Numbered from the stretch's first letter, positions 1 through 64,000 are shown. The stretch: DNA of 64,000 nucleotides from Peptostreptococcaceae bacterium (GCA_030532705.1 JAUNKR010000001.1:1-64000); one strand, 5' to 3'. Made by a program: numbers and translations. Notes: generated by a model not told the origin, from the sequence alone.

Positions 1-8
1 TATTGCAA

Positions 9-67
9 GACAAATGCATTCATATCTATACTACATTTCAAATGGTATAGAATCTTTAGGTATTAGT
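9..67 (-). repeat. Diverged ~60-base repeat, copy 1, with central palindrome
   Basis: Read on the minus strand this stretch matches 27591-27650 (plus strand) with only a few substitutions and one short gap. Its core is an inverted repeat around CATTTCAAATG flanked by TCTATAC and GTATAGA. Both copies run into an ATGAATGCATT sequence. Its function is unknown; a regulatory site or the remains of a duplicated promoter/leader are possible. The part beyond base 1 cannot be seen. Confidence 0.55.
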
Positions 68-100
68 ATCGATCTAAATTCAAGTACTGTAACAAAATCA

Positions 101-390
101 TCAAACGAGGTCTCGCGACATGGTTTTCCATTCGATATCGATCAACAGCTCTGGTCTTTCAATGCGTTTACGGATTGTATTGATATGGGCAAACAGTTTT
201 TCTGCGATCAAACCATAGTTCATATTGTTTTCCAAATAGGCGTTTAGGGTTTTTAGTGTCTCGATATTTCACCCGTCTTCCGTCCATTTGAAGTATTTTG
301 CCAATAACTTTTCGAGTTCATCGGGGTGAATATCAAGCCATCGGCCCCAACTGCTCATATGTCCAGCTACCCTTTCTCGGATAGAGTAAT
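101..390 (-). pseudogene. PucR/CdaR-family regulator remnant (C-terminal HTH)
   Basis: Translated on the minus strand, the segment from about 275 down to the stop at 101 contains ETLKTLNAYLENN followed by AEKLFAHINTIRKRIER. This is the pattern of the PucR C-terminal helix-turn-helix (yLe-N-n--aA--L-vH-NTi-yRl-ki). The same frame has a TGA just upstream, after KYFKWTEDG, and no intact start, so the gene is broken. PucR-type regulators often sit beside amidohydrolase/transport genes, which fits the decayed M20 and DUF5058 genes next door. The family call rests on the short HTH only; the segment upstream of the stop is not recognisable. Confidence 0.5.
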
Positions 391-418
391 TTCCTCATTT
401 GAATGATCCTACGGCACT

Positions 419-890
419 TCATAATGGTACTCTTAATTTCGGATGATGTCTTTTCTTCACAACAAACACCGAAGCATAGTGAAATATTTGGAACCTCTCT
501 TTGGATATATTCTCTGAAATTTTGAACAAAAATGATATGCGATTATTTTTATGCCATTCCCCGCACGCGGATTCCAAAAGTATCAGTCCTTCGTTCCCGT
601 CTAAAAATGCGACTCTTCCTTTATGATACAAATTGCATTGTTCAAGATCCTCCACAAAATCTTTTTGTCGGTTTCGTGCCGATATTTTCGGATCCCCTTG
701 TTGAAAACTGATCCTCTCCCCGTCGGCGTTTCCCAAATCCACTAATCGGCATCGTCTTATATTGATGTAATCACAAAGCCTATGCTTTGAGAATTTCCTG
801 TTCGGCTCCCAATAATCTTTTTCGACAAGTCGTAGAAGTCAGCAATCTTGCTAAAATTATCCGAACTGTAATAGGATCCGTTCTCATTCG
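419..890 (-). pseudogene. Degraded reading frame of unknown family
   Basis: A 107-codon open stretch (419-742) continues upstream in the same region as another open segment (about 745-890, with SEYGYDANENGSYYSSDNF) interrupted by a stop. No ribosome binding site precedes the open stretch. It is most likely the N-terminal or middle part of the same broken regulator as the fragment at 101-390, or a separate dead gene. No domain could be named. Confidence 0.3.
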
Positions 891-938
891 CGTCATATCC
901 ATATTCGCTCCTTTGAACAAGTAATGTTTTTAAAATGT

Positions 939-980
939 AACACCCGACTTCTCTTCATATCAAGAAATCGGGTGTTTTTT
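939..980. terminator. Intrinsic terminator hairpin
   Basis: Inverted repeat ACACCCGA...TCGGGTGT followed by TTTTTT on the plus strand. It lies just past the stop (984) of the dead minus-strand amidohydrolase gene, where the minus-strand copy has a poorer T tract. It is probably the old terminator of that operon, usable in both directions. Confidence 0.6.
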
Positions 981-983
981 CAA

Positions 984-1290
984 TTATTCGCTATACATCG
1001 GTTTATATTCTTTTGTTTTATGTTCCTCAAATTCTTTTTTTAGCTGATCGATCCCCTTCGGGTCGGTAAAGAGATCTTGGACGATATCGGCAAAAACTTT
1101 TGCCGCATACCTCGCACCTTTTTTCCAAGAGTTAAATCCGTTCGCCGCCGTTGTCTGCTATATGTAAGAGAAACTCCGATCGACCAGCAGGCGAATGTGA
1201 AAAAGCAGGTCGACATAATGTAGCTGCCATGTCTCGGATCCGATAAACCGTCCGGCTCAAAAGATTTCCACAAATCTCTTTTGCGCACAC
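984..1290 (-). pseudogene. M20-family amidohydrolase (AbgB-like) C-terminal remnant
   Basis: On the minus strand one frame ends with NSWKKGARYAAKVFADIVQ, then DLFTDPKGIDQLKKEFEEHK and a stop at 984. This is a typical C-terminus of p-aminobenzoyl-glutamate hydrolase/indole-acetyl hydrolase-like M20 enzymes. Upstream, a second frame has YIMSTCFFTFACWSIGV, matching the conserved segment before the C-terminal helices of the family. The two pieces are out of frame and the N-terminal two thirds are absent. The gene is dead. Together with the DUF5058 remnant immediately upstream it is what is left of a transporter-amidohydrolase operon. Confidence 0.6.
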
Positions 1291-1299
1291 CGACAAACA

Positions 1300-1665
1300 T
1301 TGGACTCTCGCTCTGCATGATCTGATCTTGTTCATTGCCGTACTCCGACCGTGGATACACCGAACTCTCATGCTGCAATCGATTCAATCATCATGGACAC
1401 GATAGCGACAATCTCTTCCTGACCATCGGCACTCCGACTGTAATCCATAAAGAAAGCATTCCGCTCAAAATTTCAATTGACGGTCCGATGAAAATAATTG
1501 CACTGCTTTTAACTGCTTTTTTCATCCGTTCTTTTTTGATTCCCATCTTCTTGCCTGCCTGAAAAGCATGTTTTGAAAAAATCACTGCCTGTGTTACAAC
1601 CAGCAAAACTGCCAGACCACATGCATCTACATCGGAAAATTGTTTGCTATTTTTATCGTATCCAT
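1300..1665 (-). pseudogene. DUF5058 membrane protein remnant
   Basis: Begins at an ATG (1665) preceded by GGAAG and encodes MDTIKIANNFPM before a stop. After a frame change it reads ACGLAVLLVVTQAVIFSKHA, then a QAGKKMGIKKE..KKAVKSSAI segment and GPSIEILSGMLSL. These match the N-terminal part of DUF5058 membrane proteins, which are often encoded next to M20 amidohydrolases. Further downstream another frame shows ESIAA, a stop, then EFGVSTVGV, consistent with the next DUF5058 segment. There are several frameshifts/stops, so it is non-functional. Confidence 0.6.
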
Positions 1666-1812
1666 ATAAAACTTCCTTACAACGAAACGGTATGTATTAC
1701 TTTCACCGTCGAAAAGGTTCTTTGCTTATGAATATAATTTTTTTTTACTTTTTTAGAATATGTAAGGAGCTGTAAATTTTTATTCACAAAAGAGCAAAAT
1801 GAAATTTTTTAA

Positions 1813-2247
1813 TCACACGCCCATCAAAGCGATCCAGATCTGAGCAAATTGATACCAGATCAAGTAGGCATTGAGAGCGACGAGGAATAGTCCGGTCTTA
1901 TCTTTTTTCCAAAAGCTTTGTTTCCGAAGGATGATATGTGCCAAAAAGCGGATCATCCCCTTGTATTCGCCTCCACTGATGCGCGCGATCTTTCGGCGGA
2001 GCACCCAGTATAAAAGAAGCAATAACAAAAAGTAAAGGCGACCTTCCAACCGCTGGAGAAAATCGAGCCCGACAGCATTGTAAAGATCATAGAGTTTCCA
2101 AGAAAGATCTTCCAGCGCTTCGGGCAAAAAGGAAAGTTCTCGGATCCAAGTTTCGATCAAAATAAGAGCATTTATCAGTAGAAGAATATTTTCTGCGATT
2201 TTTCTTTTCTCATGCGTCTGCGTATGATTCATCGATTCTATTTGCAT
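1813..2247 (-). CDS. Small membrane protein, paralogue of the preceding gene
   Basis: 144 residues, not recognised as a named family. Hydrophobic segments lie at about residues 17-37, 66-86 and 118-142, and a short basic stretch (RRKIARISGGEYKG) precedes the last one. The C-terminal half aligns with that of the gene just upstream (KIERMSEGRYES; both end with a long hydrophobic helix after a K/GD-rich loop), so the two are tandem paralogues. The start at 2247 has GGAGGG seven bases upstream and follows the upstream stop by one base, implying translational coupling. It probably forms an inner-membrane partner of its neighbour; role unknown. Confidence 0.65.
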   Translation of the reverse strand: MQIESMNHTQTHEKRKIAENILLLINALILIETWIRELSFLPEALEDLSWKLYDLYNAVGLDFLQRLEGRLYFLLLLLLYWVLRRKIARISGGEYKGMIRFLAHIILRKQSFWKKDKTGLFLVALNAYLIWYQFAQIWIALMGV

Positions 2248-2248
2248 C

Positions 2249-2671
2249 TTAAATCCCTCCGATCAACCATGGTGCCATCAAGATCAACACATAAATAAAA
2301 TCTTTAAGCATCCAAAAATTTGCCGCGATCAAAACAACACCCAATCGATCCCCTTTGAAATGTGGATTCTTCCCATCGATCGCATCCTTGAAGAAAGCGC
2401 GGATCGACTCATACCTGCCTTCGCTCATCCGCTCGATCTTGATATGTAGCAGGACGATCAGAAAGACAAAGAATAAGGGCAATAGCGCAAAGATCAGCTC
2501 AAAATACTCATTCATTCCAAGGATACGAATGAGCTTTTCAAGCTTTTCCGAAAGCGGTGTTTTCTCCAGCTCGTAGCCAAACCTCGTCTGAATAAACAGC
2601 AGACCATAGATGACCAAATTGGCGGCCAAATAAAAATTTTCGATCCAAGGGATCCATTTCGATTTTTTCAT
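2249..2671 (-). CDS. Small membrane protein, tandem paralogue
   Basis: 140 residues with hydrophobic segments near residues 13-30, 58-78 and 112-138. The chosen start (MKKSKWIPW) is preceded by GAGGAA; a longer frame upstream overlaps the lipoprotein gene and has no ribosome binding site. It shares layout and C-terminal motif with the following gene. It sits 26 bases after the glycosidase-like lipoprotein gene on the same strand, so a three-gene operon is likely. No function can be assigned. Confidence 0.65.
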   Translation of the reverse strand: MKKSKWIPWIENFYLAANLVIYGLLFIQTRFGYELEKTPLSEKLEKLIRILGMNEYFELIFALLPLFFVFLIVLLHIKIERMSEGRYESIRAFFKDAIDGKNPHFKGDRLGVVLIAANFWMLKDFIYVLILMAPWLIGGI

Positions 2672-2697
2672 CTGTAATTCCTCATTCAATCCAAAAA

Positions 2698-3612
2698 TTA
2701 TTCCAAAAGAAATTCGCGATCGCAGAAAAGCTCCAAAACAGGATCCTCCTGCATCAAACAATCTTGCACCCAATACCACCAAAAATATCCCCCAACATAG
2801 TTCTCATGATATTTGGGCATCTTGTAATACGATCGGATACGTTCGATCTTTTCTTCTTTATCCACATCCGCAGAAGCAAAACCGCATTCTCCGATCCCCA
2901 GCTTACTATGGGGAAACTCGCTCCCCAGATGATCAAAGATCTTCTGCCAATCGGGTCGGTAGCCTTCGTTATCATCCTCATAATAGCTGACAAAAAGATA
3001 GTCGAGCTCCTCTTTCATCTCCCGAGGAACATAGCGCTCGAGCCATTCTTCCATCTCGATCGATTGCATCTTTGGCTTTGTATAATACGCCGTCAGAACG
3101 CATCGTCCGCCTCTTTGACGGATCTCTTGAAATGCCGAGAACATTTTTTCACTGACCGACGCCTCATCTCCGAGCCAGTCCCCATTGATCTCATTGCCGA
3201 TCTCCCACAGATCGACCCATTCGCCCAAGATCTCTTCGCATTGGATAAAGCGTTCCCGATAGCTTGAAATATCCGGATAGCTCGCCATCTCGTAAGAATC
3301 GACCGGCGTCGCCATCACATAGGCAACCGAATGAAGCGCGCGAAAGATCGGGACATACTCTTCAACTGCCATCTCCCGGGACATCACGATGCGTACCGTC
3401 GGCTTGACCGGCATTTTCTTCACTGCGCTTACGATCTCGGAGACGCTCAGATCCTCATACCATCCGTCATCGATCGTGATCCCGACGATCCGCTCATCCG
3501 GCGGAAATACAAGCCGTTCTTCGGCATTTTGGGGAGTCAATGAACATCCTGCGAGGAGGATGCAGAGAATAAAAAACAGGAGCCCTGCGATCGATCGTAA
3601 TCTTTTGTGCAT
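2698..3612 (-). CDS. Lipoprotein with clan-A glycosidase-like barrel
   Basis: 304 residues. A signal peptide ends in the lipobox LLAGC, so the mature protein should be lipid-anchored at Cys 24 or so. The body looks like a TIM-barrel of the glycoside hydrolase clan A type: WEIGNEI has the Asn-Glu pair typical of the acid/base end of strand 4, and GIGECGF near the C-terminal third could supply the nucleophile glutamate. An aromatic GGYFWWYW stretch follows, as in strand 8 of such barrels. Start chosen at MHKRL because CAGGAGG lies 5-6 bases upstream. It could be a glycan-degrading or cell-wall-acting enzyme; the substrate is unknown. It is first of an apparent operon with two small membrane proteins. 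Confidence 0.6.
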   Translation of the reverse strand: MHKRLRSIAGLLFFILCILLAGCSLTPQNAEERLVFPPDERIVGITIDDGWYEDLSVSEIVSAVKKMPVKPTVRIVMSREMAVEEYVPIFRALHSVAYVMATPVDSYEMASYPDISSYRERFIQCEEILGEWVDLWEIGNEINGDWLGDEASVSEKMFSAFQEIRQRGGRCVLTAYYTKPKMQSIEMEEWLERYVPREMKEELDYLFVSYYEDDNEGYRPDWQKIFDHLGSEFPHSKLGIGECGFASADVDKEEKIERIRSYYKMPKYHENYVGGYFWWYWVQDCLMQEDPVLELFCDREFLLE

Positions 3613-3648
3613 AAGACCTCCTGTTTCAATATCCAAAATATCTACAAA

Positions 3649-4845
3649 TTAGAGACTTTCTGCAAAGATCGTTCTCACCAACTCCGGTGTCACCTCAATC
3701 GGTGCAAGTCCCAATAATCCTTTTAATCCCGGCGTCTCATAGACCAGCTCGGTCAGTTTGTCCAGATGCTCTTCGCCAAAGCCGAGATCTCGAAGGCTCT
3801 CCTTGATGCCCACGCTATGGAGCCAATTTCTTGTTGCAGCGGCAACCATTTCTCCGGTCGCTGTTTCAAAGTCCAGCTCGCCCAAGATCGGCTGCAGTAC
3901 TTCGAAGATCGTATGCTTTCTTGCCTCAAAAACCCGCTTTAGCACAGCCGGCAGAAGTAGCGCCAACCCTTGACCATGAATCGTTTCAGTCTTTAGACCG
4001 CTCAGCGGATGTTCCAATGCATGCGTGATATGCAAAAGCCCATTGTCAAACGCCGTGCCCGCCATCATCGACGCATAGCTCAGATAATATCTCGCCGGAA
4101 GATCCATCGGATCCTTAAGTGCTTTTGGCAAATACTCCGCAACGAGCCGAACGACTTCCTTCGCCAAGAGGATCGAAAAAGGACTCGCCAATTTCGTCGA
4201 GCATGCTTCCAACACATGGTTGACGGCATCGACGGATACATAGGCAGTCTGTTCGGCTCCCAGTCCGGTCATCAGCTGTGGGTCATTGATCGAATAGAGC
4301 GGATAGAGACAATCCGCCGTGAGTGAAAGTTTGTGATTGGTCTCCGGGATCGTCAAAACGGAGAAACGATCCACTTCACTACCTGTACCATGCGTCAAAT
4401 TGATCGCTAGGATCGGGAGTGCTTTTCGTATCGCGACCCCTTCGCTGATCGAGCGTGCGTCATGCTCCGGATAAGCAAGTAGCGCCGAAACCGCTTTTGC
4501 AGCGTCGATCGAGCTACCTCCACCGATGCCGAGCACCGCCTGTGCGCCAAAATCTTTGGCAATCTTGACCGCCTCATCGATCGGATCTGCCTCCGGATTC
4601 GGCGTGATCCCGTCATAGTGCACATAATCGATGCCATGCTTTGCAAAAGCCTCCAGCACATGATCCCATGCACCCGTCTTTTTGTAAGCACCTTTTCCTG
4701 TCACGGCGATGATCTTATGGATCCCTCTTTTTGAAAGCTGTGAACAAATGCTATCAATCTTTTTGATCGCACCGATCCCGAAAAACACCGTCGTTTTGAC
4801 CCGGATCTCTCGGATCTCTTCAATGTTTATATCTTTTTCCCACAT
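3649..4845 (-). CDS. Iron-containing (type III) alcohol dehydrogenase
   Basis: 398 residues, normal length for the family. It has the NAD(P)-binding GGGSSIDAAKA motif, the conserved NLTHGTGSEV segment, and candidate metal ligands in DAVNHVLEA, HALEHPLSG and HGQG (the usual Asp and three His). It should oxidise primary alcohols or reduce aldehydes in the cytoplasm with a divalent metal, usually Fe(II). The start at 4845 follows GGAGG by six bases; longer in-frame extensions overlap the upstream gene. It lies 41 bases after the beta-CASP gene and 36 before the lipoprotein gene on the same strand. The physiological substrate cannot be told from sequence. Confidence 0.85.
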   Translation of the reverse strand: MWEKDINIEEIREIRVKTTVFFGIGAIKKIDSICSQLSKRGIHKIIAVTGKGAYKKTGAWDHVLEAFAKHGIDYVHYDGITPNPEADPIDEAVKIAKDFGAQAVLGIGGGSSIDAAKAVSALLAYPEHDARSISEGVAIRKALPILAINLTHGTGSEVDRFSVLTIPETNHKLSLTADCLYPLYSINDPQLMTGLGAEQTAYVSVDAVNHVLEACSTKLASPFSILLAKEVVRLVAEYLPKALKDPMDLPARYYLSYASMMAGTAFDNGLLHITHALEHPLSGLKTETIHGQGLALLLPAVLKRVFEARKHTIFEVLQPILGELDFETATGEMVAAATRNWLHSVGIKESLRDLGFGEEHLDKLTELVYETPGLKGLLGLAPIEVTPELVRTIFAESL

Positions 4846-4886
4846 AATTCCTCCTGGAAGATCTCCCATACATTTCCTCAAGATGA

Positions 4887-6482
4887 TCAACGATCCCATT
4901 TTTCGATCAATGCTTCGATCTCCTGAGTAAATTTGTTCAAATCACGATTTGCGCCACCCTTGTTATGCAGAACAACTCGATCGAGTGCTCGGATCGCCTG
5001 GAGAAGTTTTCCATAAGGCGAATTCTCTTCGGTCTGCATACGCTGTGTTCTCTCGACCACGACACCTTCTCGGATCATCGAGCCATCGTATAGGCTGTGC
5101 ATCTGTGTATAAAGCGGTACGGTCACTTCGATCCCGAAACGCTCCTTGAGCAGTTTGCCAAATTCGATCGAGACCTCTTCTTCGCCATGGACGACAAAGA
5201 TATGATCCGGCTTCTTCTCAAAATGATCCAGCCAGTTGATCAAACCGTCGCGATCCGCGTGACCCGAGATCCCTTCGAGTTGGACGATCTCCGCACGCAC
5301 GGTGATCTCTTCTCCAAACAGCCGAATGCTTTCCGCACCGTCCAAGATTGCACGCCCTGTCGTTCCATGCGCCTGATAGCCGACAAATACGATGCTGGAT
5401 TCCGGTCTCCATAGGTTGTGCTTCAAATGGTGTTTGATTCGACCGGCCTCTGCCATCCCTGATGCCGAAATAATTACCTTTGGTGTGCTGATAAAGTTGA
5501 TTTCTCTTGATTCGTCCGCACTCACTGACAGATGAAGTCCATCGAATGCGATCGGGTTAATGCCATTGTTTACAAGCTCCATCGCCTCTTCATCGTAGTT
5601 TTCCCATTTATTTTCATCAAAAAGCCGTGTGGCTTCAGCCGCCAACGGAGAATCTACATATACATCGAAGATACCATGTCCCTTGACCAATTCATCCTCT
5701 TTGATTTTTCGAATAAAATAAAGCAGTTCCTGCGTTCTTCCTACGGCAAAAGAAGGGATCACCACGTTACCGCCTCGATCAAAGGTCTTCTGGATCACCT
5801 TTGCAAGCTCGATCGCATAATCCGGCGGTCGATTGTGAAGTCGATCGCCATAGGTCGATTCGATCACGACAAAATCCGCTTCTTTTACAAAGCTCGGATC
5901 CTTGATCAGCGGCATATTGTTGTTCCCGATATCTCCTGAGAAGACGATCTTTTTGGTCAATCCGCCCTCCGTCAGCCAGATCTCGATACAGGACGAGCCC
6001 AAAAGATGGCCGATATCCCGAAAACGGATCTGGATCCCTTCGTCAATATCCAATACCTGATTGTACGGACAAGGTTCCAAGCGAGATAAAATCATTTCGG
6101 CATCCGCCATCGTGTAGAGCGGCTCCTTGACTTCTTTGCCCAGTCGTTTTCCTTTTCGATTGCGCCACTCCGCCTCAAACTCTTGAATATGTGCGGAATC
6201 ACGGAGCATAATATTGCACAGGTCCTCTGTTGCCGAAGTACAGAACACCTTCCCATCAAATCCATTTTTTGCGAGCAACGGCAAACGACCGGAGTGATCG
6301 ATATGCGCATGCGTCAAAAATACATAGTCCACTTCATTCACTGCAAAAGGGAATTCTTCAAGATTGTTTGCATCCATTCCCTGCTGAAGACCGCAGTCCA
6401 CGAGCATTTTTTTCCCATTTGCCTCCAAATAGTGACAGCTTCCCGTCACAGTGCGTGCCGCACCATAAAAAGCTACTTTCAT
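4887..6482 (-). CDS. Beta-CASP metallo-beta-lactamase fold hydrolase
   Basis: 531 residues. The N-terminal metallo-beta-lactamase domain has THAHIDHSGRLP (motif 2), an SGDIG segment (motif 4) and conserved DCG/SSCIEI stretches. The C-terminal half has the beta-CASP and RMMBL parts (SASGMAEAGRIKHHL, GISGHAD, VVHGEEE). This architecture is that of YSH1/CPSF73-like bacterial proteins, which are usually RNA 3'-processing or exonuclease-type enzymes; it is not RNase J. Start at MKVAFYG because GGGAGG is seven bases upstream. A good promoter with a palindrome lies about 170 bases upstream. RNA substrate unknown. Confidence 0.8.
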   Translation of the reverse strand: MKVAFYGAARTVTGSCHYLEANGKKMLVDCGLQQGMDANNLEEFPFAVNEVDYVFLTHAHIDHSGRLPLLAKNGFDGKVFCTSATEDLCNIMLRDSAHIQEFEAEWRNRKGKRLGKEVKEPLYTMADAEMILSRLEPCPYNQVLDIDEGIQIRFRDIGHLLGSSCIEIWLTEGGLTKKIVFSGDIGNNNMPLIKDPSFVKEADFVVIESTYGDRLHNRPPDYAIELAKVIQKTFDRGGNVVIPSFAVGRTQELLYFIRKIKEDELVKGHGIFDVYVDSPLAAEATRLFDENKWENYDEEAMELVNNGINPIAFDGLHLSVSADESREINFISTPKVIISASGMAEAGRIKHHLKHNLWRPESSIVFVGYQAHGTTGRAILDGAESIRLFGEEITVRAEIVQLEGISGHADRDGLINWLDHFEKKPDHIFVVHGEEEVSIEFGKLLKERFGIEVTVPLYTQMHSLYDGSMIREGVVVERTQRMQTEENSPYGKLLQAIRALDRVVLHNKGGANRDLNKFTQEIEALIEKWDR

Positions 6483-6648
6483 ACAAACCTCCCGGTATGA
6501 TCTGCAAGTCCCGTTCCCCTGCAAATTTTTATAAAAAAGATCTTGTATCGAAGCCATACGAACTTTTCAGATCCTGCATCACACAGCGATGATCGATCGA
6601 CGGGGTCCTCCGCGCTGTGCTCTGTCTTGAAAACGTTCGCTTACTTGC

Positions 6649-6678
6649 ATTATATCACTTAATTTGAGTGATTTTCAA
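6649..6678 (-). promoter_or_regulatory. Promoter of beta-CASP gene with palindromic operator
   Basis: Minus strand TTGAAA (6673-6678), an 18-base spacer and TATAAT (6649-6654). The spacer carries an inverted repeat, ATCACT...AGTGAT, which extends into the -10 box and could bind a repressor. The transcript would have a leader of about 160 bases containing a CACAGCG...CGCTGTG stem (6579-6623). Confidence 0.65.
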
Positions 6679-6679
6679 T

Positions 6680-7392
6680 CCCAAATTCTTCTCTCTGCCC
6701 TTGACGATGGGCCTCCCATTGCTATGACGAGAATATAGATCAAGGACTTTGATCCAAATCAGAAGATGCGAAGATGGGATGACCTCCTACCGTTCACTCA
6801 GAACACGACTGGCAGGTATGATAACGATCTATGTACGCTTTTCAACGATCAGGGAGTCATCTGCTCGATATTGGCAATGTGTCCGATCTTTTGTATCATA
6901 GTCGGTGGTTTTTTATAAATCGGTGGATCGTTTATAAAAAGCAGGTCGAAGGTCTCACGGTATATGTAATAGAATAGATCAAGATCAGAAGGCACTTAGG
7001 TGCATTCTAATTTTTATCCCTTTTGTAATTGATATTCGATCTCTTCTGCAGATCCATCTCCTTCTGAGGAGCAACTTGATGGATGCTCAAATAAAAAAAT
7101 CCTGCCACTTGGAAGAAATACTCCTCAACAGCCTCGGCAACCGATCTTATCGAATTTCTTTTGAAAAATCCGTTAAAATACGGCCGATCGATCGAGCTTA
7201 GTATCCCTCCTGACAGGATCTCGTTTTTTAGGCAAAATCGTACCTGATGCCATCATCATTACTTTTTACGAACTTTATTTTGCCAAAATGTTCAACTTGC
7301 TATTGCGATTCAGATACTTTTTACGATCTGCTCCACAGACCAAAATACAGTTTGTAAATGGCCTCCTCAAAGCAGAGGCTCTTATTTCGGAA
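6680..7392. other. Intergenic region without a recognisable gene
   Basis: About 700 bases between two minus-strand genes. Both strands are interrupted by stops in all frames and no codon pattern or known RNA was recognised. A weak hairpin (GCCTC...GAGGAGGC, about 7358-7382) just below the stop of the next gene may terminate it. The length and lack of content suggest eroded sequence. Confidence 0.5.
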
Positions 7393-7929
7393 CTATGATT
7401 TTAGATAGGTAAAAAATCTTTCCAACGCTTCCTTCTGATCTGCACCAAAACAATCCTTATCCATATACTTGAATTTCTTTGTCGTTCCTCCAACTGAGAT
7501 CTGGATCTTCTTGGTTGCCGGATCGATCGTCACCTGATCGATCTCCGAATACTGTAGATGCTCGATATCTTCCGATTTGCTCCCTACCAGCAGATTGCTT
7601 GCGATCGCTTTTTTCAAATTGAATGCCGGTGTCATATCCTCATATCTTTTGATCGTACGAGTCAATGGATTGGATATGGACGGGATCAAAAACAAAACAC
7701 TCGGATCATATGCAATGACCCAGATATGCTGCGCATTCACCGCATCTTCCAATAGATTGATGACCTCAAAATTCTTCTCACGAAGCATCGGGATCTGTGA
7801 ATAGGCATATTCCTTCATCACATTTTGCGCCACCCCCGTCGCACTTTTTCCTCTCATATTCAGCACGACCATAACCACAATTCCGATCCCTAAGATCAAC
7901 GCCGGAAAAATCAACATACCGATAGACAT
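7393..7929 (-). CDS. Single-pass membrane protein of unknown function
   Basis: 178 residues. One transmembrane helix at about residues 4-24 (LIFPALILGIGIVVMVVL) is followed by a cytosolic-looking alpha/beta domain ending in VDQVTID..KKIQISVGG..KKFKYM, a pattern reminiscent of small PH-like domains. There are no catalytic motifs. Start at 7929 follows GAGGAGG; a perfect sigma-A promoter lies 41 bases further up. It appears to be monocistronic. No family was recognised. Confidence 0.65.
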   Translation of the reverse strand: MSIGMLIFPALILGIGIVVMVVLNMRGKSATGVAQNVMKEYAYSQIPMLREKNFEVINLLEDAVNAQHIWVIAYDPSVLFLIPSISNPLTRTIKRYEDMTPAFNLKKAIASNLLVGSKSEDIEHLQYSEIDQVTIDPATKKIQISVGGTTKKFKYMDKDCFGADQKEALERFFTYLKS

Positions 7930-7969
7930 AAAAACCTCCTCATCTAAAATATTTTTATTACTTACCGGT

Positions 7970-7998
7970 ATTATAATCTGCGGATCAGAGCATGTCAA
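7970..7998 (-). promoter_or_regulatory. Consensus sigma-A promoter
   Basis: TTGACA (7993-7998), a 17-base spacer and TATAAT (7970-7975) on the minus strand, upstream of the gene starting at 7929. Both hexamers match consensus exactly, so strong expression is expected unless repressed. Confidence 0.85.
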
Positions 7999-8039
7999 TG
8001 TTTAATTAAGGCTTTTGGATAACACAGACTCTTATGTGA

Positions 8040-8145
8040 TCCACTGATCCGGACTTAAAAGCTCCACTGATCCGGAGTGGATCGAATGCTCTTGACACCA
8101 TCATACTAATGTAGTAGTATAACATTATACTACTACATTAGTATG
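8040..8145 (+). promoter_or_regulatory. BlaI-type promoter/operator with 44-base perfect palindrome
   Basis: TTGACA (8092-8097) is followed 17 bases later by TAGTAT (8115-8120). Over the -10 region lies a perfect inverted repeat with 20-base arms (8102-8121 and 8126-8145) around ACAT. Each arm contains the TACTAnnnGTAGTA-like half sites expected for BlaI/MecI repressors. Just upstream, TCCACTGATCCGGA occurs twice (8040 and 8063 regions). The adjacent gene encodes a BlaI-like repressor, so autoregulation is the simplest reading. The transcript leader is about 200 bases. Confidence 0.8.
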
Positions 8146-8346
8146 GGAGATTTTTCTGCTAAATGGCTGATCAAAAAACATTCATAAAACCCTTTTTATA
8201 AAACGATGAAATTTTCAACAACAAAAAATCCATCCACACGAATTATCCGTCGATGGCGAGACCGCAGTAAACACGACAACGCCCGATCAGAAATGATTCA
8301 AAGGGAATGCCCGATAATATCTACAAAATTACATAAGGAGGTGCCT

Positions 8347-8706
8347 ATGGATATCAAACTGTTTGACTCGGAACTGAAGATCATGAATGTACTTTGGCGG
8401 GACGGCGAATGTACTGCGAAGTATATTTCCGATGTACTCAAGGAAGAGGTCGGATGGAATATCAACACGACTTACACCTTGATCAAAAGATGTATCAAAA
8501 AAGGAGCGATCGAGCGCTCCGAGCCGAATTTCAAATGCCGCGCGCTCATTTCAAAGAGCGATGTCCAGCTGGCAGAGACTCATGAATTGGTCGATAAAGT
8601 TTTTGACGGGTCGATCGACAAGCTGTTCTCGGCATTGATCTCCCCCAAAAAACTTTCCAAAGAGCAGATCGACAAACTCAAAGAGCTTGTTCGAGAATTG
8701 GAATGA
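8347..8706 (+). CDS. blaI: BlaI/MecI-family winged-helix repressor
   Basis: 119 residues, the usual size. The N-terminal winged helix (DSELKIMNVLWRDGECTAKYI, then NINTTYTLIKRCIKKG) matches the penicillinase repressor family, and the C-terminal helices (SPKKLSKEQIDKLKELVREL) match its dimerisation region. It would bind the palindrome upstream and be cleaved when the partner sensor fires. Start at 8347 has AAGGAGG seven bases upstream; an open extension upstream lacks one. It overlaps or abuts the BlaR-like gene. The symbol is by family; no beta-lactamase gene is nearby, so the regulon is unknown. Confidence 0.85.
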   Translation: MDIKLFDSELKIMNVLWRDGECTAKYISDVLKEEVGWNINTTYTLIKRCIKKGAIERSEPNFKCRALISKSDVQLAETHELVDKVFDGSIDKLFSALISPKKLSKEQIDKLKELVRELE

Positions 8707-8713
8707 GGTGAAC

Positions 8714-10267
8714 ATGATGCCAAGTATCCATTTTGACTTAGGCGGAATGAGCCTGATCCGGATGAATTTTTATGCCTCCGTGTTGATCCCGGCGATCATT
8801 CTTTTACGCATGGTTTTTCTCAACAGATTGCCCAAAAACACCTTTTTGGCAATGTGGGCACTTGCCGTTTTGCGACTGATCAGCCCGTTTACGCTAAGCG
8901 CTTCTTGGAGCATCCACTCCGCCATCCATCACAAAACAGATCTGCCGGTCCGCACGATCGACTCGGTATTTGATCCGCCACCTATTATGATCCACAAGGG
9001 ATCCAATATGAACGGACCGGTCGTAGTGGGACAATGGGATCTGCTGAGCTTCTGGCAATTTCTTTGGATCATCGGGATGATTTTGCTCACAGTGTTTTTC
9101 CTGATTTTGCTGGTGCGCTGCTACCGAGAGTTTCGCTTTGCATTTCCGATCAAAAATTCTTTTATCACCGCCTTGCACGAGCAACAAGATTTTAAGCGTA
9201 GGGTGCGCATTTTGCAAAGCGATCGGATCCAAGCGCCGCTCACCTATGGCATTTTGCGACCGATCATCCTGCTCCCGAGCAACATCGATCCGAAGAACAC
9301 TATGATGCTCCGCTATATCCTTGAGCACGAATATATCCACATCCGTCGATTCGATGCACTGATGAAGCTCCTTTTGATCGCAGTTCTTTGCGTTCATTGG
9401 TTCAATCCTTTGGTATGGGTCCTGTATATTCTAGCCAATCGAGATCTGGAGCTCTCCTGCGATGAAGCCGTGCTTCGTAAATTTGACGGGGACATTCGCT
9501 CCTCCTATGCGATGACACTGATCCGGATGGAAGAAGCAAAAAGCGGTTTCGCCCCTCTTTGTACGGGTTTTAGCAAAAATGCGATCGAAGAAAGGGTGCG
9601 ATCGATCATGAAGGCACGAAAAAAGACTTTGCTCGCTACAGCGATCTCGGCTCTTCTCATTCTAGTCGTAGCGATCACCTTGACGACATCGGAAAGAGAG
9701 ATCCCAAAAGGAGAACGTACCGCCTCGGGTGATCCGGATCACAGTCCGCTTCAAGAGTTTCGTTTTGACGGCTATACGAAAATGACGGTGGATCAATTTC
9801 GACAAAAAGCGCTGTTTCTGATGGATGAAGAGCCGGAGCTTCAAGCCGTCGCAGAAGATCTTTCCGAAAAAATCTCCAAAAAGGATCCTATAAGCCGAGA
9901 ACAACTTCTGGCATCCGATCCATTATCAGATTTTGCCTATTATATTTTGGAACCACTCGCATCCGAACAGTTTGAAGCAAGAGCCTTTCCCGGCGTAGCC
10001 GAAAAAAACGGCATGACCATCGAGTATGTTCTGCGATTGAATATCAAGGATCCTTCGCTACTCACCGTCGGAGCCTATCGCGCGACCATCGAAAAGGCTC
10101 AGCAGAACATCCGGCTTGTGCTCGATGAACCTGATCAAGCCCAAGAGGGAGACTCTTCGATGAGTCAGGAGCTATTGAATCGGCGGATGGAAGTTCTCCA
10201 AGACAAATATGATTCGGATGCACTTGATCTTGAGATCGACTATTTCGCAGACAATAGGATGGGGTAG
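8714..10267 (+). CDS. BlaR1/MecR1-like M56 peptidase sensor with atypical sensor domain
   Basis: 517 residues. The N-terminal membrane part has about four helices, and a cytoplasmic zinc metalloprotease loop carries HEYIHIRRFD (HExxH) with a downstream ELSCDEAV glutamate, as in the M56 family. After the last transmembrane helix (about residues 310-330) the outer domain is only about 190 residues. It lacks the SxxK and KTG motifs of the penicillin-binding sensor of true BlaR1. So the signal is probably not a beta-lactam. Start at 8714 follows GAGGTG and is eight bases past the blaI stop; the two genes form an operon. It ends in an acidic tail without known domain. Confidence 0.8.
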   Translation: MMPSIHFDLGGMSLIRMNFYASVLIPAIILLRMVFLNRLPKNTFLAMWALAVLRLISPFTLSASWSIHSAIHHKTDLPVRTIDSVFDPPPIMIHKGSNMNGPVVVGQWDLLSFWQFLWIIGMILLTVFFLILLVRCYREFRFAFPIKNSFITALHEQQDFKRRVRILQSDRIQAPLTYGILRPIILLPSNIDPKNTMMLRYILEHEYIHIRRFDALMKLLLIAVLCVHWFNPLVWVLYILANRDLELSCDEAVLRKFDGDIRSSYAMTLIRMEEAKSGFAPLCTGFSKNAIEERVRSIMKARKKTLLATAISALLILVVAITLTTSEREIPKGERTASGDPDHSPLQEFRFDGYTKMTVDQFRQKALFLMDEEPELQAVAEDLSEKISKKDPISREQLLASDPLSDFAYYILEPLASEQFEARAFPGVAEKNGMTIEYVLRLNIKDPSLLTVGAYRATIEKAQQNIRLVLDEPDQAQEGDSSMSQELLNRRMEVLQDKYDSDALDLEIDYFADNRMG

Positions 10268-10360
10268 TCTTTCAGATTTTTTGTTCGGACAAAATCAAAA
10301 TACGACATTTTAGTATATACCTGCTTTAATAACATATGTGTTTAGGGATAGGAGCTAATG

Positions 10361-10502
10361 TTTTATACTAAACCTCATTAGAAAAATAGTTGTCAACCTT
10401 GTATATCGATAGCCGTTCTTTGCTTCCGGCCTTGTCGGGAGCGCTGACCTCGCTGTTCGATCAAAGCAGAACGATCATGATCTCAGCTATGGTTTAGTAG
10501 GT
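10361..10502 (-). repeat. Dispersed ~145-base element, copy A
   Basis: On the minus strand this matches 19758-19905 (plus) at roughly three bases in four. Conserved blocks include TAGCTGAGATCATGATCGTT, a hairpin ending CGGAAGCAAAGAA, and TTGACAACT-TTTTTCTAA. Copy A ends are short inverted repeats (TACTAAACC...GGTTTAGTA). It lies between two convergent gene ends, so it is not a normal promoter. A non-coding RNA or a non-autonomous transposable element (MITE) are both possible. Confidence 0.7.
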
Positions 10503-10558
10503 TTTGGTTTTGTTCTTTTCAAAAAACTTTCGCATGATCTATATTTTAACCCAAGCAG

Positions 10559-10599
10559 AAAACCCTCCTTGCCGAAAGTCCGGTAAAGAGGGTTTTTTT
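10559..10599. terminator. Bidirectional intrinsic terminator
   Basis: Stem AACCCTC...GAGGGTT with a run of seven T on the plus strand. It lies between the convergent blaR-like gene and the FAD protein gene and can serve the plus-strand transcript best; the minus-strand copy has a shorter T tract. Confidence 0.85.
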
Positions 10600-10718
10600 G
10601 ATCCCGAAGGATCTTTTTATCAGCTTTTGCTCATCTGATCGATGCGCTCCTTTTCAACTATAGCTACAGTCCTTTCTTGCGAATCGTGCCGTTCCGCAAG
10701 ACCATCGGATCGCTCGGA

Positions 10719-12152
10719 TCAATAAAGTTCTTTGATCAATCGATGGGCTGTCATCTGCATGATCAGCAGCGAGTTATTTCGGTATTGGACGCCGGATGCC
10801 AAAACCCCATGTACATGAAGATTGTTGAGCGTTCCATATCGAGGCGATATTGCCGCCATATTTTCGGGCACGACCGCCAAACCGCCGTACTCATCGACCA
10901 TCACATAGCGTTTGTCCAATAGCGAGGAGAGCAATTCATTTTTTTCGCAAACTTTTGCTAATGACGTATCCAGTCCGGTCGCATTGATCGCATAGTCGAA
11001 AACGATGGACTCGTCGAGGCTTCCATCTTCACGCCTCAACACGAATTTTCCGTCTTCCCGAAGCTCTACACCGCAGATCTTCTCCGGCATGCTGAGAACG
11101 CCCCGCTCCTCTGCATCGATCAAGATCTCCGCGGATTCAAGCGGAAGCGGACTTCGGTTCAAACACATGAACGGATGATACTTCGCTCTGAATTTGACTC
11201 GATCGGCATTCCCCATCGAATCCCATACTTTGTTGAAAACAAGGTTCATGATCGGCAATAATGCCTGTACTCTCGCAAGCTCCTCCGGCTCTCGAATATT
11301 CATTCGAAGCTCATCGATGCCGCTTCGCATATGCTTTTTGACAAATCGTTCAAAATCAACATCATGCGCCTTGAGTTCCTGTGTAAAGAGCTCGTCGAAC
11401 TGCTCAAAACTGATCCGGCCGAAATTCTCCGACAAGATCTGCTGAAGCTTGTCCATCGTCAGCACCTTGACTTCGAGCGTAGTCGGATCGACACGAACGG
11501 TCGGGATCACATTGCTTCTGGAGAACATCGCCACTTTTTCGATCTTTTTCTCCGTGATCAAATGCGTCGTCACGTCCACACCGGTCAATCCCGCTCCGAT
11601 CACGCATACATGATCCGTCGGCTTGATATTTGCGAGTTTTTCGCAGATCGGATAGATCTCCTGGATATAGTGATCGCTTTTCTCTGCGGAAGAAATATGG
11701 CGCTGAGGGATCTCTCCATTGCACAGATGTACGCGATCATAGCGTCGAACGCTTCCTTTCTCGGTCTCAAGCTCCCACTGCTCTCCGACCTTATCCATGC
11801 GCACGATCCTCTCCGTGATCTTATTTGCCTTTGTATTTGCGATGGTTTTTTCCAAACGATCTCTTGTATATTCCCCAAAAGCCGAGCGTGAAGTATATAC
11901 CGGCTCGGGCCTATCATTTTCTTGATGCCAGTTCGCCAGATCATCATTGTTTTGATAATCATAGCTGATCTTTCTTGTTTTGAGGTTTAGGATCACATCC
12001 TCGGATTCCTCGCGATATGGGTATCCCCTTCCAAAACTCTCTTCTGAATCGTAGCAGTCGATCGATACCTTCGACGGATCGACCTCTTTTTCATAGGCTG
12101 CCAATACCGCCATCCCGCTACTTCCCATACCGATTATAGCAATTTTTTCCAT
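10719..12152 (-). CDS. FAD/NAD(P)-binding protein (YdhS/NAD_binding_9-like)
   Basis: 477 residues. The N-terminus has the dinucleotide-binding motif IIGMGSSGMAVL, and a second Rossmann motif (VIGAGLTGVD) lies near residue 190. A conserved FGRGYPY segment and the C-terminal YAINATGL match the FAD-NAD(P)-binding family that includes YdhS and the HI0933-like/ornithine monooxygenase-like proteins. Role is probably a flavin oxidoreductase; substrate unknown. Start at 12152 has AAGGAG seven bases upstream. It is last on the minus strand before the convergent blaR-like gene and 167 bases from larC, so it may have its own promoter. Confidence 0.75.
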   Translation of the reverse strand: MEKIAIIGMGSSGMAVLAAYEKEVDPSKVSIDCYDSEESFGRGYPYREESEDVILNLKTRKISYDYQNNDDLANWHQENDRPEPVYTSRSAFGEYTRDRLEKTIANTKANKITERIVRMDKVGEQWELETEKGSVRRYDRVHLCNGEIPQRHISSAEKSDHYIQEIYPICEKLANIKPTDHVCVIGAGLTGVDVTTHLITEKKIEKVAMFSRSNVIPTVRVDPTTLEVKVLTMDKLQQILSENFGRISFEQFDELFTQELKAHDVDFERFVKKHMRSGIDELRMNIREPEELARVQALLPIMNLVFNKVWDSMGNADRVKFRAKYHPFMCLNRSPLPLESAEILIDAEERGVLSMPEKICGVELREDGKFVLRREDGSLDESIVFDYAINATGLDTSLAKVCEKNELLSSLLDKRYVMVDEYGGLAVVPENMAAISPRYGTLNNLHVHGVLASGVQYRNNSLLIMQMTAHRLIKELY

Positions 12153-12319
12153 GTTATCTCCTTATAAAATATCAAATTTATCAAGGCCAAACTCATCTCT
12201 TCGACCCACTCTATTAAGGATACCATAGATCACTGAAACTTATTCTCAAAAACGAATTCTTATCGATCGAATTTTCTTATCGATCCGATAAGCTTTTTGT
12301 ATCATCTGAGAGCGGAAGA

Positions 12320-13375
12320 TCAAAGGATCTCGCCCAAAAAAGTACGCAAAATATTCGGCTCTTTGAATTCTTTGCTCCCCAGACCATAGCCGATCCTCTC
12401 CCATGTCGCCATCGGCATCTGTCCGAATTCGTGGACAAAGTATTTGAGCAATGCCGCTCCGGTCGGTGTGCAAAGTTCGCCCTTGATGTCTTTGCTATAG
12501 ATCGGGATGCCTTTTAGGATCTCGGCGGTCGCCGGTGCCGGAACGGGCAGTTTGCCATGCGCCGTCTTGACCTTCCCATAGCCCACATGGATCGGTGTTG
12601 CCAAGATCTTTTCCACTCCGAGATCATCCAATGCCAGACAAAAACCGACGATATCAAAAACGGCATCCTTTTCACCCAGCTCGTGAAAATGGATCTGTGA
12701 GGACGGCTTACCATGTGCGATCGCCTCCGCTTCCGCGAGGATCTGATAGATCTCCTTCGCCTGCGTTTTGATCCGAGAGGGGATCTGTAGCCGATCGATC
12801 AGATCGCCCAAGGAAGCGATGTCGTTGTGCGAATGGTGCGAAGGTCCTCCGCCATGCTCTTTGCCATGTCCGTTTTTTTCTTTATAGGACGATCTTTCGG
12901 CATGCACTTTACAACAGCTTCGATGCCCCTCCTCATCCACATGAAAATGTCCGCAACATTTTTTAGAAGTCGCTTCTTTTTCGACCTTCAATGCGATGCT
13001 TTGAGAGTCTTCCGCTCTTTCCTTCTTCTCTTTCTTATCCTTCTTATCGTGACGGTCTTTTTTATCTTTATCCTTTTTATCTTTCTTGTGATGGTCCTTC
13101 GAGTGATGATCGTCATCATCATGGTGGTGCTCATGATCGTGATGATGTTTGTGGTCGTGATGTCCACCTTCCTCTTTTCCATCGATCCGGACGATCAGGC
13201 GATTGCCTGCAATTCCCATCGATTCCCCTTTTTTACATTCCGCCTCGAGCCCATCGATCCCCATTTCGTTGAGTCTTTTTACAAAGGCTTTGGGCTCCTC
13301 CATCAGTCCGATCAGGCTCGCCAGAAGCATATCGCCCGAAGCACCCATCGTCGTCTCTATAAATAATGTTCTCAT
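12320..13375 (-). CDS. larC: Nickel-pincer cofactor protein LarC, LarC1 part only
   Basis: 351 residues. The start MRTLFIETTMGASGDMLL and internal IHFHELGEKDA..DIVGFCLALDDL and LCTPTGAALLKYF segments match LarC1, which with LarC2 inserts nickel into the pincer nucleotide using CTP. Between about residues 75 and 210 it carries a very unusual insert: a His/Asp-rich run, then Lys/Asp-rich repeats, a CCGHFH/CCKVH Cys-His pair and another His-rich stretch. This is probably a nickel-binding store. After the LarC1 end (NILRTFLGEIL) there is a stop and only 167 bases before the next gene, so LarC2 is missing in every frame. Start follows AGGAG. Third gene of larEBC. Confidence 0.8.
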   Translation of the reverse strand: MRTLFIETTMGASGDMLLASLIGLMEEPKAFVKRLNEMGIDGLEAECKKGESMGIAGNRLIVRIDGKEEGGHHDHKHHHDHEHHHDDDDHHSKDHHKKDKKDKDKKDRHDKKDKKEKKERAEDSQSIALKVEKEATSKKCCGHFHVDEEGHRSCCKVHAERSSYKEKNGHGKEHGGGPSHHSHNDIASLGDLIDRLQIPSRIKTQAKEIYQILAEAEAIAHGKPSSQIHFHELGEKDAVFDIVGFCLALDDLGVEKILATPIHVGYGKVKTAHGKLPVPAPATAEILKGIPIYSKDIKGELCTPTGAALLKYFVHEFGQMPMATWERIGYGLGSKEFKEPNILRTFLGEIL

Positions 13376-13496
13376 AGTTCTCCTATCTGTTTCTGTGTAA
13401 ATGTCATCAAGCTCCATCGGATCTTCTCCGTTTGAAGCCTTCTTCATTTTCCCGCCTCGAATGCATTGACATAAAGCAGGATCTCCTAAAAATTCC

Positions 13497-14246
13497 TTAC
13501 ATCTTGTTGATCATACTTGCCAGATAACCGGCTCCGAAACCATTGTCGATATTGACGACACTGACTCCGCTCGCACAGGAACTGAGCATCGAGAGCAAGG
13601 TCGTCACACCCTGCATGTTGGCACCATAGCCGATACTGGTCGGTACGGCGATGACGGGACGATCCGCCAGTCCGCCGATCACGGAAACAAGTGCACCTTC
13701 CATCCCTGCTACCGCGATGATCACACGAGCCTGCATGATCGTCGGTAGCTCCGCAAGCAGACGATGTAAGCCGGCAACGCCGACATCGTAAAGTCTTTTG
13801 ACCTCATTGCCCAAGGTCTCGGCTGTGACGGCTGCCTCCTCGGCGATCGGAATGTCGCTTGTACCGGCTGTGACCACCAGCACATAGCCCCTATCCTCGA
13901 TCTCTCGCTTTACTGGATTGACGACTGCGATCCGAGCCAACGGATGATACTCCAGCTTTAGATCCTCTTTCAGTTCCTCCGCCTTCTCCTCATTCAAACG
14001 AGTGACCAGGATATTGCTCTCGCTTCCGAGTTTCTCCAAGATCCCTCGCAGCTGTTCTACCGTCTTGCCTTCGCCGAAGATCACTTCCGCAACTCCCTGC
14101 CGGATCTTGCGATGCGTATCGAGCCGAGCAAATCCGATATCATCAAAGCCCTCCTTCTCAAAAGGCTGAAGTTTCAATTCAAGCAAAGCCTCCTCCGGTG
14201 TTTTTTGTCCATCTGCGACCGCTCGAAGCAATTTGATCGTATCCAT
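13497..14246 (-). CDS. larB: Pyridinium-3,5-biscarboxylic acid mononucleotide synthase LarB
   Basis: 249 residues, normal for LarB. It carries the AIR carboxylase (PurE-like) core: VTAGTSDIPIAEEA, AGMEGALVSVIGGL and a VPTSIGYGANMQGVTTLLSML glycine-rich segment, ending VNIDNGFGAGYLA. LarB carboxylates and hydrolyses nicotinic acid adenine dinucleotide in the first step of the pincer cofactor pathway. Start chosen at MDTIKLL with AAAGGA upstream; the longer frame lacks a site. It lies between larE (upstream, 86 bases) and larC (downstream, 121 bases). Confidence 0.9.
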   Translation of the reverse strand: MDTIKLLRAVADGQKTPEEALLELKLQPFEKEGFDDIGFARLDTHRKIRQGVAEVIFGEGKTVEQLRGILEKLGSESNILVTRLNEEKAEELKEDLKLEYHPLARIAVVNPVKREIEDRGYVLVVTAGTSDIPIAEEAAVTAETLGNEVKRLYDVGVAGLHRLLAELPTIMQARVIIAVAGMEGALVSVIGGLADRPVIAVPTSIGYGANMQGVTTLLSMLSSCASGVSVVNIDNGFGAGYLASMINKM

Positions 14247-14332
14247 AATATCCTTTCTGTCGGAAAGCCGACCTCGATGATCCGACCTTTTGATCGGAGT
14301 TATTTTCATAGACTCTTGGCGATGACCGACCG

Positions 14333-15070
14333 CTATCTTTCCTTGAGATCCAAAAGCACTTCGTCAAAGCAGATCTTCTCCAGGATCTCTTTGCGCATCG
14401 CAAGCGCCTTGGGCATCTGATCCGCCTTAAGCTGCAATCTCGCACATTTGCCAAGCACCCGCACGCGAAAGTCTGTAAATCCCATCTCAAATAACGCCTG
14501 CTCCGATCGCTCGATCTTCTCCAAAGTCTCCTGATCGATCCTCGTATCCGTCGGCACCCGTGTCGCAAGGCAGGCATAGGCGGGTTTGTCCCATGTGAAC
14601 AGTCCGGCTTCTTTGGAAAGTTCACGGATCCTCCGCTTTGTAAGCCCCGCCATACGAAGTGGCGAGAGGATCCCGATCTCCGGCAATGCTTGCATCCCCG
14701 GTCGATCGCTCGGATCATCATCCGCATTGGAGCCGTCGATCACGATGTCATAGCCCTCCACACGAGCCAGCTCGTATAGCGCTCCCAGACCGCTACGCTT
14801 GCAGTGGTAACAGCGCTTTTCGTCATTTTGCACGACCAGATCATTCTTCAGCACGCTCCGCTCCAGCACTCGAAGCTCGACTCCGAGTTTTTGCGCAAGC
14901 CTTTTTGCATCGTCAAGCTCAAATGCCGGCTGAAATTCTGTCTTGAGGTAGTAGGGCCGGATCTGCGCGCCATGGCTGAGCCCGGCATAAAGCAGATAAG
15001 CCGAATCGACTCCGCCTGAAAAACAAAGTGCCACCTTACGATATTTTGTAAAAAAATCCTCTAAATTCAT
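14333..15070 (-). CDS. larE: Pincer cofactor sulfur transferase LarE, three-cysteine type
   Basis: 245 residues. An N-terminal PP-loop (FSGGVDSAYLL) binds and adenylates the substrate carboxylates. Cysteines occur as EKRCYHCKRSG (CxxC, about residues 82-85) and AYACLATRVP (about residue 162). The last one is the position that donates its sulfur in Lactiplantibacillus LarE. The additional CxxC matches LarE proteins that hold a [4Fe-4S] cluster by three cysteines and can work catalytically. Start could be 15070 or 15082; 15070 (MNLEDFF) matches relatives best. First gene of larEBC. LarA, the racemase that would use the cofactor, is not in the window. Confidence 0.88.
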   Translation of the reverse strand: MNLEDFFTKYRKVALCFSGGVDSAYLLYAGLSHGAQIRPYYLKTEFQPAFELDDAKRLAQKLGVELRVLERSVLKNDLVVQNDEKRCYHCKRSGLGALYELARVEGYDIVIDGSNADDDPSDRPGMQALPEIGILSPLRMAGLTKRRIRELSKEAGLFTWDKPAYACLATRVPTDTRIDQETLEKIERSEQALFEMGFTDFRVRVLGKCARLQLKADQMPKALAMRKEILEKICFDEVLLDLKER

Positions 15071-15524
15071 ATAGCACACCATCTTTTTTAGTTATTTCGA
15101 TCCATTACGCAGCTCCAATCTAAACCTTTGGACAAATACAAAATAAACCCTGCAAATACTCATCCACTTTTTGCCCTTCTTCCGTTTTCGCTCCTGCATC
15201 GTCAAAGGATATTGCTCCGTCTCTTACAGCATGCTCCAAACAAGACCCGAAGAGTTTATCTTCTTTTATCCTTCGATACCTTTAGTCCATCTTCTCCGCA
15301 TACTGTTCGCAGATCTCAGCCATGCCGAGCAGGATCCGAGGACTTTATCCTCTTTTGCCTTATGATTGGTTTTATCTTGTCAAAAGATCTCCGCCTCGCC
15401 AAATCGCTTAGGCTTTCGGATCTTTCGCTGTAACTTGATCTTTTATAAAAGACCTCTCCGAAAGAAGCCTTCCTCAACATTATATCACGGAAAAAAGTTT
15501 TTCTTATCGATCTTTTATTTTTCG
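15071..15524. other. Divergent intergenic region
   Basis: About 450 bases between larE (minus) and the cupin pair (plus). It has short open frames on both strands but none with a ribosome binding site or recognisable protein. The larE promoter must lie here but no clear hexamer pair was found for it. Confidence 0.45.
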
Positions 15525-15554
15525 TTGCCGTGGCAATGGAATTTGTTGTATAAA
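15525..15554 (+). promoter_or_regulatory. Probable promoter of the cupin operon
   Basis: TTGCCG (15525-15530), an 18-base spacer and TATAAA (15549-15554), 33 bases before the first cupin start. GTTGCCGTGGCAA-like symmetry around the -35 box could be an operator. Confidence 0.5.
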
Positions 15555-15587
15555 TAGTATAAGATAAAGACAAACAAGGAGGCAATT

Positions 15588-15917
15588 ATGGCAGGATTTA
15601 AAAATATTGAAAAAGGGAGCATCTTCAAACTCCCTGAACTGATCGACTACAAAACAAATCGCGTGATCAGTCTCGCGCTATGCGATTCCCCGGATATTCG
15701 GATCGTCCTGTTTTCCTTTGACAAAGACGAGGCGATCACCGAAGAACAAACACCGAATACAGAGCAATTCACCTTGATCGAAGGACAGATGGAAGTCGTG
15801 ATCGAGGGGAAAAAATTTATGTTGAATGAAAATGAAACGATTATTGTAAAACCGGAAGAGGAGCATTCTTTGCTTGCGCTCGTGCCATGCAAAATGCTTC
15901 AAACCAGTATCAAATAG
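15588..15917 (+). CDS. Small cupin-domain protein
   Basis: 109 residues, a single cupin barrel. The first motif region reads NTEQFTLIEGQMEVVIEGKKFML and the second EEEHSLLALV. In the first motif the usual metal-binding histidines are largely replaced, so metal binding is doubtful. AAGGAGG precedes the start. The next gene, nine bases downstream, encodes a better-conserved paralogue (motifs align: QID/LIDY-K/EQN start, IxxGEN/NENETI). They probably form a homo- or heterodimer with a sensing or small-molecule role. A Crp/Fnr regulator lies convergently downstream. Confidence 0.7.
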   Translation: MAGFKNIEKGSIFKLPELIDYKTNRVISLALCDSPDIRIVLFSFDKDEAITEEQTPNTEQFTLIEGQMEVVIEGKKFMLNENETIIVKPEEEHSLLALVPCKMLQTSIK

Positions 15918-15926
15918 GAGGAGATC

Positions 15927-16271
15927 ATGAGCAAAGCATTTATCAACCACATGCCGATGGGCGAAGTTTTTTCAATGGCAGAACAGATCGATTACGAACA
16001 AAACAAGGTGGCAAGCATCACCCTCGTCAAGCGTTCCGACTTGATCGTGACCCTTTTTTCACTCTATGAGGGCGAAGAGATCGGCGGTCATTCCTCGACC
16101 GGCGATGCGATGGTGTCTGTTTTGGACGGTACTGCCGAGATCACGATCGGCGATCAGGTCCATATCGTGAATAAAGGCGAGAATATCATCATGCCGGCAA
16201 ATATCCGCCATGCCCTCAAGGCACAAAAATCATTCAAAATGCTCTTGACCGTCGTCAAGCCGGCGGAATAA
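15927..16271 (+). CDS. Small cupin-domain protein, paralogue
   Basis: 114 residues. Cupin motif 1 is GGHSSTGDAMVSVLDGTAEIT and motif 2 has GENIIMPANIRHALKA, with one histidine in each motif. Similar small cupins occur in anaerobes near Crp/Fnr regulators or hydroxylamine reductase genes. AGGAGG precedes the ATG by six bases. Ligand unknown. Second gene of the pair, followed by a hairpin terminator shared with the convergent regulator gene. Confidence 0.72.
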   Translation: MSKAFINHMPMGEVFSMAEQIDYEQNKVASITLVKRSDLIVTLFSLYEGEEIGGHSSTGDAMVSVLDGTAEITIGDQVHIVNKGENIIMPANIRHALKAQKSFKMLLTVVKPAE

Positions 16272-16346
16272 AATATCGGTCAAAAACCGTTGGGCTTTTA
16301 TGATCAGCCGATCATTCGCCCAAAATATGCTTCAAACGATCAAAAA

Positions 16347-16402
16347 ACACAGCGAGGTAAAGCGCCAAGGCTATCTAAACCTTGGATCTTTCCGCTGTGT
16401 TT
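16347..16402. terminator. Long bidirectional hairpin terminator
   Basis: Outer stem AACACAGCG...CGCTGTGTT and inner stem CCAAGG...CCTTGG, with TTTTATTT on the plus side and a matching A-rich side before it. It lies between the cupin operon and the convergent regulator gene. Confidence 0.75.
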
Positions 16403-16436
16403 TATTTGATACCGAAAAGTCGTTTACGATTCTATT

Positions 16437-17132
16437 TTACGGATAGCGCTTGAGGACGAAGCTGTTTTTATAAAAATCAAGGATCTGCTCTTCCTTCATT
16501 CTTCCGAGCTCTCTGGACAATGCACTGCAATTCACATTGAGATAGTCCGCAAAGTCCGACCGATTGACAAAGGGGATCGTAAAAGCATTCTTTTTGTTGA
16601 TGCTTGCCTGTAAGTAAAGATAATTGTATATTTTTTCGCGTAAGGATCGGATCGAGGTCATATAGAGTTTGTTGCGAAGCGATTTGTTTTCTTCAGAGAT
16701 CAGAAACAGCAGATTGCGCATGATCAGGCTTTTGAACTGGCAGAAAGGAATTCCTTTGGAGACCACTTCGCGCGGATCGATCACGAGTACCTGACAATCA
16801 TCCACACAGACCGCCCCATAAGGCGCTACATTGTCTTTGGAAAACACCAGAGACCCCCCGATCAGATCGCCTCTTTTCATTTCAAACAAAATATTGCGCT
16901 CCCCGACCGAATTCACATTATAAAGATACACATTGCCCGAAAGCACCACCCGAAGAAGATCCACTCGCTCCCCAAAATCGACGATATGCTCATCCTTTGC
17001 ATATTTTTTCTCCGACACGTCCAAACATTGTAACACCTCTTTGATATTGATCCCGCCCAGATCGTTAAAGATCGGCAGATCGGAATAGATATCCTTGATC
17101 AAAGTATTTTTCATAAGCTCTCGATTTGCCAT
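16437..17132 (-). CDS. Crp/Fnr-family transcription regulator
   Basis: 231 residues. The N-terminal cyclic-nucleotide-binding-like barrel (residues about 20-130: HIVDFGERVDLLRVVLSGNVYLY, RGDLIGGSLVFS) is followed by a dimer helix and a winged helix with FVNRSDFADYLNVNCSALSRELGRMKEE. There is no N-terminal four-cysteine Fnr cluster motif, so it is not an O2-sensing Fnr by that criterion. Start at 17132 follows GGAG; upstream extension has no site. It is convergent with the cupin pair and may control it, a common arrangement, though no binding site was proven. Confidence 0.8.
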   Translation of the reverse strand: MANRELMKNTLIKDIYSDLPIFNDLGGINIKEVLQCLDVSEKKYAKDEHIVDFGERVDLLRVVLSGNVYLYNVNSVGERNILFEMKRGDLIGGSLVFSKDNVAPYGAVCVDDCQVLVIDPREVVSKGIPFCQFKSLIMRNLLFLISEENKSLRNKLYMTSIRSLREKIYNYLYLQASINKKNAFTIPFVNRSDFADYLNVNCSALSRELGRMKEEQILDFYKNSFVLKRYP

Positions 17133-17322
17133 AATTCTCCATCCTCGCCAAAACTGCGCCCTTTCAACCATCTTTATCCAGCACGACCCAGCCTCCACAC
17201 CTCTTTGGTAGATCGCTTTTGCATCGCCTTTGTTTCCTTCCGCTTAAAAATGTCTTTTGCTCCCACAGCATCATTATATCCTTCCTGCTCCAACTGCACA
17301 AGACCATCCCCTCAAAACGCTA

Positions 17323-18798
17323 TCACACTTCGTCCAGATCCACGATCTTCGTCGCGATATGCTCACAAAAAGCACCATCATGCTCTACAAAAAGGATGGT
17401 CGGCTCAAAATTGAGCAACAGTTCTTCGATCTGAATTCTGGAGATCACATCAATATAATTCAGCGGTTCGTCCCAAATGAGCAAATGAGCCGGTTGCGAA
17501 AGCGATCCCGCGATCAGCACCTTCTTTTTTTGCCCTTCGCTGAAGAGGCTCATATCCTTCTCAAACTGGTTCTTTGTAAAATCAAGTTTTTGGAGGATCG
17601 CCTTGAACAAGCTCTCCTCGATCCCTACGGATCTTGCATAGTCGGACAAATTACCGACCAAATGACCGCTCTGTTGCGAAACATAGGAGACCTTGAGCCG
17701 GTCATTCTTATGGACCTGTCCCTGAAATTGAATTTCCTCCCCGCAGATCAGCTTAAGAAGGCTCGATTTCCCACTTCCATTTTTGCCACACAAAGCGATC
17801 CGATCCCCTTTTTTAATGTCAAAACAGATCCTTTCGCAGATCAACCTCTCCCCATAAAAAACGGAAACATCCTCCAAACTGACGAGCGTATCCTTATAAT
17901 ATTCCAGCTGCTGAACCTTCAACGGATGTGCCCTCTCAATATTTTTGAGCAGTTTCGACTTTTCCTCGACCGCATGCTGTTGGCGTTTTTCGATCGTCTT
18001 TGATCGTTTCATCATCTTCGATGCCAGATGTCCCACATAACCTCGATCCACCGGCCCATGACCAAACTTCGTCCGCTCGACCTTATCCGACCAATCCGCT
18101 TTTTCCCGAGCACTTTTTTCAAGCCTTTTGATCTCCCCTCGAAGCTTTCGATCCTGCTCCAGCTCCAATGCATCCCGTTGTTGCTTATTTTCCCACCAGG
18201 ACGAGAAATTTCCTTTTTGGATCTCTAGAGTGCTACGCTCGATGGATAAGATATGATCTACACAGCCATCCAAAAAATCGCGATCATGGGATACCAGAAT
18301 AAATCCTTTTTTTCGGCTCAAATAACGGCTCATCAGCTCTCTTCCGTGCCGATCCAGATGATCGGTCGGCTCATCGATGAGAAGAAATGGATCTTCTTTC
18401 AAAAACAAAGTTGCCAACATCAGCTTGCTCCGTTCTCCGCCGGACAAAGTATCAAAAGGACGATACAGGATCTCCGCCGAAAGCTCCAGAAGATTCAGTT
18501 CGCGAAGGAGTTGCCAATATTCGAGATCCGGATAGATCCTTTCGACCACCTCCAGCGCCATTTGACTCGGATCCTCAACCTCATAAGGAAAATACTCAAA
18601 ATGGACAGATGCTGAAATTCTTCCCTCAAAAGCATATTTGCCCATCAACAAATGGAGGAAGGTCGTTTTTCCTTTCCCATTTCGTCCCACAAAACCCAGT
18701 CTCCAATCGGTGTCGATCTGAAAACTGATATCCTCAAAAATATTATCATAGCTGCCCTCATAGGCAAAAGTAAGATGCTGTACATCGATCTGTGACAT
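17323..18798 (-). CDS. ABC-F protein, Lsa-like (ribosomal protection type)
   Basis: 491 residues with two ABC domains and no membrane helices. Walker A motifs are GRNGKGKTT and GKNGSGKSS; signatures are LSGGE and FSEGQ; Walker B/switch are LLIDEPTDHLD with VSHDRDF, and LLIWDEPLNYID. The opening (IDVQHLTFAYEG..DNIF) and the inter-domain linker rich in charged residues resemble the Lsa group, which dislodges lincosamides, streptogramin A and pleuromutilins from ribosomes. Whether this one confers resistance is unknown. Expression is very probably governed by the leader attenuator just upstream. Starts at 18798 with AGGAGGACAAA. Confidence 0.85.
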   Translation of the reverse strand: MSQIDVQHLTFAYEGSYDNIFEDISFQIDTDWRLGFVGRNGKGKTTFLHLLMGKYAFEGRISASVHFEYFPYEVEDPSQMALEVVERIYPDLEYWQLLRELNLLELSAEILYRPFDTLSGGERSKLMLATLFLKEDPFLLIDEPTDHLDRHGRELMSRYLSRKKGFILVSHDRDFLDGCVDHILSIERSTLEIQKGNFSSWWENKQQRDALELEQDRKLRGEIKRLEKSAREKADWSDKVERTKFGHGPVDRGYVGHLASKMMKRSKTIEKRQQHAVEEKSKLLKNIERAHPLKVQQLEYYKDTLVSLEDVSVFYGERLICERICFDIKKGDRIALCGKNGSGKSSLLKLICGEEIQFQGQVHKNDRLKVSYVSQQSGHLVGNLSDYARSVGIEESLFKAILQKLDFTKNQFEKDMSLFSEGQKKKVLIAGSLSQPAHLLIWDEPLNYIDVISRIQIEELLLNFEPTILFVEHDGAFCEHIATKIVDLDEV

Positions 18799-18813
18799 TT
18801 TGTCCTCCTTTAC

Positions 18814-18850
18814 AAAAAAAGCAGTCGCAAGAAAGATATCTCACAACTGC
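18814..18850 (-). terminator. Leader attenuator terminator of the ABC-F gene
   Basis: On the minus strand GCAGTTGTGAGA pairs with TTTCTTGCGACTGC (with wobble pairs), followed by seven T. It stands after the leader peptide and directly before the ribosome binding site of the ABC-F gene, so by default it would stop transcription. This is the layout of drug-inducible ABC-F/Erm-type attenuators. Confidence 0.8.
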
Positions 18851-18948
18851 AAACGAACAAAAGCACAGCTCGCCCATGAAAGTTGAAAATGATCCTTCTT
18901 GCACAGGCACGACAAAAAAACGGTTCTCCCGTAGATCCATCACACCCA

Positions 18949-18975
18949 TTACCATTCGCAAGAAGTAATTTTCAT
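18949..18975 (-). CDS. Leader peptide MKITSCEW of the ABC-F attenuator
   Basis: Eight codons, too short to be found by normal gene calling, with a strong AAGGAG seven bases before the ATG. It sits 24-28 bases downstream of a TATAAT box (19003-19008). A ribosome stalled here by an antibiotic could block formation of the downstream terminator. A second open frame overlaps its end and runs through the leader; it may be read too. Confidence 0.65.
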   Translation of the reverse strand: MKITSCEW

Positions 18976-19002
18976 TTTTTCAACTCCTTTTCTTTTTTCT
19001 TG

Positions 19003-19031
19003 ATTATATCACATAAAAATCTGAAAATCTA
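19003..19031 (-). promoter_or_regulatory. Promoter for ABC-F leader transcript
   Basis: TATAAT at 19003-19008 (minus), with a weak TAGATT 17 bases upstream that overlaps the end of the preceding gene. The position fits a short leader before the peptide. Confidence 0.55.
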
Positions 19032-19610
19032 CGAATGCTTTCGGAACCGAAAATCAAAATCGCATTTGCTCCCATCCATTCCCAACGTCTGACTGCGCAA
19101 AAATTCAAGCTTCTCGATATTCCCAAACACGATATGGTCACAGTTACAAAAGACTTCGCAGAGCTCCGGACAATCGAAGTAAATACAGGTGTCATTCCAA
19201 AGACATTTTGTCACATCCATGGCAAAGCCTTCGTCATCATCCGACAGGATCCGGCTATGCCATATCTCGTCCCCTGCCATTCCCTTTCGCATGAATAGAC
19301 GAAAAGCTTTAGAAAATCTCGGGACCTTGAAAAATGTGGTCAATACATTATGAAACTTTTCGGCTCTGTCATAGGCAAACTCTCGAACCAGTTCTTTGGC
19401 TCGATCCTTTGGCACACCAAATCTTATAAAGGTCTTATACAGAGCGATCCTGGGAAGGATATTGGTCTTTTGACATTTTTTCTGTTTTTCAGTCCAATCG
19501 TCCTCGTCTAATTTCCGGATCAGCTCCTCCATCATCCTTTCATAGCCTATATCCAATTTGTCCAGTATCGGACCCTCCAGCCTCGATGAGTAAAATTTCT
19601 TGAGTTTCAT
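19029..19610 (-). CDS. ATC hydrolase-family protein
   Basis: 193 residues, full length for the family named after L-2-amino-thiazoline-4-carboxylic acid hydrolase. The diagnostic C-terminal half is present: VTKCLWNDTC, then PELCEVFCNCDHIVFGNI and LGMDGSKCDF, with several conserved cysteines. Members are widespread in Clostridia and mostly uncharacterised; the true reaction may differ from ATC hydrolysis. The start follows GGTGAGG. It is preceded by a good promoter and the 145-base dispersed element copy B lies just upstream. Cytoplasmic. Confidence 0.75.
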   Translation of the reverse strand: MKLKKFYSSRLEGPILDKLDIGYERMMEELIRKLDEDDWTEKQKKCQKTNILPRIALYKTFIRFGVPKDRAKELVREFAYDRAEKFHNVLTTFFKVPRFSKAFRLFMRKGMAGDEIWHSRILSDDDEGFAMDVTKCLWNDTCIYFDCPELCEVFCNCDHIVFGNIEKLEFLRSQTLGMDGSKCDFDFRFRKHS

Positions 19611-19701
19611 AGCCTCACCCCCATTATGAACATTCTAACATATCTTCTGTTCTTACTATCCTCCACCGCAGGTACGATTTATGTACGATCTCCCTACCAT
19701 T

Positions 19702-19730
19702 ATTATACCCACATTTTTCCGATCGGTCAT
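19702..19730 (-). promoter_or_regulatory. Promoter of the ATC hydrolase-like gene
   Basis: ATGACC (19725-19730), 17-base spacer, TATAAT (19702-19707) on the minus strand; leader about 85 bases. Confidence 0.6.
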
Positions 19731-19757
19731 ACTCGGTTTGTCAATATCATACTACAG

Positions 19758-19905
19758 CCTAATAAACCGTAGCTGAGATCATGATCGTTCCGTTCCGCCG
19801 GAACAGCGGAGTAGAGTCCCTGCTTCCAACAAGGCGGAAGCAAAGAAATGTTGTTCAATATAAATTATTGACAACTGTTTTTTCTAAGAGGATTTAATAT
19901 AAAAG
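19758..19905 (+). repeat. Dispersed ~145-base element, copy B
   Basis: Homologous to 10361-10502 on the opposite strand. In this copy GTTCCG...CGGAAC and TGCTTCC...GGAAGCA can each form a stem, and the second stem is kept in copy A with some changed bases, hinting at RNA structure. Its right end abuts the terminator of the methyltransferase gene. It lies in a gap between two minus-strand genes. Confidence 0.7.
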
Positions 19906-19929
19906 GAGAAGTCATCCATCAACTTCTCC
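19905..19929 (-). terminator. Terminator of the methyltransferase gene
   Basis: Perfect stem GGAGAAGT...ACTTCTCC followed on the minus strand by TTTTATATT, about 90 bases past the stop at 20020. Confidence 0.7.
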
Positions 19930-20019
19930 AACACTTACATCACTTAAGGATCATCCTGCTGCTCCGTCCCGATGTTTTTCACGGTTTTGATCGTCGGTCC
20001 CGGGTCGTAAAAATGATCT

Positions 20020-20796
20020 CTATTCACTTTTCTTCCTTGCCACAAGATAAAATCGGTGGATGCGTCCTTCAATGACCCCTTTTGCCTCCAATATCTCTTG
20101 CGCTTTGTAAAGGTTCTGCAAATGCGTTTCGACCGAAAAGCCGGGAAATTCCCATTCCAAGATCCTCGCAAACCAAACCAGTGCTCCGACGTCATAGAAA
20201 CGGATCGGCTGAAATACCTCCCCGCTTTCTAAGATCTCAAACCCCTTGTCGATCAGTTCCTGCTCCCTGATTTTCAGATACTGCTTGGGATAAGGCAGGT
20301 CATTTATCTCCGGTTGCAGCAGTTCAATAAGCTCTTTGTCATTTTCCGCACCGACCTGCTGCATGATAAAAAGACCGCCTTGATCCAAAAGCCGTTGGAG
20401 CTCGCACACATTGTAATCGCCATGTCGATTCGTGATGATGTCAAAGGATCTATCCTCAAAAGGAAGCACATCCGCTCCATCCGCTTCTCTAAAATCGATC
20501 CCCAGTGGTAGCAACACCTCCTGACAATACTTGACATTCGGTTCATAGCCCTCGATCACAGAGGTTTTGTTGGCAGGGTGATCCAGCGAAAGCAAAAACT
20601 CGCCTCCCCCGGTCTCCATATCAAGCAGGCGCATCTCATCGTTCAAATGCTTCTTGATGGTCTCACGAAGATCCCAAGGCAATTCATCTTCTTCTTTGTA
20701 TTTCCCGTGGATATGAGAAAAATCCCAGCCTTTGATATGTGCGATCTCTTCTTCTTTTTTCCATTCCTCATATAATTTTGCAGAACGATCGTTCAT
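20020..20796 (-). CDS. Class I SAM-dependent methyltransferase
   Basis: 258 residues. Motif I is LLDMETGGGEFLL (E-x-G-G-G form), followed by an acidic loop VIEGYEPN and motif IV-like FEDRSFDIITNRHGDYN. The C-terminal part is typical of YcgJ/UbiE-like small-molecule methyltransferases. Start at MNDRS with AAGGAG upstream; the longer frame lacks a site. It follows an ABC exporter gene by 86 bases on the same strand, so the two may be co-transcribed. Substrate unknown. Confidence 0.75.
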   Translation of the reverse strand: MNDRSAKLYEEWKKEEEIAHIKGWDFSHIHGKYKEEDELPWDLRETIKKHLNDEMRLLDMETGGGEFLLSLDHPANKTSVIEGYEPNVKYCQEVLLPLGIDFREADGADVLPFEDRSFDIITNRHGDYNVCELQRLLDQGGLFIMQQVGAENDKELIELLQPEINDLPYPKQYLKIREQELIDKGFEILESGEVFQPIRFYDVGALVWFARILEWEFPGFSVETHLQNLYKAQEILEAKGVIEGRIHRFYLVARKKSE

Positions 20797-20882
20797 TTTC
20801 ACACTCCTTCTCTTTCGTACCAAAACGATTTCAAAGCCACGCCGGCTTCTATCCTCATAGTCCGATCAGCTTTTGGCGGGCT

Positions 20883-22475
20883 CTATTGATCCCTCATTCG
20901 AATGCCATCTTTGCCCAGCTCAAGGATCGCATCGTACCGGCCGATATTTTTGCCGGAATAATTGTGAGCGATATGGATGAAGGCGACCTCCGAATTTTCA
21001 AGCATCGCACGTTCTATTTTTTCTACCGAGCTGATATCCATATTGCTCATCGCTTCGTCAAATATCACGAAGGATCTTTTTTGGAGCAATGCTCTCGCGA
21101 TAATGATTTTTTGTTTCTCGCCTCCCGAGATCGTCAGGTTGAGTTCGTTGAGATCCTCATCACGATGTTGTAACAGGTTCGGATCCAGCCGGACCTTTCG
21201 GAGCATATCCTCCACTTCTTTCGGATCCACCTCATTAAACAAGGTGATATTGTTCATGATATTGTCATTAAAAAGATAGGCATTTTGGCGAACATAGCTG
21301 ATATTCTTGGATAGGTCGGGGCATTCACGAATGTCCATCCCATCGATCTTGATACTTCCTTCGTATGTTTTTAGGTCTCCGAATATCAATTTGAGAAGAG
21401 TGGATTTTCCACTGCCGTTCGCACCGATGATCAGATATTTTTTAGGGAACTCAAAATATAATGCAATGTTTTCAAAAAGTTTTTTGTCAGGATAGGAAAA
21501 GCTGACATCCTCAAACGAAATATTGTTGACCGCCTTCGGCTGATACTCTTTGAAATCAGCATCCGACATCCATGCGAACAGATCCTGTTTTAATTTTTTC
21601 GTTGCCGAAATACTGATCAACTCGCCGGAGAGTGAGATGATCGGCCCTACCAACAAGTCCGAAAGCTGGAACACCGCTAAAAAAGTTCCGACGGTGGACT
21701 CTCCTCGCATGATACTGCGAGCAAGCAAAAACACTACCAAAAACTGAGATGCAAACTGAACGACTCCAATCAGGATCTGTAGGATCGATACCCTGAGATT
21801 GTACCGGTAGGCGATCTTTTGTTGATCGACCGATCTTTCCTCGATCCTGTCAAAGATCCTTCGGTGCATCATATGATCATTGATCGTCGTCAGTCCTTCT
21901 ACAATGTCATGGAAAAGCAGGTTCAGTTTACGAAGCCCGATCACATTCCGATCTTTCAGGTATTGGAGATCCTTCTCAAAAGCATAGGGGATCAGAATGG
22001 TAGCGATATTGGTAAGGATGATGAAGAATGCGACCCATTTATTTAGGTAAAACAGGATGATCGTATACCACAAAACCGACAGCGCTTGAAAAAAGACGCT
22101 CGGTATCAGCAGATAGTAGTCTTCGATCAAAGTCTTGATCTCATTGTTATAGACGGAGTAGAGTTCCTGCGGGTTTTCAAGACGCTCTTTAGATTGTAAG
22201 AGCCCGTTCACATAGAGCCTTCGAAGCAAAGTCGTCAATTTCATTTTGAATTTCGAATTGAGCACCTTGCTTGTATATTCGCTTAAAAGAACGGTCAATA
22301 TCAGCAGAAGATAGTAGATCAGTTGCCGGTCCACTTTGCCAAAATCGGCTTGTGTCAGCGAATCGGTCACCGCTTTGACGACCAAAGGCATGCCCGAATT
22401 GCAGAGAACGACCACAATACTGATGAGCCCGATCATGATCGTATAAAAACGAATGGTATTTTTCAGTTTGTTCAT
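20883..22475 (-). CDS. ABC exporter, fused permease and ATPase
   Basis: 530 residues. An N-terminal membrane domain with about six helices (residues 10-290) is joined to one ATPase domain: Walker A GANGSGKST, signature LTISGGEKQK, Walker B FVIFDEAMSNMD, His in HIAHN. It should act as a homodimer exporting a small molecule or peptide. There is no peptidase C39 domain. GGGAG precedes the ATG at 22475. It resembles generic MsbA/bacteriocin-type half transporters; the closeness of a methyltransferase gene is the only hint on substrate. Confidence 0.8.
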   Translation of the reverse strand: MNKLKNTIRFYTIMIGLISIVVVLCNSGMPLVVKAVTDSLTQADFGKVDRQLIYYLLLILTVLLSEYTSKVLNSKFKMKLTTLLRRLYVNGLLQSKERLENPQELYSVYNNEIKTLIEDYYLLIPSVFFQALSVLWYTIILFYLNKWVAFFIILTNIATILIPYAFEKDLQYLKDRNVIGLRKLNLLFHDIVEGLTTINDHMMHRRIFDRIEERSVDQQKIAYRYNLRVSILQILIGVVQFASQFLVVFLLARSIMRGESTVGTFLAVFQLSDLLVGPIISLSGELISISATKKLKQDLFAWMSDADFKEYQPKAVNNISFEDVSFSYPDKKLFENIALYFEFPKKYLIIGANGSGKSTLLKLIFGDLKTYEGSIKIDGMDIRECPDLSKNISYVRQNAYLFNDNIMNNITLFNEVDPKEVEDMLRKVRLDPNLLQHRDEDLNELNLTISGGEKQKIIIARALLQKRSFVIFDEAMSNMDISSVEKIERAMLENSEVAFIHIAHNYSGKNIGRYDAILELGKDGIRMRDQ

Positions 22476-23228
22476 TTTCATCTCCCATTTTATCATTCTC
22501 CATTGTCGGATCATGAGCTGTTATGTATTTGAAAGCTATATGTTGCCTGCCGATCGATATTCCGTAGGATCGTAGAGGACTCGATCGGGCAGGACTTTGG
22601 ACAATCCTTCGCCCTTTCTCCGTATAGAAATCTTCAATCCTTTTTCTCCATCTAAAAATACCCCGATGCACAGACAGCCTTATTGTAACACAAAACTTGA
22701 CGTTGTTCTATTAAAACTTTGGGCTTAGTATTGTTAAGGAGCATCGAAAAAGATCAACAATGCTCGGCGTTTTGAGGTCCTGTTTGAGCTCCGGATCCCG
22801 ATGCCTTACGCGATCTCTTGCCATCACCCGCCTTGCAGAGATCTCTTTTGTGGATAGCTATTGCTCAGAGGAGGATCGGAGCGTCAACAAAGTTTGCAGG
22901 CATTTTAAGCTCTTGACCCGTCAACAAAGTTTGCTTACCCTTTCAGTTCAAAGCGCCCCCTTTTGTCTTCTCTTTCAGGAGCGGTTCACAAACAAGATCC
23001 TCCGCGATCTCTTGCCATCCGATTTTGCCATGGACCGCCGGTAAGCTCTGATCATACTTTTTTGCTTACGAGCGTTCTTTTAAGGGAATACATTTTATAA
23101 AGGGATGTCCCAAACCTCAGAGCTCATTGAAGGAGACAGGATCGGTCTGCTTTTGGCATATCGTGCAGGCTTGGAGCATCGACAAAGGAAAGATCATACA
23201 ACATAAGGAACAGAGAAAGGAATTTATC
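22476..23228. other. Intergenic region with short direct repeats
   Basis: About 750 bases between divergent genes without a recognisable gene. It contains CGTCAACAAAGTTTGC twice (22883 and 22918 regions) and CGATCTCTTGCCATC twice (22809 and 23007 regions). The spacing and mixed order look like decayed duplicated sequence. No promoter of good quality was found. Confidence 0.45.
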
Positions 23229-23969
23229 ATGAACGAAGTAATAAAAACCATACAAAATCACCGCAGTATCCGAAGTTATACCGGAGAGCCTGTAAAAGAG
23301 GAGCATCTGGAGACCATCCTTCGATCCGCGATCCATGCACCATCGTCTATCAACGGACAGCAGTGGAGCGTCATCGTCGTCAAGGATCAGGCAAAAAAAG
23401 AAAAGATCGCGGAACTTACCGGCGGACAGCCTTGGATCGCAAATGCATCGGTGTTCTTGGTCTTTGTGATGGACTATCAGCGAGTGGCAAAAGAATTTGA
23501 GAAAAAAGGACTTCCTTTTGAAAATATCAGCTCCGTTGAGGCGATCATGGTCGGCTCCGTCGATGTCGGGATCGCATTCGGCAACGCAATGAATGCCGCG
23601 GAATCCCTCGGCTATGGTATCGTGCCGATCGGTGCTGTTCGTAAAGAGCCGTCCGAGATCATCCGCTTGCTCGAGCTTCCGCAATATGTGTATCCGGTGC
23701 TTGGAATGTGTATCGGCGTAGAAAGCGGCGATCAGGCAATGAAACCTCGACTACCTTACGATGCGGTCGTATCGATCGATAAATATCAGCCTACTTCGGA
23801 AGAAGTGCTCGAAGCATACGACAAAGAGATCAAGGAGTATATGATCGAGCGCACCAACGGCAAGGAAGATACCTCTTGGCTCGATCGCGTGACAGCGGTC
23901 TATAGCAAAGTGTACTTCCCGAAGGTCTATGGCAGTCTAAAAGATCAAGGCTTCAAAAACAACTGCTGA
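23229..23969 (+). CDS. NADPH-dependent nitroreductase (NfsA/FRP type)
   Basis: 246 residues, the size of oxygen-insensitive NfsA/NfrA flavin reductases. The FMN-binding N-terminus has HRSIRSYTGEPV and RSAIHAPSSINGQQW, and the middle has NAMNAAESLGYGIVPIGAVRKEP, all typical. It would reduce nitro compounds, quinones or free flavins using NAD(P)H with bound FMN in the cytoplasm. AGAAAGGA precedes the ATG at 23229. A zinc-ribbon-like gene follows in the same direction after 34 bases. Confidence 0.85.
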   Translation: MNEVIKTIQNHRSIRSYTGEPVKEEHLETILRSAIHAPSSINGQQWSVIVVKDQAKKEKIAELTGGQPWIANASVFLVFVMDYQRVAKEFEKKGLPFENISSVEAIMVGSVDVGIAFGNAMNAAESLGYGIVPIGAVRKEPSEIIRLLELPQYVYPVLGMCIGVESGDQAMKPRLPYDAVVSIDKYQPTSEEVLEAYDKEIKEYMIERTNGKEDTSWLDRVTAVYSKVYFPKVYGSLKDQGFKNNC

Positions 23970-24003
23970 TCGACCTTTCAAACCGGTATAAGAAGGAGAG
24001 ACT

Positions 24004-24285
24004 ATGTTCATTATTTGGGGGATCAATACAAAACAAAAGAATTTGGACTATCATAGCGGGCTCAATGTTCACGAGGACTGCGGTCAATACGCACAGATCG
24101 AGATCATCAAGACCTACAGCTATTTTTCGCTGTTTTTTATCCCGCTCTTCCGATGGAACAAAAAATATTATGCAAGGTACCATTGTTGCAAAAGGCTCTA
24201 TCAGCTCGATCCCGAGATCGGAAAACAGATCGAAAAAGGCATTTATCCAAAGATCACTTCCGCCGATCTGACATGGATCAGCTAA
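24004..24285 (+). CDS. Small zinc-ribbon-family-like protein
   Basis: 93 residues. The shape (MFIIWGINTKQKNL start, then FSLFFIPLFRWNKKYYARYHCC) is that of the small zinc_ribbon_15-type proteins in which an N-terminal ribbon flanks a membrane-like IPLF/W-KKY segment. Only one Cys (HEDCGQY) and the CC pair remain, so the metal site looks incomplete. AGAAGGAGAG precedes the start. It probably shares a transcript with the nitroreductase gene and the TIM-barrel gene 36 bases later. Function unknown. Confidence 0.55.
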   Translation: MFIIWGINTKQKNLDYHSGLNVHEDCGQYAQIEIIKTYSYFSLFFIPLFRWNKKYYARYHCCKRLYQLDPEIGKQIEKGIYPKITSADLTWIS

Positions 24286-24321
24286 TGTGCCGGTGCCAAT
24301 ATTTAAGAAAGGACATGGGCT

Positions 24322-25251
24322 TTGTCCATGCAAAATATTATGAAAAGATTTCTTGATCGGCATGCTTCCGATCTTCAAATGTCAAAGGATGAATTGTTCA
24401 AAAGCATCGCCGCCTCCGAAGGTCGGATCCTGTTTTGCGAGACGATCGATGTTGTTATGCCGATGTTGCTCGACATCACAAACTGCGAACTTGCCGCTTC
24501 GATGGGTGCCGATGCGCTCATCCTCAATCTGTTCGATCTGGAAAACCCGAGCATCATGGGGCTGCCTCCCTGCGAACCTCAGGATGTGATCCGCAAGGTC
24601 AAAGAGCTGACCGGTCGGATCGTTGGACTCAATCTCGAGGCGGTGGACGAGGTGCTCGATAAAAATACGATGTGGGGAAATATCAGTGGCCGCAAAGCGA
24701 CTGCCGAGAATGCGGAAAAGGCAGTACAAATGGGAGCGGATTTTATCGTGCTTACGGGTAATCCCGGCATCGGCGTGACCAATGAGCATATCATCAAGAG
24801 CCTGCGCGCTATCCGGCAACGTCTCGGTGAAAAGATCCTTCTGATCGCCGGTAAGATGCATGGGAGCGGGATCCTTTCGGAATGTGGACAAAACATCATC
24901 ACCGCAGAGGATGTCCAAAAATTTGCGCAAGCCGGCGCTGATGTCATCTTGCTTCCGGCTCCGGGCACCGTTCCCGGCATCACGACGGAATATGTAAGAC
25001 AGCTCGTTGAAACCGCACATGCCCAAGATAAACTCACGATGACCGCGATCGGAACTTCTCAGGAGGGTGCCGACAAGGATACGATCCGAGAGATCGCGCT
25101 GATGTGCAAAATGACAGGCACCGACATCCACCACTTAGGCGATGCCGGTTATATCGGCATGTCTCTGCCCGAAAATATCATGGCATACAGCATCGCGATC
25201 CGCGGGATACGCCATACTTATCGACGGATCGCCGCATCGATCAAAAGATAA
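24322..25251 (+). CDS. TIM-barrel protein, DUF7916/PEP-mutase-like annotation
   Basis: 309 residues. It has repeated beta-alpha units such as ITNCELAASMGADALILNLFD, GADFIVLTGNPG and AGADVILLPAPGTVPG, and ends with HHLGDAGY. Such proteins are labelled haloacid-dehalogenase-like or PEP phosphonomutase-like in databases, but they are TIM barrels of unknown reaction and are often near PTS genes; none is seen here. The best start is a TTG at 24322, eight bases after AAAGGA; ATG codons at 24328 and 24340 are farther from it. Family call is from memory of the sequence pattern. Confidence 0.55.
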   Translation: MSMQNIMKRFLDRHASDLQMSKDELFKSIAASEGRILFCETIDVVMPMLLDITNCELAASMGADALILNLFDLENPSIMGLPPCEPQDVIRKVKELTGRIVGLNLEAVDEVLDKNTMWGNISGRKATAENAEKAVQMGADFIVLTGNPGIGVTNEHIIKSLRAIRQRLGEKILLIAGKMHGSGILSECGQNIITAEDVQKFAQAGADVILLPAPGTVPGITTEYVRQLVETAHAQDKLTMTAIGTSQEGADKDTIREIALMCKMTGTDIHHLGDAGYIGMSLPENIMAYSIAIRGIRHTYRRIAASIKR

Positions 25252-25605
25252 GATCGACCGACCTTAAAGACAAACACCTAGGCGATCGCTACTATCGGAT
25301 CGCAGCGTATCGAAATAAGATCGTGGGCCGATCGAGCCAAAAACTCGCATGACCCATCGTTTCGGATCATCCGATCATAAAATCCGGACGAAATCGCACA
25401 AGGGACTCAAGATCTCACAGACGCATCGTCCACATGGACCGCAGGATCATGATACCGGACTTATGATCAAGCTGCATGATCTATATCGGATCCAATAATC
25501 CGCTTTTGACAACCAAAGCGTTTGGATGCGCTGCTTGCTTTCATTCGGGCAGCCTGGCTCCTTTGTATTGAATCTGTATAAATCGTGGTTTTTTTCTATT
25601 TATGG
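25252..25605. other. Intergenic region, no gene seen
   Basis: About 350 bases rich in GATC. A CGCTTT...AAAGCG hairpin near 25502-25521 could be a weak terminator; it has no T run. No open frame with a ribosome binding site. Confidence 0.45.
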
Positions 25606-25635
25606 TTGACCGAGACTTTTTGTCTCTGATACAAT
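25606..25635 (+). promoter_or_regulatory. Promoter of the HD-domain gene
   Basis: TTGACC (25606-25611), 18-base spacer containing the GAGAC...GTCTC inverted repeat, TACAAT (25630-25635). It lies 37 bases before the start. Confidence 0.75.
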
Positions 25636-25672
25636 GCAACTAGGATAATTCTAAGAATGGCAGGGGGAAGAT

Positions 25673-26239
25673 ATGTTAGTAAAGTTTTTTTCGGATCGGA
25701 TCAATAATAATCCGAACCTCTCATTGTCTCAAGACGAATTGAATATCATGCGCGATCTCTACCTAGAGCTGGCAAACAACTCTTCGTTGGAATCAATGGA
25801 TGATTATGTCCAGCATGGAAATACATCGACCCTGCTTCACTCGGTTGCAGTCGCACATTTCAGCTATCTGTTTGCGAAAGCATTTCGGATCAAGGTCGAT
25901 GCGCAGTCGCTGATCATCGGCGCATTGCTCCATGACTACTATTTATACGACTGGCATGTGTACGACAGCTCGCATTCATTGCATGGCTTTCGACATCCGT
26001 TCACTTCTTTACGCAATGCCAAAAAAATTCGCAAGCTGAATTCGATCGAAGAAAATATCATCGTGCGTCATATGTTTCCGCTGATACCGATCCCTCCGGT
26101 CTATCGGGAGAGCCTGATCGTCTGTCTGGTGGATAAGATATGCTCGCTCTATGAGACCTTCAGTCGCCAGCCATATCGTGATCTTTCATGTGAGGCGCTG
26201 GTGCTCAAAACACAGAAGCAGATCTCTGCAAATATATGA
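25673..26239 (+). CDS. HD-domain phosphohydrolase
   Basis: 188 residues. The metal-binding H...HD...H...D pattern is visible: LLHSVAVAHF, ALLHDYYLYDW, HMFPL and CLVDKICS. It is typical of small HD superfamily proteins in Clostridia, possibly acting on nucleotides. GCAGGGGGAAG precedes the start at 25673. It is transcribed alone from the promoter just upstream. The substrate is unknown. Confidence 0.75.
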   Translation: MLVKFFSDRINNNPNLSLSQDELNIMRDLYLELANNSSLESMDDYVQHGNTSTLLHSVAVAHFSYLFAKAFRIKVDAQSLIIGALLHDYYLYDWHVYDSSHSLHGFRHPFTSLRNAKKIRKLNSIEENIIVRHMFPLIPIPPVYRESLIVCLVDKICSLYETFSRQPYRDLSCEALVLKTQKQISANI

Positions 26240-26557
26240 CTTCATCCGATCGACAGGTCGGCATATCGATCCATCGAACAGGTCGCGCCATCAAGGAACC
26301 CCTGATGTTCCATATGGATGATCTGCCGGTATCGCTCGCGAGTATGTTCCGATCTGCCGGACGAAAAGGCGGAAGTCTTGTCCCATCAAAAGTACGAGAA
26401 TACAAAGCTGTTCCATCTTATCCAGATCGGATCTTGTGTAAGATGTAGCAGCTTTTTCGTATGCCACCCATTGTCAAAATACGACCATCTATCGAAATAC
26501 GCTGGATTTCCTGCTTATTCTCCGATATACTAAGCACAAAGATTTAAGGAGGGCTTT
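26240..26557 (+). other. Intergenic region before the LytTR gene
   Basis: About 320 bases. A 70-codon open frame (26236-26448) overlaps the end of the HD gene but has no ribosome binding site and no recognisable protein. A TATACT box at 26525 with a weak TGGATT 17 bases upstream may be the promoter for the LytTR gene. Confidence 0.4.
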
Positions 26558-26998
26558 ATGAAAATAGAAGTAAAGATCGACGATTCTTGCAAAGAGCCTA
26601 AAATTATCATTCTGACCCGTGAAATGACCGATGAGATCCATGCACTCGTCAACAAACTTTCCGATCAAAAGCCCGAGATCATCGCAGGCTATCGTAATGA
26701 AACATTCGAGATCCTGGACCCTTCTCGGATCATTCGTATCTATACCGCTTCGGGGAAGGTGTTTGCGGTCACAAAAGAGGGAGAATACACGCTCCGTCTG
26801 AGATTGTACGAACTGGAGGAACATCTGAACAGAAGATCCTTTGTTCGTATCTCAAACTCAGAGATCATCAACCTAAAAAAAGTGCGATCCTTCGATCTCA
26901 GTTTTTCGGGAACGATCTGCGTAAAACTTAGCGATGAGACCACATCCTATGTGTCCCGACGATATGTCGCAAAGATCAAACAGGTTTTAGGCGTTTAA
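26558..26998 (+). CDS. LytTR DNA-binding regulator
   Basis: 146 residues: a short N-terminal alpha/beta region and a C-terminal LytTR domain (ILDPSRIIRIYTASGKVFAVTKEG, then RSFVRISNSEIINLKKVRSF). It lacks a response-regulator receiver domain. Such stand-alone LytTR proteins pair with DUF3021 membrane proteins, and exactly that gene follows after 15 bases. Together they form a membrane-anchored or membrane-sequestered regulator, usually autoregulatory. AAGGAGG precedes the start. Confidence 0.88.
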   Translation: MKIEVKIDDSCKEPKIIILTREMTDEIHALVNKLSDQKPEIIAGYRNETFEILDPSRIIRIYTASGKVFAVTKEGEYTLRLRLYELEEHLNRRSFVRISNSEIINLKKVRSFDLSFSGTICVKLSDETTSYVSRRYVAKIKQVLGV

Positions 26999-27013
26999 CA
27001 ATGGGAGGTATTT

Positions 27014-27466
27014 ATGAAAAATCAAATGTTATTAAGAGGCTTATTCGGTTTCCCGATCGGGATCGCGATCGGCAACTTGATCTCGATCATCATCTCAGCG
27101 ATCATCGGTGACGGCGGTTTTCACTTCTGTGCACCGTCTCTGATCGAATTTATGGGTGGCAATGCATTTAATGCCGCATTGTTCCAATTTATCCTGAGCG
27201 GTGCTCTCGGCTCTGTATTCTCAACAAGCTCGGTGATCTGGGAACTTGAGCATTGGAGCTTCTCAAAACAGACCGGCACATACTTTTTGATCACAGCATG
27301 CGCAATGATGCCGATCGCCTATGTCGCCCATTGGATGGAACATTCTTTGGCAGGCTTTGTAAGCTATTTCCTCGTTTTTGTTGTCATCTTCTTCGTCACT
27401 TGGATCATCCAGTACCTCTTTTGGCGCAAAAAGATCCGGCAGCTCAATCAAAAAGTCGGCAGATAA
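27014..27466 (+). CDS. DUF3021 membrane protein, partner of LytTR regulator
   Basis: 150 residues with four predicted membrane helices (about 9-30, 55-75, 90-108, 112-138) and a basic C-terminus, matching DUF3021. In characterised LytTR regulatory systems the membrane partner inhibits the DNA-binding protein. GGGAGG precedes the start. Second gene of a two-gene operon. Confidence 0.85.
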   Translation: MKNQMLLRGLFGFPIGIAIGNLISIIISAIIGDGGFHFCAPSLIEFMGGNAFNAALFQFILSGALGSVFSTSSVIWELEHWSFSKQTGTYFLITACAMMPIAYVAHWMEHSLAGFVSYFLVFVVIFFVTWIIQYLFWRKKIRQLNQKVGR

Positions 27467-27590
27467 AAATTTTAACCCGGCATAAAATCCTTTCTCAAAT
27501 TACCATCGGTCCGATTATGATTCGATTTGTACAAATGAACGGTGTTTCAGAATGCTTGGTTCATTTTGTCGAGAAAATTCCCAACTAATA

Positions 27591-27650
27591 CCAATACCTA
27601 ATAGATTCTATAGCATTTGAAATGTAATATACATATGAATGCATTCATCT
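27591..27650 (+). repeat. Diverged ~60-base repeat, copy 2
   Basis: Same sequence as 9-67 (minus): ATACCTAA-GATTCTATA-CATTTGAAATGTA-TATA-ATATGAATGCATT-TCT. Here the central palindrome is less perfect. The ATG opens only five codons before a stop. It precedes a strong terminator by about 120 bases. The intervening stretch (27651-27768) has no identified gene. Confidence 0.55.
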
Positions 27651-27768
27651 AGAAATATAGAGGTCAGTGTTCGGATTTTCAATATGCCTTTTAATAGAGA
27701 TTCGTATAAGCTAATAGAAGCCTTGCATGGTATATCTATTGTATATTACAAAGAACTGGATAAATTGC

Positions 27769-27808
27769 AAAAATGCGTAACGGATACTAAAGTCTGTTAC
27801 GCATTTTT
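27769..27808. terminator. Strong bidirectional terminator
   Basis: Perfect 13-base stem AAAAATGCGTAAC...GTTACGCATTTTT. It closes the TRAP/catabolic operon on the minus strand (stop at 27856) and can also stop plus-strand transcription from the LytTR side. Confidence 0.85.
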
Positions 27809-27855
27809 GAGAGATCTTCTCTTAATTTTTATTCTAATTTGATATCCCTTTTAAA

Positions 27856-28923
27856 CTATTTCGCTTTCCCTTCTTCCAAAACTTTTAACAGAAGATCCAC
27901 ATACTCCTTCCCTACTTGTTTCCCGATTGAATCATAGACTCCTTGTGATTTTTCAAGAATCTGATCAACAAAGCTTTCATCAAATTCGACTAATTCCATT
28001 CCACCTTCAATCAACTTATTTTTATTTTGCTCATTGATATCTTCCAATTCTTTTTCAATTTCTGATGCAACCTCTTTTACGGTTTCTTTCAAGACTTCTT
28101 GATATAACGGATCCAGACCGTCTAATCTTTCTGCATTGATCAAAAATTGATTGCAGTATAGAATATGATGTGTCATGATCAAATAATCCTGTACCTCATG
28201 GAAATTTGCACCTACATTTGTATCGGTTGCATTTTCTTGCGCATCAACGAGCTTCTGCTGAAGAGAAACATATACTTCAGGCCATGGAAGCGGGGTTGGA
28301 GATGCTCCTAATGATTGCCAAAAGGCAATATGGTTTTGATTCTCCATTGTCCTGATTTTCAATCCGCTAAAGTCTTCGATCTTTTCAACTTTTTTATTGG
28401 ATGTCATTTCTCTAAATGTAGCACCTTGCATATAATGTAAAACATACATATTTTTGGACTTATATGCTTCATTGATTTTATCGAAAAATTCACTTTGGTT
28501 TAAAGCGTAGTCAATGGATTTTGCATCATATTTTGCAAATACCATCGGGAGATCAAAAATTGCGACCTCAGGAACAAAAGAAACCGTCTGAGCTGTCTGT
28601 GCAATTACAAAGTCAATATCGCCGGCAAGCATTTGTGCTTGAAGCTCTTGGTCGTTTCCCAACTGACTGTTCGGGAAATAGTCGATCTTAAACTTTCCAC
28701 CGGTCTTCTCATTCACTTTTTCCGCTACCAATTCACCGAAACGTTGTGCTACAGAACCTACGCCGGAGTTATCTGCGCCAATCAGCGTAATCGGCTCAAG
28801 CGAGGCAAATTTACCTTCCGTATCTCCACCCGAGTTGCCTCCATTCTCTTGAGATTTACCGCCACATCCTACTAATGCCAGCATCAAAAACAATGTCATC
28901 CATAAACTGATTATCTTTTTCAT
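27856..28923 (-). CDS. dctP: TRAP transporter substrate-binding lipoprotein DctP
   Basis: 355 residues. Signal peptide with lipobox LVGC, so a lipid-anchored external receptor as expected in Bacillota. The body has DctP features: FKIDYFPNSQLGNDQELQAQMLAGDIDF and the GLKIRTMENQNHIAFWQSLGASPTPLPWPEVYVSLQQ segment that carries the substrate-carboxylate-binding arginine. TRAP receptors nearly always bind organic acids. GAGGAGG precedes the start. It is last in the long minus-strand operon and follows dctM by 17 bases. The ligand is presumably the substrate of the enzymes encoded upstream. Confidence 0.9.
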   Translation of the reverse strand: MKKIISLWMTLFLMLALVGCGGKSQENGGNSGGDTEGKFASLEPITLIGADNSGVGSVAQRFGELVAEKVNEKTGGKFKIDYFPNSQLGNDQELQAQMLAGDIDFVIAQTAQTVSFVPEVAIFDLPMVFAKYDAKSIDYALNQSEFFDKINEAYKSKNMYVLHYMQGATFREMTSNKKVEKIEDFSGLKIRTMENQNHIAFWQSLGASPTPLPWPEVYVSLQQKLVDAQENATDTNVGANFHEVQDYLIMTHHILYCNQFLINAERLDGLDPLYQEVLKETVKEVASEIEKELEDINEQNKNKLIEGGMELVEFDESFVDQILEKSQGVYDSIGKQVGKEYVDLLLKVLEEGKAK

Positions 28924-28940
28924 TCGATCCTCCTCTCGGT

Positions 28941-30224
28941 TTATAAGAAAACTAAACTAACCCATGGAATATAAGTTATAATGAACAATGCAATCGCAAA
29001 AGAAATAATAAAAGGTACCGCTTTTTTTGCTACAGTCATCGGTGGAGTATCCGCTAAAGTCCCTGCCACAAACAAATCCAGTCCAAATGGTGGCGTTGCA
29101 AGTCCGATGGATAAACAACATACCATGATCACCCCGAAATGTACGGGATGCACTCCCATCCGCTCAACTGCCGGTAATAGGATCGGCGCCAATATCACGA
29201 TCGCCGGCCCGGTATCCATGACCATTCCTAACAAAAGGAATATTATAACGATACCTGTCAGTACAGCGATCCCTGAGCTGAAATTGTTTAATATAAAACC
29301 TTCGATCAACGCCGGAGCCTTCGCCAGTGCCAACACTCTACCAAATGCAGTAGCAAATGCCAGTACAAAACAAAGCGGAGCATAAGTTTTTACAGATTTG
29401 GCAAGAAAAGGTACGATGTCTTTTGCTTTGAAGGATTTATAGACGAACAAAGAAACAAACAAAGCGTAGAACACCGAAATACATGCTGCCTCTGTCGGAG
29501 TCACCTTCCCGGAATAAATTCCACCTAATACGATCACCGGCGACAATAGCGCCCAAAAACTCTGGGCAAAAAGTTTTCCAAGCCCTTCAGATCGGATCTC
29601 CTGCATTTTAGCGCGGATTTTTCCCTTGTCTTCGCCTTTTCTTTTGCAATAAACGATCGCATATAGCATCATTGCGCCTCCGATCAATATCCCCGGAAGA
29701 ATGCCTCCCAGAAACAGCGCCCCTGTAGAAACACCGGTTGCTAATGAATACAACACAAAAGGAATCGACGGCGGAATGATAACGCCTAATCCCCCTGCCG
29801 TTGCAACCATACCTGCCGACCAAGTCTTATCATAGCCCATCTCGACTAAAAAAGGGATTGTCATTGCACCTACCGCTGCAGTAGTTGCCGGACCCGAGCC
29901 GGAGATCGCTCCATAAAACAGGCAAGTCATAATCACGGCACATGGAATTCCACCTGTAAAGTTTCCAATAAAATACGCAAAAAATGTAAATAGACGCTTC
30001 GAAATTCCTCCTTCCGCCATCAATACCCCGCCCAAAATAAATAAAGGAACCGCCAAAATCGGTGTTGTGTCTGACCCGGAAAAAGTATTCGCAATGATTT
30101 GTTGCATTGAGCTTCCCGTTCCGCCAAGCATCAAGGGTGTCATCGCTCCCAAAACCATACTCATTCCTACCGGAAGTGCCAGTACAAGCCCTGCCATGAA
30201 TGCCAAAAAGATCCACAATGCCAT
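28941..30224 (-). CDS. dctM: TRAP transporter large permease DctM
   Basis: 427 residues and about twelve hydrophobic helices, normal for DctM. Conserved GAISGSGPATTAAVGAMTIPFLVEMGYD and a C-terminal PPFGLDLFVAGTLADTP segment are characteristic of the family. It forms the Na+-coupled channel with DctQ. Its start overlaps the last base of the dctQ stop, showing translational coupling. Confidence 0.92.
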   Translation of the reverse strand: MALWIFLAFMAGLVLALPVGMSMVLGAMTPLMLGGTGSSMQQIIANTFSGSDTTPILAVPLFILGGVLMAEGGISKRLFTFFAYFIGNFTGGIPCAVIMTCLFYGAISGSGPATTAAVGAMTIPFLVEMGYDKTWSAGMVATAGGLGVIIPPSIPFVLYSLATGVSTGALFLGGILPGILIGGAMMLYAIVYCKRKGEDKGKIRAKMQEIRSEGLGKLFAQSFWALLSPVIVLGGIYSGKVTPTEAACISVFYALFVSLFVYKSFKAKDIVPFLAKSVKTYAPLCFVLAFATAFGRVLALAKAPALIEGFILNNFSSGIAVLTGIVIIFLLLGMVMDTGPAIVILAPILLPAVERMGVHPVHFGVIMVCCLSIGLATPPFGLDLFVAGTLADTPPMTVAKKAVPFIISFAIALFIITYIPWVSLVFL

Positions 30225-30793
30225 TACTTTCCACCTCCTTTAGTCAACTCTTTTTCTTGTTCTGTCGATTCGATCTCCTCCAATGCCTCTTTGAGTGTTG
30301 CTTCCATCGTCGAATCGATCTTGATATTGAAATTTTTTATATGCTTTACGATCACTTGAACCGTTCGTACACATGCCAGACCATACCCTAAGATCGTTGA
30401 ACAATACATTAGCCACATCGGAATATGCATAGCCGGTGAAAATTGTCCTGTACCTCTCAATTTTACGGTATATGCTATCGCATATCGAAACAGCACGAGA
30501 AATAGTACCAACATGATCAAATCCATAAATATCTCATTTATTTTTCTCAGTTTCTGCGGCAAGAGATCCATCACGACCCCGACACGAAGCATATTGCCCT
30601 TTTTTATCGTATATCCGATCGATAAGAAAACCGACCAGATATAACAATATCGCGAAAATTCTTCCGGCCATGTCATTGATGCAAAAAAAGTTCTGGCAAT
30701 GATCTGTGCCATCATCACGATAGATATTGACGCTAATAATAGAACCAACAACGCTTCTTCAAAATGTTCGTCCAACTTTTTTAAAAACGACAT
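30224..30793 (-). CDS. dctQ: TRAP transporter small permease DctQ
   Basis: 189 residues, four membrane helices (about 15-35, 48-68, 88-108, 128-148) and the usual FSRYCYIWSVFLSIGYTIKKG motif. The C-terminal tail is charged. It pairs with DctM. It follows the AroE-like gene by 20 bases. GGGAGG precedes the start. Confidence 0.88.
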   Translation of the reverse strand: MSFLKKLDEHFEEALLVLLLASISIVMMAQIIARTFFASMTWPEEFSRYCYIWSVFLSIGYTIKKGNMLRVGVVMDLLPQKLRKINEIFMDLIMLVLFLVLFRYAIAYTVKLRGTGQFSPAMHIPMWLMYCSTILGYGLACVRTVQVIVKHIKNFNIKIDSTMEATLKEALEEIESTEQEKELTKGGGK

Positions 30794-30813
30794 GATGCCC
30801 TCCCTTCTCTCTA

Positions 30814-31686
30814 TTATCCGCTATGGGATAGGATTGCAAAAAGTTCTTGCTTCATCACTTCAATCGGCGCTTTTTCTCCACTCCACAGCTCGATCTGTTC
30901 CGCCCCTTGATGAAGTGACATTCCCAAACCGTTCATAATGCGACAACCTGCATCCTCCGCCTCCATCAAAAATCGAGTCTTTGACGGATTATAGGTCGCA
31001 TCGAAGCATAATTGTCCCGATCGTAAGAACTCTTTTGGGATCGGTGTCTGATCAGCTGTAGCCGCCATCCCGATACCGGTATTGTTCATCACGACCTGAG
31101 CGTTTGCCACTGCCTTTTTCAATTCATCTTTATCCAAAGGGTCGAACAGCTCCGCGACCGGAGAGAAGTTATTGTTGATGTCATCAGCAAGCTCTTTCGC
31201 CGCCTGATAATCCACATCCCCAATATAGATCTTTTTTGCTCCGTTGTATGCCAATACGCTTGAGATCGCTCGCCCGGCTCCGCCGGCTCCCATGCAAAGA
31301 AAAACATTGTCGGAAAGAACAATATCCGGGGCTTCTTCTTGCAGCGAGCGATAAAAACCTGTCCCATCTGTATTGTATGCAATCAATTTACCATCTCTAC
31401 ATACAATCGTATTGCTTGCATTCATTTTTTGACAGAGGGGATCCAATTCATCCACATATTTCATCACTTCCACCTTATTGGGTTTAGTGACTGCAAATCC
31501 AGCAAAATTCATATATCTCAAGCCATTGATCACATCACCGAGATGCTCATTATCTACCTCCGTATAAAAGTAGAGCATATTGATACGACTTGCCCGATAG
31601 GCGGCATTTTGCATTCTTGCAGCATAGGATTGCGATAAAGGTTTCCCCAGCAATGTCACCATTTTTGTATTAATATTGACCGGCAT
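30814..31686 (-). CDS. Shikimate/quinate dehydrogenase-like enzyme (AroE family)
   Basis: 290 residues. It keeps the catalytic Lys (AVTKPNK), the Asn of NASNTI and the Asp of YNTDGTGFYRSL, and the NAD(P) motif CMGAGGAGRAI. The N-terminal substrate motif is GKPLSQSYAARMQN in place of the common SxSxxMHN form, so the ring substrate may differ from shikimate. It lies inside a catabolic TRAP operon, not with aromatic biosynthesis genes, so it probably oxidises a hydroxyl group on an imported cyclic acid. AGAGAGG precedes the start. Confidence 0.78.
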   Translation of the reverse strand: MPVNINTKMVTLLGKPLSQSYAARMQNAAYRASRINMLYFYTEVDNEHLGDVINGLRYMNFAGFAVTKPNKVEVMKYVDELDPLCQKMNASNTIVCRDGKLIAYNTDGTGFYRSLQEEAPDIVLSDNVFLCMGAGGAGRAISSVLAYNGAKKIYIGDVDYQAAKELADDINNNFSPVAELFDPLDKDELKKAVANAQVVMNNTGIGMAATADQTPIPKEFLRSGQLCFDATYNPSKTRFLMEAEDAGCRIMNGLGMSLHQGAEQIELWSGEKAPIEVMKQELFAILSHSG

Positions 31687-31703
31687 CCCTCTCTCCTTTC
31701 TAT

Positions 31704-32525
31704 TTACTCTAGCTCATTGCATTCCATGAACTGCTTCGCTCTTCTCAGACATTCTCTTGCATGTCCGAGTTTCCCTCTCTGTTGAACCTCTTTTGTATTC
31801 GGCAGCTCGATAGAAATATTCCTTTTCGGTAAAGCCCTGAGGATCTTTGTGATATCCACTCCTCCATCTCCCGGATATAATCGCCCTTCCCTCGTGATCT
31901 CGATCATTCGCTCCTCTGATACAGAAGGAGTATCTGAAGGAGCATCACATAAATGAATCATTCGGAATCGCTCAGATGGAAGTTTTTTTACCGCCTCAAG
32001 GTCCATTTGCGAACGAAATGCATATAAGGTATCCACAAGCAAATGGGCATTATCACAGTCCGTTTGATCTAAAAACTCGATCGCCTTTTGGAGGTTGTTC
32101 ACTTTTGAAAAAGAAACAAATTCCAAGTTAACATAAAGCCCATATTTTTGAGCCATACTACAAATTTTCTTAAAATCTCTACGAGCAATCTCCCACTGAT
32201 CTGTCCAGATACTTGAGATCACATCTTTTGCTCCAAGTTCTGCTGCCGCTTCAAAGGCAGATTCGTATTTCGTAATATCAAGGTCATCTCGAACTCGAGC
32301 AAGCTCTATGTCCGATATCTCGATCCTATATTCAAGGAGAGCATCTTTGATATTCTGAAAAAGCACTTTATCCTGATCAAATTGAAACAAAGGCTCATTG
32401 GGCAAATACATGGGGATCGGTCTTAGGCTGACCATGTCATAGCCGGCCTGTGCAGCGATTGCGATCTGATCGACGGGATTTGTTCCCGGGATCGTCAAAT
32501 ATGCTAAGGAATATTTTCTTTCCAT
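31704..32525 (-). CDS. Sugar phosphate isomerase/epimerase-type TIM barrel
   Basis: 273 residues of the AP endonuclease 2-like TIM-barrel fold. Strand motifs are visible (AGYDMVSLRP, DIELARVRDD, VNLEFVSFSKV, HLLVDTLYAF, MIHLCDAPSDT, YPGDGGVDI), with Glu, Asp and His residues placed like the metal ligands of IolE and dehydroshikimate dehydratases. Start at MERKYS with AAGGAGG upstream; it lies only ten bases after the ThDP gene. In this context an isomerase or dehydratase acting on the product of the AroE-like enzyme is plausible, but the reaction is inferred. Confidence 0.7.
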   Translation of the reverse strand: MERKYSLAYLTIPGTNPVDQIAIAAQAGYDMVSLRPIPMYLPNEPLFQFDQDKVLFQNIKDALLEYRIEISDIELARVRDDLDITKYESAFEAAAELGAKDVISSIWTDQWEIARRDFKKICSMAQKYGLYVNLEFVSFSKVNNLQKAIEFLDQTDCDNAHLLVDTLYAFRSQMDLEAVKKLPSERFRMIHLCDAPSDTPSVSEERMIEITREGRLYPGDGGVDITKILRALPKRNISIELPNTKEVQQRGKLGHARECLRRAKQFMECNELE

Positions 32526-32535
32526 GGAGACCTCC

Positions 32536-34353
32536 TTATTTATGGGATCCGGAATGATCGGGAACCTCATACTCTCCTTTTTCGTTTCTTCTTACCTTCC
32601 CGTTTACTACGCTTGCCTTCGGGGTGTAGATATCATTGATATTCCAGTTCCCCGGCGTAGGAACTCCGATATTTTCCATCGGCACATCCAAAAGGAACGG
32701 TTTATTGGATCGAATAGCTTCTTCCAAAACTCCTTTAAACTCATCCGCTGACGAGATCTTAATTCCTTCCACACCATAAGCTTTTGCTACCTCTGCCCAA
32801 TTTGGCGTATATGGATTTCCATCCGGCGTTGTAAATACCGTACCGAATTTTGTTTTATAATTAGAATATTCAAGCCCTGCGATCGTACCGAATGCGGAGT
32901 TGTTCATAACGATCCAGATCACGGGGATATTTTGCTCCACTGCCGTAGCTAAGGAACTCGGATTGATCCCAAATCCACCATCTCCGACCAATGTGATCGT
33001 AACTCGATCCGGTGCAGCAAGTTTTCCTCCAAGAAGTGCAGATGCCCCAAATCCCATCGTTGCCAATCCCGAGCTGTGATGAATTGAGCCCGGAACGGTG
33101 ATCGGAAACTGTTGCGCCACACCATTTTTATTCCAGCCAACGTCGGTAAAAATCAAAGTATTCTCCGGTATGACCGCCTTTACATCTCTCAAAATACGCT
33201 GAGGCGTCATCGGGAAACGTCCTTCATTTGCAATCTCTTTTGTTGAATCACGAAATTTCATCCGACTTTCTAAAATCTCTGCTCTAAGCCCGGATCGTTG
33301 GATACCATCCGGCTTAATTTTTTTTGCCTCTTCCAAGATCTGACCCAGTGCTTCTTTCAGATCACCGATCGCGCCAATGCTCACCGGATAATTTCTCCCA
33401 ATCTCAGTCGGATCGATATCGATCTGTAAAAATTCTGTTTTGGACAGATCAAAGGTCGTTCCCGGATACCAGCTTGAACTATCCGCTTCGGCAAATCTTG
33501 TACCGAGCCCCAACAATATATCCGCGTTGGCGGTAAATTGATGGGTGGACTCCAGACCCCAAAAACCTGTCTGTCCGAGCATTAACGGATGATCATCCGA
33601 CAGACACCCCTGACCCATCAAAGTTCTGGAAACCGGTATATCCAAAAATTCAGCAAGATTTTGAAGCTCCTGCGATGCACCGGAAAGAAGAATCCCCCCG
33701 CCTGCATGAAGAACAGGCCTTTCCGCTTCGATCAATTTTTGAGCAATCGCCTTTGCTGCGGCAGGTGCAATTGCCGGTCGTATTGTAACGGAACTGTCTT
33801 TATAGGTTCGAGCAAATAATTCTTCATCGATTTTTTCGGAAAACACATCCATCGGCACTGATACGAGAACCGGCCCCGGTCTTCCGCTCTCCGCCAAACG
33901 AAAAGCTTTATCCAGTATCTCCGGCATCGCTTCCGGGTCATCTACACGCCATGCTCTTTTTACGATAGGTTTAAGGATATCGATCTGAGAAGCATCCGAA
34001 TGAAGGTTGACTTCCTGGTGAGGATGTTTCCCATAGTAATATCTTGGTACATCGCCCGATATAACAACCATCGGAATCGAATCAAATGATGCGTTGGCAA
34101 CGCCGGTTACTGTATTCGCAAGTCCCGGCCCCAAGTGGCATATCACTACGCCTGCTTTCTTTTTTACACGCGCATAACCATCTGCCGCCATCGTTGCCAA
34201 TTGCTCATTACGAAATGAAATATATCGAATGTTTTTTGATCTGGATAATGCTTCCAAAAATCCGATCACCGTATGACCCGTAAGTCCAAAAATGTATTCA
34301 ACCTTCCGTCTTTCCAAATAATCTACCATTAAATCAGAAACGAGCTTTTTCAT
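32536..34353 (-). CDS. Thiamine diphosphate-dependent enzyme (acetolactate synthase-like fold)
   Basis: 605 residues with the three ThDP-enzyme domains. The PYR domain has the catalytic glutamate in FRNEQLATMAADGYAR, the central domain follows, and the PP domain has GDGGFGINPSSL ending with a conserved NN (GDG-x-NN cofactor motif). It is longer than acetolactate synthases and has no small regulatory subunit nearby. Relatives of this type include decarboxylases, carboligases and ring-opening diketone hydrolases. Between the TIM-barrel and CoA-acylating dehydrogenase genes it most likely yields an aldehyde. GGAGGAG precedes the start. Confidence 0.78.
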   Translation of the reverse strand: MKKLVSDLMVDYLERRKVEYIFGLTGHTVIGFLEALSRSKNIRYISFRNEQLATMAADGYARVKKKAGVVICHLGPGLANTVTGVANASFDSIPMVVISGDVPRYYYGKHPHQEVNLHSDASQIDILKPIVKRAWRVDDPEAMPEILDKAFRLAESGRPGPVLVSVPMDVFSEKIDEELFARTYKDSSVTIRPAIAPAAAKAIAQKLIEAERPVLHAGGGILLSGASQELQNLAEFLDIPVSRTLMGQGCLSDDHPLMLGQTGFWGLESTHQFTANADILLGLGTRFAEADSSSWYPGTTFDLSKTEFLQIDIDPTEIGRNYPVSIGAIGDLKEALGQILEEAKKIKPDGIQRSGLRAEILESRMKFRDSTKEIANEGRFPMTPQRILRDVKAVIPENTLIFTDVGWNKNGVAQQFPITVPGSIHHSSGLATMGFGASALLGGKLAAPDRVTITLVGDGGFGINPSSLATAVEQNIPVIWIVMNNSAFGTIAGLEYSNYKTKFGTVFTTPDGNPYTPNWAEVAKAYGVEGIKISSADEFKGVLEEAIRSNKPFLLDVPMENIGVPTPGNWNINDIYTPKASVVNGKVRRNEKGEYEVPDHSGSHK

Positions 34354-34361
34354 ATCTCCTC

Positions 34362-35828
34362 CTATTTTTCTCTTTCCGGATCGTAGAATTCACCAAATAA
34401 CTCTTGATCGCTCGGGCGATCTTCCGGAATGGCTTTAGATACCCAAGTGACGTTCATGTAATGGTGCAAGTGCACATTTTCCGAAGTTGCATTTCCTCCC
34501 CATGTTCCGCATCCAATACTTGAAGTCATCGGCATCCCATTAGTAAAGGATCCCGCATTGGATTTTGATTGTGGTTGTCTAACCATGATACGTCCAACAT
34601 GAGCCTGAAGAGCTAGACTATGGATATTATCTTCACTAAAAGAAAATATACCAACCGAGTGACCCTTTCCACCTACTTCGTGGATCGCCATCACGATATC
34701 TACCGCATTTTGAAATTCTCCTTCATATTTATGAATTGCCAAAAGAGTTGTCAATTTTTCACGACACCATACATCTTCTATTTTGGAAGTATATGAACCG
34801 GTCCCTTTTGCTATCAAAAACTTTCGATCCTCCGGTATTTGAAAACCTGCCAATTCCGCCATTTTTTGTGGAGACTGTGCCACTGAATCCGCTAAACGAT
34901 GGGCTTCTTCGTCCCACATGATCTTCCCTACCGCCTTTTGTTCTTCTTCGCTGAGAAGGTAACCTCCTACATTGATCAGCTCCTCGATCGCTTGATCATA
35001 GATGCTTTCATGGATAACAATATTTCCATCCGCAGAACATCCCGATCCGAAGTCCGAAGTCTTTGACAGCATCGTATTATATGCCGCTTGATGTAAATCT
35101 TCCTTCGCCGTCTCGTCCCAGATCATAGTCGCATTTCCCGCACCCACACCGTAAGCCGGGGTTCCTGAATGATAAGCGCGTCTTACGACACCTTGACCTC
35201 CGGTTGCAATAACCAGATCACATTTTGTATTAAGAGCCTCAGAAAGCGCCTTATTCACTTTTGCTTTACCTTGTCCAAGGATTTGGATCAGATCTTCCGG
35301 TGCACCGACTTCTCTAAGGCCTTCTCTCATCAGCTCGATTGTTTTTCCTCCCGTCTTGACTGCACGAGGATGTGGAGAAAAAATGATCGCATTTCTCGCT
35401 TTCAGTGCATAGATCGCATTCCCTGCCGGTGTCAAGTCCGGATTGGTTGCAGGAACAACGCAAGCGATGACTCCGACCGGTTTCCCATATTTAACGATCC
35501 CTTTCTCCGGGATCTCCTCGATGATACCAACGCTTTTTTGTCTTAATGCATCTCGAAGCACTCCGCGTATTTTGTATTTCTTGTTTTCTCGGCTGACAAA
35601 ATCCCCCATTTTACTTTCCTCGATACTCATCGAAACAAGCTCTCGAAAAGTTTTTGAATTTGCTACTTTCCAAGCGATCGCTTGGATCGCGCGATCAATA
35701 TCTTCCTGTGGCCATTTTTCAAATTCTTTTTGTGCCGCATCTGCTTTTGCAAATTTTTCTTCGATCTCCGCAATCTGATCTTGATCTAATTTTTCATAAG
35801 CTTCTTTCATTGAATTCATTCTACTCAT
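34362..35828 (-). CDS. CoA-acylating aldehyde dehydrogenase
   Basis: 488 residues. The sequence follows the AdhE/EutE/SauS clade: GVIACVVPATNP, FSPHPRAVKTG, the nucleophile cysteine in DFGSGCSADGN, and the typical tail SSIGCGTWGGNATSENV. These enzymes turn an aldehyde plus CoA and NAD+ into an acyl-CoA. No alcohol dehydrogenase domain is fused. It lies eight bases before the ThDP gene, so it probably takes the aldehyde made there. GGAGGATTAACAG precedes the start region. Confidence 0.82.
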   Translation of the reverse strand: MSRMNSMKEAYEKLDQDQIAEIEEKFAKADAAQKEFEKWPQEDIDRAIQAIAWKVANSKTFRELVSMSIEESKMGDFVSRENKKYKIRGVLRDALRQKSVGIIEEIPEKGIVKYGKPVGVIACVVPATNPDLTPAGNAIYALKARNAIIFSPHPRAVKTGGKTIELMREGLREVGAPEDLIQILGQGKAKVNKALSEALNTKCDLVIATGGQGVVRRAYHSGTPAYGVGAGNATMIWDETAKEDLHQAAYNTMLSKTSDFGSGCSADGNIVIHESIYDQAIEELINVGGYLLSEEEQKAVGKIMWDEEAHRLADSVAQSPQKMAELAGFQIPEDRKFLIAKGTGSYTSKIEDVWCREKLTTLLAIHKYEGEFQNAVDIVMAIHEVGGKGHSVGIFSFSEDNIHSLALQAHVGRIMVRQPQSKSNAGSFTNGMPMTSSIGCGTWGGNATSENVHLHHYMNVTWVSKAIPEDRPSDQELFGEFYDPEREK

Positions 35829-35844
35829 CTGTTAATCCTCCTGA

Positions 35845-36756
35845 CTATCTTATCAAATCTTTTGAGCGACCTGCTTTAAGAACATACGAATCGGTGGCAT
35901 GACCTACAAAATATTGCATTTCTCTCGCAACATCCATCAGTTTTAGCAAGTCGATCCCGGTATATACACCCATTTCATCCATCATATGAACGACATCTTC
36001 CGTCGTTACATTACCAGCTGCGCCCGGAACGAAAGGGCAACCGCCAAGTCCTCCTAAGGATGCATCGAATTGTGTAATCCCGGCTTCCATTGCCGCTAAT
36101 ATATTCGCCATTCCCATGCCTCTCGTGTTATGGAAGTGAAGCCACCACCTGACTGCCGGATATTTTTTTTGAACCATCGTGCATAGATCATACACCTGAT
36201 TGGGAACAGCCATTCCGGAGGCATCGGATAGAGAGATCTCGGATACGCCCACTTGCAAATAAGCTTCAATAATCTTTTCTACTTGCTCAATCGGTGTTCG
36301 CCCCTCCCAAGGAGAAGCAAAAGGCATCGAGATCGACCCGGATACTTCCAGACCATTCTCTCGAGCAAGCTGAACATTTTCTTCAAATCCGGCAACCGAT
36401 TCTTCCGGCGTCTTGTTGATATTCGCCAAATTGTGTGCGAGACTTGCAGAAACATTTAGTTTTATCTTCTTGCATCCACAAGCAATAGCCCGGTCCACTC
36501 CTTTTTTGTTTGCTACCAGTGCACGAAACTCGGTTCCCTCTTTTTGTGAGACCATCCGGTAAAGATCATCCGTATCCGCCATTTGAGGTACGGCTTTCGG
36601 GTTCATAAAAGATCCAAGCTCGATCACTTTCACCCCTGCTTCCATCAACTTTTCAACCAGTTGATATTTTTGCTGAGTTTCTAAAATTTTGGACTCATTT
36701 TGCAAGCCGTCCCGAAGACCTACCTCACAAATCGTCACTTTACTTGGAAGCTTCAT
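35845..36756 (-). CDS. HMG-CoA lyase-like enzyme
   Basis: 303 residues, DRE-TIM metallolyase family. It has EVGLRDGLQNES at the N-terminus, the metal-binding HFHNTRGMGMAN, and the cysteine loop GGLGGCPFVPGAAGNVTTED, all as in 3-hydroxy-3-methylglutaryl-CoA lyase. It should cleave a 3-hydroxyacyl-CoA with a tertiary alcohol into acetyl-CoA (or similar) and a ketone. First gene of the minus-strand operon behind the LysR-controlled intergenic region. The start at 36756 follows AGGAGG; an earlier ATG is too close to it. The substrate may be a relative of HMG-CoA. Confidence 0.85.
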   Translation of the reverse strand: MKLPSKVTICEVGLRDGLQNESKILETQQKYQLVEKLMEAGVKVIELGSFMNPKAVPQMADTDDLYRMVSQKEGTEFRALVANKKGVDRAIACGCKKIKLNVSASLAHNLANINKTPEESVAGFEENVQLARENGLEVSGSISMPFASPWEGRTPIEQVEKIIEAYLQVGVSEISLSDASGMAVPNQVYDLCTMVQKKYPAVRWWLHFHNTRGMGMANILAAMEAGITQFDASLGGLGGCPFVPGAAGNVTTEDVVHMMDEMGVYTGIDLLKLMDVAREMQYFVGHATDSYVLKAGRSKDLIR

Positions 36757-36799
36757 CCTCATCCTCCTTTTCAATTTTCTGAATATTCCCTTTGTCTAA

Positions 36800-36866
36800 A
36801 ATATACCTGAAAAACACTTGAAAGTCTAATACTTATTTTGTATAATTTTCATAGATAAAAACTATG
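36800..36866. promoter_or_regulatory. Divergent promoters and LysR-type operator
   Basis: Plus strand: TTGAAA (36818-36823), 17 bases, TATAAT (36841-36846) for the LysR gene. Minus strand: TTAGAC (36824-36829), 18 bases, TATATT (36800-36805) for the catabolic operon; the two promoters overlap. CATAG-N7-CTATG (36850-36866), a T-N11-A-type dyad, lies just beyond and fits a LysR-family binding site that would repress its own gene and activate the operon. Confidence 0.65.
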
Positions 36867-36992
36867 GTTTTTTCTTTGCTTTTATTTATTATTTATGTAC
36901 TTTATTTTATAAACAAACGTTTTTCATTGATATAAAGCTATTTTTAGCAAGGTGTCTATTTATATTTTTTTTCTATCAAATACGAGGGATCT

Positions 36993-37880
36993 ATGACTCT
37001 TCAACAGTTAAAATACTTTATTGAAACGGCAAATACGCTCCATTATACAAGAGCTGCCGAAAATCTCAATGTATCCCAACCAAGCCTGAGCCATGCTCTT
37101 AATGAATTGTCCAAAGAGCTCGGAGCACCATTGTTTCAAAAGCTGGGAAAGAAAATTTCATTGACCGAATATGGTGAAGCCTTTTTGCCTTATGCCGAGA
37201 GTGCGATCTATATTCTCGCTCAAGGAACAAACCAGATAAAAAATATGCTCAGCCCTTTGGGCGGCTCGATCAATTTAGGATATATCTATAGCGTAAGCTT
37301 TGATATCATCCCACAGATCATCGACAAATTTTATCATCATATGGGCAACCGAAACATCCACTTTAATTTTCAGGTCAATATGACTCAATCCTTAATACAA
37401 GCTCTTCATGACGGAATTCATGATGTTGTGATCGCCCCGAAGCCTCTAAGTCCCGATTCCTCACTGGAATATGTGCCCGTATCCGAGCAAGAGCTTTATC
37501 TGCTGGTATATAAGGGACATCCTTTGGAAAGCAAAGAATATATCACTCCAAAAGATCTGCGGGAAGAACGTATGATCCTCATAAACAAAAAATGTGATCT
37601 GTACCATCAAACAGAGGCCTTTCTCAAAAACAACAACATTGTTCCAAAAATTGCTTTTGTCGTCGATGAGTGTAATTCGATGGCTGCATTTGTCAGTGCG
37701 CAGCTCGGTGTCGCGATCATGCCTAAGATCCCTTCTCTTGAAAATTATGGGATAACAGCAGTTCCTTTTGAAGGGCATATGATGAAAAGATCCATCTGTT
37801 TGATCTGGAATAAAAATCATAAAGTAACACCGGCTATCCAAAGTTTCTTGAATTTCTATAAAGACGATCAACAAAAATAA
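36993..37880 (+). CDS. LysR-type transcription regulator of the TRAP/catabolic operon
   Basis: 295 residues. The N-terminal winged helix is canonical (LQQLKYFIETANTLHYTRAAENLNVSQPSLSHALNELSKELG) and the rest is the two-lobed ligand domain (about 90-290). It is divergent from the catabolic operon, 236 bases away, and so most likely responds to the imported acid or an intermediate. GAGGGA precedes the start. A hairpin terminator follows. Confidence 0.9.
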   Translation: MTLQQLKYFIETANTLHYTRAAENLNVSQPSLSHALNELSKELGAPLFQKLGKKISLTEYGEAFLPYAESAIYILAQGTNQIKNMLSPLGGSINLGYIYSVSFDIIPQIIDKFYHHMGNRNIHFNFQVNMTQSLIQALHDGIHDVVIAPKPLSPDSSLEYVPVSEQELYLLVYKGHPLESKEYITPKDLREERMILINKKCDLYHQTEAFLKNNNIVPKIAFVVDECNSMAAFVSAQLGVAIMPKIPSLENYGITAVPFEGHMMKRSICLIWNKNHKVTPAIQSFLNFYKDDQQK

Positions 37881-37885
37881 ACAAA

Positions 37886-37942
37886 AAAAGACAGGCTTCG
37901 ATTCTCTTTTTGCGCAAAAGAAAGTCAAAACTTGTCTTTTTT
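37886..37942 (+). terminator. Terminator after the LysR gene
   Basis: Stem-forming AAAAGACAGG...CTTGTCTTTTTT with a T tract, six bases past the stop. The inner part contains further pairing (TTGCGCAA). Confidence 0.6.
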
Positions 37943-38194
37943 ATTAGCTCAGATATTAAAACAATCTGATAAAGATCCTTGAAAAATCCCCAAGATCCGA
38001 TCATTCACATATCGATGGCAGCACCGGAACAGAAATAGATTCTGAGTGATCCATATCATTATCAAAAACAAAAAGGCGGATGTGTATCGACCTGCGAAAG
38101 TTAGACCTGAAACTCTAACGATCTCAGATCCTTACGAAGTTCCGCATTTTGTATGCTCTATCAAACTTATAGTGCATTTTGTTCCGATCTGATT

Positions 38195-38869
38195 TTAGCT
38201 CAATTCCACGACCCGATCGCAGATTTTATCGATGAGCGCTCGATCATGGCTGATGAACAGGTAGGTCAATCCTCGCTCCTCTTTGATCTTTTGGAGCAAC
38301 CGAACGATCTTTGCTTGGGTGGATACATCGAGCATCGAAGTCGCCTCGTCGAATATGACGATCTCCGGCTCGACCATCAGCGCACGGCAGATCGCAAGGC
38401 GCTGGATCTCTCCTCCGCTGATCTGGTGCGGATAGCGTCCCAAAAGTCCTTGGGGCAGGTCGAGCTGTTGCATCCATTCGGCAAGCTCCTGCTTATAATG
38501 ATCGCTTTTACGAAGGAGAGATACCGCTTCTTTGATGCTCTTGTTGAATTTGATGCGGGGATCAAAAAACTCTTCGGGTCTTTGGGCGATAAATTGCACT
38601 TTTTTCCGAAATTCCAGTTGCTGTGCTTTGCTAAAATGGCGAACTTCTTTACCCATAAAAAGCACTTTACCGGAATCGATCGGCGTTAGGCAGAGCAATA
38701 TTCTAGCCATTGTGCTTTTCCCGCTCCCCGAAACACCTACAAGCCCCAATGTTTCGCCACGATAAACGACCAGGTCTCGCCCTTTGGAAGCGACGGTCCG
38801 ATTTTTCCCAAAGGCATTCTTATAGGTCTTGTGTACCTGTATCGCCTCTAATACGATCTCTCTATTCAT
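38195..38869 (-). CDS. ABC importer ATPase (DppF/NikE type)
   Basis: 224 residues. Walker A GVSGSGKST, signature QISGGEIQRLA, Walker B IVIFDEATSMLD and the switch HDRAL are complete. It is a bit shorter than usual, lacking the C-terminal extension (oligopeptide-transporter C domain) seen in DppF. The start at 38869 overlaps the upstream ATPase gene stop by eight bases. It is last in the operon of the B12-riboswitch-controlled transporter. It energises the DppB/C-type permeases. Confidence 0.85.
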   Translation of the reverse strand: MNREIVLEAIQVHKTYKNAFGKNRTVASKGRDLVVYRGETLGLVGVSGSGKSTMARILLCLTPIDSGKVLFMGKEVRHFSKAQQLEFRKKVQFIAQRPEEFFDPRIKFNKSIKEAVSLLRKSDHYKQELAEWMQQLDLPQGLLGRYPHQISGGEIQRLAICRALMVEPEIVIFDEATSMLDVSTQAKIVRLLQKIKEERGLTYLFISHDRALIDKICDRVVELS

Positions 38870-39779
38870 ACAAAAAACACTCCACGCTCCCATCCTCTGT
38901 TTTTACAAGCGGCGGCATCTCTTCAAAACAGCGCTCCGTCCGCTTGGGACATCTCGGCGCAAAAATACAGCCCGCTCCGACCGAAGTATCGGCATCTTGG
39001 ATCGGTTCCAAAGAATGTTCGGGCATCGAGTCGATCAGCGCTCTGGTGTAAGGATGTTTTGGATTCTGCAAAACCCGACTTCCTCTTTCGAGCACGCGTC
39101 CACTATACATCACCAGAATCTCATCGCAGATCTTTTCGGCAAGATTGATGTCATGGGTGATCACGATCATGCCCTCCACGCCCAGATCCTGCAAGCGAAC
39201 GAAGGTCTCTGCGACCTGATCGCATAACTCTTTGTCCAGACCCTTGGTCGGTTCATCCGCAATGATCCACTTCGGCTCACAGCATACCGAGATCGCAGAC
39301 AGTGCGCGCTGTTGCATCCCGCCGCTCAATTCGTAGGGATAGGATTCGAGGATTTTTTTCGGATCAGCAAATCCCATGCTTTGCAGGATCCTCTCCGCCT
39401 TTTCTACGATCTCCGCCTTCTTATATTTCACGGACAAAGCCTCATAAAGCTGTTTTTTGATCTTTCGTGAGGGATTGAGCGCTTCCTGTGGGCTCTGCGG
39501 GATAAAGCCGAGCTGTTTGCCGAGCAGGGACTGTTGCTCTTTGCTTCGGTATCCGAAATCCATCTCCTCAAAGAAAAAGTCTCCGCTCACCTGTGCGTAA
39601 GGCGGAAGGATCCCGAGCATCGCCATGCCGAGCACCGATTTGCCCGATCCGCTCTCTCCGATGATCCCCGTGATCTTCTTTTTGGGGAAAGAGACGGACA
39701 GATCATGGAGCACCTCGACCCGTCGATCAGGGAGTACAAAGTCGATCTTCAAATGTTCGACTCCGATCGAATGGTTCAT
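38862..39779 (-). CDS. ABC importer ATPase (DppD/NikD type)
   Basis: 305 residues. Walker A GESGSGKSV, signature ELSGGMQQRA, Walker B WIIADEPTKGLD, and the C-terminal oligopeptide/nickel transporter extension with CIFAPRCPKRTERCFEEMPPL (a cysteine motif that in relatives holds an iron-sulfur cluster) are all present. Works with the second ATPase, whose start overlaps its end. Second-last gene of the operon. Confidence 0.88.
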   Translation of the reverse strand: MNHSIGVEHLKIDFVLPDRRVEVLHDLSVSFPKKKITGIIGESGSGKSVLGMAMLGILPPYAQVSGDFFFEEMDFGYRSKEQQSLLGKQLGFIPQSPQEALNPSRKIKKQLYEALSVKYKKAEIVEKAERILQSMGFADPKKILESYPYELSGGMQQRALSAISVCCEPKWIIADEPTKGLDKELCDQVAETFVRLQDLGVEGMIVITHDINLAEKICDEILVMYSGRVLERGSRVLQNPKHPYTRALIDSMPEHSLEPIQDADTSVGAGCIFAPRCPKRTERCFEEMPPLVKTEDGSVECFLYE

Positions 39780-39788
39780 ATCTACCTC

Positions 39789-40613
39789 CTATTGCACCTC
39801 GATACTGCGCACATCGGTCTTGTCACGCAGATGGTCGCCCAAAATATTGATGGAAAACAACACCAAAAAGATAAAGACTCCCGGGATGATGATCAGATAA
39901 GGGGCACTGCGATAGTGTAATCTTGCATCGCTGATCATCACGCTCCAATCAGGTGTCGGCGGTCGAATGCCGAGCCCCAGATAGCTCAGAGCCGAAATGG
40001 TGAGGATGCAGCGACCCAGCCGAGTAGCGAAAAGCACGCTTACATTGGGCAGGATATTAGGGATGATGTGGAAAAAGATCAGCCTCATATCGCTTGCGCC
40101 GAAGCATTTGAGTCCTTCGATAAAGGATTCTTTGCGTACCTTGAGCGTTTCGGTACGCACGACCCGGGCAAAACCTGCCCATGAGGTGATGACCAAAGCG
40201 ATGACGAGACTTTTGGCGCCCGGCCCCATCACACCGACGATCGCCAGGATAAAGCAGGTGCCGGGCAAGCCTTGAAAAATATTGATGCCGATGCTGATCA
40301 GCCAGTCGATCTTTCCGCCGAAGTAGCCTGCAAGCACGCCCACCAAAAGACCGAAGCCCATCGACAGTCCGGTGGCAAGCAATGCTAAAACGATGGATAC
40401 CCGACCGCCATAAAGGATCCTGCTCAGCATATCCCGTCCGAGTGAGTCGGTGCCGAACCAATGCTCTGCAGAAGGCGGTTGTAATTTGATGTCCATATTG
40501 ATCAGATTCGGATCATAGGGCGCGATAAAGTCCGCAAAGACATTGACCAGAACGACGGTTGTCAATATCACGATCGCCACCCAAAATAAAAGATCCTTGG
40601 CAGTTTTTTTCAT
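39789..40613 (-). CDS. ABC importer permease (DppC/NikC type)
   Basis: 274 residues, about six helices. It has the N-terminal APYDPN..PPSAEHWFGTDSLGRDMLSR motif of the family and the EAA-like loop GFARVVRTETLKVRKESFIEG. It forms the pore with the DppB-type partner and ends nine bases before the ATPase gene. The start abuts the permease gene upstream. Confidence 0.9.
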   Translation of the reverse strand: MKKTAKDLLFWVAIVILTTVVLVNVFADFIAPYDPNLINMDIKLQPPSAEHWFGTDSLGRDMLSRILYGGRVSIVLALLATGLSMGFGLLVGVLAGYFGGKIDWLISIGINIFQGLPGTCFILAIVGVMGPGAKSLVIALVITSWAGFARVVRTETLKVRKESFIEGLKCFGASDMRLIFFHIIPNILPNVSVLFATRLGRCILTISALSYLGLGIRPPTPDWSVMISDARLHYRSAPYLIIIPGVFIFLVLFSINILGDHLRDKTDVRSIEVQ

Positions 40614-41549
40614 CTATTCCTCCCCCAATCGAACCTTCGGACTGATCCATACCCCAACGATGTCCACCAAAAGACTGATCACGACAAAGATGATCCCGGT
40701 GACGAGAACATAGCCTTGAAGGGCTGGAAAATCTTTGGCACCGATCGCCTCGATCGCATAGCTTCCGATACCGGGGATCGCGAAGATGCTTTCCACGACA
40801 ACGGTCCCACCGAGCACGCCACCCAAAAAATTCCCGATCAAAGGCAGGATGGGTGCGATCGCATTGGGCAACGCATTATCGATGATGAGCTGCTTTTTGC
40901 TCAACCCTCTCGTCACTGCGGTGATATAGTAGGATCTGCCGAATTCCGCCAACAATGCCGCTCGCATCAAACGAGCGATCGTTGCCGACGCGATCCCCGA
41001 GAGCGTCACTGCCGGAAGGATCATATATTTTAGACCGCCATATCCGCTGGTCGGTAATAATTTGAGCTTTTCGGAAAAGATCAGGATCAAGATCAGGCCG
41101 ATCCAAAAAGCCGGAAGCGAAAGGACGGCATTGAGCAGGATCATCAATCCCCGATCGATCGTCGTATCTTTGAACCAGGCAGCCAAGATGCCTAAACCGA
41201 TGCCAAAAAAGCAGGTCATAAAAATTGCATAACCTGCTAAATGGATGGTTTTTGGCAAACGACGGCCAAGCTCTCCCGAAATGGGGCGCCCATTGGTATA
41301 GGATCTGCCGAGATCGCCTTTCAGTATCTTTCCGAGCCAATCCAAATATTGTACGGAATACGGTCGATCGAGCCCCAGCTCTTTTTCCATCCGCTCGATC
41401 TGCTCAGGCGTGGGTTCATAGCCCCCTTGACTGAGTGCGATCTCTGCCGGATTGCCGGGCGAAAGGATGCCTAAAAAAAAGGCGATCACACTGATCCCCA
41501 CTAGAGTAGGGATCAGCGCGATCATTCTGCCGATAAAATATTTTTTCAT
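40614..41549 (-). CDS. ABC importer permease (DppB/NikB type)
   Basis: 311 residues with six helices and a conserved N-terminal MKKYFIGRMIALIPTLVGIS. The EAA loop GRSYYITAVTRGLSKKQLIIDN is present. Its ATG overlaps the stop of the binding-protein gene (TAATG), so translation is coupled. It supplies the second channel subunit. Confidence 0.9.
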   Translation of the reverse strand: MKKYFIGRMIALIPTLVGISVIAFFLGILSPGNPAEIALSQGGYEPTPEQIERMEKELGLDRPYSVQYLDWLGKILKGDLGRSYTNGRPISGELGRRLPKTIHLAGYAIFMTCFFGIGLGILAAWFKDTTIDRGLMILLNAVLSLPAFWIGLILILIFSEKLKLLPTSGYGGLKYMILPAVTLSGIASATIARLMRAALLAEFGRSYYITAVTRGLSKKQLIIDNALPNAIAPILPLIGNFLGGVLGGTVVVESIFAIPGIGSYAIEAIGAKDFPALQGYVLVTGIIFVVISLLVDIVGVWISPKVRLGEE

Positions 41550-43138
41550 TAACTGTTCCAACCAACTTTTGGCAGATCGATGCCATAAAGTTTTGCATCA
41601 TATCCGCTCAACTGTTTGTTATATGCGACCACGGTCATATCGTTGAACAACGGGATGATCGGAAGATCGACGGTCGAGATCTCCTGGATCTGATCGTAAA
41701 GCTCTTTTCTCTTCTCAATATCGATGCTCTCCATCGCCTCTTTCATCAGTGCATCCACTTTGTCACTCTGATAGCCGATGCTGTAGTTCTTATTGTGGTC
41801 ACCGGTCACTACCATAAATCTTCTGAAGATCGTAGAAGCCTCGGAGTTTGAAAGACCTTGCTGCATTCTTGCAATGTCATAATCTCCCGACTTCATCATC
41901 TCTTTCATATTTTTCATTTCCATCGGCTCAAGCACACAGTCGATCCCGATCTCTTTGAGCCAGGAAGAGATCAATTCCGCCTCACCTTTTTGTGCCGCTT
42001 CTTTTGCGTTGTAAAGATATTTCACCTCGATGCGTGAATCGCCGAGCACTTCTTTTGCAAGCTCTTTTGCTTTTTCCATATTTTCATCGACCGCGATCTC
42101 TTTGTAGAAAGGTGTCGAGTAGTTCAAAATATTGGTCGTCGGACTTCCGTAGCCGAAGTAGATGTCATCGACAAGCTGCTTACGGTTGAGCACCATACTG
42201 ATCGCCTGACGCATTCTGACATCGTTGAAAGGCTCTTTTTTTCCATTGACGGTCAAGAATCGGATCATGGTCGATTTGGAAGTCGATACTGCAAGATTTT
42301 CGTCTGCCTCCGCCTCTTTTGCAAGCGCTGCAGGGATCGCATTCAGGTCGATCACACCCATGATCTCGCCGGATCTCAGTGCGGAGAATCTGGTATCTGC
42401 ATCAGGGATCACTTTGATACGGATCGATTTTGCCATCGCTTTCTCACCATAGTAATCTTCGTTGCGCTCCAACAGAACATGCTGATCCAGCTCGTTTTCT
42501 ACGATCTTGAACGGACCGGTCCCGATCGCGAAGCCGTTGAAATTTCCTTTTTCGTCAAAATTCTTCGGGCTGTAGATCGGGCTTCCGAAGTTTACCATAT
42601 TGTAAAGCAAGGTCGGCATCGGCTCGCTGAATATCAATTTGAAGGTAAGATCGTCCACCTTCTCGTATTTTTTGAGATTTGGATAATGTGCATCGATATC
42701 CAATGGATAGAAGGATGATTTTTTGACTTCCATCTTCATTCGGTTGAAGTTTGAGATCACCGCATCGGCATTGAGCATTTCGCCATCGTGGAATTTGACC
42801 CCTTCACGAAGCTTGAAAGTCCATTCCTTGCCATCCGGACTCATTTCCCAAGACTCTGCAAGCCCTGCGACCGGATTTGCATTATCGTCCTGTGTGATCA
42901 AAGGCTCCCAAACATAGAGGATCTTACTGCAATAGTATCCGTCCTCATTGCCCGGTGCCAAGTTACGATATGCGGCAAGCACGATCTCCGCATCTTTGTC
43001 CATCTGCTGTGTTTGCTCATTTTGTTGTGCAGGCGGCTGCTCTGCCTGCTCCGCCTTCTGACCGCATCCTGACGCAATAAGTGCCAGCATCATCACCAAC
43101 AGAAGACTCAGCCTCTTCAAATTATTTTTCTTCAACAT
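41549..43138 (-). CDS. ABC importer substrate-binding lipoprotein (SBP family 5)
   Basis: 529 residues. Signal peptide with lipobox IASGC, then a linker and the family-5 fold (VAGLAESWEMSPDGKEWTFKLREGVKFHDGE is the signature region). Family members bind peptides, nickel chelates or opines. The operon is under a cobalamin riboswitch and encodes a methyltransferase, so a cobalt or nickel chelate or a corrinoid-linked ligand is more likely than a peptide; that is inference. Start follows AGGAGG. Confidence 0.85.
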   Translation of the reverse strand: MLKKNNLKRLSLLLVMMLALIASGCGQKAEQAEQPPAQQNEQTQQMDKDAEIVLAAYRNLAPGNEDGYYCSKILYVWEPLITQDDNANPVAGLAESWEMSPDGKEWTFKLREGVKFHDGEMLNADAVISNFNRMKMEVKKSSFYPLDIDAHYPNLKKYEKVDDLTFKLIFSEPMPTLLYNMVNFGSPIYSPKNFDEKGNFNGFAIGTGPFKIVENELDQHVLLERNEDYYGEKAMAKSIRIKVIPDADTRFSALRSGEIMGVIDLNAIPAALAKEAEADENLAVSTSKSTMIRFLTVNGKKEPFNDVRMRQAISMVLNRKQLVDDIYFGYGSPTTNILNYSTPFYKEIAVDENMEKAKELAKEVLGDSRIEVKYLYNAKEAAQKGEAELISSWLKEIGIDCVLEPMEMKNMKEMMKSGDYDIARMQQGLSNSEASTIFRRFMVVTGDHNKNYSIGYQSDKVDALMKEAMESIDIEKRKELYDQIQEISTVDLPIIPLFNDMTVVAYNKQLSGYDAKLYGIDLPKVGWNS

Positions 43139-43150
43139 AGTACCTCCTAT

Positions 43151-43963
43151 TTATTTTTCCCAAAAGATCAGCCCGCCGCAAATAGTATGCGACTGGCGGT
43201 ATTTCCCCTCGATATAAGGATAATGTTTTGACACGATCTGCCGGATCTCATCCTCCAGGCAGTGCTCCTCCAAGATAAATCGCTTTTCGTAGTCTACTGC
43301 CTGCTGTAGATCGTCAAATACATATTCGCGAAAAATATCCAGCTCCATCTTCTGAGGACGGATCCCCAGCTCGAGCAAAATATCGTATAGCCGGCGATGA
43401 TCCAATCGGCTCTTTTTGACCCGAAGCCCGAGTTTCTCTTCGATCTCAAGCGTGCATGGTCGATCGATCCCGCTGTTCATGCCGAGGATGACAAGTTTCT
43501 CACCGCACTGGTCGATCTTGCGCAATGCTTCTGCAATATCACGCATCCGATAGAAGCAGTTGTATGCAAATACGGCATCAAAGCTCTCCTTGGGCTGATC
43601 TTCCCATCGGCTTCGGATGGTCCGGATGTGCTTGATCCCTCTTTCGTCGGCACGTCGGCGGATCAGCTTCAGGACATCCTCTGAAAGATCCACACAGGTG
43701 AGCTGCTCACAATGCTCCGCCAAAGCGAAGGTGTAATTGCCCCAGCCCGGCCCGATCTCCAAGATCGATCTTGTCTTCACTTTTTGAATAAGCGAGAGCA
43801 CTTCCCGCTCGATCGCATAGCTATATTCGTCTTTTCGCGTATTTCTTTCACTGCTCAGAAAGTCTTTCCAAAACAGTTGCTCACATTCGTCGCTCAATAC
43901 CCTTTTGCTAAACTGTCCATCCTCTCCCTTCATTAGTTCCAGCCACGTTTGTTCGCTCCGCAT
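43151..43963 (-). CDS. SAM-dependent methyltransferase in B12-controlled operon
   Basis: 270 residues. Motif I SILEIGPGWGNYTFAL, motif II LTCVDLSEDVL and a FDAVFAYNCFYRM segment place it in the class I family. The C-terminal third is unusual, with many charged residues and a HTICGGLIF end. Start at 43963 has GGAAGG seven bases upstream; it is the first gene after the cobalamin riboswitch and terminator and lies 12 bases before the binding-protein gene. It might modify a metallophore or a corrinoid precursor carried by the transporter; no experiment-based relative is known to me. Confidence 0.72.
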   Translation of the reverse strand: MRSEQTWLELMKGEDGQFSKRVLSDECEQLFWKDFLSSERNTRKDEYSYAIEREVLSLIQKVKTRSILEIGPGWGNYTFALAEHCEQLTCVDLSEDVLKLIRRRADERGIKHIRTIRSRWEDQPKESFDAVFAYNCFYRMRDIAEALRKIDQCGEKLVILGMNSGIDRPCTLEIEEKLGLRVKKSRLDHRRLYDILLELGIRPQKMELDIFREYVFDDLQQAVDYEKRFILEEHCLEDEIRQIVSKHYPYIEGKYRQSHTICGGLIFWEK

Positions 43964-43984
43964 CGTCATCCTTCCTTTGCAATA

Positions 43985-44004
43985 AAAAACCTCGCAAAGC
44001 GAGG
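43985..44004 (-). terminator. Riboswitch-linked intrinsic terminator
   Basis: On the minus strand CCTCGCTTTGCGAGG followed by TTTTTTATT, between the cobalamin aptamer and the methyltransferase ribosome binding site. It should form when B12 is bound and shut the operon off. Confidence 0.85.
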
Positions 44005-44057
44005 TCAAGAACAGGTCAAAACACTCCCTCTATCGCTCGTAGAGTATTGGAGTCAAA

Positions 44058-44202
44058 TATAGGCAGTTATTCTGGCTCAAGCATCATCAAGCATTTTCCC
44101 TTCCCGACTTTCGTCAGTGGATCCGAAAAGCTCTCCTCTTTTACAGCGGCGGGACCGCGCGGGATTTGCACCCGACTTCTCATTTCATCCGAAGAACCTA
44201 TA
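44058..44202 (-). promoter_or_regulatory. Cobalamin (AdoCbl) riboswitch
   Basis: Minus strand has the B12-box and core elements in order: GGTGCAAATCCCGCGCGGTC, CCCGCCGCTGTAA, CCACTGACG, GGGAAGG and GAGCCAGAATAACTGCC. The closing P1 stem is TATAGG/CCTATA at the ends. This is the standard aptamer controlling cobalamin synthesis, cobalt uptake or B12-independent enzymes. It regulates the methyltransferase-ABC transporter operon. Confidence 0.93.
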
Positions 44203-44222
44203 TTTGTATTCAATTCTTTTAC

Positions 44223-44251
44223 ATTATCCCATAAAAATCTACTTTTTTCAA
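44223..44251 (-). promoter_or_regulatory. Promoter of the riboswitch transcript
   Basis: TTGAAA (44246-44251), 17-base spacer, GATAAT (44223-44228), about 20 bases before the aptamer. Confidence 0.7.
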
Positions 44252-44316
44252 TATCTATCTATGTGTGCCGACACTTGATTCCGGAAATAGCGCTCAAAAA
44301 AGGACCGCTTCCATTT

Positions 44317-44877
44317 TTAGGAAGCCTGCATAAGCTTTTCTTCGATCAGCTCCTCCGTTCGCTCGATCAGAAGCATCCTCTTGTTGAATGTGAAGTAGGT
44401 CACGACACCCACGATGATGAAGTACAAGATATCATTGGCCGTCTGATTAGTAAACATCGTGATCTCATCGGTCATCTTGATATTGGAAAAACCGCTCAAA
44501 ATATAAGTAAATGCCTTAACGGTGAACGGGATCGCATACAGCACGCCGGTAAACACCACCACAAAATTGACCCCTTTGCTGATCCTCGGGAAAAAGCGAT
44601 GGATCGCAACGAGGATCAGGCCATACAGGATGACCGGCACTAAGGCAAAGACAATATTCCACAGATAGACGAAATAGCCTTCTGCGATCTTTTGCGTGAT
44701 ATGCTCATGCGCTCCGGTGAGCGAGTAGACAAAGATGATCAACATGTCCAGGCAAAGTGCCATCGCTTTGATAAATCCTGTCAGCGACACCCAGCACAAC
44801 TTGAACCAAAGATAGATAAAACCTCCCAGCAGTCCTGCGATCAAAAGAACGGTAACATTTCCTACTATTAAAATCAT
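44317..44877 (-). CDS. Membrane protein of unknown function
   Basis: 186 residues, five hydrophobic segments (about 3-25, 35-55, 72-95, 105-128, 148-168) and a charged C-terminus (ERTEELIEEKLMQ). No family recognised. Start chosen at MILIVGN because GGAGAGGG precedes it closely; an upstream ATG is possible. It follows the HD-domain gene by about 80 bases on the same strand, so they may share a transcript. Confidence 0.6.
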   Translation of the reverse strand: MILIVGNVTVLLIAGLLGGFIYLWFKLCWVSLTGFIKAMALCLDMLIIFVYSLTGAHEHITQKIAEGYFVYLWNIVFALVPVILYGLILVAIHRFFPRISKGVNFVVVFTGVLYAIPFTVKAFTYILSGFSNIKMTDEITMFTNQTANDILYFIIVGVVTYFTFNKRMLLIERTEELIEEKLMQAS

Positions 44878-44956
44878 ATCCCTCTCCTTCATTCGATCGA
44901 CCCACTGTCAATGATCCCTTTCTCTTTAACAGTCGGTCCTCTTCTCCGGCTCTCCT

Positions 44957-45526
44957 TTACAGACCGAGTTGATCTGCGATCTCGACCATCGCGTGAAGCG
45001 ACAGCTCCGCAAACTCCGGAAAAGGAATGCCGATATCCTCGATCGACCACATCGCCTCACGGTTGGCGCCGGCAGCAAAACGGGTCTCTTTCATCCTTTT
45101 TACGATGGACTTGACCTTCACGCTGGAAAGCTTTTTGTCCGGATAGACCAATGCGATCGCCGTGATAAATCCTGTGATCGGATCGCCGGCATATAATGCA
45201 TTTTCAAAGACATTCGTGATCTTACTGCCATTGGCGGGATTGTGCGCAAGGATCGCCCGATACATCTCTTCGGTGCCGAAACCTCTTTCGCGAAGGATCT
45301 CGACGGTCTTGGGTCCATGCTTGCTCATATCTTCCTGCCATCCGCACACATCATTATCCAGATCATGCAAAAGTCCTGCGATCCCCCAAAGATCCACCTC
45401 ATCGGGTGCAAGTCGTTTTGCCAATGCACGCATCACCGCCTCTACCGCAAGCGAGTGGGTCTTGATATGCTCTGTGGTCACGAGCTCGTTGAGCATCGCG
45501 ATCGCCTGATCTCTGTCAATATTCAT
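44957..45526 (-). CDS. HD/HDIG-domain phosphohydrolase
   Basis: 189 residues. HDLDNDVCGW, preceded by LVTTEHIKTHSLAVEAVMRAL, matches the HDIG subfamily common in Clostridia. It has the metal-binding His and HD residues and an ILAHNP segment. Start at MNIDRD has GGGAGG seven bases upstream. It has its own promoter (45557-45585). Confidence 0.75.
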   Translation of the reverse strand: MNIDRDQAIAMLNELVTTEHIKTHSLAVEAVMRALAKRLAPDEVDLWGIAGLLHDLDNDVCGWQEDMSKHGPKTVEILRERGFGTEEMYRAILAHNPANGSKITNVFENALYAGDPITGFITAIALVYPDKKLSSVKVKSIVKRMKETRFAAGANREAMWSIEDIGIPFPEFAELSLHAMVEIADQLGL

Positions 45527-45556
45527 AGCTACCTCCCATTGAAAAATCTTGACCCT

Positions 45557-45585
45557 ATTATACAATATAAGCATTTTTTTGTCAC
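45557..45585 (-). promoter_or_regulatory. Promoter of the HD-domain gene
   Basis: GTGACA (45580-45585), 17-base spacer, TATAAT (45557-45562) on the minus strand. Confidence 0.75.
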
Positions 45586-45936
45586 TACTCGTCAGGATCG
45601 CCTAAATAAACCAAAGCAGAAGATCGCAAACGAAATCGCCCGCCCTCCTGTCGAGATGAACATATTCGGAACAAAACGAGATCCTAGCAACCGATGCCGA
45701 AGAACGCCAAAAGATCGACTCTCGATCAAAAGAGATCTGCATCATCACAAAAGATCGGAGCGTTGAGCAGCTCCCTAAAACGCTCGGGATCCTTCGGGAC
45801 GAAGAGGGCCATACTCTCCTTTATAAAGCTGTAAAGCGCAAAAGATCACCTCTCGGCAAACGGAGCTGACCCCCAAAAGTCAGATCGATAATCTAACGAT
45901 CGGAGATCACATCATACCTTGAGGTGATCTATTATT
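45586..45936. other. Intergenic region downstream of the urocanase gene
   Basis: About 350 bases, very rich in GATC. An AGATCAC...GTGATCT hairpin at about 45901-45930 lies just past the hutU stop and may terminate it, though the T tract is poor on that strand. No gene seen. Confidence 0.45.
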
Positions 45937-47964
45937 CTATTTTTTATAATGTTTTTTCATCGCATTTTTGATGATCTCATCCGTTGGGATATATGGCAGG
46001 GTGATATGATCCTGTCCATCCATGATCTCATTGTATTCGACGCAAGTTGCGATCGCATTTTCATTTCTTGCCCAAGAACGTCTTGCGACTCCGCCCATTA
46101 CGTCCCAAGGCATCGCCGATTTGATGACTTCATCGATACGATGAGATCCATCCAGCACCAGACCGAAACCTCCATTGATGGACTTGCCGATACCGACACC
46201 TCCACCGTTATGAAGTGCGATCAAGCTCATTCCTCTCGCCGCATTGCCGGCAAAGATCTGTGTCGCCTGATCCGCCATGATATTACTTCCGTCTTTGATA
46301 TTGGATGTTTCACGGAATGTCGAGTCCGTTCCGCCGGTATCATGATGGTCACGACCGAGCATCACCGGACCGATCACGCCTCGACGAACAAGTTCGTTGA
46401 ATTTCAGCGCAATGTCGCGTCTGCCGAGCGCATCGGTGTATAGGATCCTCGCTTTTGTTCCGACGACCATTTTGTTTTTCTCTGCATCGCGGATCCAAAC
46501 CCAGTTGTCTCGATCCTGATATCTTCTATTCGGATCGATGATCTCCATCGCCGCATGGTCGGTCGTGCGAAGATCTTCATCTTTGCCGCTGAGGCATACC
46601 CATCGGAATGGACCGTATCCGAAGTCGAACAGTCTCGGTCCGAGAATATCTTCCACATAAGACGGCCAGATAAAGCCATGTCGATCATTCTCTCCATTGA
46701 CGGAGATCTCTTTGACTCCCGCATCAAAGATCGCTTTCATAAAGGCATTGCCATAATCGAAGAAATAGGTGCCCCTTGCGACCAACTCTTTGATGAGTGC
46801 ATAATGCTCTTTAAGCGTTTTGTCCACAAGCTCTCTAAAATGCTTCTGATCTTCCCCGAGCAATCTCGTACGCTCCTCAAAGGAGATCCCTCTCGGGCAA
46901 TATCCGCCGGTGTACGGCTCATGGCATGAAGTCTGGTCGGATAGCAGATCGATCGTGATCTTATGATCCACTGCATATTGCAACAGGTCGACCACATTGC
47001 CCAGATAAGCGATCGCTCTCGGCTCACCCTTAGCCAGATATTGTTGAGCAAGATCGAAGGCTTCCTTCTCGCCCTTGACGACATCATCGACCCAGCCCTG
47101 CGTATGTCTTGTGATGATACGGGATTCGTCCACTTCGGCAATGATCCCGACACCGCCTGCGATGACGCATGCCTTTCCTTGAGCTCCGCTCATTCCTCCA
47201 AGGCCCGAGCTGACAAACAGTTTGCCTGCCAAATTGCCGTCATCCGCTATGCCGAGCTTCAATCTGCCGGCATTGAGCAGGGTATTGTAGGTCCCATGGA
47301 CGATCCCTTGCGGGCCGATATACATCCATCCGCCTGCCGTCATCTGTCCGTAGTTTGCGACCCCCATCGCTGCCGCACGGTTGAAGTTATCCAGATCATC
47401 AAACATCCCGATCATCAGACCGTTCGTGATGATCACGCGCGGTGCCTCCGGTCTTGAATGGAACAATCCGACCGGATGTCCGGAATATAGAACCAAGGTT
47501 TGATCCTGGGTCAAGACCTCAAGATATTTTTTTACAATGCGATACTGCATCCAGTTTTGAAAGACCTGCCCGGTCTCGCCATAGGTCACCAGCTCATAAG
47601 GGTACAGCGCGATCTCAAAGGACAGATTGTTGTCGATCATCACTTGGAAAGCCTTCCCTTCCACGCATCGACCATTGTATTCTTCGATCGGTTTGCCATA
47701 GATACGCTCATTCGGTCGGAAGCGGTAGCCATAGATCCGTCCATGTTCCATCAGCTCCTGCAAAAATTCATCCGCCAGCTCTGCGTGAAACTCTTCCGGA
47801 ATGTACCGAAGCGCATTTTTCAGCGCCAGCTCCACCTCTTCCTCGGTCAGATCCGCCTCACGTTTTGGTGCGCGACGAATGCCTTCCTCAAACTTCGGAT
47901 ACTCCGGAAGAACTTTATCCAGCTTGATCTTCATCGCATTTGCAATATCGTTGTTTGTAAACAT
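45937..47964 (-). CDS. hutU: Urocanate hydratase
   Basis: 675 residues, the long form of urocanase found in many anaerobes (about 120 more than the Bacillus type). It has GGMSGAQGKACVIAGG, DQTSCHEPYTGGYCPRGIS, and GGTDSTFRETSNI..GSNIMADQ, which include the NAD+-binding and active-site segments. It converts urocanate to imidazolone propionate in histidine degradation. Start at MFTNND with AAGGAGG upstream. No hutH, hutI or hutG gene is nearby, so either the rest is elsewhere or it serves urocanate import. It lies 137 bases after arginase. Confidence 0.93.
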   Translation of the reverse strand: MFTNNDIANAMKIKLDKVLPEYPKFEEGIRRAPKREADLTEEEVELALKNALRYIPEEFHAELADEFLQELMEHGRIYGYRFRPNERIYGKPIEEYNGRCVEGKAFQVMIDNNLSFEIALYPYELVTYGETGQVFQNWMQYRIVKKYLEVLTQDQTLVLYSGHPVGLFHSRPEAPRVIITNGLMIGMFDDLDNFNRAAAMGVANYGQMTAGGWMYIGPQGIVHGTYNTLLNAGRLKLGIADDGNLAGKLFVSSGLGGMSGAQGKACVIAGGVGIIAEVDESRIITRHTQGWVDDVVKGEKEAFDLAQQYLAKGEPRAIAYLGNVVDLLQYAVDHKITIDLLSDQTSCHEPYTGGYCPRGISFEERTRLLGEDQKHFRELVDKTLKEHYALIKELVARGTYFFDYGNAFMKAIFDAGVKEISVNGENDRHGFIWPSYVEDILGPRLFDFGYGPFRWVCLSGKDEDLRTTDHAAMEIIDPNRRYQDRDNWVWIRDAEKNKMVVGTKARILYTDALGRRDIALKFNELVRRGVIGPVMLGRDHHDTGGTDSTFRETSNIKDGSNIMADQATQIFAGNAARGMSLIALHNGGGVGIGKSINGGFGLVLDGSHRIDEVIKSAMPWDVMGGVARRSWARNENAIATCVEYNEIMDGQDHITLPYIPTDEIIKNAMKKHYKK

Positions 47965-48101
47965 AATACCTCCTTGCATCGATCCTCGCATCCGCGGATG
48001 CGCCGGATCCTGCCAATTCTGCTGTGCTCTTCGAGCCCTCGCTCCACACAACGCGATCTATACACACAGTAGCACGTTCCTTATTTCCAAGGACGTCGCT
48101 A

Positions 48102-49010
48102 TTATATCAGCCACTCACCCATCAATGAACCGGCAAGAGCGACCGCTGTTTTTCCTGTCATATTATCCTGATCCAAAAGCGGATTGACTTCCACAAATTC
48201 AACGCTGACCAATTTTTCGGTCTTTGCGATCAGCTCCAAGGAGAAATGCGCCTCACGATATCCCATGCCGCCTTTGACCTTGGTGCCCGTTCCCGGTGCG
48301 ATGCTCGGATCCAGCACGTCCATGTCAAAGCTTACATGGATCCCGTCCGTACCGTTTGATGCGATCCGGATCGCTTCTTCGATCACCGCCTTGATCCCCA
48401 TATTATCCACTTCATGCATCGTATAAACATGCATTCCGAGCGCTTTCATCGCCGCTCTTTCGCCGTCATCCAGATCTCTGGATCCGATATATACGAAATT
48501 CTCTTTGTTGAGCTTGTATTCCTCGCCACCGATCGATGTCAATTCCTTCGCACCCATTCCAAGAAGCGCCGCAACAGGCATCCCGTGGATATTGCCGGAT
48601 GGTGTCGTCTCATGGGTATTGATGTCACCATGGGCATCAAACCAGATCACGCCCAGTTTTTGAACATTGTGAAGCACTCCCTTGATCGTTCCCATCGCGA
48701 TACTGTGGTCCCCACCGACAACGACCGGAAAACGTCCCGCCTTCATCACTTCATCGACCTTATCACAAAGCTTCTGATTTGTTTCCACGATCACATTCAT
48801 ATTCTTAAGATTCGGATCCACCGTTACCGCTTCGTCACGTCGTACTTCGATATCTCCTTCATCCTTTACATCGTAACCGATGCGCTCAAGCCTTGCTTTA
48901 AGTCCCGCATAACGCACCGCATCGACACCGAGGTTCGATCCTCTGAGGCTCGCTCCCAAATCCAGCGGCACTCCGATAATTGAAAGATTCTTATTGATTT
49001 CAGGTTTCAT
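48102..49010 (-). CDS. rocF: Arginase
   Basis: 302 residues. All ureohydrolase manganese motifs are present: GGDHSIAMG, WFDAHGDINT, SGNIHGMPVA and SFDMDVLDPS, and the C-terminal SVEFVEVNPLLD is close to Bacillus arginase. It hydrolyses arginine to ornithine and urea. Because it neighbours hutU, formimidoylglutamase (HutG), a relative, was considered, but the sequence follows arginase closely. Start at 49010 has GGGAGGG. A good promoter lies about 115 bases upstream. Confidence 0.9.
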   Translation of the reverse strand: MKPEINKNLSIIGVPLDLGASLRGSNLGVDAVRYAGLKARLERIGYDVKDEGDIEVRRDEAVTVDPNLKNMNVIVETNQKLCDKVDEVMKAGRFPVVVGGDHSIAMGTIKGVLHNVQKLGVIWFDAHGDINTHETTPSGNIHGMPVAALLGMGAKELTSIGGEEYKLNKENFVYIGSRDLDDGERAAMKALGMHVYTMHEVDNMGIKAVIEEAIRIASNGTDGIHVSFDMDVLDPSIAPGTGTKVKGGMGYREAHFSLELIAKTEKLVSVEFVEVNPLLDQDNMTGKTAVALAGSLMGEWLI

Positions 49011-49123
49011 ATTCCCTCCCAAATTACTGCCAAAAATCCCGCATCCTCATCAAAAACATATGCATTTGATCTCTTTAAGACGCGTTTTTTCGGACGATCG
49101 TTTTCATAAATAATATTTCTTTC

Positions 49124-49152
49124 ATACTAACATCTAAGACAACTTTTTTCAA
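49124..49152 (-). promoter_or_regulatory. Promoter of arginase gene
   Basis: TTGAAA (49147-49152), 17-base spacer, TAGTAT (49124-49129), with a leader of about 110 bases. The region between it and 49542 holds no gene; only the terminator at 49375 was found. Confidence 0.65.
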
Positions 49153-49374
49153 TAGGAACAAGAAATATCATAGTAAAAGAACAGATGATCAAAATTTGTG
49201 AAACCTTTTCGTTTCATCTGTGGATCTTTTTGTTTTTTCGAAAGATCCTTCCAACTGTTTGACGAATTTCATTTGCAATGCCATGACCCGCTATCGTAAG
49301 ATCAAGTGGTTCAAAAATATGGAGGCCTTGGAGCCGGGTAAGCGGTCATCCTTTTGCAGTCCTTCCTATATAAA

Positions 49375-49397
49375 AAGACGCTTTATTCAAAGCGCCT
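49375..49397 (-). terminator. Terminator of the Pyr_excise-like gene
   Basis: On the minus strand GGCGCTTTGAATAAAGCGTC then TTTTTAT, about 150 bases past the stop at 49543. Confidence 0.55.
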
Positions 49398-49542
49398 ATC
49401 ATACAAATCAATAAAAATCAGATCTTTCAGCGGCAAATGATCCTCTCTGCACCTGCTCTTCAAAGCGATATCTTGTTCCGAGGATAGCTTACAAACGCTG
49501 CGGTCGCGCGATCTTCACGCATCCATAGTGCCCGAATGATCC

Positions 49543-49914
49543 CTATCGTCCGCCGATCTTGATATTCTTTTCCCTCAGATTGAGCAGACATTCCTCCAGA
49601 TAGGCTTCATCATGCTCCGCATAGATCGGATTCGTTTTTTCCGTTTCCAAAAGATCTGCATAGGGTTCACAGGATCTGCCTCTGTAATTTTTGTCCTTCC
49701 ACTCCTTTGAAACATGGTACCCTCTTCGGATCATCTCCTCCATGATCAGCTGATGGTAGAGAAAAAGTTTGTACGGCGAATGCAAAAAGACATAGTCCAC
49801 CACCGAATGTTTGCGTCCCCATCCATTGCCGCGCAAAGCGCAGCATTCTCGATGCTGACCGAGAAGCTGAGCCGCCGGGAGCCTGCCGATCAGGTCTTCA
49901 TGCCATAGTCTCAT
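49543..49914 (-). CDS. Pyrimidine dimer DNA glycosylase-like protein (TIGR02328 group)
   Basis: 123 residues. MRLWHEDLIGRLPAAQLLGQH at the N-terminus and VDYVFLHSPYKLF..YHQLIMEEMIRRGY match the small family related to T4 endonuclease V. In the phage enzyme the N-terminal Thr is the nucleophile; here MRLWHE follows Met directly, as is normal for these bacterial relatives, and their activity is unproven. AGAGGGA precedes the start at 49914. Single gene. Confidence 0.72.
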   Translation of the reverse strand: MRLWHEDLIGRLPAAQLLGQHRECCALRGNGWGRKHSVVDYVFLHSPYKLFLYHQLIMEEMIRRGYHVSKEWKDKNYRGRSCEPYADLLETEKTNPIYAEHDEAYLEECLLNLREKNIKIGGR

Positions 49915-50180
49915 AATCCCTCTTCTTCTAAAAATGATCCGGAAATTTACCGATCCCGCTTTATCCAAGCCGGCGAATTGTCCGCTGTATCCGTTTTGCG
50001 ATCCGATCTTTTTTGCTGTCAGGCGATCCTATATCCACTTATCGGATCTTCTCGATCAGCGAATGATCGGCATAGATCAAAACTTTTGCAAAACAACATT
50101 CTAAGCAATTCAGGATCCCTGAACTATTTTTGACCTCATATGATCGAAAGATCATTGGATAGCATTTTGGAAAAACAACA

Positions 50181-51023
50181 TCACTTGCTGAAACCGAATC
50201 CATGCACCTCGCTGACAAAGTTTAGGGTCATAAAGACTTCCGGATCCAGATCGGTCGCGAATTTCTTGATCTTGATATATTCGTTTTTGCTGACGACAGA
50301 GCTTATGATCACTTTGTCTTCGCCCGAAAATCCGCCCTCTGCATGATACAATGTCGTTCCACGATCGATCTCCTTGATGATATACTCGTTGATCTCCTTG
50401 TATCTCTTGCTGTTGATATTGATATGAAGATTTTTGTTAAAACCGGCGATCAAGTTATCGATCACCACTGCATTGATGAACATTCCGAGCAGAGCATACA
50501 TTCCGAGATTGAGTCCGAAGGTCGCTGCTGCACCGACAATGATCAGAAAATCCGACATCAACAGAGATTTTCCGATATCCACTCCGGTAAATTTATTGAT
50601 GATCTTCGCGATGATGTCCGTTCCGCCGGTCGAGGCATTTTGATAAAAGATGATCCCCATCCCCAGCCCCGAGATGATGATCCCGTACAGGAGATTGATC
50701 AGAAGATCATCCACGATCGGATGATACATCGGGATCGTTCTCTCAAGCAGAGTGATCAGGGCGGACAGCATCAAGCTCGAGTAGATCGTATAACCGCCAA
50801 ATTCTTTGCCCAAAAAAATAAAAGCCAGCACAAACAAGATAATATTGCATGCGAGCATGATCGCTCCGACAGGGATCAAAGGGAAATAATGGTTCAGGAT
50901 CACGGAAAGTCCGCTGATCCCGCCGACTACCAACTTAGAGGGCAACAGAAAAAAATAAAGCCCCGAGGTGAGCAGAATGATCCCAAAATTTATTTTCAAA
51001 AACTTTTTTACATCGAATGTCAT
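50181..51023 (-). CDS. YitT-family membrane protein (DUF161-DUF2179)
   Basis: 280 residues. The N-terminal DUF161 unit with about five membrane helices includes FFLLPSKLVVGGISGLSVIL and FYQNASTGGTDIIAKIINKFT; the C-terminal DUF2179 domain is soluble (about 195-280, DRGTTLYHAEGGFSGEDKVIISSVV). Function unknown in the family; possibly small-molecule transport or sensing. AAGGAGG precedes the start. A TATAAT-type box lies about 65 bases upstream but without a clear -35. Confidence 0.88.
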   Translation of the reverse strand: MTFDVKKFLKINFGIILLTSGLYFFLLPSKLVVGGISGLSVILNHYFPLIPVGAIMLACNIILFVLAFIFLGKEFGGYTIYSSLMLSALITLLERTIPMYHPIVDDLLINLLYGIIISGLGMGIIFYQNASTGGTDIIAKIINKFTGVDIGKSLLMSDFLIIVGAAATFGLNLGMYALLGMFINAVVIDNLIAGFNKNLHININSKRYKEINEYIIKEIDRGTTLYHAEGGFSGEDKVIISSVVSKNEYIKIKKFATDLDPEVFMTLNFVSEVHGFGFSK

Positions 51024-51395
51024 AAATCCTCCTTCAAAATAGTCGCTAAACCGATGCCTTCACATCGTCAATGATCATCCTCATTATACCATATCCCCAT
51101 CCGATCGAACCACCCCCAAAGTAAACGAGATCCGATCCGGTCAGATCAGCATCAGCTATGTATGTGTCACAGATAATTCCTAAGATCTCTCTGCTCCTTC
51201 GAGCGTTTCGCATCATCCCTTTTCCTCCAAGCGTAGCATGTGGCTGATCCGATCAAAACCAAAAGAATTTTCAACAATGCCGATCTGATCAAAAAAGATC
51301 TCTCAGACCGAAGAAGATCTTCTTTCAAAAACAACTGCCTCAGCCAAAAGTTTATCTGATCTTAAAAAATCCTTCGCATACCGACAATCTTAAAT
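51024..51395. other. Intergenic region
   Basis: About 370 bases between the yitT-like gene start and the catalase terminator. It includes the probable yitT promoter near 51085-51095; no gene was seen. Confidence 0.45.
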
Positions 51396-51439
51396 AAAAA
51401 AAGACCCGCTCTCCGACCAAAAGATCGAAGAGCAGGTCT
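51396..51439 (-). terminator. Terminator of the catalase gene
   Basis: On the minus strand AGACCTGCTCT...AGAGCGGGTCT followed by TTTTTTTATT, starting 11 bases past the catalase stop. Confidence 0.9.
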
Positions 51440-51449
51440 CTGCTGAAAT

Positions 51450-52955
51450 TTATTTTAATGTTGCTTGGATCAATTCATTATGATCGAGTTTTGAAAGCTC
51501 TTTTACTTTTTCGATGTCAAGTCCTGCCGCTGCTGTAAATCTCTCTCCGTACTCCTTATCCGCCAAGTAGCAGTGAACGGCATGGCGGTATTTGATATTT
51601 TCAGTGACCGGTGCGATATCTCCCGCCGTATTCTCGATCAGGATCTGCTTCTTATCTTCCGTCAACACTCTCCACAGGTCTCCACCCGCTCTGAAGCAGT
51701 CATCGGTCGGATCATCTTTTGGATCATAACGATACATTGCACCGTCAAGATCCAATGGCGGCTCCGCAACGCCCGGTGTCGGAGACCATGTTCCTGCACT
51801 GTTTGGAGTATATGCCACTGTTCCACCGTAGTTTCCGTCCGTTCTCATCGCTCCGTCACGGTGATACTCATTGACTTCCACTTTTGCACGGTTTACCGGA
51901 ATATGATTGTGATTTACGCCCAAACGATATCTTTGTGCATCACCATAAGAGAACAGTCTTCCCTGAAGGAAACGATCCGGGCTGAATCCGATCCCCGGTA
52001 CGACGTGAGCCGGAGTAAATGCCGCCTGCTCGACCTCAGCAAAATAGTTCTCAGGATTACGGTTCAGCTCCAGCACACCGACTTCGATCAACGGGAACTC
52101 CGCATGACGCCAGATCTTCGTGATATCGAACGGATTCTCATAGTGATTTTTTGCCTGCTCCTCGGTCATGATCTGAACATACAAAGTCCATTTCGGGAAA
52201 TCGCCGCCTTCGATCGCTTCATAAAGATCTTTTCCGTGGAACTCACGATCCATCCCTGTGATCTTTGCCGCTTCTTCATTGCTCAGGTTCTTGATCCCTT
52301 GCTGTGTTTTGAAGTGGAATTTACACCAAACACGCTCATTTTTCTCATTATAGAAGGAGAATGTATGTTCTCCGAAGAAATGCATATGACGATAGCTCGC
52401 CGGGATCCCTCGATCACTCATAACGATCGTGATCTGATGGAAGCACTCCGGAAGCAATGTCCAGAAATCCCAGTTGTTTTGTGGCGAACGACGACCGGTT
52501 CGAGGATCACGCTTGACTGCACGGTTTAGATCGGAGAAGTTGTGCACATCTCGAATGAAGAAAGTCGGTGTGTTGTTTCCAACCAGATCCCAGTTTCCTT
52601 CTTCCGTATAGAACTTCACGGCAACCCCACGGATATCACGCTCCACATCCGATGCGCCACGCTCTCCGGCTACGGTCGAAAAACGAACGAAAACTTCGGT
52701 CTCTGCACCCGGCTGAAGCACTTTCGCCTTCGTATATTGAGAAATATCATGCGTTACGGTGAATTTTCCGTATGCTCCCCAACCTTTAGCATGCATTCTT
52801 CTCTCCGGAATGACTTCACGGTTAAAATGCGCCATCTTTTCCATCAACCATACATCCTGCATCACGACCGGACCGCGCGGGCCTGCCGTAATGGAATTTT
52901 CGTTATCCGCGATCGGTGCACCGACCTCATTTGTCAATATTTTCTTATCAGACAT
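51450..52955 (-). CDS. katA: Heme catalase (clade 3-type, KatA)
   Basis: 501 residues, normal for small-subunit catalases. It has the distal His ([12 protein letters not shown]), the distal Asn ([10 protein letters not shown]) and the proximal heme ligand Tyr in [14 protein letters not shown]. It decomposes hydrogen peroxide and needs heme, noteworthy in an otherwise anaerobe-like gene set. It is 49 bases after a membrane protein gene whose promoter is overlapped by a PerR/Fur-like operator, which implies peroxide control. AAAGAGG precedes the start. Confidence 0.95.
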
Positions 52956-53004
52956 CTTTACCTCTTTCTTTTTTATAAATTTGCAAATAAACTATTACCA
53001 CATT

Positions 53005-53652
53005 CTATAAAAGTGCCATGCACATAAATAGCATCCATAAATAAACACAGCTTTTCGGAAGCATCAACATTCCGATCTTCGGGTTTTTATTCACCCATAA
53101 AACGACCGGCAGATAAAAGGCGAAACTCAATAAGATCGCGAGCCACATCCATTCAAAACCTGCCACGGACCCTTTATTGATCAGAAAAAATGCAGATACC
53201 AGTATCCCTATCATAAAGAAAGGGATATTTCGGAAGATCCCCCAATCCACCGGCGGATAACGATCCAACCATCGGTTTTGAGGCATCAAACAGAGGGAGA
53301 TCCGAACGGCTGTAAGGATCAGTAACACGCCCCACAGACCGATCCACTGGATCCCATAGATCTTTACACCGATATAGTATAGGAACAGATAAAAGATCGT
53401 CATCGTGATCGACGTGATCAGCTTCCCCGCTCCCAGTGCCTTTTGATATCGATCGACATCATTCTTTAAGATCGCCAAGATCCTAGGCACCAGATGGAAA
53501 GAATCTCCTGCGGCTAATACGAGACTCATGATCCCTGCGACCATTACGATCGGACCCGACGGATTTGCCAAAAGGTAGATCCCAATTGCAAAGGCGATCA
53601 AAAGATACAATATATCGAATATGACCTCCACCATGCCAAAAACTCTTTTCAT
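53005..53652 (-). CDS. Multi-pass membrane protein co-transcribed with catalase
   Basis: 215 residues, about seven hydrophobic segments (near 8-28, 33-52, 78-98, 103-120, 140-160, 165-188, 193-213). No family recognised and no catalytic motif. It has a TAGGAG site before the start and a promoter with a PerR/Fur-like box 20-50 bases upstream. As first gene of an operon with katA it may be part of the oxidative-stress response, perhaps in heme or metal handling; that is inference. Confidence 0.65.
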   Translation of the reverse strand: MKRVFGMVEVIFDILYLLIAFAIGIYLLANPSGPIVMVAGIMSLVLAAGDSFHLVPRILAILKNDVDRYQKALGAGKLITSITMTIFYLFLYYIGVKIYGIQWIGLWGVLLILTAVRISLCLMPQNRWLDRYPPVDWGIFRNIPFFMIGILVSAFFLINKGSVAGFEWMWLAILLSFAFYLPVVLWVNKNPKIGMLMLPKSCVYLWMLFMCMALL

Positions 53653-53673
53653 AACATTCTCCTATAAATCAAA

Positions 53674-53704
53674 ACTATACTTTATTAGTAATAATTATCA
53701 ATAA
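53674..53704 (-). promoter_or_regulatory. Promoter overlapped by PerR/Fur-like operator
   Basis: TTGATA (53696-53701), 16-base spacer, TATAGT (53674-53679). The spacer and -35 box hold ATTGATAATTATTACTAAT (53684-53702), an imperfect dyad close to PerR/Fur boxes (TTATAATnATTATAA). Its place over the promoter of an operon containing catalase supports a PerR-like repressor. Confidence 0.65.
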
Positions 53705-53847
53705 CGAAATTATATTGTAAAGTTTTTTCGATGTCAATACTTATTTTGTAAAAATTCAAATGAAAATTTAAGGATCAAATTTTGCAGCACAGATATCCGC
53801 ATAACAGATTTTTTGCATTGCTTACTGATGAATAAAGTAAATTTGGG

Positions 53848-53853
53848 TATAAT
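53848..53853 (+). promoter_or_regulatory. -10 box of the surface protein gene
   Basis: TATAAT 44 bases before the start. The -35 region is weak (CTGATG, about 18 bases upstream). Confidence 0.5.
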
Positions 53854-53896
53854 CCAAATAGATCGTAAAAGATCAATTAAATAATGGGAGGTTTTT

Positions 53897-55411
53897 ATGA
53901 AAAAATTATTTTCCTTACTTATGGCAGCATTTATGTTCAGCTCTTCCGTAATGTACAGCGATATCCATCAAAATGAGCTGAATTCTTCGACCGTGGCTTA
54001 TGCGGATGGCGTGATCGAGGTATCGACCGACGACCTTGGAGAAGAAGAGGATGGCGGAAACATCCGTGTTCAGATCGAAGACAAATATCTGAATGCAACG
54101 CCGATCGTTCGAAACGGAAGAACGATGCTTCCGTTCCGTGCGGTGTTTGAAGGTTTAGGCGGCAAAGTAAGCTTTGATAAGAAAGCAAATAAGATCACAG
54201 CAGATGTTGCAGGCAAAACCATCGTTATGAAGGTAGGATCAACATCGGCAACTTTAACAGAAAACGGTAGCACAAAGTCTGTGACGCTTGCTGCAGCACC
54301 TTTTGTCAGCAAAGGACAGACCTATATTCCGGTACGTGACGTAGCAACGATGACCGGACTGAAGGTCGAATACTCCAAATTCAGTTCTATCGTAAATATC
54401 TATGATCAAGCAAAATTGATCGCTGATATCAACAAAGATTTTACGATCTACAATTCCTTGCTTAAAAAGGGCAGTACAAAAAATTTGAACGCCACTTATC
54501 GTTCAAATATCGATCTTTCCGGTAATCTTGAAGTCTTTGCGATGGGACAAAATCGAAAAGCGAGCGGAAAGATCACTTTCGACGGGCTGACCCAAGCAAT
54601 GAATCTCAACGGGACCTTCAAACTCAAACTGGATCCGGGCGATTTTAGACCACTGATCTCAGAGTCGATGCAGCCGGAAGAAATCAAGCTGTTTGATCAG
54701 CTTATGACTTCTGAATATCGTGTGATCCTGGATGGAAACAATGGAAAGATTTTTGTAAAATCCGATCTGCTTTCTGCATTTACCGATAATCCGACAAATA
54801 CTTGGCTAAGCATGAGCGACAGCTCTATGGTAAGCGAATTCAATAAAATGAATAAGGAATATATCGAAGGAATGCTCCAAAATCCGCAAAACTTGACAAT
54901 GGGCGAGATCCTATACCATACTGCTTCCTCTCAAGTAGAAGCAATGGATGGTTATGGATCTACAACTTATCAACAGGTGCAAGATGCAGCAAGTGTTCTC
55001 AAGGTGATGTTCGGGGATGACGGTTTTGTAAAGACAGGTTCCGGTTATGAATTGAAACTGGATAAAGCAGGATTGGCGAAGCGCCTTGCAAAATATATAG
55101 GAAATCAATATATCCAAGATCCTCTTAAAGATCTGACCTCATTTGATTACAAACTGGTATTAAAAAATGTCGAGTCCAATAATATCGGCATCGAATTGAA
55201 ACTTTCTGCAACAATGAAAGATCACAAAGGTCAAAGCGCATCGATCAATATGGACGTCGATGCAGACAATAAAGATGCAAAAATGACAATGGACTTCAGC
55301 TTCCCGGAAATGGGTAAATTCCATCTGGATCTGACCACCAAAACACAGGAGACAAACGAAAAGATCGTATTGGCTCCTCCTGCCGGTGAAAATGTAAAAG
55401 CCATTGGCTAA
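53897..55411 (+). CDS. Secreted protein with copper amine oxidase-like N-terminal domain
   Basis: 504 residues. A signal peptide (about 1-37) is followed by a copper amine oxidase N-terminal-like domain: RVQIEDKYLNATPIVRNGRTMLPFRAVFEGLGG and the repeated TYIPVRDVATMTGLKVEY unit, a fold used by many clostridial surface proteins. The rest (about 175-500) is a beta-rich domain with repeated NLxGTFKLKL/ISLKLSATM-like strands and resembles lipoprotein-like ligand-binding barrels; there is no known enzyme motif or LPxTG anchor. GGGAGG precedes the start and a terminator follows. Probably extracellular or wall associated. Confidence 0.75.
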   Translation: MKKLFSLLMAAFMFSSSVMYSDIHQNELNSSTVAYADGVIEVSTDDLGEEEDGGNIRVQIEDKYLNATPIVRNGRTMLPFRAVFEGLGGKVSFDKKANKITADVAGKTIVMKVGSTSATLTENGSTKSVTLAAAPFVSKGQTYIPVRDVATMTGLKVEYSKFSSIVNIYDQAKLIADINKDFTIYNSLLKKGSTKNLNATYRSNIDLSGNLEVFAMGQNRKASGKITFDGLTQAMNLNGTFKLKLDPGDFRPLISESMQPEEIKLFDQLMTSEYRVILDGNNGKIFVKSDLLSAFTDNPTNTWLSMSDSSMVSEFNKMNKEYIEGMLQNPQNLTMGEILYHTASSQVEAMDGYGSTTYQQVQDAASVLKVMFGDDGFVKTGSGYELKLDKAGLAKRLAKYIGNQYIQDPLKDLTSFDYKLVLKNVESNNIGIELKLSATMKDHKGQSASINMDVDADNKDAKMTMDFSFPEMGKFHLDLTTKTQETNEKIVLAPPAGENVKAIG

Positions 55412-55479
55412 AGATGGATACGGATCCAAGTGAATGATCGATCTTATCGACATCAGATAAAAATTTATAGCACTCTATC

Positions 55480-55505
55480 AAAAGCCTTCCGTTCGGAAGG
55501 CTTTT
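55480..55505 (+). terminator. Intrinsic terminator
   Basis: Perfect stem AAAAGCCTTCC...GGAAGGCTTTT after the surface protein gene. The run of four to five T fits a moderately strong terminator. Confidence 0.8.
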
Positions 55506-55639
55506 GCTATGCTCCGGACTACTCGACAGATCCGATCATCCACCAAAATAATAAGAACAAATATTCTAGCTTATCTCAAAGATCCTGCGATATTTTTTGA
55601 TCTATAAAAGTTGGTATTGCTGAACGGTCGATCAACGCC

Positions 55640-58129
55640 CTATTGTACGATTTGATCCTGTTCTTCGATCGGCGTTTGAACTTCATCCCAAAATTCATCG
55701 TCTTCACCCTCCCACAAAACCTCCTCATCATCCCAGAATTCATCGTCCCACAGTTCACCTTCCGTTGATTCGTTCTCCGTTCCTTCAATAGCAGGACATG
55801 GCTCATCCTTCACTTTTGCTTCTTCTTGAGCCCCACTTTGTTCAGTATCTTCTATCTTCCTGAACTCTTCCTCTCTCTGTGCCCTCTTCTCTCGTCTTTC
55901 TTTAAGCCACTGGTTCAGAAAATTGCTGTCCCATGTCTGATGCTCAGAATCTTTCTCCGCTACTGAAGCTCCCCTTGTATCTAGAATGTGTTGTAACTCA
56001 GAGATCGTCAGCGGCCTTTTATCGCGATGAGGTCTCACCAGATCCAGATTGCTTCTTTTTTCGATAAATAGGACATTATGATCCCCATTCTCTTCCACGA
56101 TCGGCTTATCGACCTTCAGCGTAAATACGGGAGTCTGTTTGCCCTCGACACTGATCGTCGTAAACGAATGAAATGCATCCAGAGCACAGATTTCAAACTG
56201 CAGACGATCATCATTAAATTTTTTATGTGCATGTACGGCATCACGAGTGGATAGACGAAATGCCGAGAAGTTTGCGCTATTAGCATCCAGTGATTCTCTC
56301 ACAGCCGACGAAAGCTGTTCACAATGTTGGTGCGCGATGATCATTCCGATCCCAAACTTACGCCCTTCCGAAAACATCTGAGGCAATGGATTATGTTGAA
56401 AAAGATGTGCTTCATCCAACGCGATGATGTGCATCCGATCTCTGTTTTTTCTTTTTTTGATGGCAGCCCAAAGCTGTTGTAAAATCAAGGTACCAAAGAT
56501 CCGTGCCGCACTGACCCCTACATTGGGTAACCCCAGATCGATCAGTAAGACCTTATCCGTATCGATTCGCTTTGAAAAGTCTACCGCATTTGCCCCACTG
56601 CCCAAAACTTTTCTCAACTGAGGTACTGATGTCAAACGCTGAAACTTTGAAACAAACCAGCTGCTGACCTCTGCAAAAACCTTTGGATCCAACATACCTA
56701 ATTCCGTCGAAAGCGATATCGATAGATCCGGGTGACTGCTCCTGATCGATCTTGCCAATTTTTCTACATTTTGTTGATACTGTGCTAAATAAATGAGATT
56801 TTCAAAAGAAGCTTTCGGTCCGAGCAATGCGATCGAAGATTTTGCTAAAAGCGTGAACAATCTTTCCCATCTTGCCCCTACGATCGCTTGTTGATGTGGA
56901 TCAAATATCTCCGCAAAAAGCATACTCAGATCACTGATTGCCGCTTCACATTCTTCCGGATCTTCACTGTTCCACATCGATAGCGGTACGATATTATCTT
57001 TATCGCCCAAACGAATCACCCTCATTCGTTTCAAACATTCGTACGGCAAGCTACGCATCAAAACATCGATCGTCTCTCCATGTGGGTCCAAAAAAGTGAC
57101 CCCCTTCCCCTTGAGGATCGCATCCAGCAATGTATTCGCCAACATTGTCGATTTGCCTGTGCCTGTTTGACCGACGATCTGCCAATGTCTTTTGAGATCC
57201 TCATCCGTCAAAGTGATCTCCTGCTCCATTCCCGCCGTATTGGTCGCATGCCCTATTTTGATCGCCCGATCATCCACCGCATTGTCATGGCATGCAAGCA
57301 ATCTTTTTGCAGCCTTTTTTTCACTTCGGATCCCAACGATCACTTCATCCAGTACCAATGGCTCAAGCGCTAAGATCCGCGCACAGTGATCCGCAACGAC
57401 CGGTGCATTTTTCATCGGTTCGTTCCACATATCAAAAGCGTGCTCTTCCTTGAGTTTCCCTGCATACTCTATGGACACTCCGGTTGCCTCCGACAATATC
57501 GCCTTCAAACGCATCGACATTTTTTTAGGCAAAAGAAACATTAGACGTAAGCGAACCGGATTCCCTAAGTATTTATCCATCTCCGACGGATGAAATTGCC
57601 ATGCTTTTTGTAAGAATCGCTTACATTCTTTACATTCCTTTTCATCCGCTGCACCAACAACATACCGAAGCATCCCGCCATGAACACGAAGTGCTTGAAC
57701 GATCTTTCCGAACATATCGCTAAATCGAGCCGGTAAACGGATAGCATCGGGCAAACTATTGTTCTCCGATGCCGAAAAACCTGCACGCCGTTGTAATTCG
57801 CCCGATAACACTGCATGATAAAGCTCATTTTCTTTACAGATCTTTTTTATTGGATCAGAGACCTTTTTCTCCTCCCACTTCTTTGCAGTCGCCTCCATGA
57901 TCCACTCCAGATCCTCTATGGTGATGGAAGCTCCTCCAAAAGTTTCCAATTCTACAAGCCCTTCTGTCGGAACCTTCATCTGCCACCCGATAAATTCACC
58001 CTGAGGCAAAAATGATGCAAGCTGCACCATACGGGATGACATCCTGTCCGATAGATCGATCCCATTTTTATGGTCGATCAATCGCTCGATCGACATCGCT
58101 GTCTTTGTGTGTAGCGGAAAATTTTTCAT
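55640..58129 (-). CDS. VirD4/HerA-type ATPase, DNA-translocase-like
   Basis: 829 residues. An N-terminal region of about 320 residues lacks membrane helices. The motor domain has Walker A HWQIVGQTGTGKSTML, VTFLDPHGE, Walker B IIALDEAHLFQ, and GMIIAHQHCEQL (sensor-like Q/H), the pattern of the DUF87/VirD4/TraG family that pumps DNA or protein. The C-terminal tail is very acidic with repeated WDDEFWDDE units, which might bind a partner. Start at 58129 has AAAGGAG and overlaps the stop of a small gene (ATGA). Unlike VirD4 couplers there is no N-terminal membrane anchor, and no relaxase is seen, so a partner-recruited translocase is suggested. Confidence 0.75.
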   Translation of the reverse strand: MKNFPLHTKTAMSIERLIDHKNGIDLSDRMSSRMVQLASFLPQGEFIGWQMKVPTEGLVELETFGGASITIEDLEWIMEATAKKWEEKKVSDPIKKICKENELYHAVLSGELQRRAGFSASENNSLPDAIRLPARFSDMFGKIVQALRVHGGMLRYVVGAADEKECKECKRFLQKAWQFHPSEMDKYLGNPVRLRLMFLLPKKMSMRLKAILSEATGVSIEYAGKLKEEHAFDMWNEPMKNAPVVADHCARILALEPLVLDEVIVGIRSEKKAAKRLLACHDNAVDDRAIKIGHATNTAGMEQEITLTDEDLKRHWQIVGQTGTGKSTMLANTLLDAILKGKGVTFLDPHGETIDVLMRSLPYECLKRMRVIRLGDKDNIVPLSMWNSEDPEECEAAISDLSMLFAEIFDPHQQAIVGARWERLFTLLAKSSIALLGPKASFENLIYLAQYQQNVEKLARSIRSSHPDLSISLSTELGMLDPKVFAEVSSWFVSKFQRLTSVPQLRKVLGSGANAVDFSKRIDTDKVLLIDLGLPNVGVSAARIFGTLILQQLWAAIKKRKNRDRMHIIALDEAHLFQHNPLPQMFSEGRKFGIGMIIAHQHCEQLSSAVRESLDANSANFSAFRLSTRDAVHAHKKFNDDRLQFEICALDAFHSFTTISVEGKQTPVFTLKVDKPIVEENGDHNVLFIEKRSNLDLVRPHRDKRPLTISELQHILDTRGASVAEKDSEHQTWDSNFLNQWLKERREKRAQREEEFRKIEDTEQSGAQEEAKVKDEPCPAIEGTENESTEGELWDDEFWDDEEVLWEGEDDEFWDEVQTPIEEQDQIVQ

Positions 58130-58368
58130 AAAAGGCTCCTTTCAAAAGGTTCAATCATTACGATCCATACTTTTTTATCCACAGATATTCTATACCACTC
58201 AAAGTATGAACAAAATCTTGCCGGAATCGGATCCATAATATTCTCAAACTCTTGCAAAATCATACAATAATACTCAAAGGCGACAACAAACTCAAAAGCT
58301 GTTACAACTCCATGCCTTTCAGTCATTTCCAAACATAACTTGCAAAGATTGCGCAACAGCTTTTTCAA
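58126..58368 (-). CDS. Small protein coupled to the ATPase gene
   Basis: Up to 80 residues, not recognised. The stop overlaps the ATPase start (ATGA), strong evidence for translation in the same operon. The start is uncertain: TTG at 58368 or ATG at 58326 (MTERHG). Composition is mixed helical with aromatic pairs (EYYCM, YFEWYR). It could be an adaptor of the ATPase. Confidence 0.5.
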   Translation of the reverse strand: MKKLLRNLCKLCLEMTERHGVVTAFEFVVAFEYYCMILQEFENIMDPIPARFCSYFEWYRISVDKKVWIVMIEPFERSLL

Positions 58369-58462
58369 ACAAATCGTACTGCCCTCATATTGATTATGGG
58401 AGAATTTTTAGCAAACTACATAACATAATCGATCTTCTCCCTTCCAAAAACTCTATACTGTC

Positions 58463-58585
58463 TTAATTCACCTCCCCGCAGCTTGGACATTGGTCATCGT
58501 CCTTCCATCCGCCTCCATTGTAGCCACAATATCTACATCTTCGGCTTCTAAACAACATCTTCATCATTGCTTTCATCTTTTTCAT
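58463..58585 (-). CDS. 40-residue zinc-ribbon micro-protein
   Basis: Encodes 40 residues starting MKKMKAMMKMLFRSRRC with CRYCGYNGGGWKDDDQCPSC: a CxxC-x12-CxxC zinc ribbon behind a basic N-terminus. It begins at the overlapping stop of the micro-ORF upstream (ATGA) and has AAGGAA about eight bases before the ATG. It is too short for normal gene callers. A zinc-ribbon DNA or protein binding role in the ATPase operon is possible. Confidence 0.65.
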   Translation of the reverse strand: MKKMKAMMKMLFRSRRCRYCGYNGGGWKDDDQCPSCGEVN

Positions 58586-58683
58586 CTTAAAATTCCTTTC
58601 TCATATAATTTGTTAAACACATTCCCATTCGGTTTCAAAATATTTACATCCTTCTCAACTTCCCAACAAATAAAATTTTCCAT
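58582..58683 (-). CDS. 33-residue micro-ORF, translationally coupled
   Basis: Starts MENFICWEVEKDVN and ends in an ATGA overlap with the zinc-ribbon gene. The ATG is only about 28 bases after the -10 box at 58717, where a first ORF would be expected. It has no obvious ribosome binding site. It could be a real peptide or a coupling leader. Confidence 0.45.
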   Translation of the reverse strand: MENFICWEVEKDVNILKPNGNVFNKLYEKGILR

Positions 58684-58716
58684 TGAGCTTCAAAAATAAA
58701 CTTTATCAATACACTG

Positions 58717-58759
58717 ATTATAAGTCCTGATAATTTCATCTTTTTCCCGGCGTTTTTTA
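58717..58759 (-). promoter_or_regulatory. CGCCGG-box promoter 3 (ATPase operon)
   Basis: TATAAT at 58717-58722 and AAAAAACGCCGGGAA at 58745-58759 (minus), 24 bases between the -10 hexamer and CGCCGG. There is no -35 consensus. Same layout as the promoters at 60269 and 62670. Confidence 0.65.
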
Positions 58760-58924
58760 TTCCACCATTTTCAAAACAAGGCGAGGAAGGAAAGTTCTCT
58801 TCAAGAACTCCCCACCTCTGATCCTATTCGCAGCGGTTAGAAAGGAGGGTAAACCGTGCGAATGATCTATCGAATGCCTAACAGGCGATTTTTGCATGAT
58901 CTGGTCCCCACAAAAATATCATTA

Positions 58925-60022
58925 TCACCCTTGCCCCCAAGGATTGGGCGGATATTCTTCCGGTGCACCGATCGGAGGATCCGCTTTGGGTGCCCCCTCA
59001 ATATATGCATAATCATTCGGTTCATCGCTTTTGGGCTGCAGCGACGGTTCTGCAATCTCTGACCTATCCGTGTCATAATCGTCAACCCCTGAACCGACAT
59101 CAGCAATATTATGGGTGATCTCATTCTTAGCTAAGGATACTCCGGGATGATCATTCGGAGCCTTTGGATACTTTGAACGATTCCACTTTCTACTCTCGGA
59201 CATAAACAGGTCGCTCTTGAGATAATAATCGTGGAGTAAACGTCCTTCTTCATTCGGCACCGGATCGTCCCATGTGATATCCATTGCGTACCATGAACCA
59301 TCCACTTTTACATAGTTCCATGCATGCCCCTCTGTCGAATCATGGACATCTCCGGATACATAACGGGCATCCAGTCCGGACTCTTTTGCCATTTTGTAAA
59401 AATACAGTGAATACGCCTGGCATACCCCGTTTTTCATATAGATCAGCGATGCCGGAGAATACACACTATATCCTCCATTTTGCGAGCTCTCAAAACTCTT
59501 GCTATAACCATAGCTCAGCACCATGTGATCATGGATGGCACGAACCTTCTGTTCATCACTCATACTCGGATCGATATTCGCTTTGACCCACTTCTTTATA
59601 TAGTGATTCAGCTCTTTTGCCCCCTTGCTATACTTCATCTTAGCAACAAAATCAAACTTCCCATTTCTACCATTTGTAAACTTCAGATCCCAATCATCAA
59701 AGATCGAAAGCACATCGGGATTTTCAAGGATGCGATCCAATACCCGATCGACCCCTTTTTCTCCAATTTTTTTATAATTCACCGGGATCACGATCTTACT
59801 CTCCTGAGCAATGATCTTCTTAAGCAATGTTTTTTCAAATTCATGCTCCGTTGCGATATAATACTTTGTTTTTGCCGCACTCTTTTTCATGCTGAGCCTT
59901 TTTGATTGTGCAGGGACCGATCCCGATTCTGAAAAATTCTCCACCCTTGGATGAGATAATACGCTCACACAAAGAATCATCGCTGTCAGCAGCACCGTTC
60001 CGATTTTTTTCATCATTCTCAT
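58925..60022 (-). CDS. Secreted transglutaminase-like protein
   Basis: 365 residues. An N-terminal signal peptide (about 1-25) is followed by a spacer and a transglutaminase-like domain (about 140-270) with the catalytic triad residues: Cys in NGVCQAYSLYFYKMAKESG, His in STEGHAWNYVKVDGSWY and Asp in MDITWDDP. The C-terminal 80 residues are acidic and proline-rich (PPIGAPEEYPPNPWGQG). Such proteins act as cysteine proteases or cross-linkers at the cell surface. Start follows GAAAGGA. Its leader and promoter belong to the CGCCGG-box group, so it goes with the translocase module. Confidence 0.8.
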   Translation of the reverse strand: MRMMKKIGTVLLTAMILCVSVLSHPRVENFSESGSVPAQSKRLSMKKSAAKTKYYIATEHEFEKTLLKKIIAQESKIVIPVNYKKIGEKGVDRVLDRILENPDVLSIFDDWDLKFTNGRNGKFDFVAKMKYSKGAKELNHYIKKWVKANIDPSMSDEQKVRAIHDHMVLSYGYSKSFESSQNGGYSVYSPASLIYMKNGVCQAYSLYFYKMAKESGLDARYVSGDVHDSTEGHAWNYVKVDGSWYAMDITWDDPVPNEEGRLLHDYYLKSDLFMSESRKWNRSKYPKAPNDHPGVSLAKNEITHNIADVGSGVDDYDTDRSEIAEPSLQPKSDEPNDYAYIEGAPKADPPIGAPEEYPPNPWGQG

Positions 60023-60262
60023 ATTGATTTTCCTTTCTCTAAAAACCTATCTGCGATCTTTCTAAAAATATCGACAGGATCTATCAAAAACTGCCGGTAT
60101 CTTTCGATAATGCAATGTTAAACATCCTTATTAACATCATCCCCTTCCATCTTTCCTTGGCATGCTCACCGGTGAGGGTCTTGGCATACTTCCCCGTACT
60201 CTTCGAAAGAGTGCTTTATTCAGTTGTTAAGATTTAGGGGAGGGAGGGATCCCCCTTCCGGT
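60023..60262 (-). other. Long leader of the transglutaminase gene with two micro-ORFs
   Basis: About 240 transcribed bases. It holds an MPRPSPVSMPRKDGRG micro-ORF (ATG preceded by GGGGAAG) whose stop overlaps an MMLIRMFNIALSK frame, and hairpins CTCACCGGTGAG and ACTCTTTCGAAGAGT. It may regulate the gene or be chance. Confidence 0.3.
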
Positions 60263-60268
60263 AAACAA

Positions 60269-60312
60269 ATTGTACCACTAGAGAAAGGACCCTCTTTTCC
60301 GGCGATTTTTTA
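60269..60312 (-). promoter_or_regulatory. CGCCGG-box promoter 2 (transglutaminase)
   Basis: TACAAT (60269-60274) with TAAAAAATCGCCGGAA (60297-60312), 24 bases between the -10 hexamer and CGCCGG. Confidence 0.7.
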
Positions 60313-60701
60313 TATCTCAAACACCATAAAAAGATTCGAATCCCAATCTTTATGGCATAAAATATTTCTATCCCCTTCGCTCCTCAATAAGGATCTTGTA
60401 CACCAAAGAGAGTCTGAACAAAATACAGACACCATATTATCCTCTGATGTATGTGCAAAAATAAGAATGTATCATAACTTATACTTATGCCTGTATTAAG
60501 TGAAAAATACTGTGATTTTTTGAATAAAATTTAGCTTAAATATAGATTGAATAGCTAAACTTATTTGAATAAATCTTCATTTTTCGGTATGTGAATACTC
60601 CTCATTGTCGCCTTCAAAATCACGTTTATGAATATTACTGTTTTAAAATCGCTACGCTCTATATAATATTCAAGATTCATATTCAAAAGTTTTAGAGTCT
60701 A
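60313..60701. other. Intergenic region
   Basis: About 390 AT-rich bases below the membrane/coiled-coil operon. No gene was seen and no clear terminator was found for that operon. Confidence 0.45.
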
Positions 60702-61526
60702 TTAGTTACTCTCTTTTTTCAGTGCAGAGTCAAATGAAACGACTTTCGTTTCAGAATTTACTGCCAGCTCATTTGGTGTGAGGATGCGATCGGTAGCGTT
60801 GGCATTATTGAGGTGGAGAGTAAGGGCATTTTTGCACACTTCAATGAGGTAGGGTTCATAGCTTTCGAGCAAGGTCTCATAGAAGGCTTTTTTCTCTTCA
60901 ATGAGCTGATGGTAACGCTCGCTGATGAACTCTTTTTCTCGTTGTAATAAATAAAGTTTCTCTTCTAATTTGAGCCTATCGCGACACAATTTATATAGCT
61001 TCGTCTCCTCGATACTCCTCTGGAAAAACGCCAATAAAAATGCGAGGACTGAACTTACAAGCGGTAACAAAAACAGGAACACATTCGCCGAATATTGAGC
61101 AAAGCTGAGAGATCGTTCTTCAGCCGCCTGACCTAAATTCAAAGATTTTCCAAGCCCGTACATATCACGTGCAGAGGAGAGTCTAATGATTCCCACACCA
61201 AGAAATACAATGGTAAAAAGAGCACCAAGCGATATCAGGATCCGTTTTTTTAATGTTTTATCTTTTACGGTTTTAAGTGTGATCGCAATCATGGTCGGCA
61301 CCAGTTCCAATGTCCCTGCTATGAATGCGGACAGTGCAATCACGATATATTGCATCTCTGTAAAGATATTATCTATGGGCTGATAAATCGTTAGCATGTC
61401 AAAGATCGCCAACAAGAAGATGATGGAATAAACAAACCCCGGTTTGTGTACAAGATCTGTCGTTTTATACTTCATATCAAGATGCTTCGTTCTTTCCTGA
61501 AAAAGTTCTCTTTCCATATTTCTCAT
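60702..61526 (-). CDS. Membrane protein with long coiled coil
   Basis: 274 residues. Four hydrophobic helices (about 31-50, 58-80, 93-115, 147-170) lead into a charged coiled-coil (about 172-215: FFQRSIEETKLYKLCRDRLK, then LEEKLYLLQREKEFISERYH) and a C-terminal domain with NNANATDRILTPNE. No family recognised. GGAGGAATGTAAT precedes the start at 61526, two bases from the upstream gene stop. It may form a membrane scaffold for the two soluble coiled-coil proteins encoded before it. Confidence 0.6.
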   Translation of the reverse strand: MRNMERELFQERTKHLDMKYKTTDLVHKPGFVYSIIFLLAIFDMLTIYQPIDNIFTEMQYIVIALSAFIAGTLELVPTMIAITLKTVKDKTLKKRILISLGALFTIVFLGVGIIRLSSARDMYGLGKSLNLGQAAEERSLSFAQYSANVFLFLLPLVSSVLAFLLAFFQRSIEETKLYKLCRDRLKLEEKLYLLQREKEFISERYHQLIEEKKAFYETLLESYEPYLIEVCKNALTLHLNNANATDRILTPNELAVNSETKVVSFDSALKKESN

Positions 61527-61527
61527 A

Positions 61528-61926
61528 TTACATTCCTCCCTTTGATTTATTCAAAATGGTTTCCAGCATTTGGATCTCTTCGTTGAGCAATAACAGATCT
61601 TTTTCTACCTGTTGGAGCTGCAGTTCATTCGCTTTGCTTCGGTCTGTAAGCAAAGTTTCATTATTGATCTTATCCAGCGTCAAATCTTCCAACATAAGAT
61701 CCAACCATTTTCGGATCCAGTTCTTGAGCCAAAGTGGCGAGGATAATAAATCGTGAGTATTGGAATGAGCATTAAGGAACTTGTTGATCTCAACACGCAA
61801 ATCTGATTCTACCTCCGAAAGGCTGGGGACATTATAAGCGATCATTTGTTTTTCTAAGTCAGCTATATATTCAGAAACTCCCCATGCCTGTACATCTTCT
61901 TCCCTCTTTTTCTTAAACAAAGTCAT
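61528..61926 (-). CDS. Coiled-coil protein
   Basis: 132 residues, starting MTLFKKKREED with AGGAGG seven bases upstream. Helical: AYNVPSLSEVESDLRVEINKF and a leucine-rich C-terminal stretch (QLQQVEKDLLLLNEEIQMLETILN). Lies between two other helical genes in one operon. Function unknown. Confidence 0.6.
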   Translation of the reverse strand: MTLFKKKREEDVQAWGVSEYIADLEKQMIAYNVPSLSEVESDLRVEINKFLNAHSNTHDLLSSPLWLKNWIRKWLDLMLEDLTLDKINNETLLTDRSKANELQLQQVEKDLLLLNEEIQMLETILNKSKGGM

Positions 61927-61936
61927 CTTTAACCTC

Positions 61937-62545
61937 CTAATGATATCTTTCAACAAATTGAGTATAGATTTCTTGAGCAGTACTATCCGGTTTTTCATCT
62001 ACCTTCCGATTTTCATCTAGAGTCTTCTTTGCTGCTTGTAGATAACGAGTGATGTTCTTCTGATAGATATTGAAACTTCGATTCAGTAACTGGGTACCTT
62101 CTGCTTCGATCCGATTGATAATATTCTCCAATCGCTTGGTTTCTTCTTCCAATTGGATCTTTTCATTTTTCAGTATGTCTATCTTGGATCGGCTCTCGAT
62201 CTTCTTGCGGATCTCTTCATTTGTGGCAGAATGATTTAGATCTTCACTGAGCCGGGCAATTTGGAAATCGATCGCATCCGTTTGATGCTTCAGCTTCGCT
62301 CTTTCTTGTCGGCTATAGAGGAGTAGTCGATCTACTTCGTTATATACGGCAGAACTGTTTGCTTTATACATTTTTCTCATCTCTTCGATAAAGGGAGATT
62401 GCCACGTTGAGCCAACTTCCTGAATCAAATGATTTTTTTCATCACGTCTACCTTTGAAGTAAAGGTAAATGGCTGTTTTCTTAAGCCCCTTATCCGACAT
62501 TTTTCGGATCTTCTTCGTCAATCTTTCATCTGTGTAATATTCCAT
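61937..62545 (-). CDS. Coiled-coil protein
   Basis: 202 residues. N-terminal KMSDKGLKKTAIYLYFKGRRDEK looks like a helix-turn-helix-like or basic region; the rest is heptad-rich (ARLSEDLNHSATNEEIRKKIE, KNEKIQLEEETKRLENIINR). No family recognised. Start follows AAAGGAG; first gene of the membrane/coiled-coil operon driven by the CGCCGG-box promoter 1. Confidence 0.6.
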   Translation of the reverse strand: MEYYTDERLTKKIRKMSDKGLKKTAIYLYFKGRRDEKNHLIQEVGSTWQSPFIEEMRKMYKANSSAVYNEVDRLLLYSRQERAKLKHQTDAIDFQIARLSEDLNHSATNEEIRKKIESRSKIDILKNEKIQLEEETKRLENIINRIEAEGTQLLNRSFNIYQKNITRYLQAAKKTLDENRKVDEKPDSTAQEIYTQFVERYH

Positions 62546-62669
62546 ATTGGCTCCTTTCTTCGAAACACTTGTTTTCTCGGCAAGCTCGCTTTCGTAAAAA
62601 GCTTTTTGCGTTGCTTCTCCGTACCCTTAACAAGATTCGTATAAAAAATGAGATATTGTTTATGTGCTT

Positions 62670-62713
62670 ATTCTAGCATGTAAAATGAGAAGTGATCTTC
62701 CGGCGATTTTTTA
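62670..62713 (-). promoter_or_regulatory. CGCCGG-box promoter 1 (coiled-coil operon)
   Basis: TAGAAT (62670-62675) with TAAAAAATCGCCGGAA (62698-62713); 24 bases between the -10 hexamer and CGCCGG, identical spacing to the other two. No -35 consensus, so an activator or alternate sigma is likely. Confidence 0.7.
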
Positions 62714-62887
62714 CTCATCGTGAAATAAAAATCCCCTAATTTTTATGAAAAAATTGGTCCTCCTATCATTAAAAGATTTATTTCTATCTTCTATCCTCCA
62801 TCAAGGCACCAAAAAGCGCCATCCACAATGAAATCATATTAAGAGAGCGCTCCATGGTCTCTCAAAGTATTATGACCTAAAAGATAG

Positions 62888-63031
62888 TCAATACTTGTCA
62901 TATACTCCCAAAATATAACCCTGGTCTCTACATTGTTGCTTTATCACTCCATCAACGACCAGTGAGTACATATCTCCTTTTTGAAAAATTTCAACCAATC
63001 CTGATTTTGACATTTTGTACTTGATTCTCAT
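62888..63031 (-). CDS. Small protein of unknown function
   Basis: 47 residues, MRIKYKMSKSGLVEIFQKGD.. ending QGYILGVYDKY, with a beta-rich look. AGGAGG lies eight bases before the ATG. An open extension upstream is less well supported. It follows the OmpA-domain gene by about 120 bases on the same strand. A weak AGAGA...TCTCT hairpin is downstream. Not recognised. Confidence 0.5.
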   Translation of the reverse strand: MRIKYKMSKSGLVEIFQKGDMYSLVVDGVIKQQCRDQGYILGVYDKY

Positions 63032-63153
63032 ATGTTTTCCTCCTAAAATATCTTTTTGATTCCGGATTTCTTTATTCCACATTCTTTTACTTAGATCAAT
63101 TTAAAAGCCTCCTTTCTCTTTATTTTATACGCCTTTTCACTCCTTTCCGGAAT

Positions 63154-64000
63154 TTAATTATTCATCACCGACCTAGCGACCTCATGGTCGATCGGCAGGA
63201 TTACTACAGCCCGATTTCTTGCAGCGATCATTTCATTCAAACTGCCATCCTCCCTTTGGTCATTTTCATAGTAAGGACTATTGAAGCCCAATCCTTGATA
63301 TTGGATCTGAGCGGGAGATACACCATTTTCTATCAAGACATCACGAATAGTCCGGCAACGGTTTTGCGAAAGTTCGATACAATAGGTAGATGATACATTG
63401 GGTGGTTTGGCGGTAGAACCTATCAGCAAGATCTGTTCATTCGGATTGTCGATCAGATACTCCACGACGGGAAGTAGCGCTGCCCGTACCTGTGCAGGAT
63501 CTGTCTTTATGACCGCCTGATCCGGATAAAATTCGATCTTCCCTTCATCGAGCTTGATCACTTCTTTCCCGGTGTAGCGCTCGACGATCGCATTGTCGCT
63601 TGCGATAGTATTTACGGTTTGGACCGGCGGAAAAGAACTGACATCAATGGATGATGCAATGGGTGAATCCATGATCTCGACCTCCGCACCACTTTCTTCT
63701 AAGATCTTTGTCCAAATAGCTTTCAGCATCAATTTATTTTTTTGTTCCAATTCTTTCTGTGGCGGACTGACCTCGCCCAGCCCATACCATTTAACATGGA
63801 TACCATTTAAGTCCGGAATCGCTGACTGCTCTCTCAATCGTGAAACGACCTCCACCGGATCGATTTTTTCTAAATAACTTGCCGAATAGTTGATCAGTCC
63901 ACTCGTAGAGAGCCCACTATCCGAAACAATGATCAATCGATCTCCTTCCACTGTTCTCAGCGCAGGCCCTGCCAATTGGAATGCTTTTAGTATATCTACC
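63154..64000 (-). CDS. OmpA-domain protein, N-terminus beyond the window
   Basis: The frame is open to the window edge, so the gene is incomplete (about 281 residues visible). The first part (VEGDRLIIVSDSGLSTSGLI) looks like an alpha/beta, vWA-like domain with a D-x-GxSxSG-like segment. The C-terminal 130 residues are an OmpA/MotB peptidoglycan-binding-type domain: IEFYPDQAVIK, LIGSTAKPP, LSQNRCRTIRDVLIENGV and GLGF. In a Gram-positive setting such a domain would hold the protein to peptidoglycan. Belongs to the accessory module. Confidence 0.7.
   Translation of the reverse strand, partial: VDILKAFQLAGPALRTVEGDRLIIVSDSGLSTSGLINYSASYLEKIDPVEVVSRLREQSAIPDLNGIHVKWYGLGEVSPPQKELEQKNKLMLKAIWTKILEESGAEVEIMDSPIASSIDVSSFPPVQTVNTIASDNAIVERYTGKEVIKLDEGKIEFYPDQAVIKTDPAQVRAALLPVVEYLIDNPNEQILLIGSTAKPPNVSSTYCIELSQNRCRTIRDVLIENGVSPAQIQYQGLGFNSPYYENDQREDGSLNEMIAARNRAVVILPIDHEVARSVMNN

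Follow-up and report, generated by a model that had tools for sequence, protein, structure and literature searches.

An operon in the genome of a Peptostreptococcaceae bacterium very probably encodes the uptake of quinate and the cleavage of its ring without an aromatic intermediate or oxygen, by steps like those of inositol catabolism, with acetyl-CoA and 2-oxoglutarate as the predicted end products. The operon lies within a stretch of 64,000 nucleotides, which was analysed as a whole and is referred to here as the window. Its eight genes all run in one direction on the minus strand, close-set between about 36756 and 27856, in the order and at the coordinates given by an initial annotation. 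That annotation had proposed an operon of lyase, aldehyde dehydrogenase, ThDP enzyme, TIM-barrel enzyme, AroE-like dehydrogenase and DctQMP, and gene positions and Pfam matches confirm it.

Gene layout and the proposed route

The operon and its divergent regulator are composed as follows:

36993..37880, plus strand: LysR-type regulator, divergent from the operon (Pfam HTH_1 and LysR_substrate)
35845..36756, minus strand: HMG-CoA lyase family enzyme (Pfam HMGL-like; above the NF004283 cut-off)
34362..35828, minus strand: CoA-acylating aldehyde dehydrogenase, ALDH (Pfam Aldedh; best NCBIfam model SauS)
32536..34353, minus strand: ThDP-dependent enzyme (Pfam TPP_enzyme N, M and C)
31704..32525, minus strand: TIM-barrel enzyme (Pfam AP_endonuc_2)
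30814..31686, minus strand: AroE-like dehydrogenase (Pfam Shikimate_dh_N and SDH_C)
30224..30793, minus strand: TRAP small permease DctQ (Pfam DctQ)
28941..30224, minus strand: TRAP large permease DctM (Pfam DctM; above the TIGR00786 cut-off)
27856..28923, minus strand: TRAP solute-binding protein DctP with a lipoprotein-like N-terminus (Pfam DctP)

The listed reading frame of the lyase opens at a TTG at 36774, but a start at 36756 is favoured, where an ATG stands shortly 3' of AAGGAGG and coincides with the starts of homologues. Alignment with homologues likewise places the start of the TIM-barrel gene probably at 32525 rather than 32570. The divergent LysR gene is syntenic in other loci (L016, L022, L023, L025, L026, L028, L029 and more besides). 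NCBIfam models assign every gene of the operon to a broad family, while the ThDP, ALDH and TIM-barrel enzymes fall below every function-specific cut-off listed. DctP scores 184.7 bits against TIGR00787 (cut-off 175). Its closest solved relatives are mostly sialic-acid or unassigned DctPs, and reading the ligand from them was uninformative, with no pointer to quinate.

How might these enzymes act together? In the proposed mechanism, the TRAP transporter of this LysR-linked operon would import quinate and, in modules that also have AroD, shikimate as well. The AroE-like enzyme, as a quinate (and also shikimate) dehydrogenase, would oxidise C3 of quinate to yield 3-dehydroquinate. The TIM-barrel enzyme would act as a dehydratase, with loss of the C5 hydroxyl and the C4 proton giving 1-hydroxy-3,4-dioxocyclohexane-1-carboxylate (the 3,4-dione), and the ThDP enzyme would hydrolyse the C3-C4 bond of the dione to homocitrate semialdehyde, in which C3 becomes the aldehyde and C4 the carboxylate. 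Like eliminations are carried out by IolE on inosose and by QuiC on 3-dehydroshikimate, and ThDP-dependent hydrolysis of cyclic 1,2-diketones is the reaction of IolD and cyclohexane-1,2-dione hydrolase. The ALDH would then convert homocitrate semialdehyde and CoA to (R)-homocitryl-CoA, which the HMG-CoA lyase (HMGL)-family enzyme would split into acetyl-CoA and 2-oxoglutarate. The predicted net reaction, which balances in carbon and redox, is quinate + CoA + 2 NAD(P)+ -> acetyl-CoA + 2-oxoglutarate + 2 NAD(P)H, and the formulae would run from C7H12O6 through C7H10O6, C7H8O5 and C7H10O6 to the acyl-CoA and finally to C2 plus C5H6O5.

C1 of quinate, bearing a hydroxyl, a carboxyl and two CH2 arms, would resemble the carbinol of homocitrate; since the ranks of its substituents would be unchanged, (1R)-3-dehydroquinate would give (R)-homocitryl-CoA. 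The same thioester occurs as an intermediate in the reaction of homocitrate synthase, and that enzyme and HMGL are both members of the DRE-TIM superfamily. We infer all of the reactions, their order and the import ligand, and regard this exact route from quinate to acetyl-CoA and 2-oxoglutarate as likely. The 2-oxoglutarate produced would feed glutamate fermentation. As a separate observation, the window also carries a urocanase gene and an arginase-family gene, which suggest histidine-to-glutamate degradation.

Enzyme assignments

In the TIM-barrel enzyme, residues E150, D180, H206 and E255 (numbered from 32570) are invariant and constitute an E-D-H-E metal site. Its AlphaFold2 model has a pLDDT of 92, and the nearest Foldseek structures are Lmo2234, IolI and QuiC; QuiC and Iol proteins are also among its closest relatives. 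It scores 22.5 bits against the IolE model (TIGR04379; cut-off 290) and 36 bits against the QuiC model (NF042435; cut-off 1200), the latter spanning a second domain that is absent here.

Is the ThDP enzyme simply an acetolactate synthase? E50, H27 and a GDGG...NN motif are conserved in 81 sequences. The enzyme scores 397.8 bits against the acetolactate synthase large subunit model TIGR00118, for which the cut-off is 538, and it lies below all acetolactate synthase cut-offs among the matches listed. The concern raised by the initial annotation, that it might be a plain acetolactate or sulfoacetaldehyde-type enzyme, is thus not borne out by sequence, as these cut-offs are missed. The IolD model is not among the best 25 of its 53 NCBIfam matches. 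Among solved structures its best score is to BbmA (285 bits), followed by acetolactate synthase (258) and cyclohexane-1,2-dione hydrolase (2pgn; 171). A search of open-access full text found no role for BbmA/CsmA, the closest solved ThDP enzymes. The three best models for the ALDH are all CoA-acylating, which places it in the EutE/AdhE/SauS acylating group, although it scores 428.8 bits against SauS itself (NF047625; cut-off 600). Its catalytic cysteine, in GSGC(264)S, is conserved in 64 sequences.

With 323.1 bits against NF004283 (cut-off 246), the lyase belongs to the HMG-CoA lyase family, and its metal-binding and catalytic residues R21, D22, H213, H215, N255 and C246 (numbered from the TTG at 36774) are invariant in 38 homologues. 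Genomic context argues for a substrate other than HMG-CoA. In one 97%-complete genome (G418), HMGL was found neither in the module nor elsewhere (best match 3e-8, over a partial stretch), and the module contains a citryl-CoA lyase gene (NF004864; 347.5 bits, cut-off 261) that overlaps AroD by 11 bases. The two enzymes, citryl-CoA lyase and HMG-CoA lyase, are unrelated in fold, and each splits a tertiary-carbinol 3-hydroxy-acyl-CoA into acetyl-CoA and a keto-acid. Given that citryl-CoA lyase takes the place of HMGL in this genome, the thioester that is cleaved should resemble citryl-CoA. The other 14 genomes of the same class contain no further modules with citryl-CoA lyase, and G418, as a single independent case, suggests a citryl-CoA-like thioester at the end of the pathway.

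Conservation of the gene set and its probable link to quinate

The GTDB collection was scanned with the ThDP enzyme of the window, 80 loci were fetched and their genes were labelled using the window proteins. All five enzyme genes occur together in 33 of the 80 loci, in 13 arrangements. Of the 57 loci that are 12 kb or longer, 31 have the complete set. It spans several Firmicutes lineages and Synergistota, with hosts that include a Peptostreptococcaceae MAG, Tissierellia, Lutispora, Anoxynatronum, Lachnospiraceae, Oscillospiraceae, Acidaminococcus and rumen Synergistaceae. Of the 391 genomes sampled from the class, eight have a ThDP orthologue, and seven of these eight, but no other genome, have a TIM-barrel orthologue; in the eighth, a contig end cuts the ThDP gene. 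The comparison of operon conservation proposed in the initial annotation thus finds a set that recurs across 33 loci in shuffled order, with the TIM-barrel gene confined to ThDP-positive genomes. A set that persists while its gene order is shuffled indicates that selection holds the five genes together.

Other components vary. Transporters differ among loci (TRAP, TctABC, at times two TRAP sets). The TIM-barrel gene was not seen in the available stretch of three loci (L032, L033, L099), where it could be scattered elsewhere or an alternative enzyme could serve. Nine loci encode an IolG-like dehydrogenase, which could be an alternative first enzyme; in one locus (L094) it occurs together with a zinc alcohol dehydrogenase and without AroE. 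No recurrent esterase or other neighbour that would tell the substrate was found, the scanned neighbours being transposases, peptidases, transporters and housekeeping genes, and no family beyond those labelled was widely recurrent across the loci.

Why quinate? The AroE-like protein of the window scores 198.8 bits against TIGR00507, just under the cut-off of 200.2, which most of its module relatives exceed. Residues K71, D107, N92, T67 and Q260 are invariant in the alignment. Of the carboxylate-binding Ser-x-Ser motif, the window subfamily keeps S20 and has Ala22 as the second residue, while sister modules L046, L081, L090 and L095 have canonical Ser-x-Ser AroEs. The module gene is the only AroE found in the genome of the window.

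Seven of the fetched loci (L022, L025, L032, L034, L043, L046 and L093) carry, within or next to the module, a member of a family of about 258 amino acids, c11. This family is type I 3-dehydroquinate dehydratase (AroD): all five members scanned score 194-237 bits against TIGR01093 (cut-off 139). With one such gene in every 2.5 Mb, the 1.2 Mb of fetched DNA would be expected to contain 0.49 of them, against the seven observed, in loci that are not fully independent. Shikimate kinase is among the neighbours of the module AroD in L022, L025 and L093, and the linkage may therefore partly reflect co-location with biosynthetic genes. In three further genomes, found separately (G418, G509, G681), AroD lies beside the ThDP gene or in the same cluster. 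In G418 a separate AroQ is encoded elsewhere in the genome, making the module AroD there an extra copy. Most loci are without AroD.

In five genomes, that of the window among them, nothing scores above cut-off for the EPSP synthase AroA or for the dehydroquinases AroD and AroQ (G000, 72% complete; G004, 84%; G391, 94%; G167, 98%; G121, 99%); the AroA matches in these genomes score about 70-110 bits, as would be expected for MurA, a relative of AroA. The module AroE was found in four of the five, the exception being G121, whose module contig ends within the TIM-barrel gene. A biosynthetic role for the module AroE is ruled out by these four genomes, which have AroE with no detected AroA, AroD or AroQ, two of them being only 72-84% complete. 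Since no enzyme interconverting dehydroquinate and dehydroshikimate was detected in these genomes, we take quinate as the most plausible entry compound of the core module, and AroD as an addition where shikimate is also used. We consider it highly likely that the operon serves quinate/shikimate catabolism in general. The initial annotation had a quinate-like cyclic acid passing through AroE-like, TIM-barrel and ThDP enzymes to an acyl-CoA and a lyase. This route is supported by three independent findings: AroD inside modules, genomes in which the module AroE is present while no shikimate pathway was detected and, in one genome, the citryl-CoA lyase that replaces HMGL. The present analysis extends it by naming intermediates and end products.

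Alternative readings, significance and known systems

Could the same genes degrade quinate or shikimate in another way? The ThDP enzyme might cleave the C3-C4 acyloin of 3-dehydroquinate directly, with the TIM-barrel enzyme isomerising or dehydrating later and a second fragment other than 2-oxoglutarate. ThDP lyases do act on alpha-hydroxyketones, and the TIM family includes many isomerases, but this order of events is rather unlikely in view of the precedent of IolE and QuiC, which dehydrate rings of the 3-keto-4,5-diol type, and the citryl-CoA lyase in the lyase slot suits homocitryl-CoA at least equally. An aromatic route, in which the TIM-barrel enzyme would be a QuiC/AsbF-like 3-dehydroshikimate dehydratase forming protocatechuate while the remaining enzymes serve something else, draws on the weak similarity to QuiC (36 bits). 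We consider it very improbable: the score misses the cut-off of 1200 of that two-domain model, genomes without AroD or AroQ would be unable to make 3-dehydroshikimate from quinate, no ring dioxygenase, aromatic decarboxylase or aromatic-ring reductase occurs among the scanned neighbours, and the ThDP, ALDH and lyase genes are left without a role.

The substrate might instead be another cyclic or branched tertiary-carbinol hydroxy-acid, with AroE acting on a non-shikimate substrate and the AroD linkage reflecting a related compound. The replacement of Ser by Ala22 in the AroE motif fits this idea, as does the existence of AroE-family enzymes with non-shikimate substrates, such as 5-ketofructose reductase. 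The canonical Ser-x-Ser AroEs of the same module in four sister loci and the recurrence of AroD at modules speak against it, and we hold it to be distinctly improbable. Sulfonate (sulfoacetaldehyde) or acetolactate/glyoxylate metabolism is barely credible, even though SauS is the top match of the ALDH and the ThDP enzyme matches acetolactate synthase, Xsc and Gcl. All of these cut-offs are far off (429 against 600 bits for SauS, 280 against 620 for Xsc-type models, 398 against 538 for acetolactate synthase, 296 against 791 for Gcl), no sulfonate gene was seen, and AroE, AroD and the lyase would go unexplained.

We retain the homocitryl-CoA reading, and lean towards an undescribed, oxygen-independent, non-aromatic pathway from which quinate (or shikimate, with AroD as a hydratase) exits as (R)-homocitryl-CoA via a diketone hydrolase. 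Quinate and shikimate, free or in chlorogenic-type esters, are plentiful plant acids that reach the rumen, gut and sediments. Hydroaromatic compounds are known to be fermented by bacteria such as Ilyobacter insuetus, the subject of a 2002 paper by Brune et al. that is cited in PMC10512730. Open-access full text yielded no published description of such a pathway, and no genetic pathway for hydroaromatic fermentation was found in the open-access literature. If the reading is correct, it would explain the life of fermenting anaerobes on hydroaromatic plant acids, and enzymology would gain a homocitryl-CoA lyase with a catabolic role and a dehydratase that converts 3-dehydroquinate to a diketone; at least two new enzyme activities are predicted from the module. 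Its presence in rumen Synergistaceae, Acidaminococcus, Lachnospiraceae, Oscillospiraceae and clostridial MAGs provides a marker and named isolates.

How does the operon compare with known systems? In its proposed steps it shares with myo-inositol catabolism (IolG, IolE, IolD, IolB/C/J, IolA) the step classes of dehydrogenase, TIM-barrel dehydratase, ThDP diketone hydrolysis, C-C cleavage and CoA-acylation, and its TIM-barrel enzyme belongs to the superfamily of IolE, AP_endonuc_2. The analogy drawn in the initial annotation, with a different family for each step class, holds in that the families do differ, as the IolE score of 22.5 bits against 290 illustrates. Unlike the inositol route, the module genes include neither kinase nor aldolase, and the acyl-CoA is proposed to form before cleavage, an HMGL-type lyase then making the cut. 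With the aerobic quinate/shikimate pathway (QuiA/QuiB/QuiC, Qsu) there are common elements in a proposed quinate/shikimate dehydrogenase, a dehydroquinase and a proposed TIM dehydratase of the QuiC superfamily. In contrast to that pathway, which proceeds through protocatechuate, the proposed route has no aromatic intermediate or dioxygenase, its TIM-barrel enzyme would act on 3-dehydroquinate, and the ThDP enzyme, ALDH and lyase are additional. Like cyclohexane-1,2-dione hydrolase (CDH, 2pgn), the ThDP enzyme is proposed to open a cyclic 1,2-diketone by hydrolysis, with an oxo-acid as the product, whereas by score it is nearer to acetolactate synthase (258 bits) than to CDH (171). The lyase shares its fold family with HMG-CoA lyase and homocitrate synthase, retains the HMGL catalytic residues and would perform the same type of reaction as citryl-CoA lyase. 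It differs from the aligned HMG-CoA lyases in module-invariant residues such as R84, S183 and W210, which they lack, and in its proposed substrate, homocitryl-CoA.

Genes flanking the operon in the window

Outside the operon, the window carries the following features:

24322-25251, (+) strand: DUF7916 protein, function unknown (418 bits)
25673-26239, after the DUF7916 gene: gene labelled HD by eye
38195-43138: SBP_bac_5/ABC dipeptide-type transporter genes
44045-44216, (-) strand: cobalamin riboswitch (Rfam RF00174, 99 bits)
45937-49022, (-) strand: urocanase gene and arginase-family gene

The urocanase and arginase-family genes adjoin each other, a pair that suggests that histidine is broken down to glutamate. 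The cobalamin riboswitch lies upstream of the dipeptide-type transporter genes. Elsewhere, the DUF7916 and HD-labelled genes are found close to the operon only in L016, a contig of the same genus.

Genes adjoining the module in other genomes

A methylisocitrate-lyase-like protein of the PrpB/PEP mutase superfamily, scoring below the PrpB cut-off, adjoins the module ThDP or HMGL gene in L034, L035, L043, and L100. Genome G509 (loci L098 and L102) contains three type I AroD genes, with aldehyde:ferredoxin oxidoreductase genes close to module-type genes; L102 carries a class III CoA-transferase as well. An IolG-like Gfo/Idh/MocA dehydrogenase repeatedly adjoins the module (L019, L021, L023, L029, L034, L036, L059, L094, and L095) and may represent an alternative dehydrogenase of the pathway.
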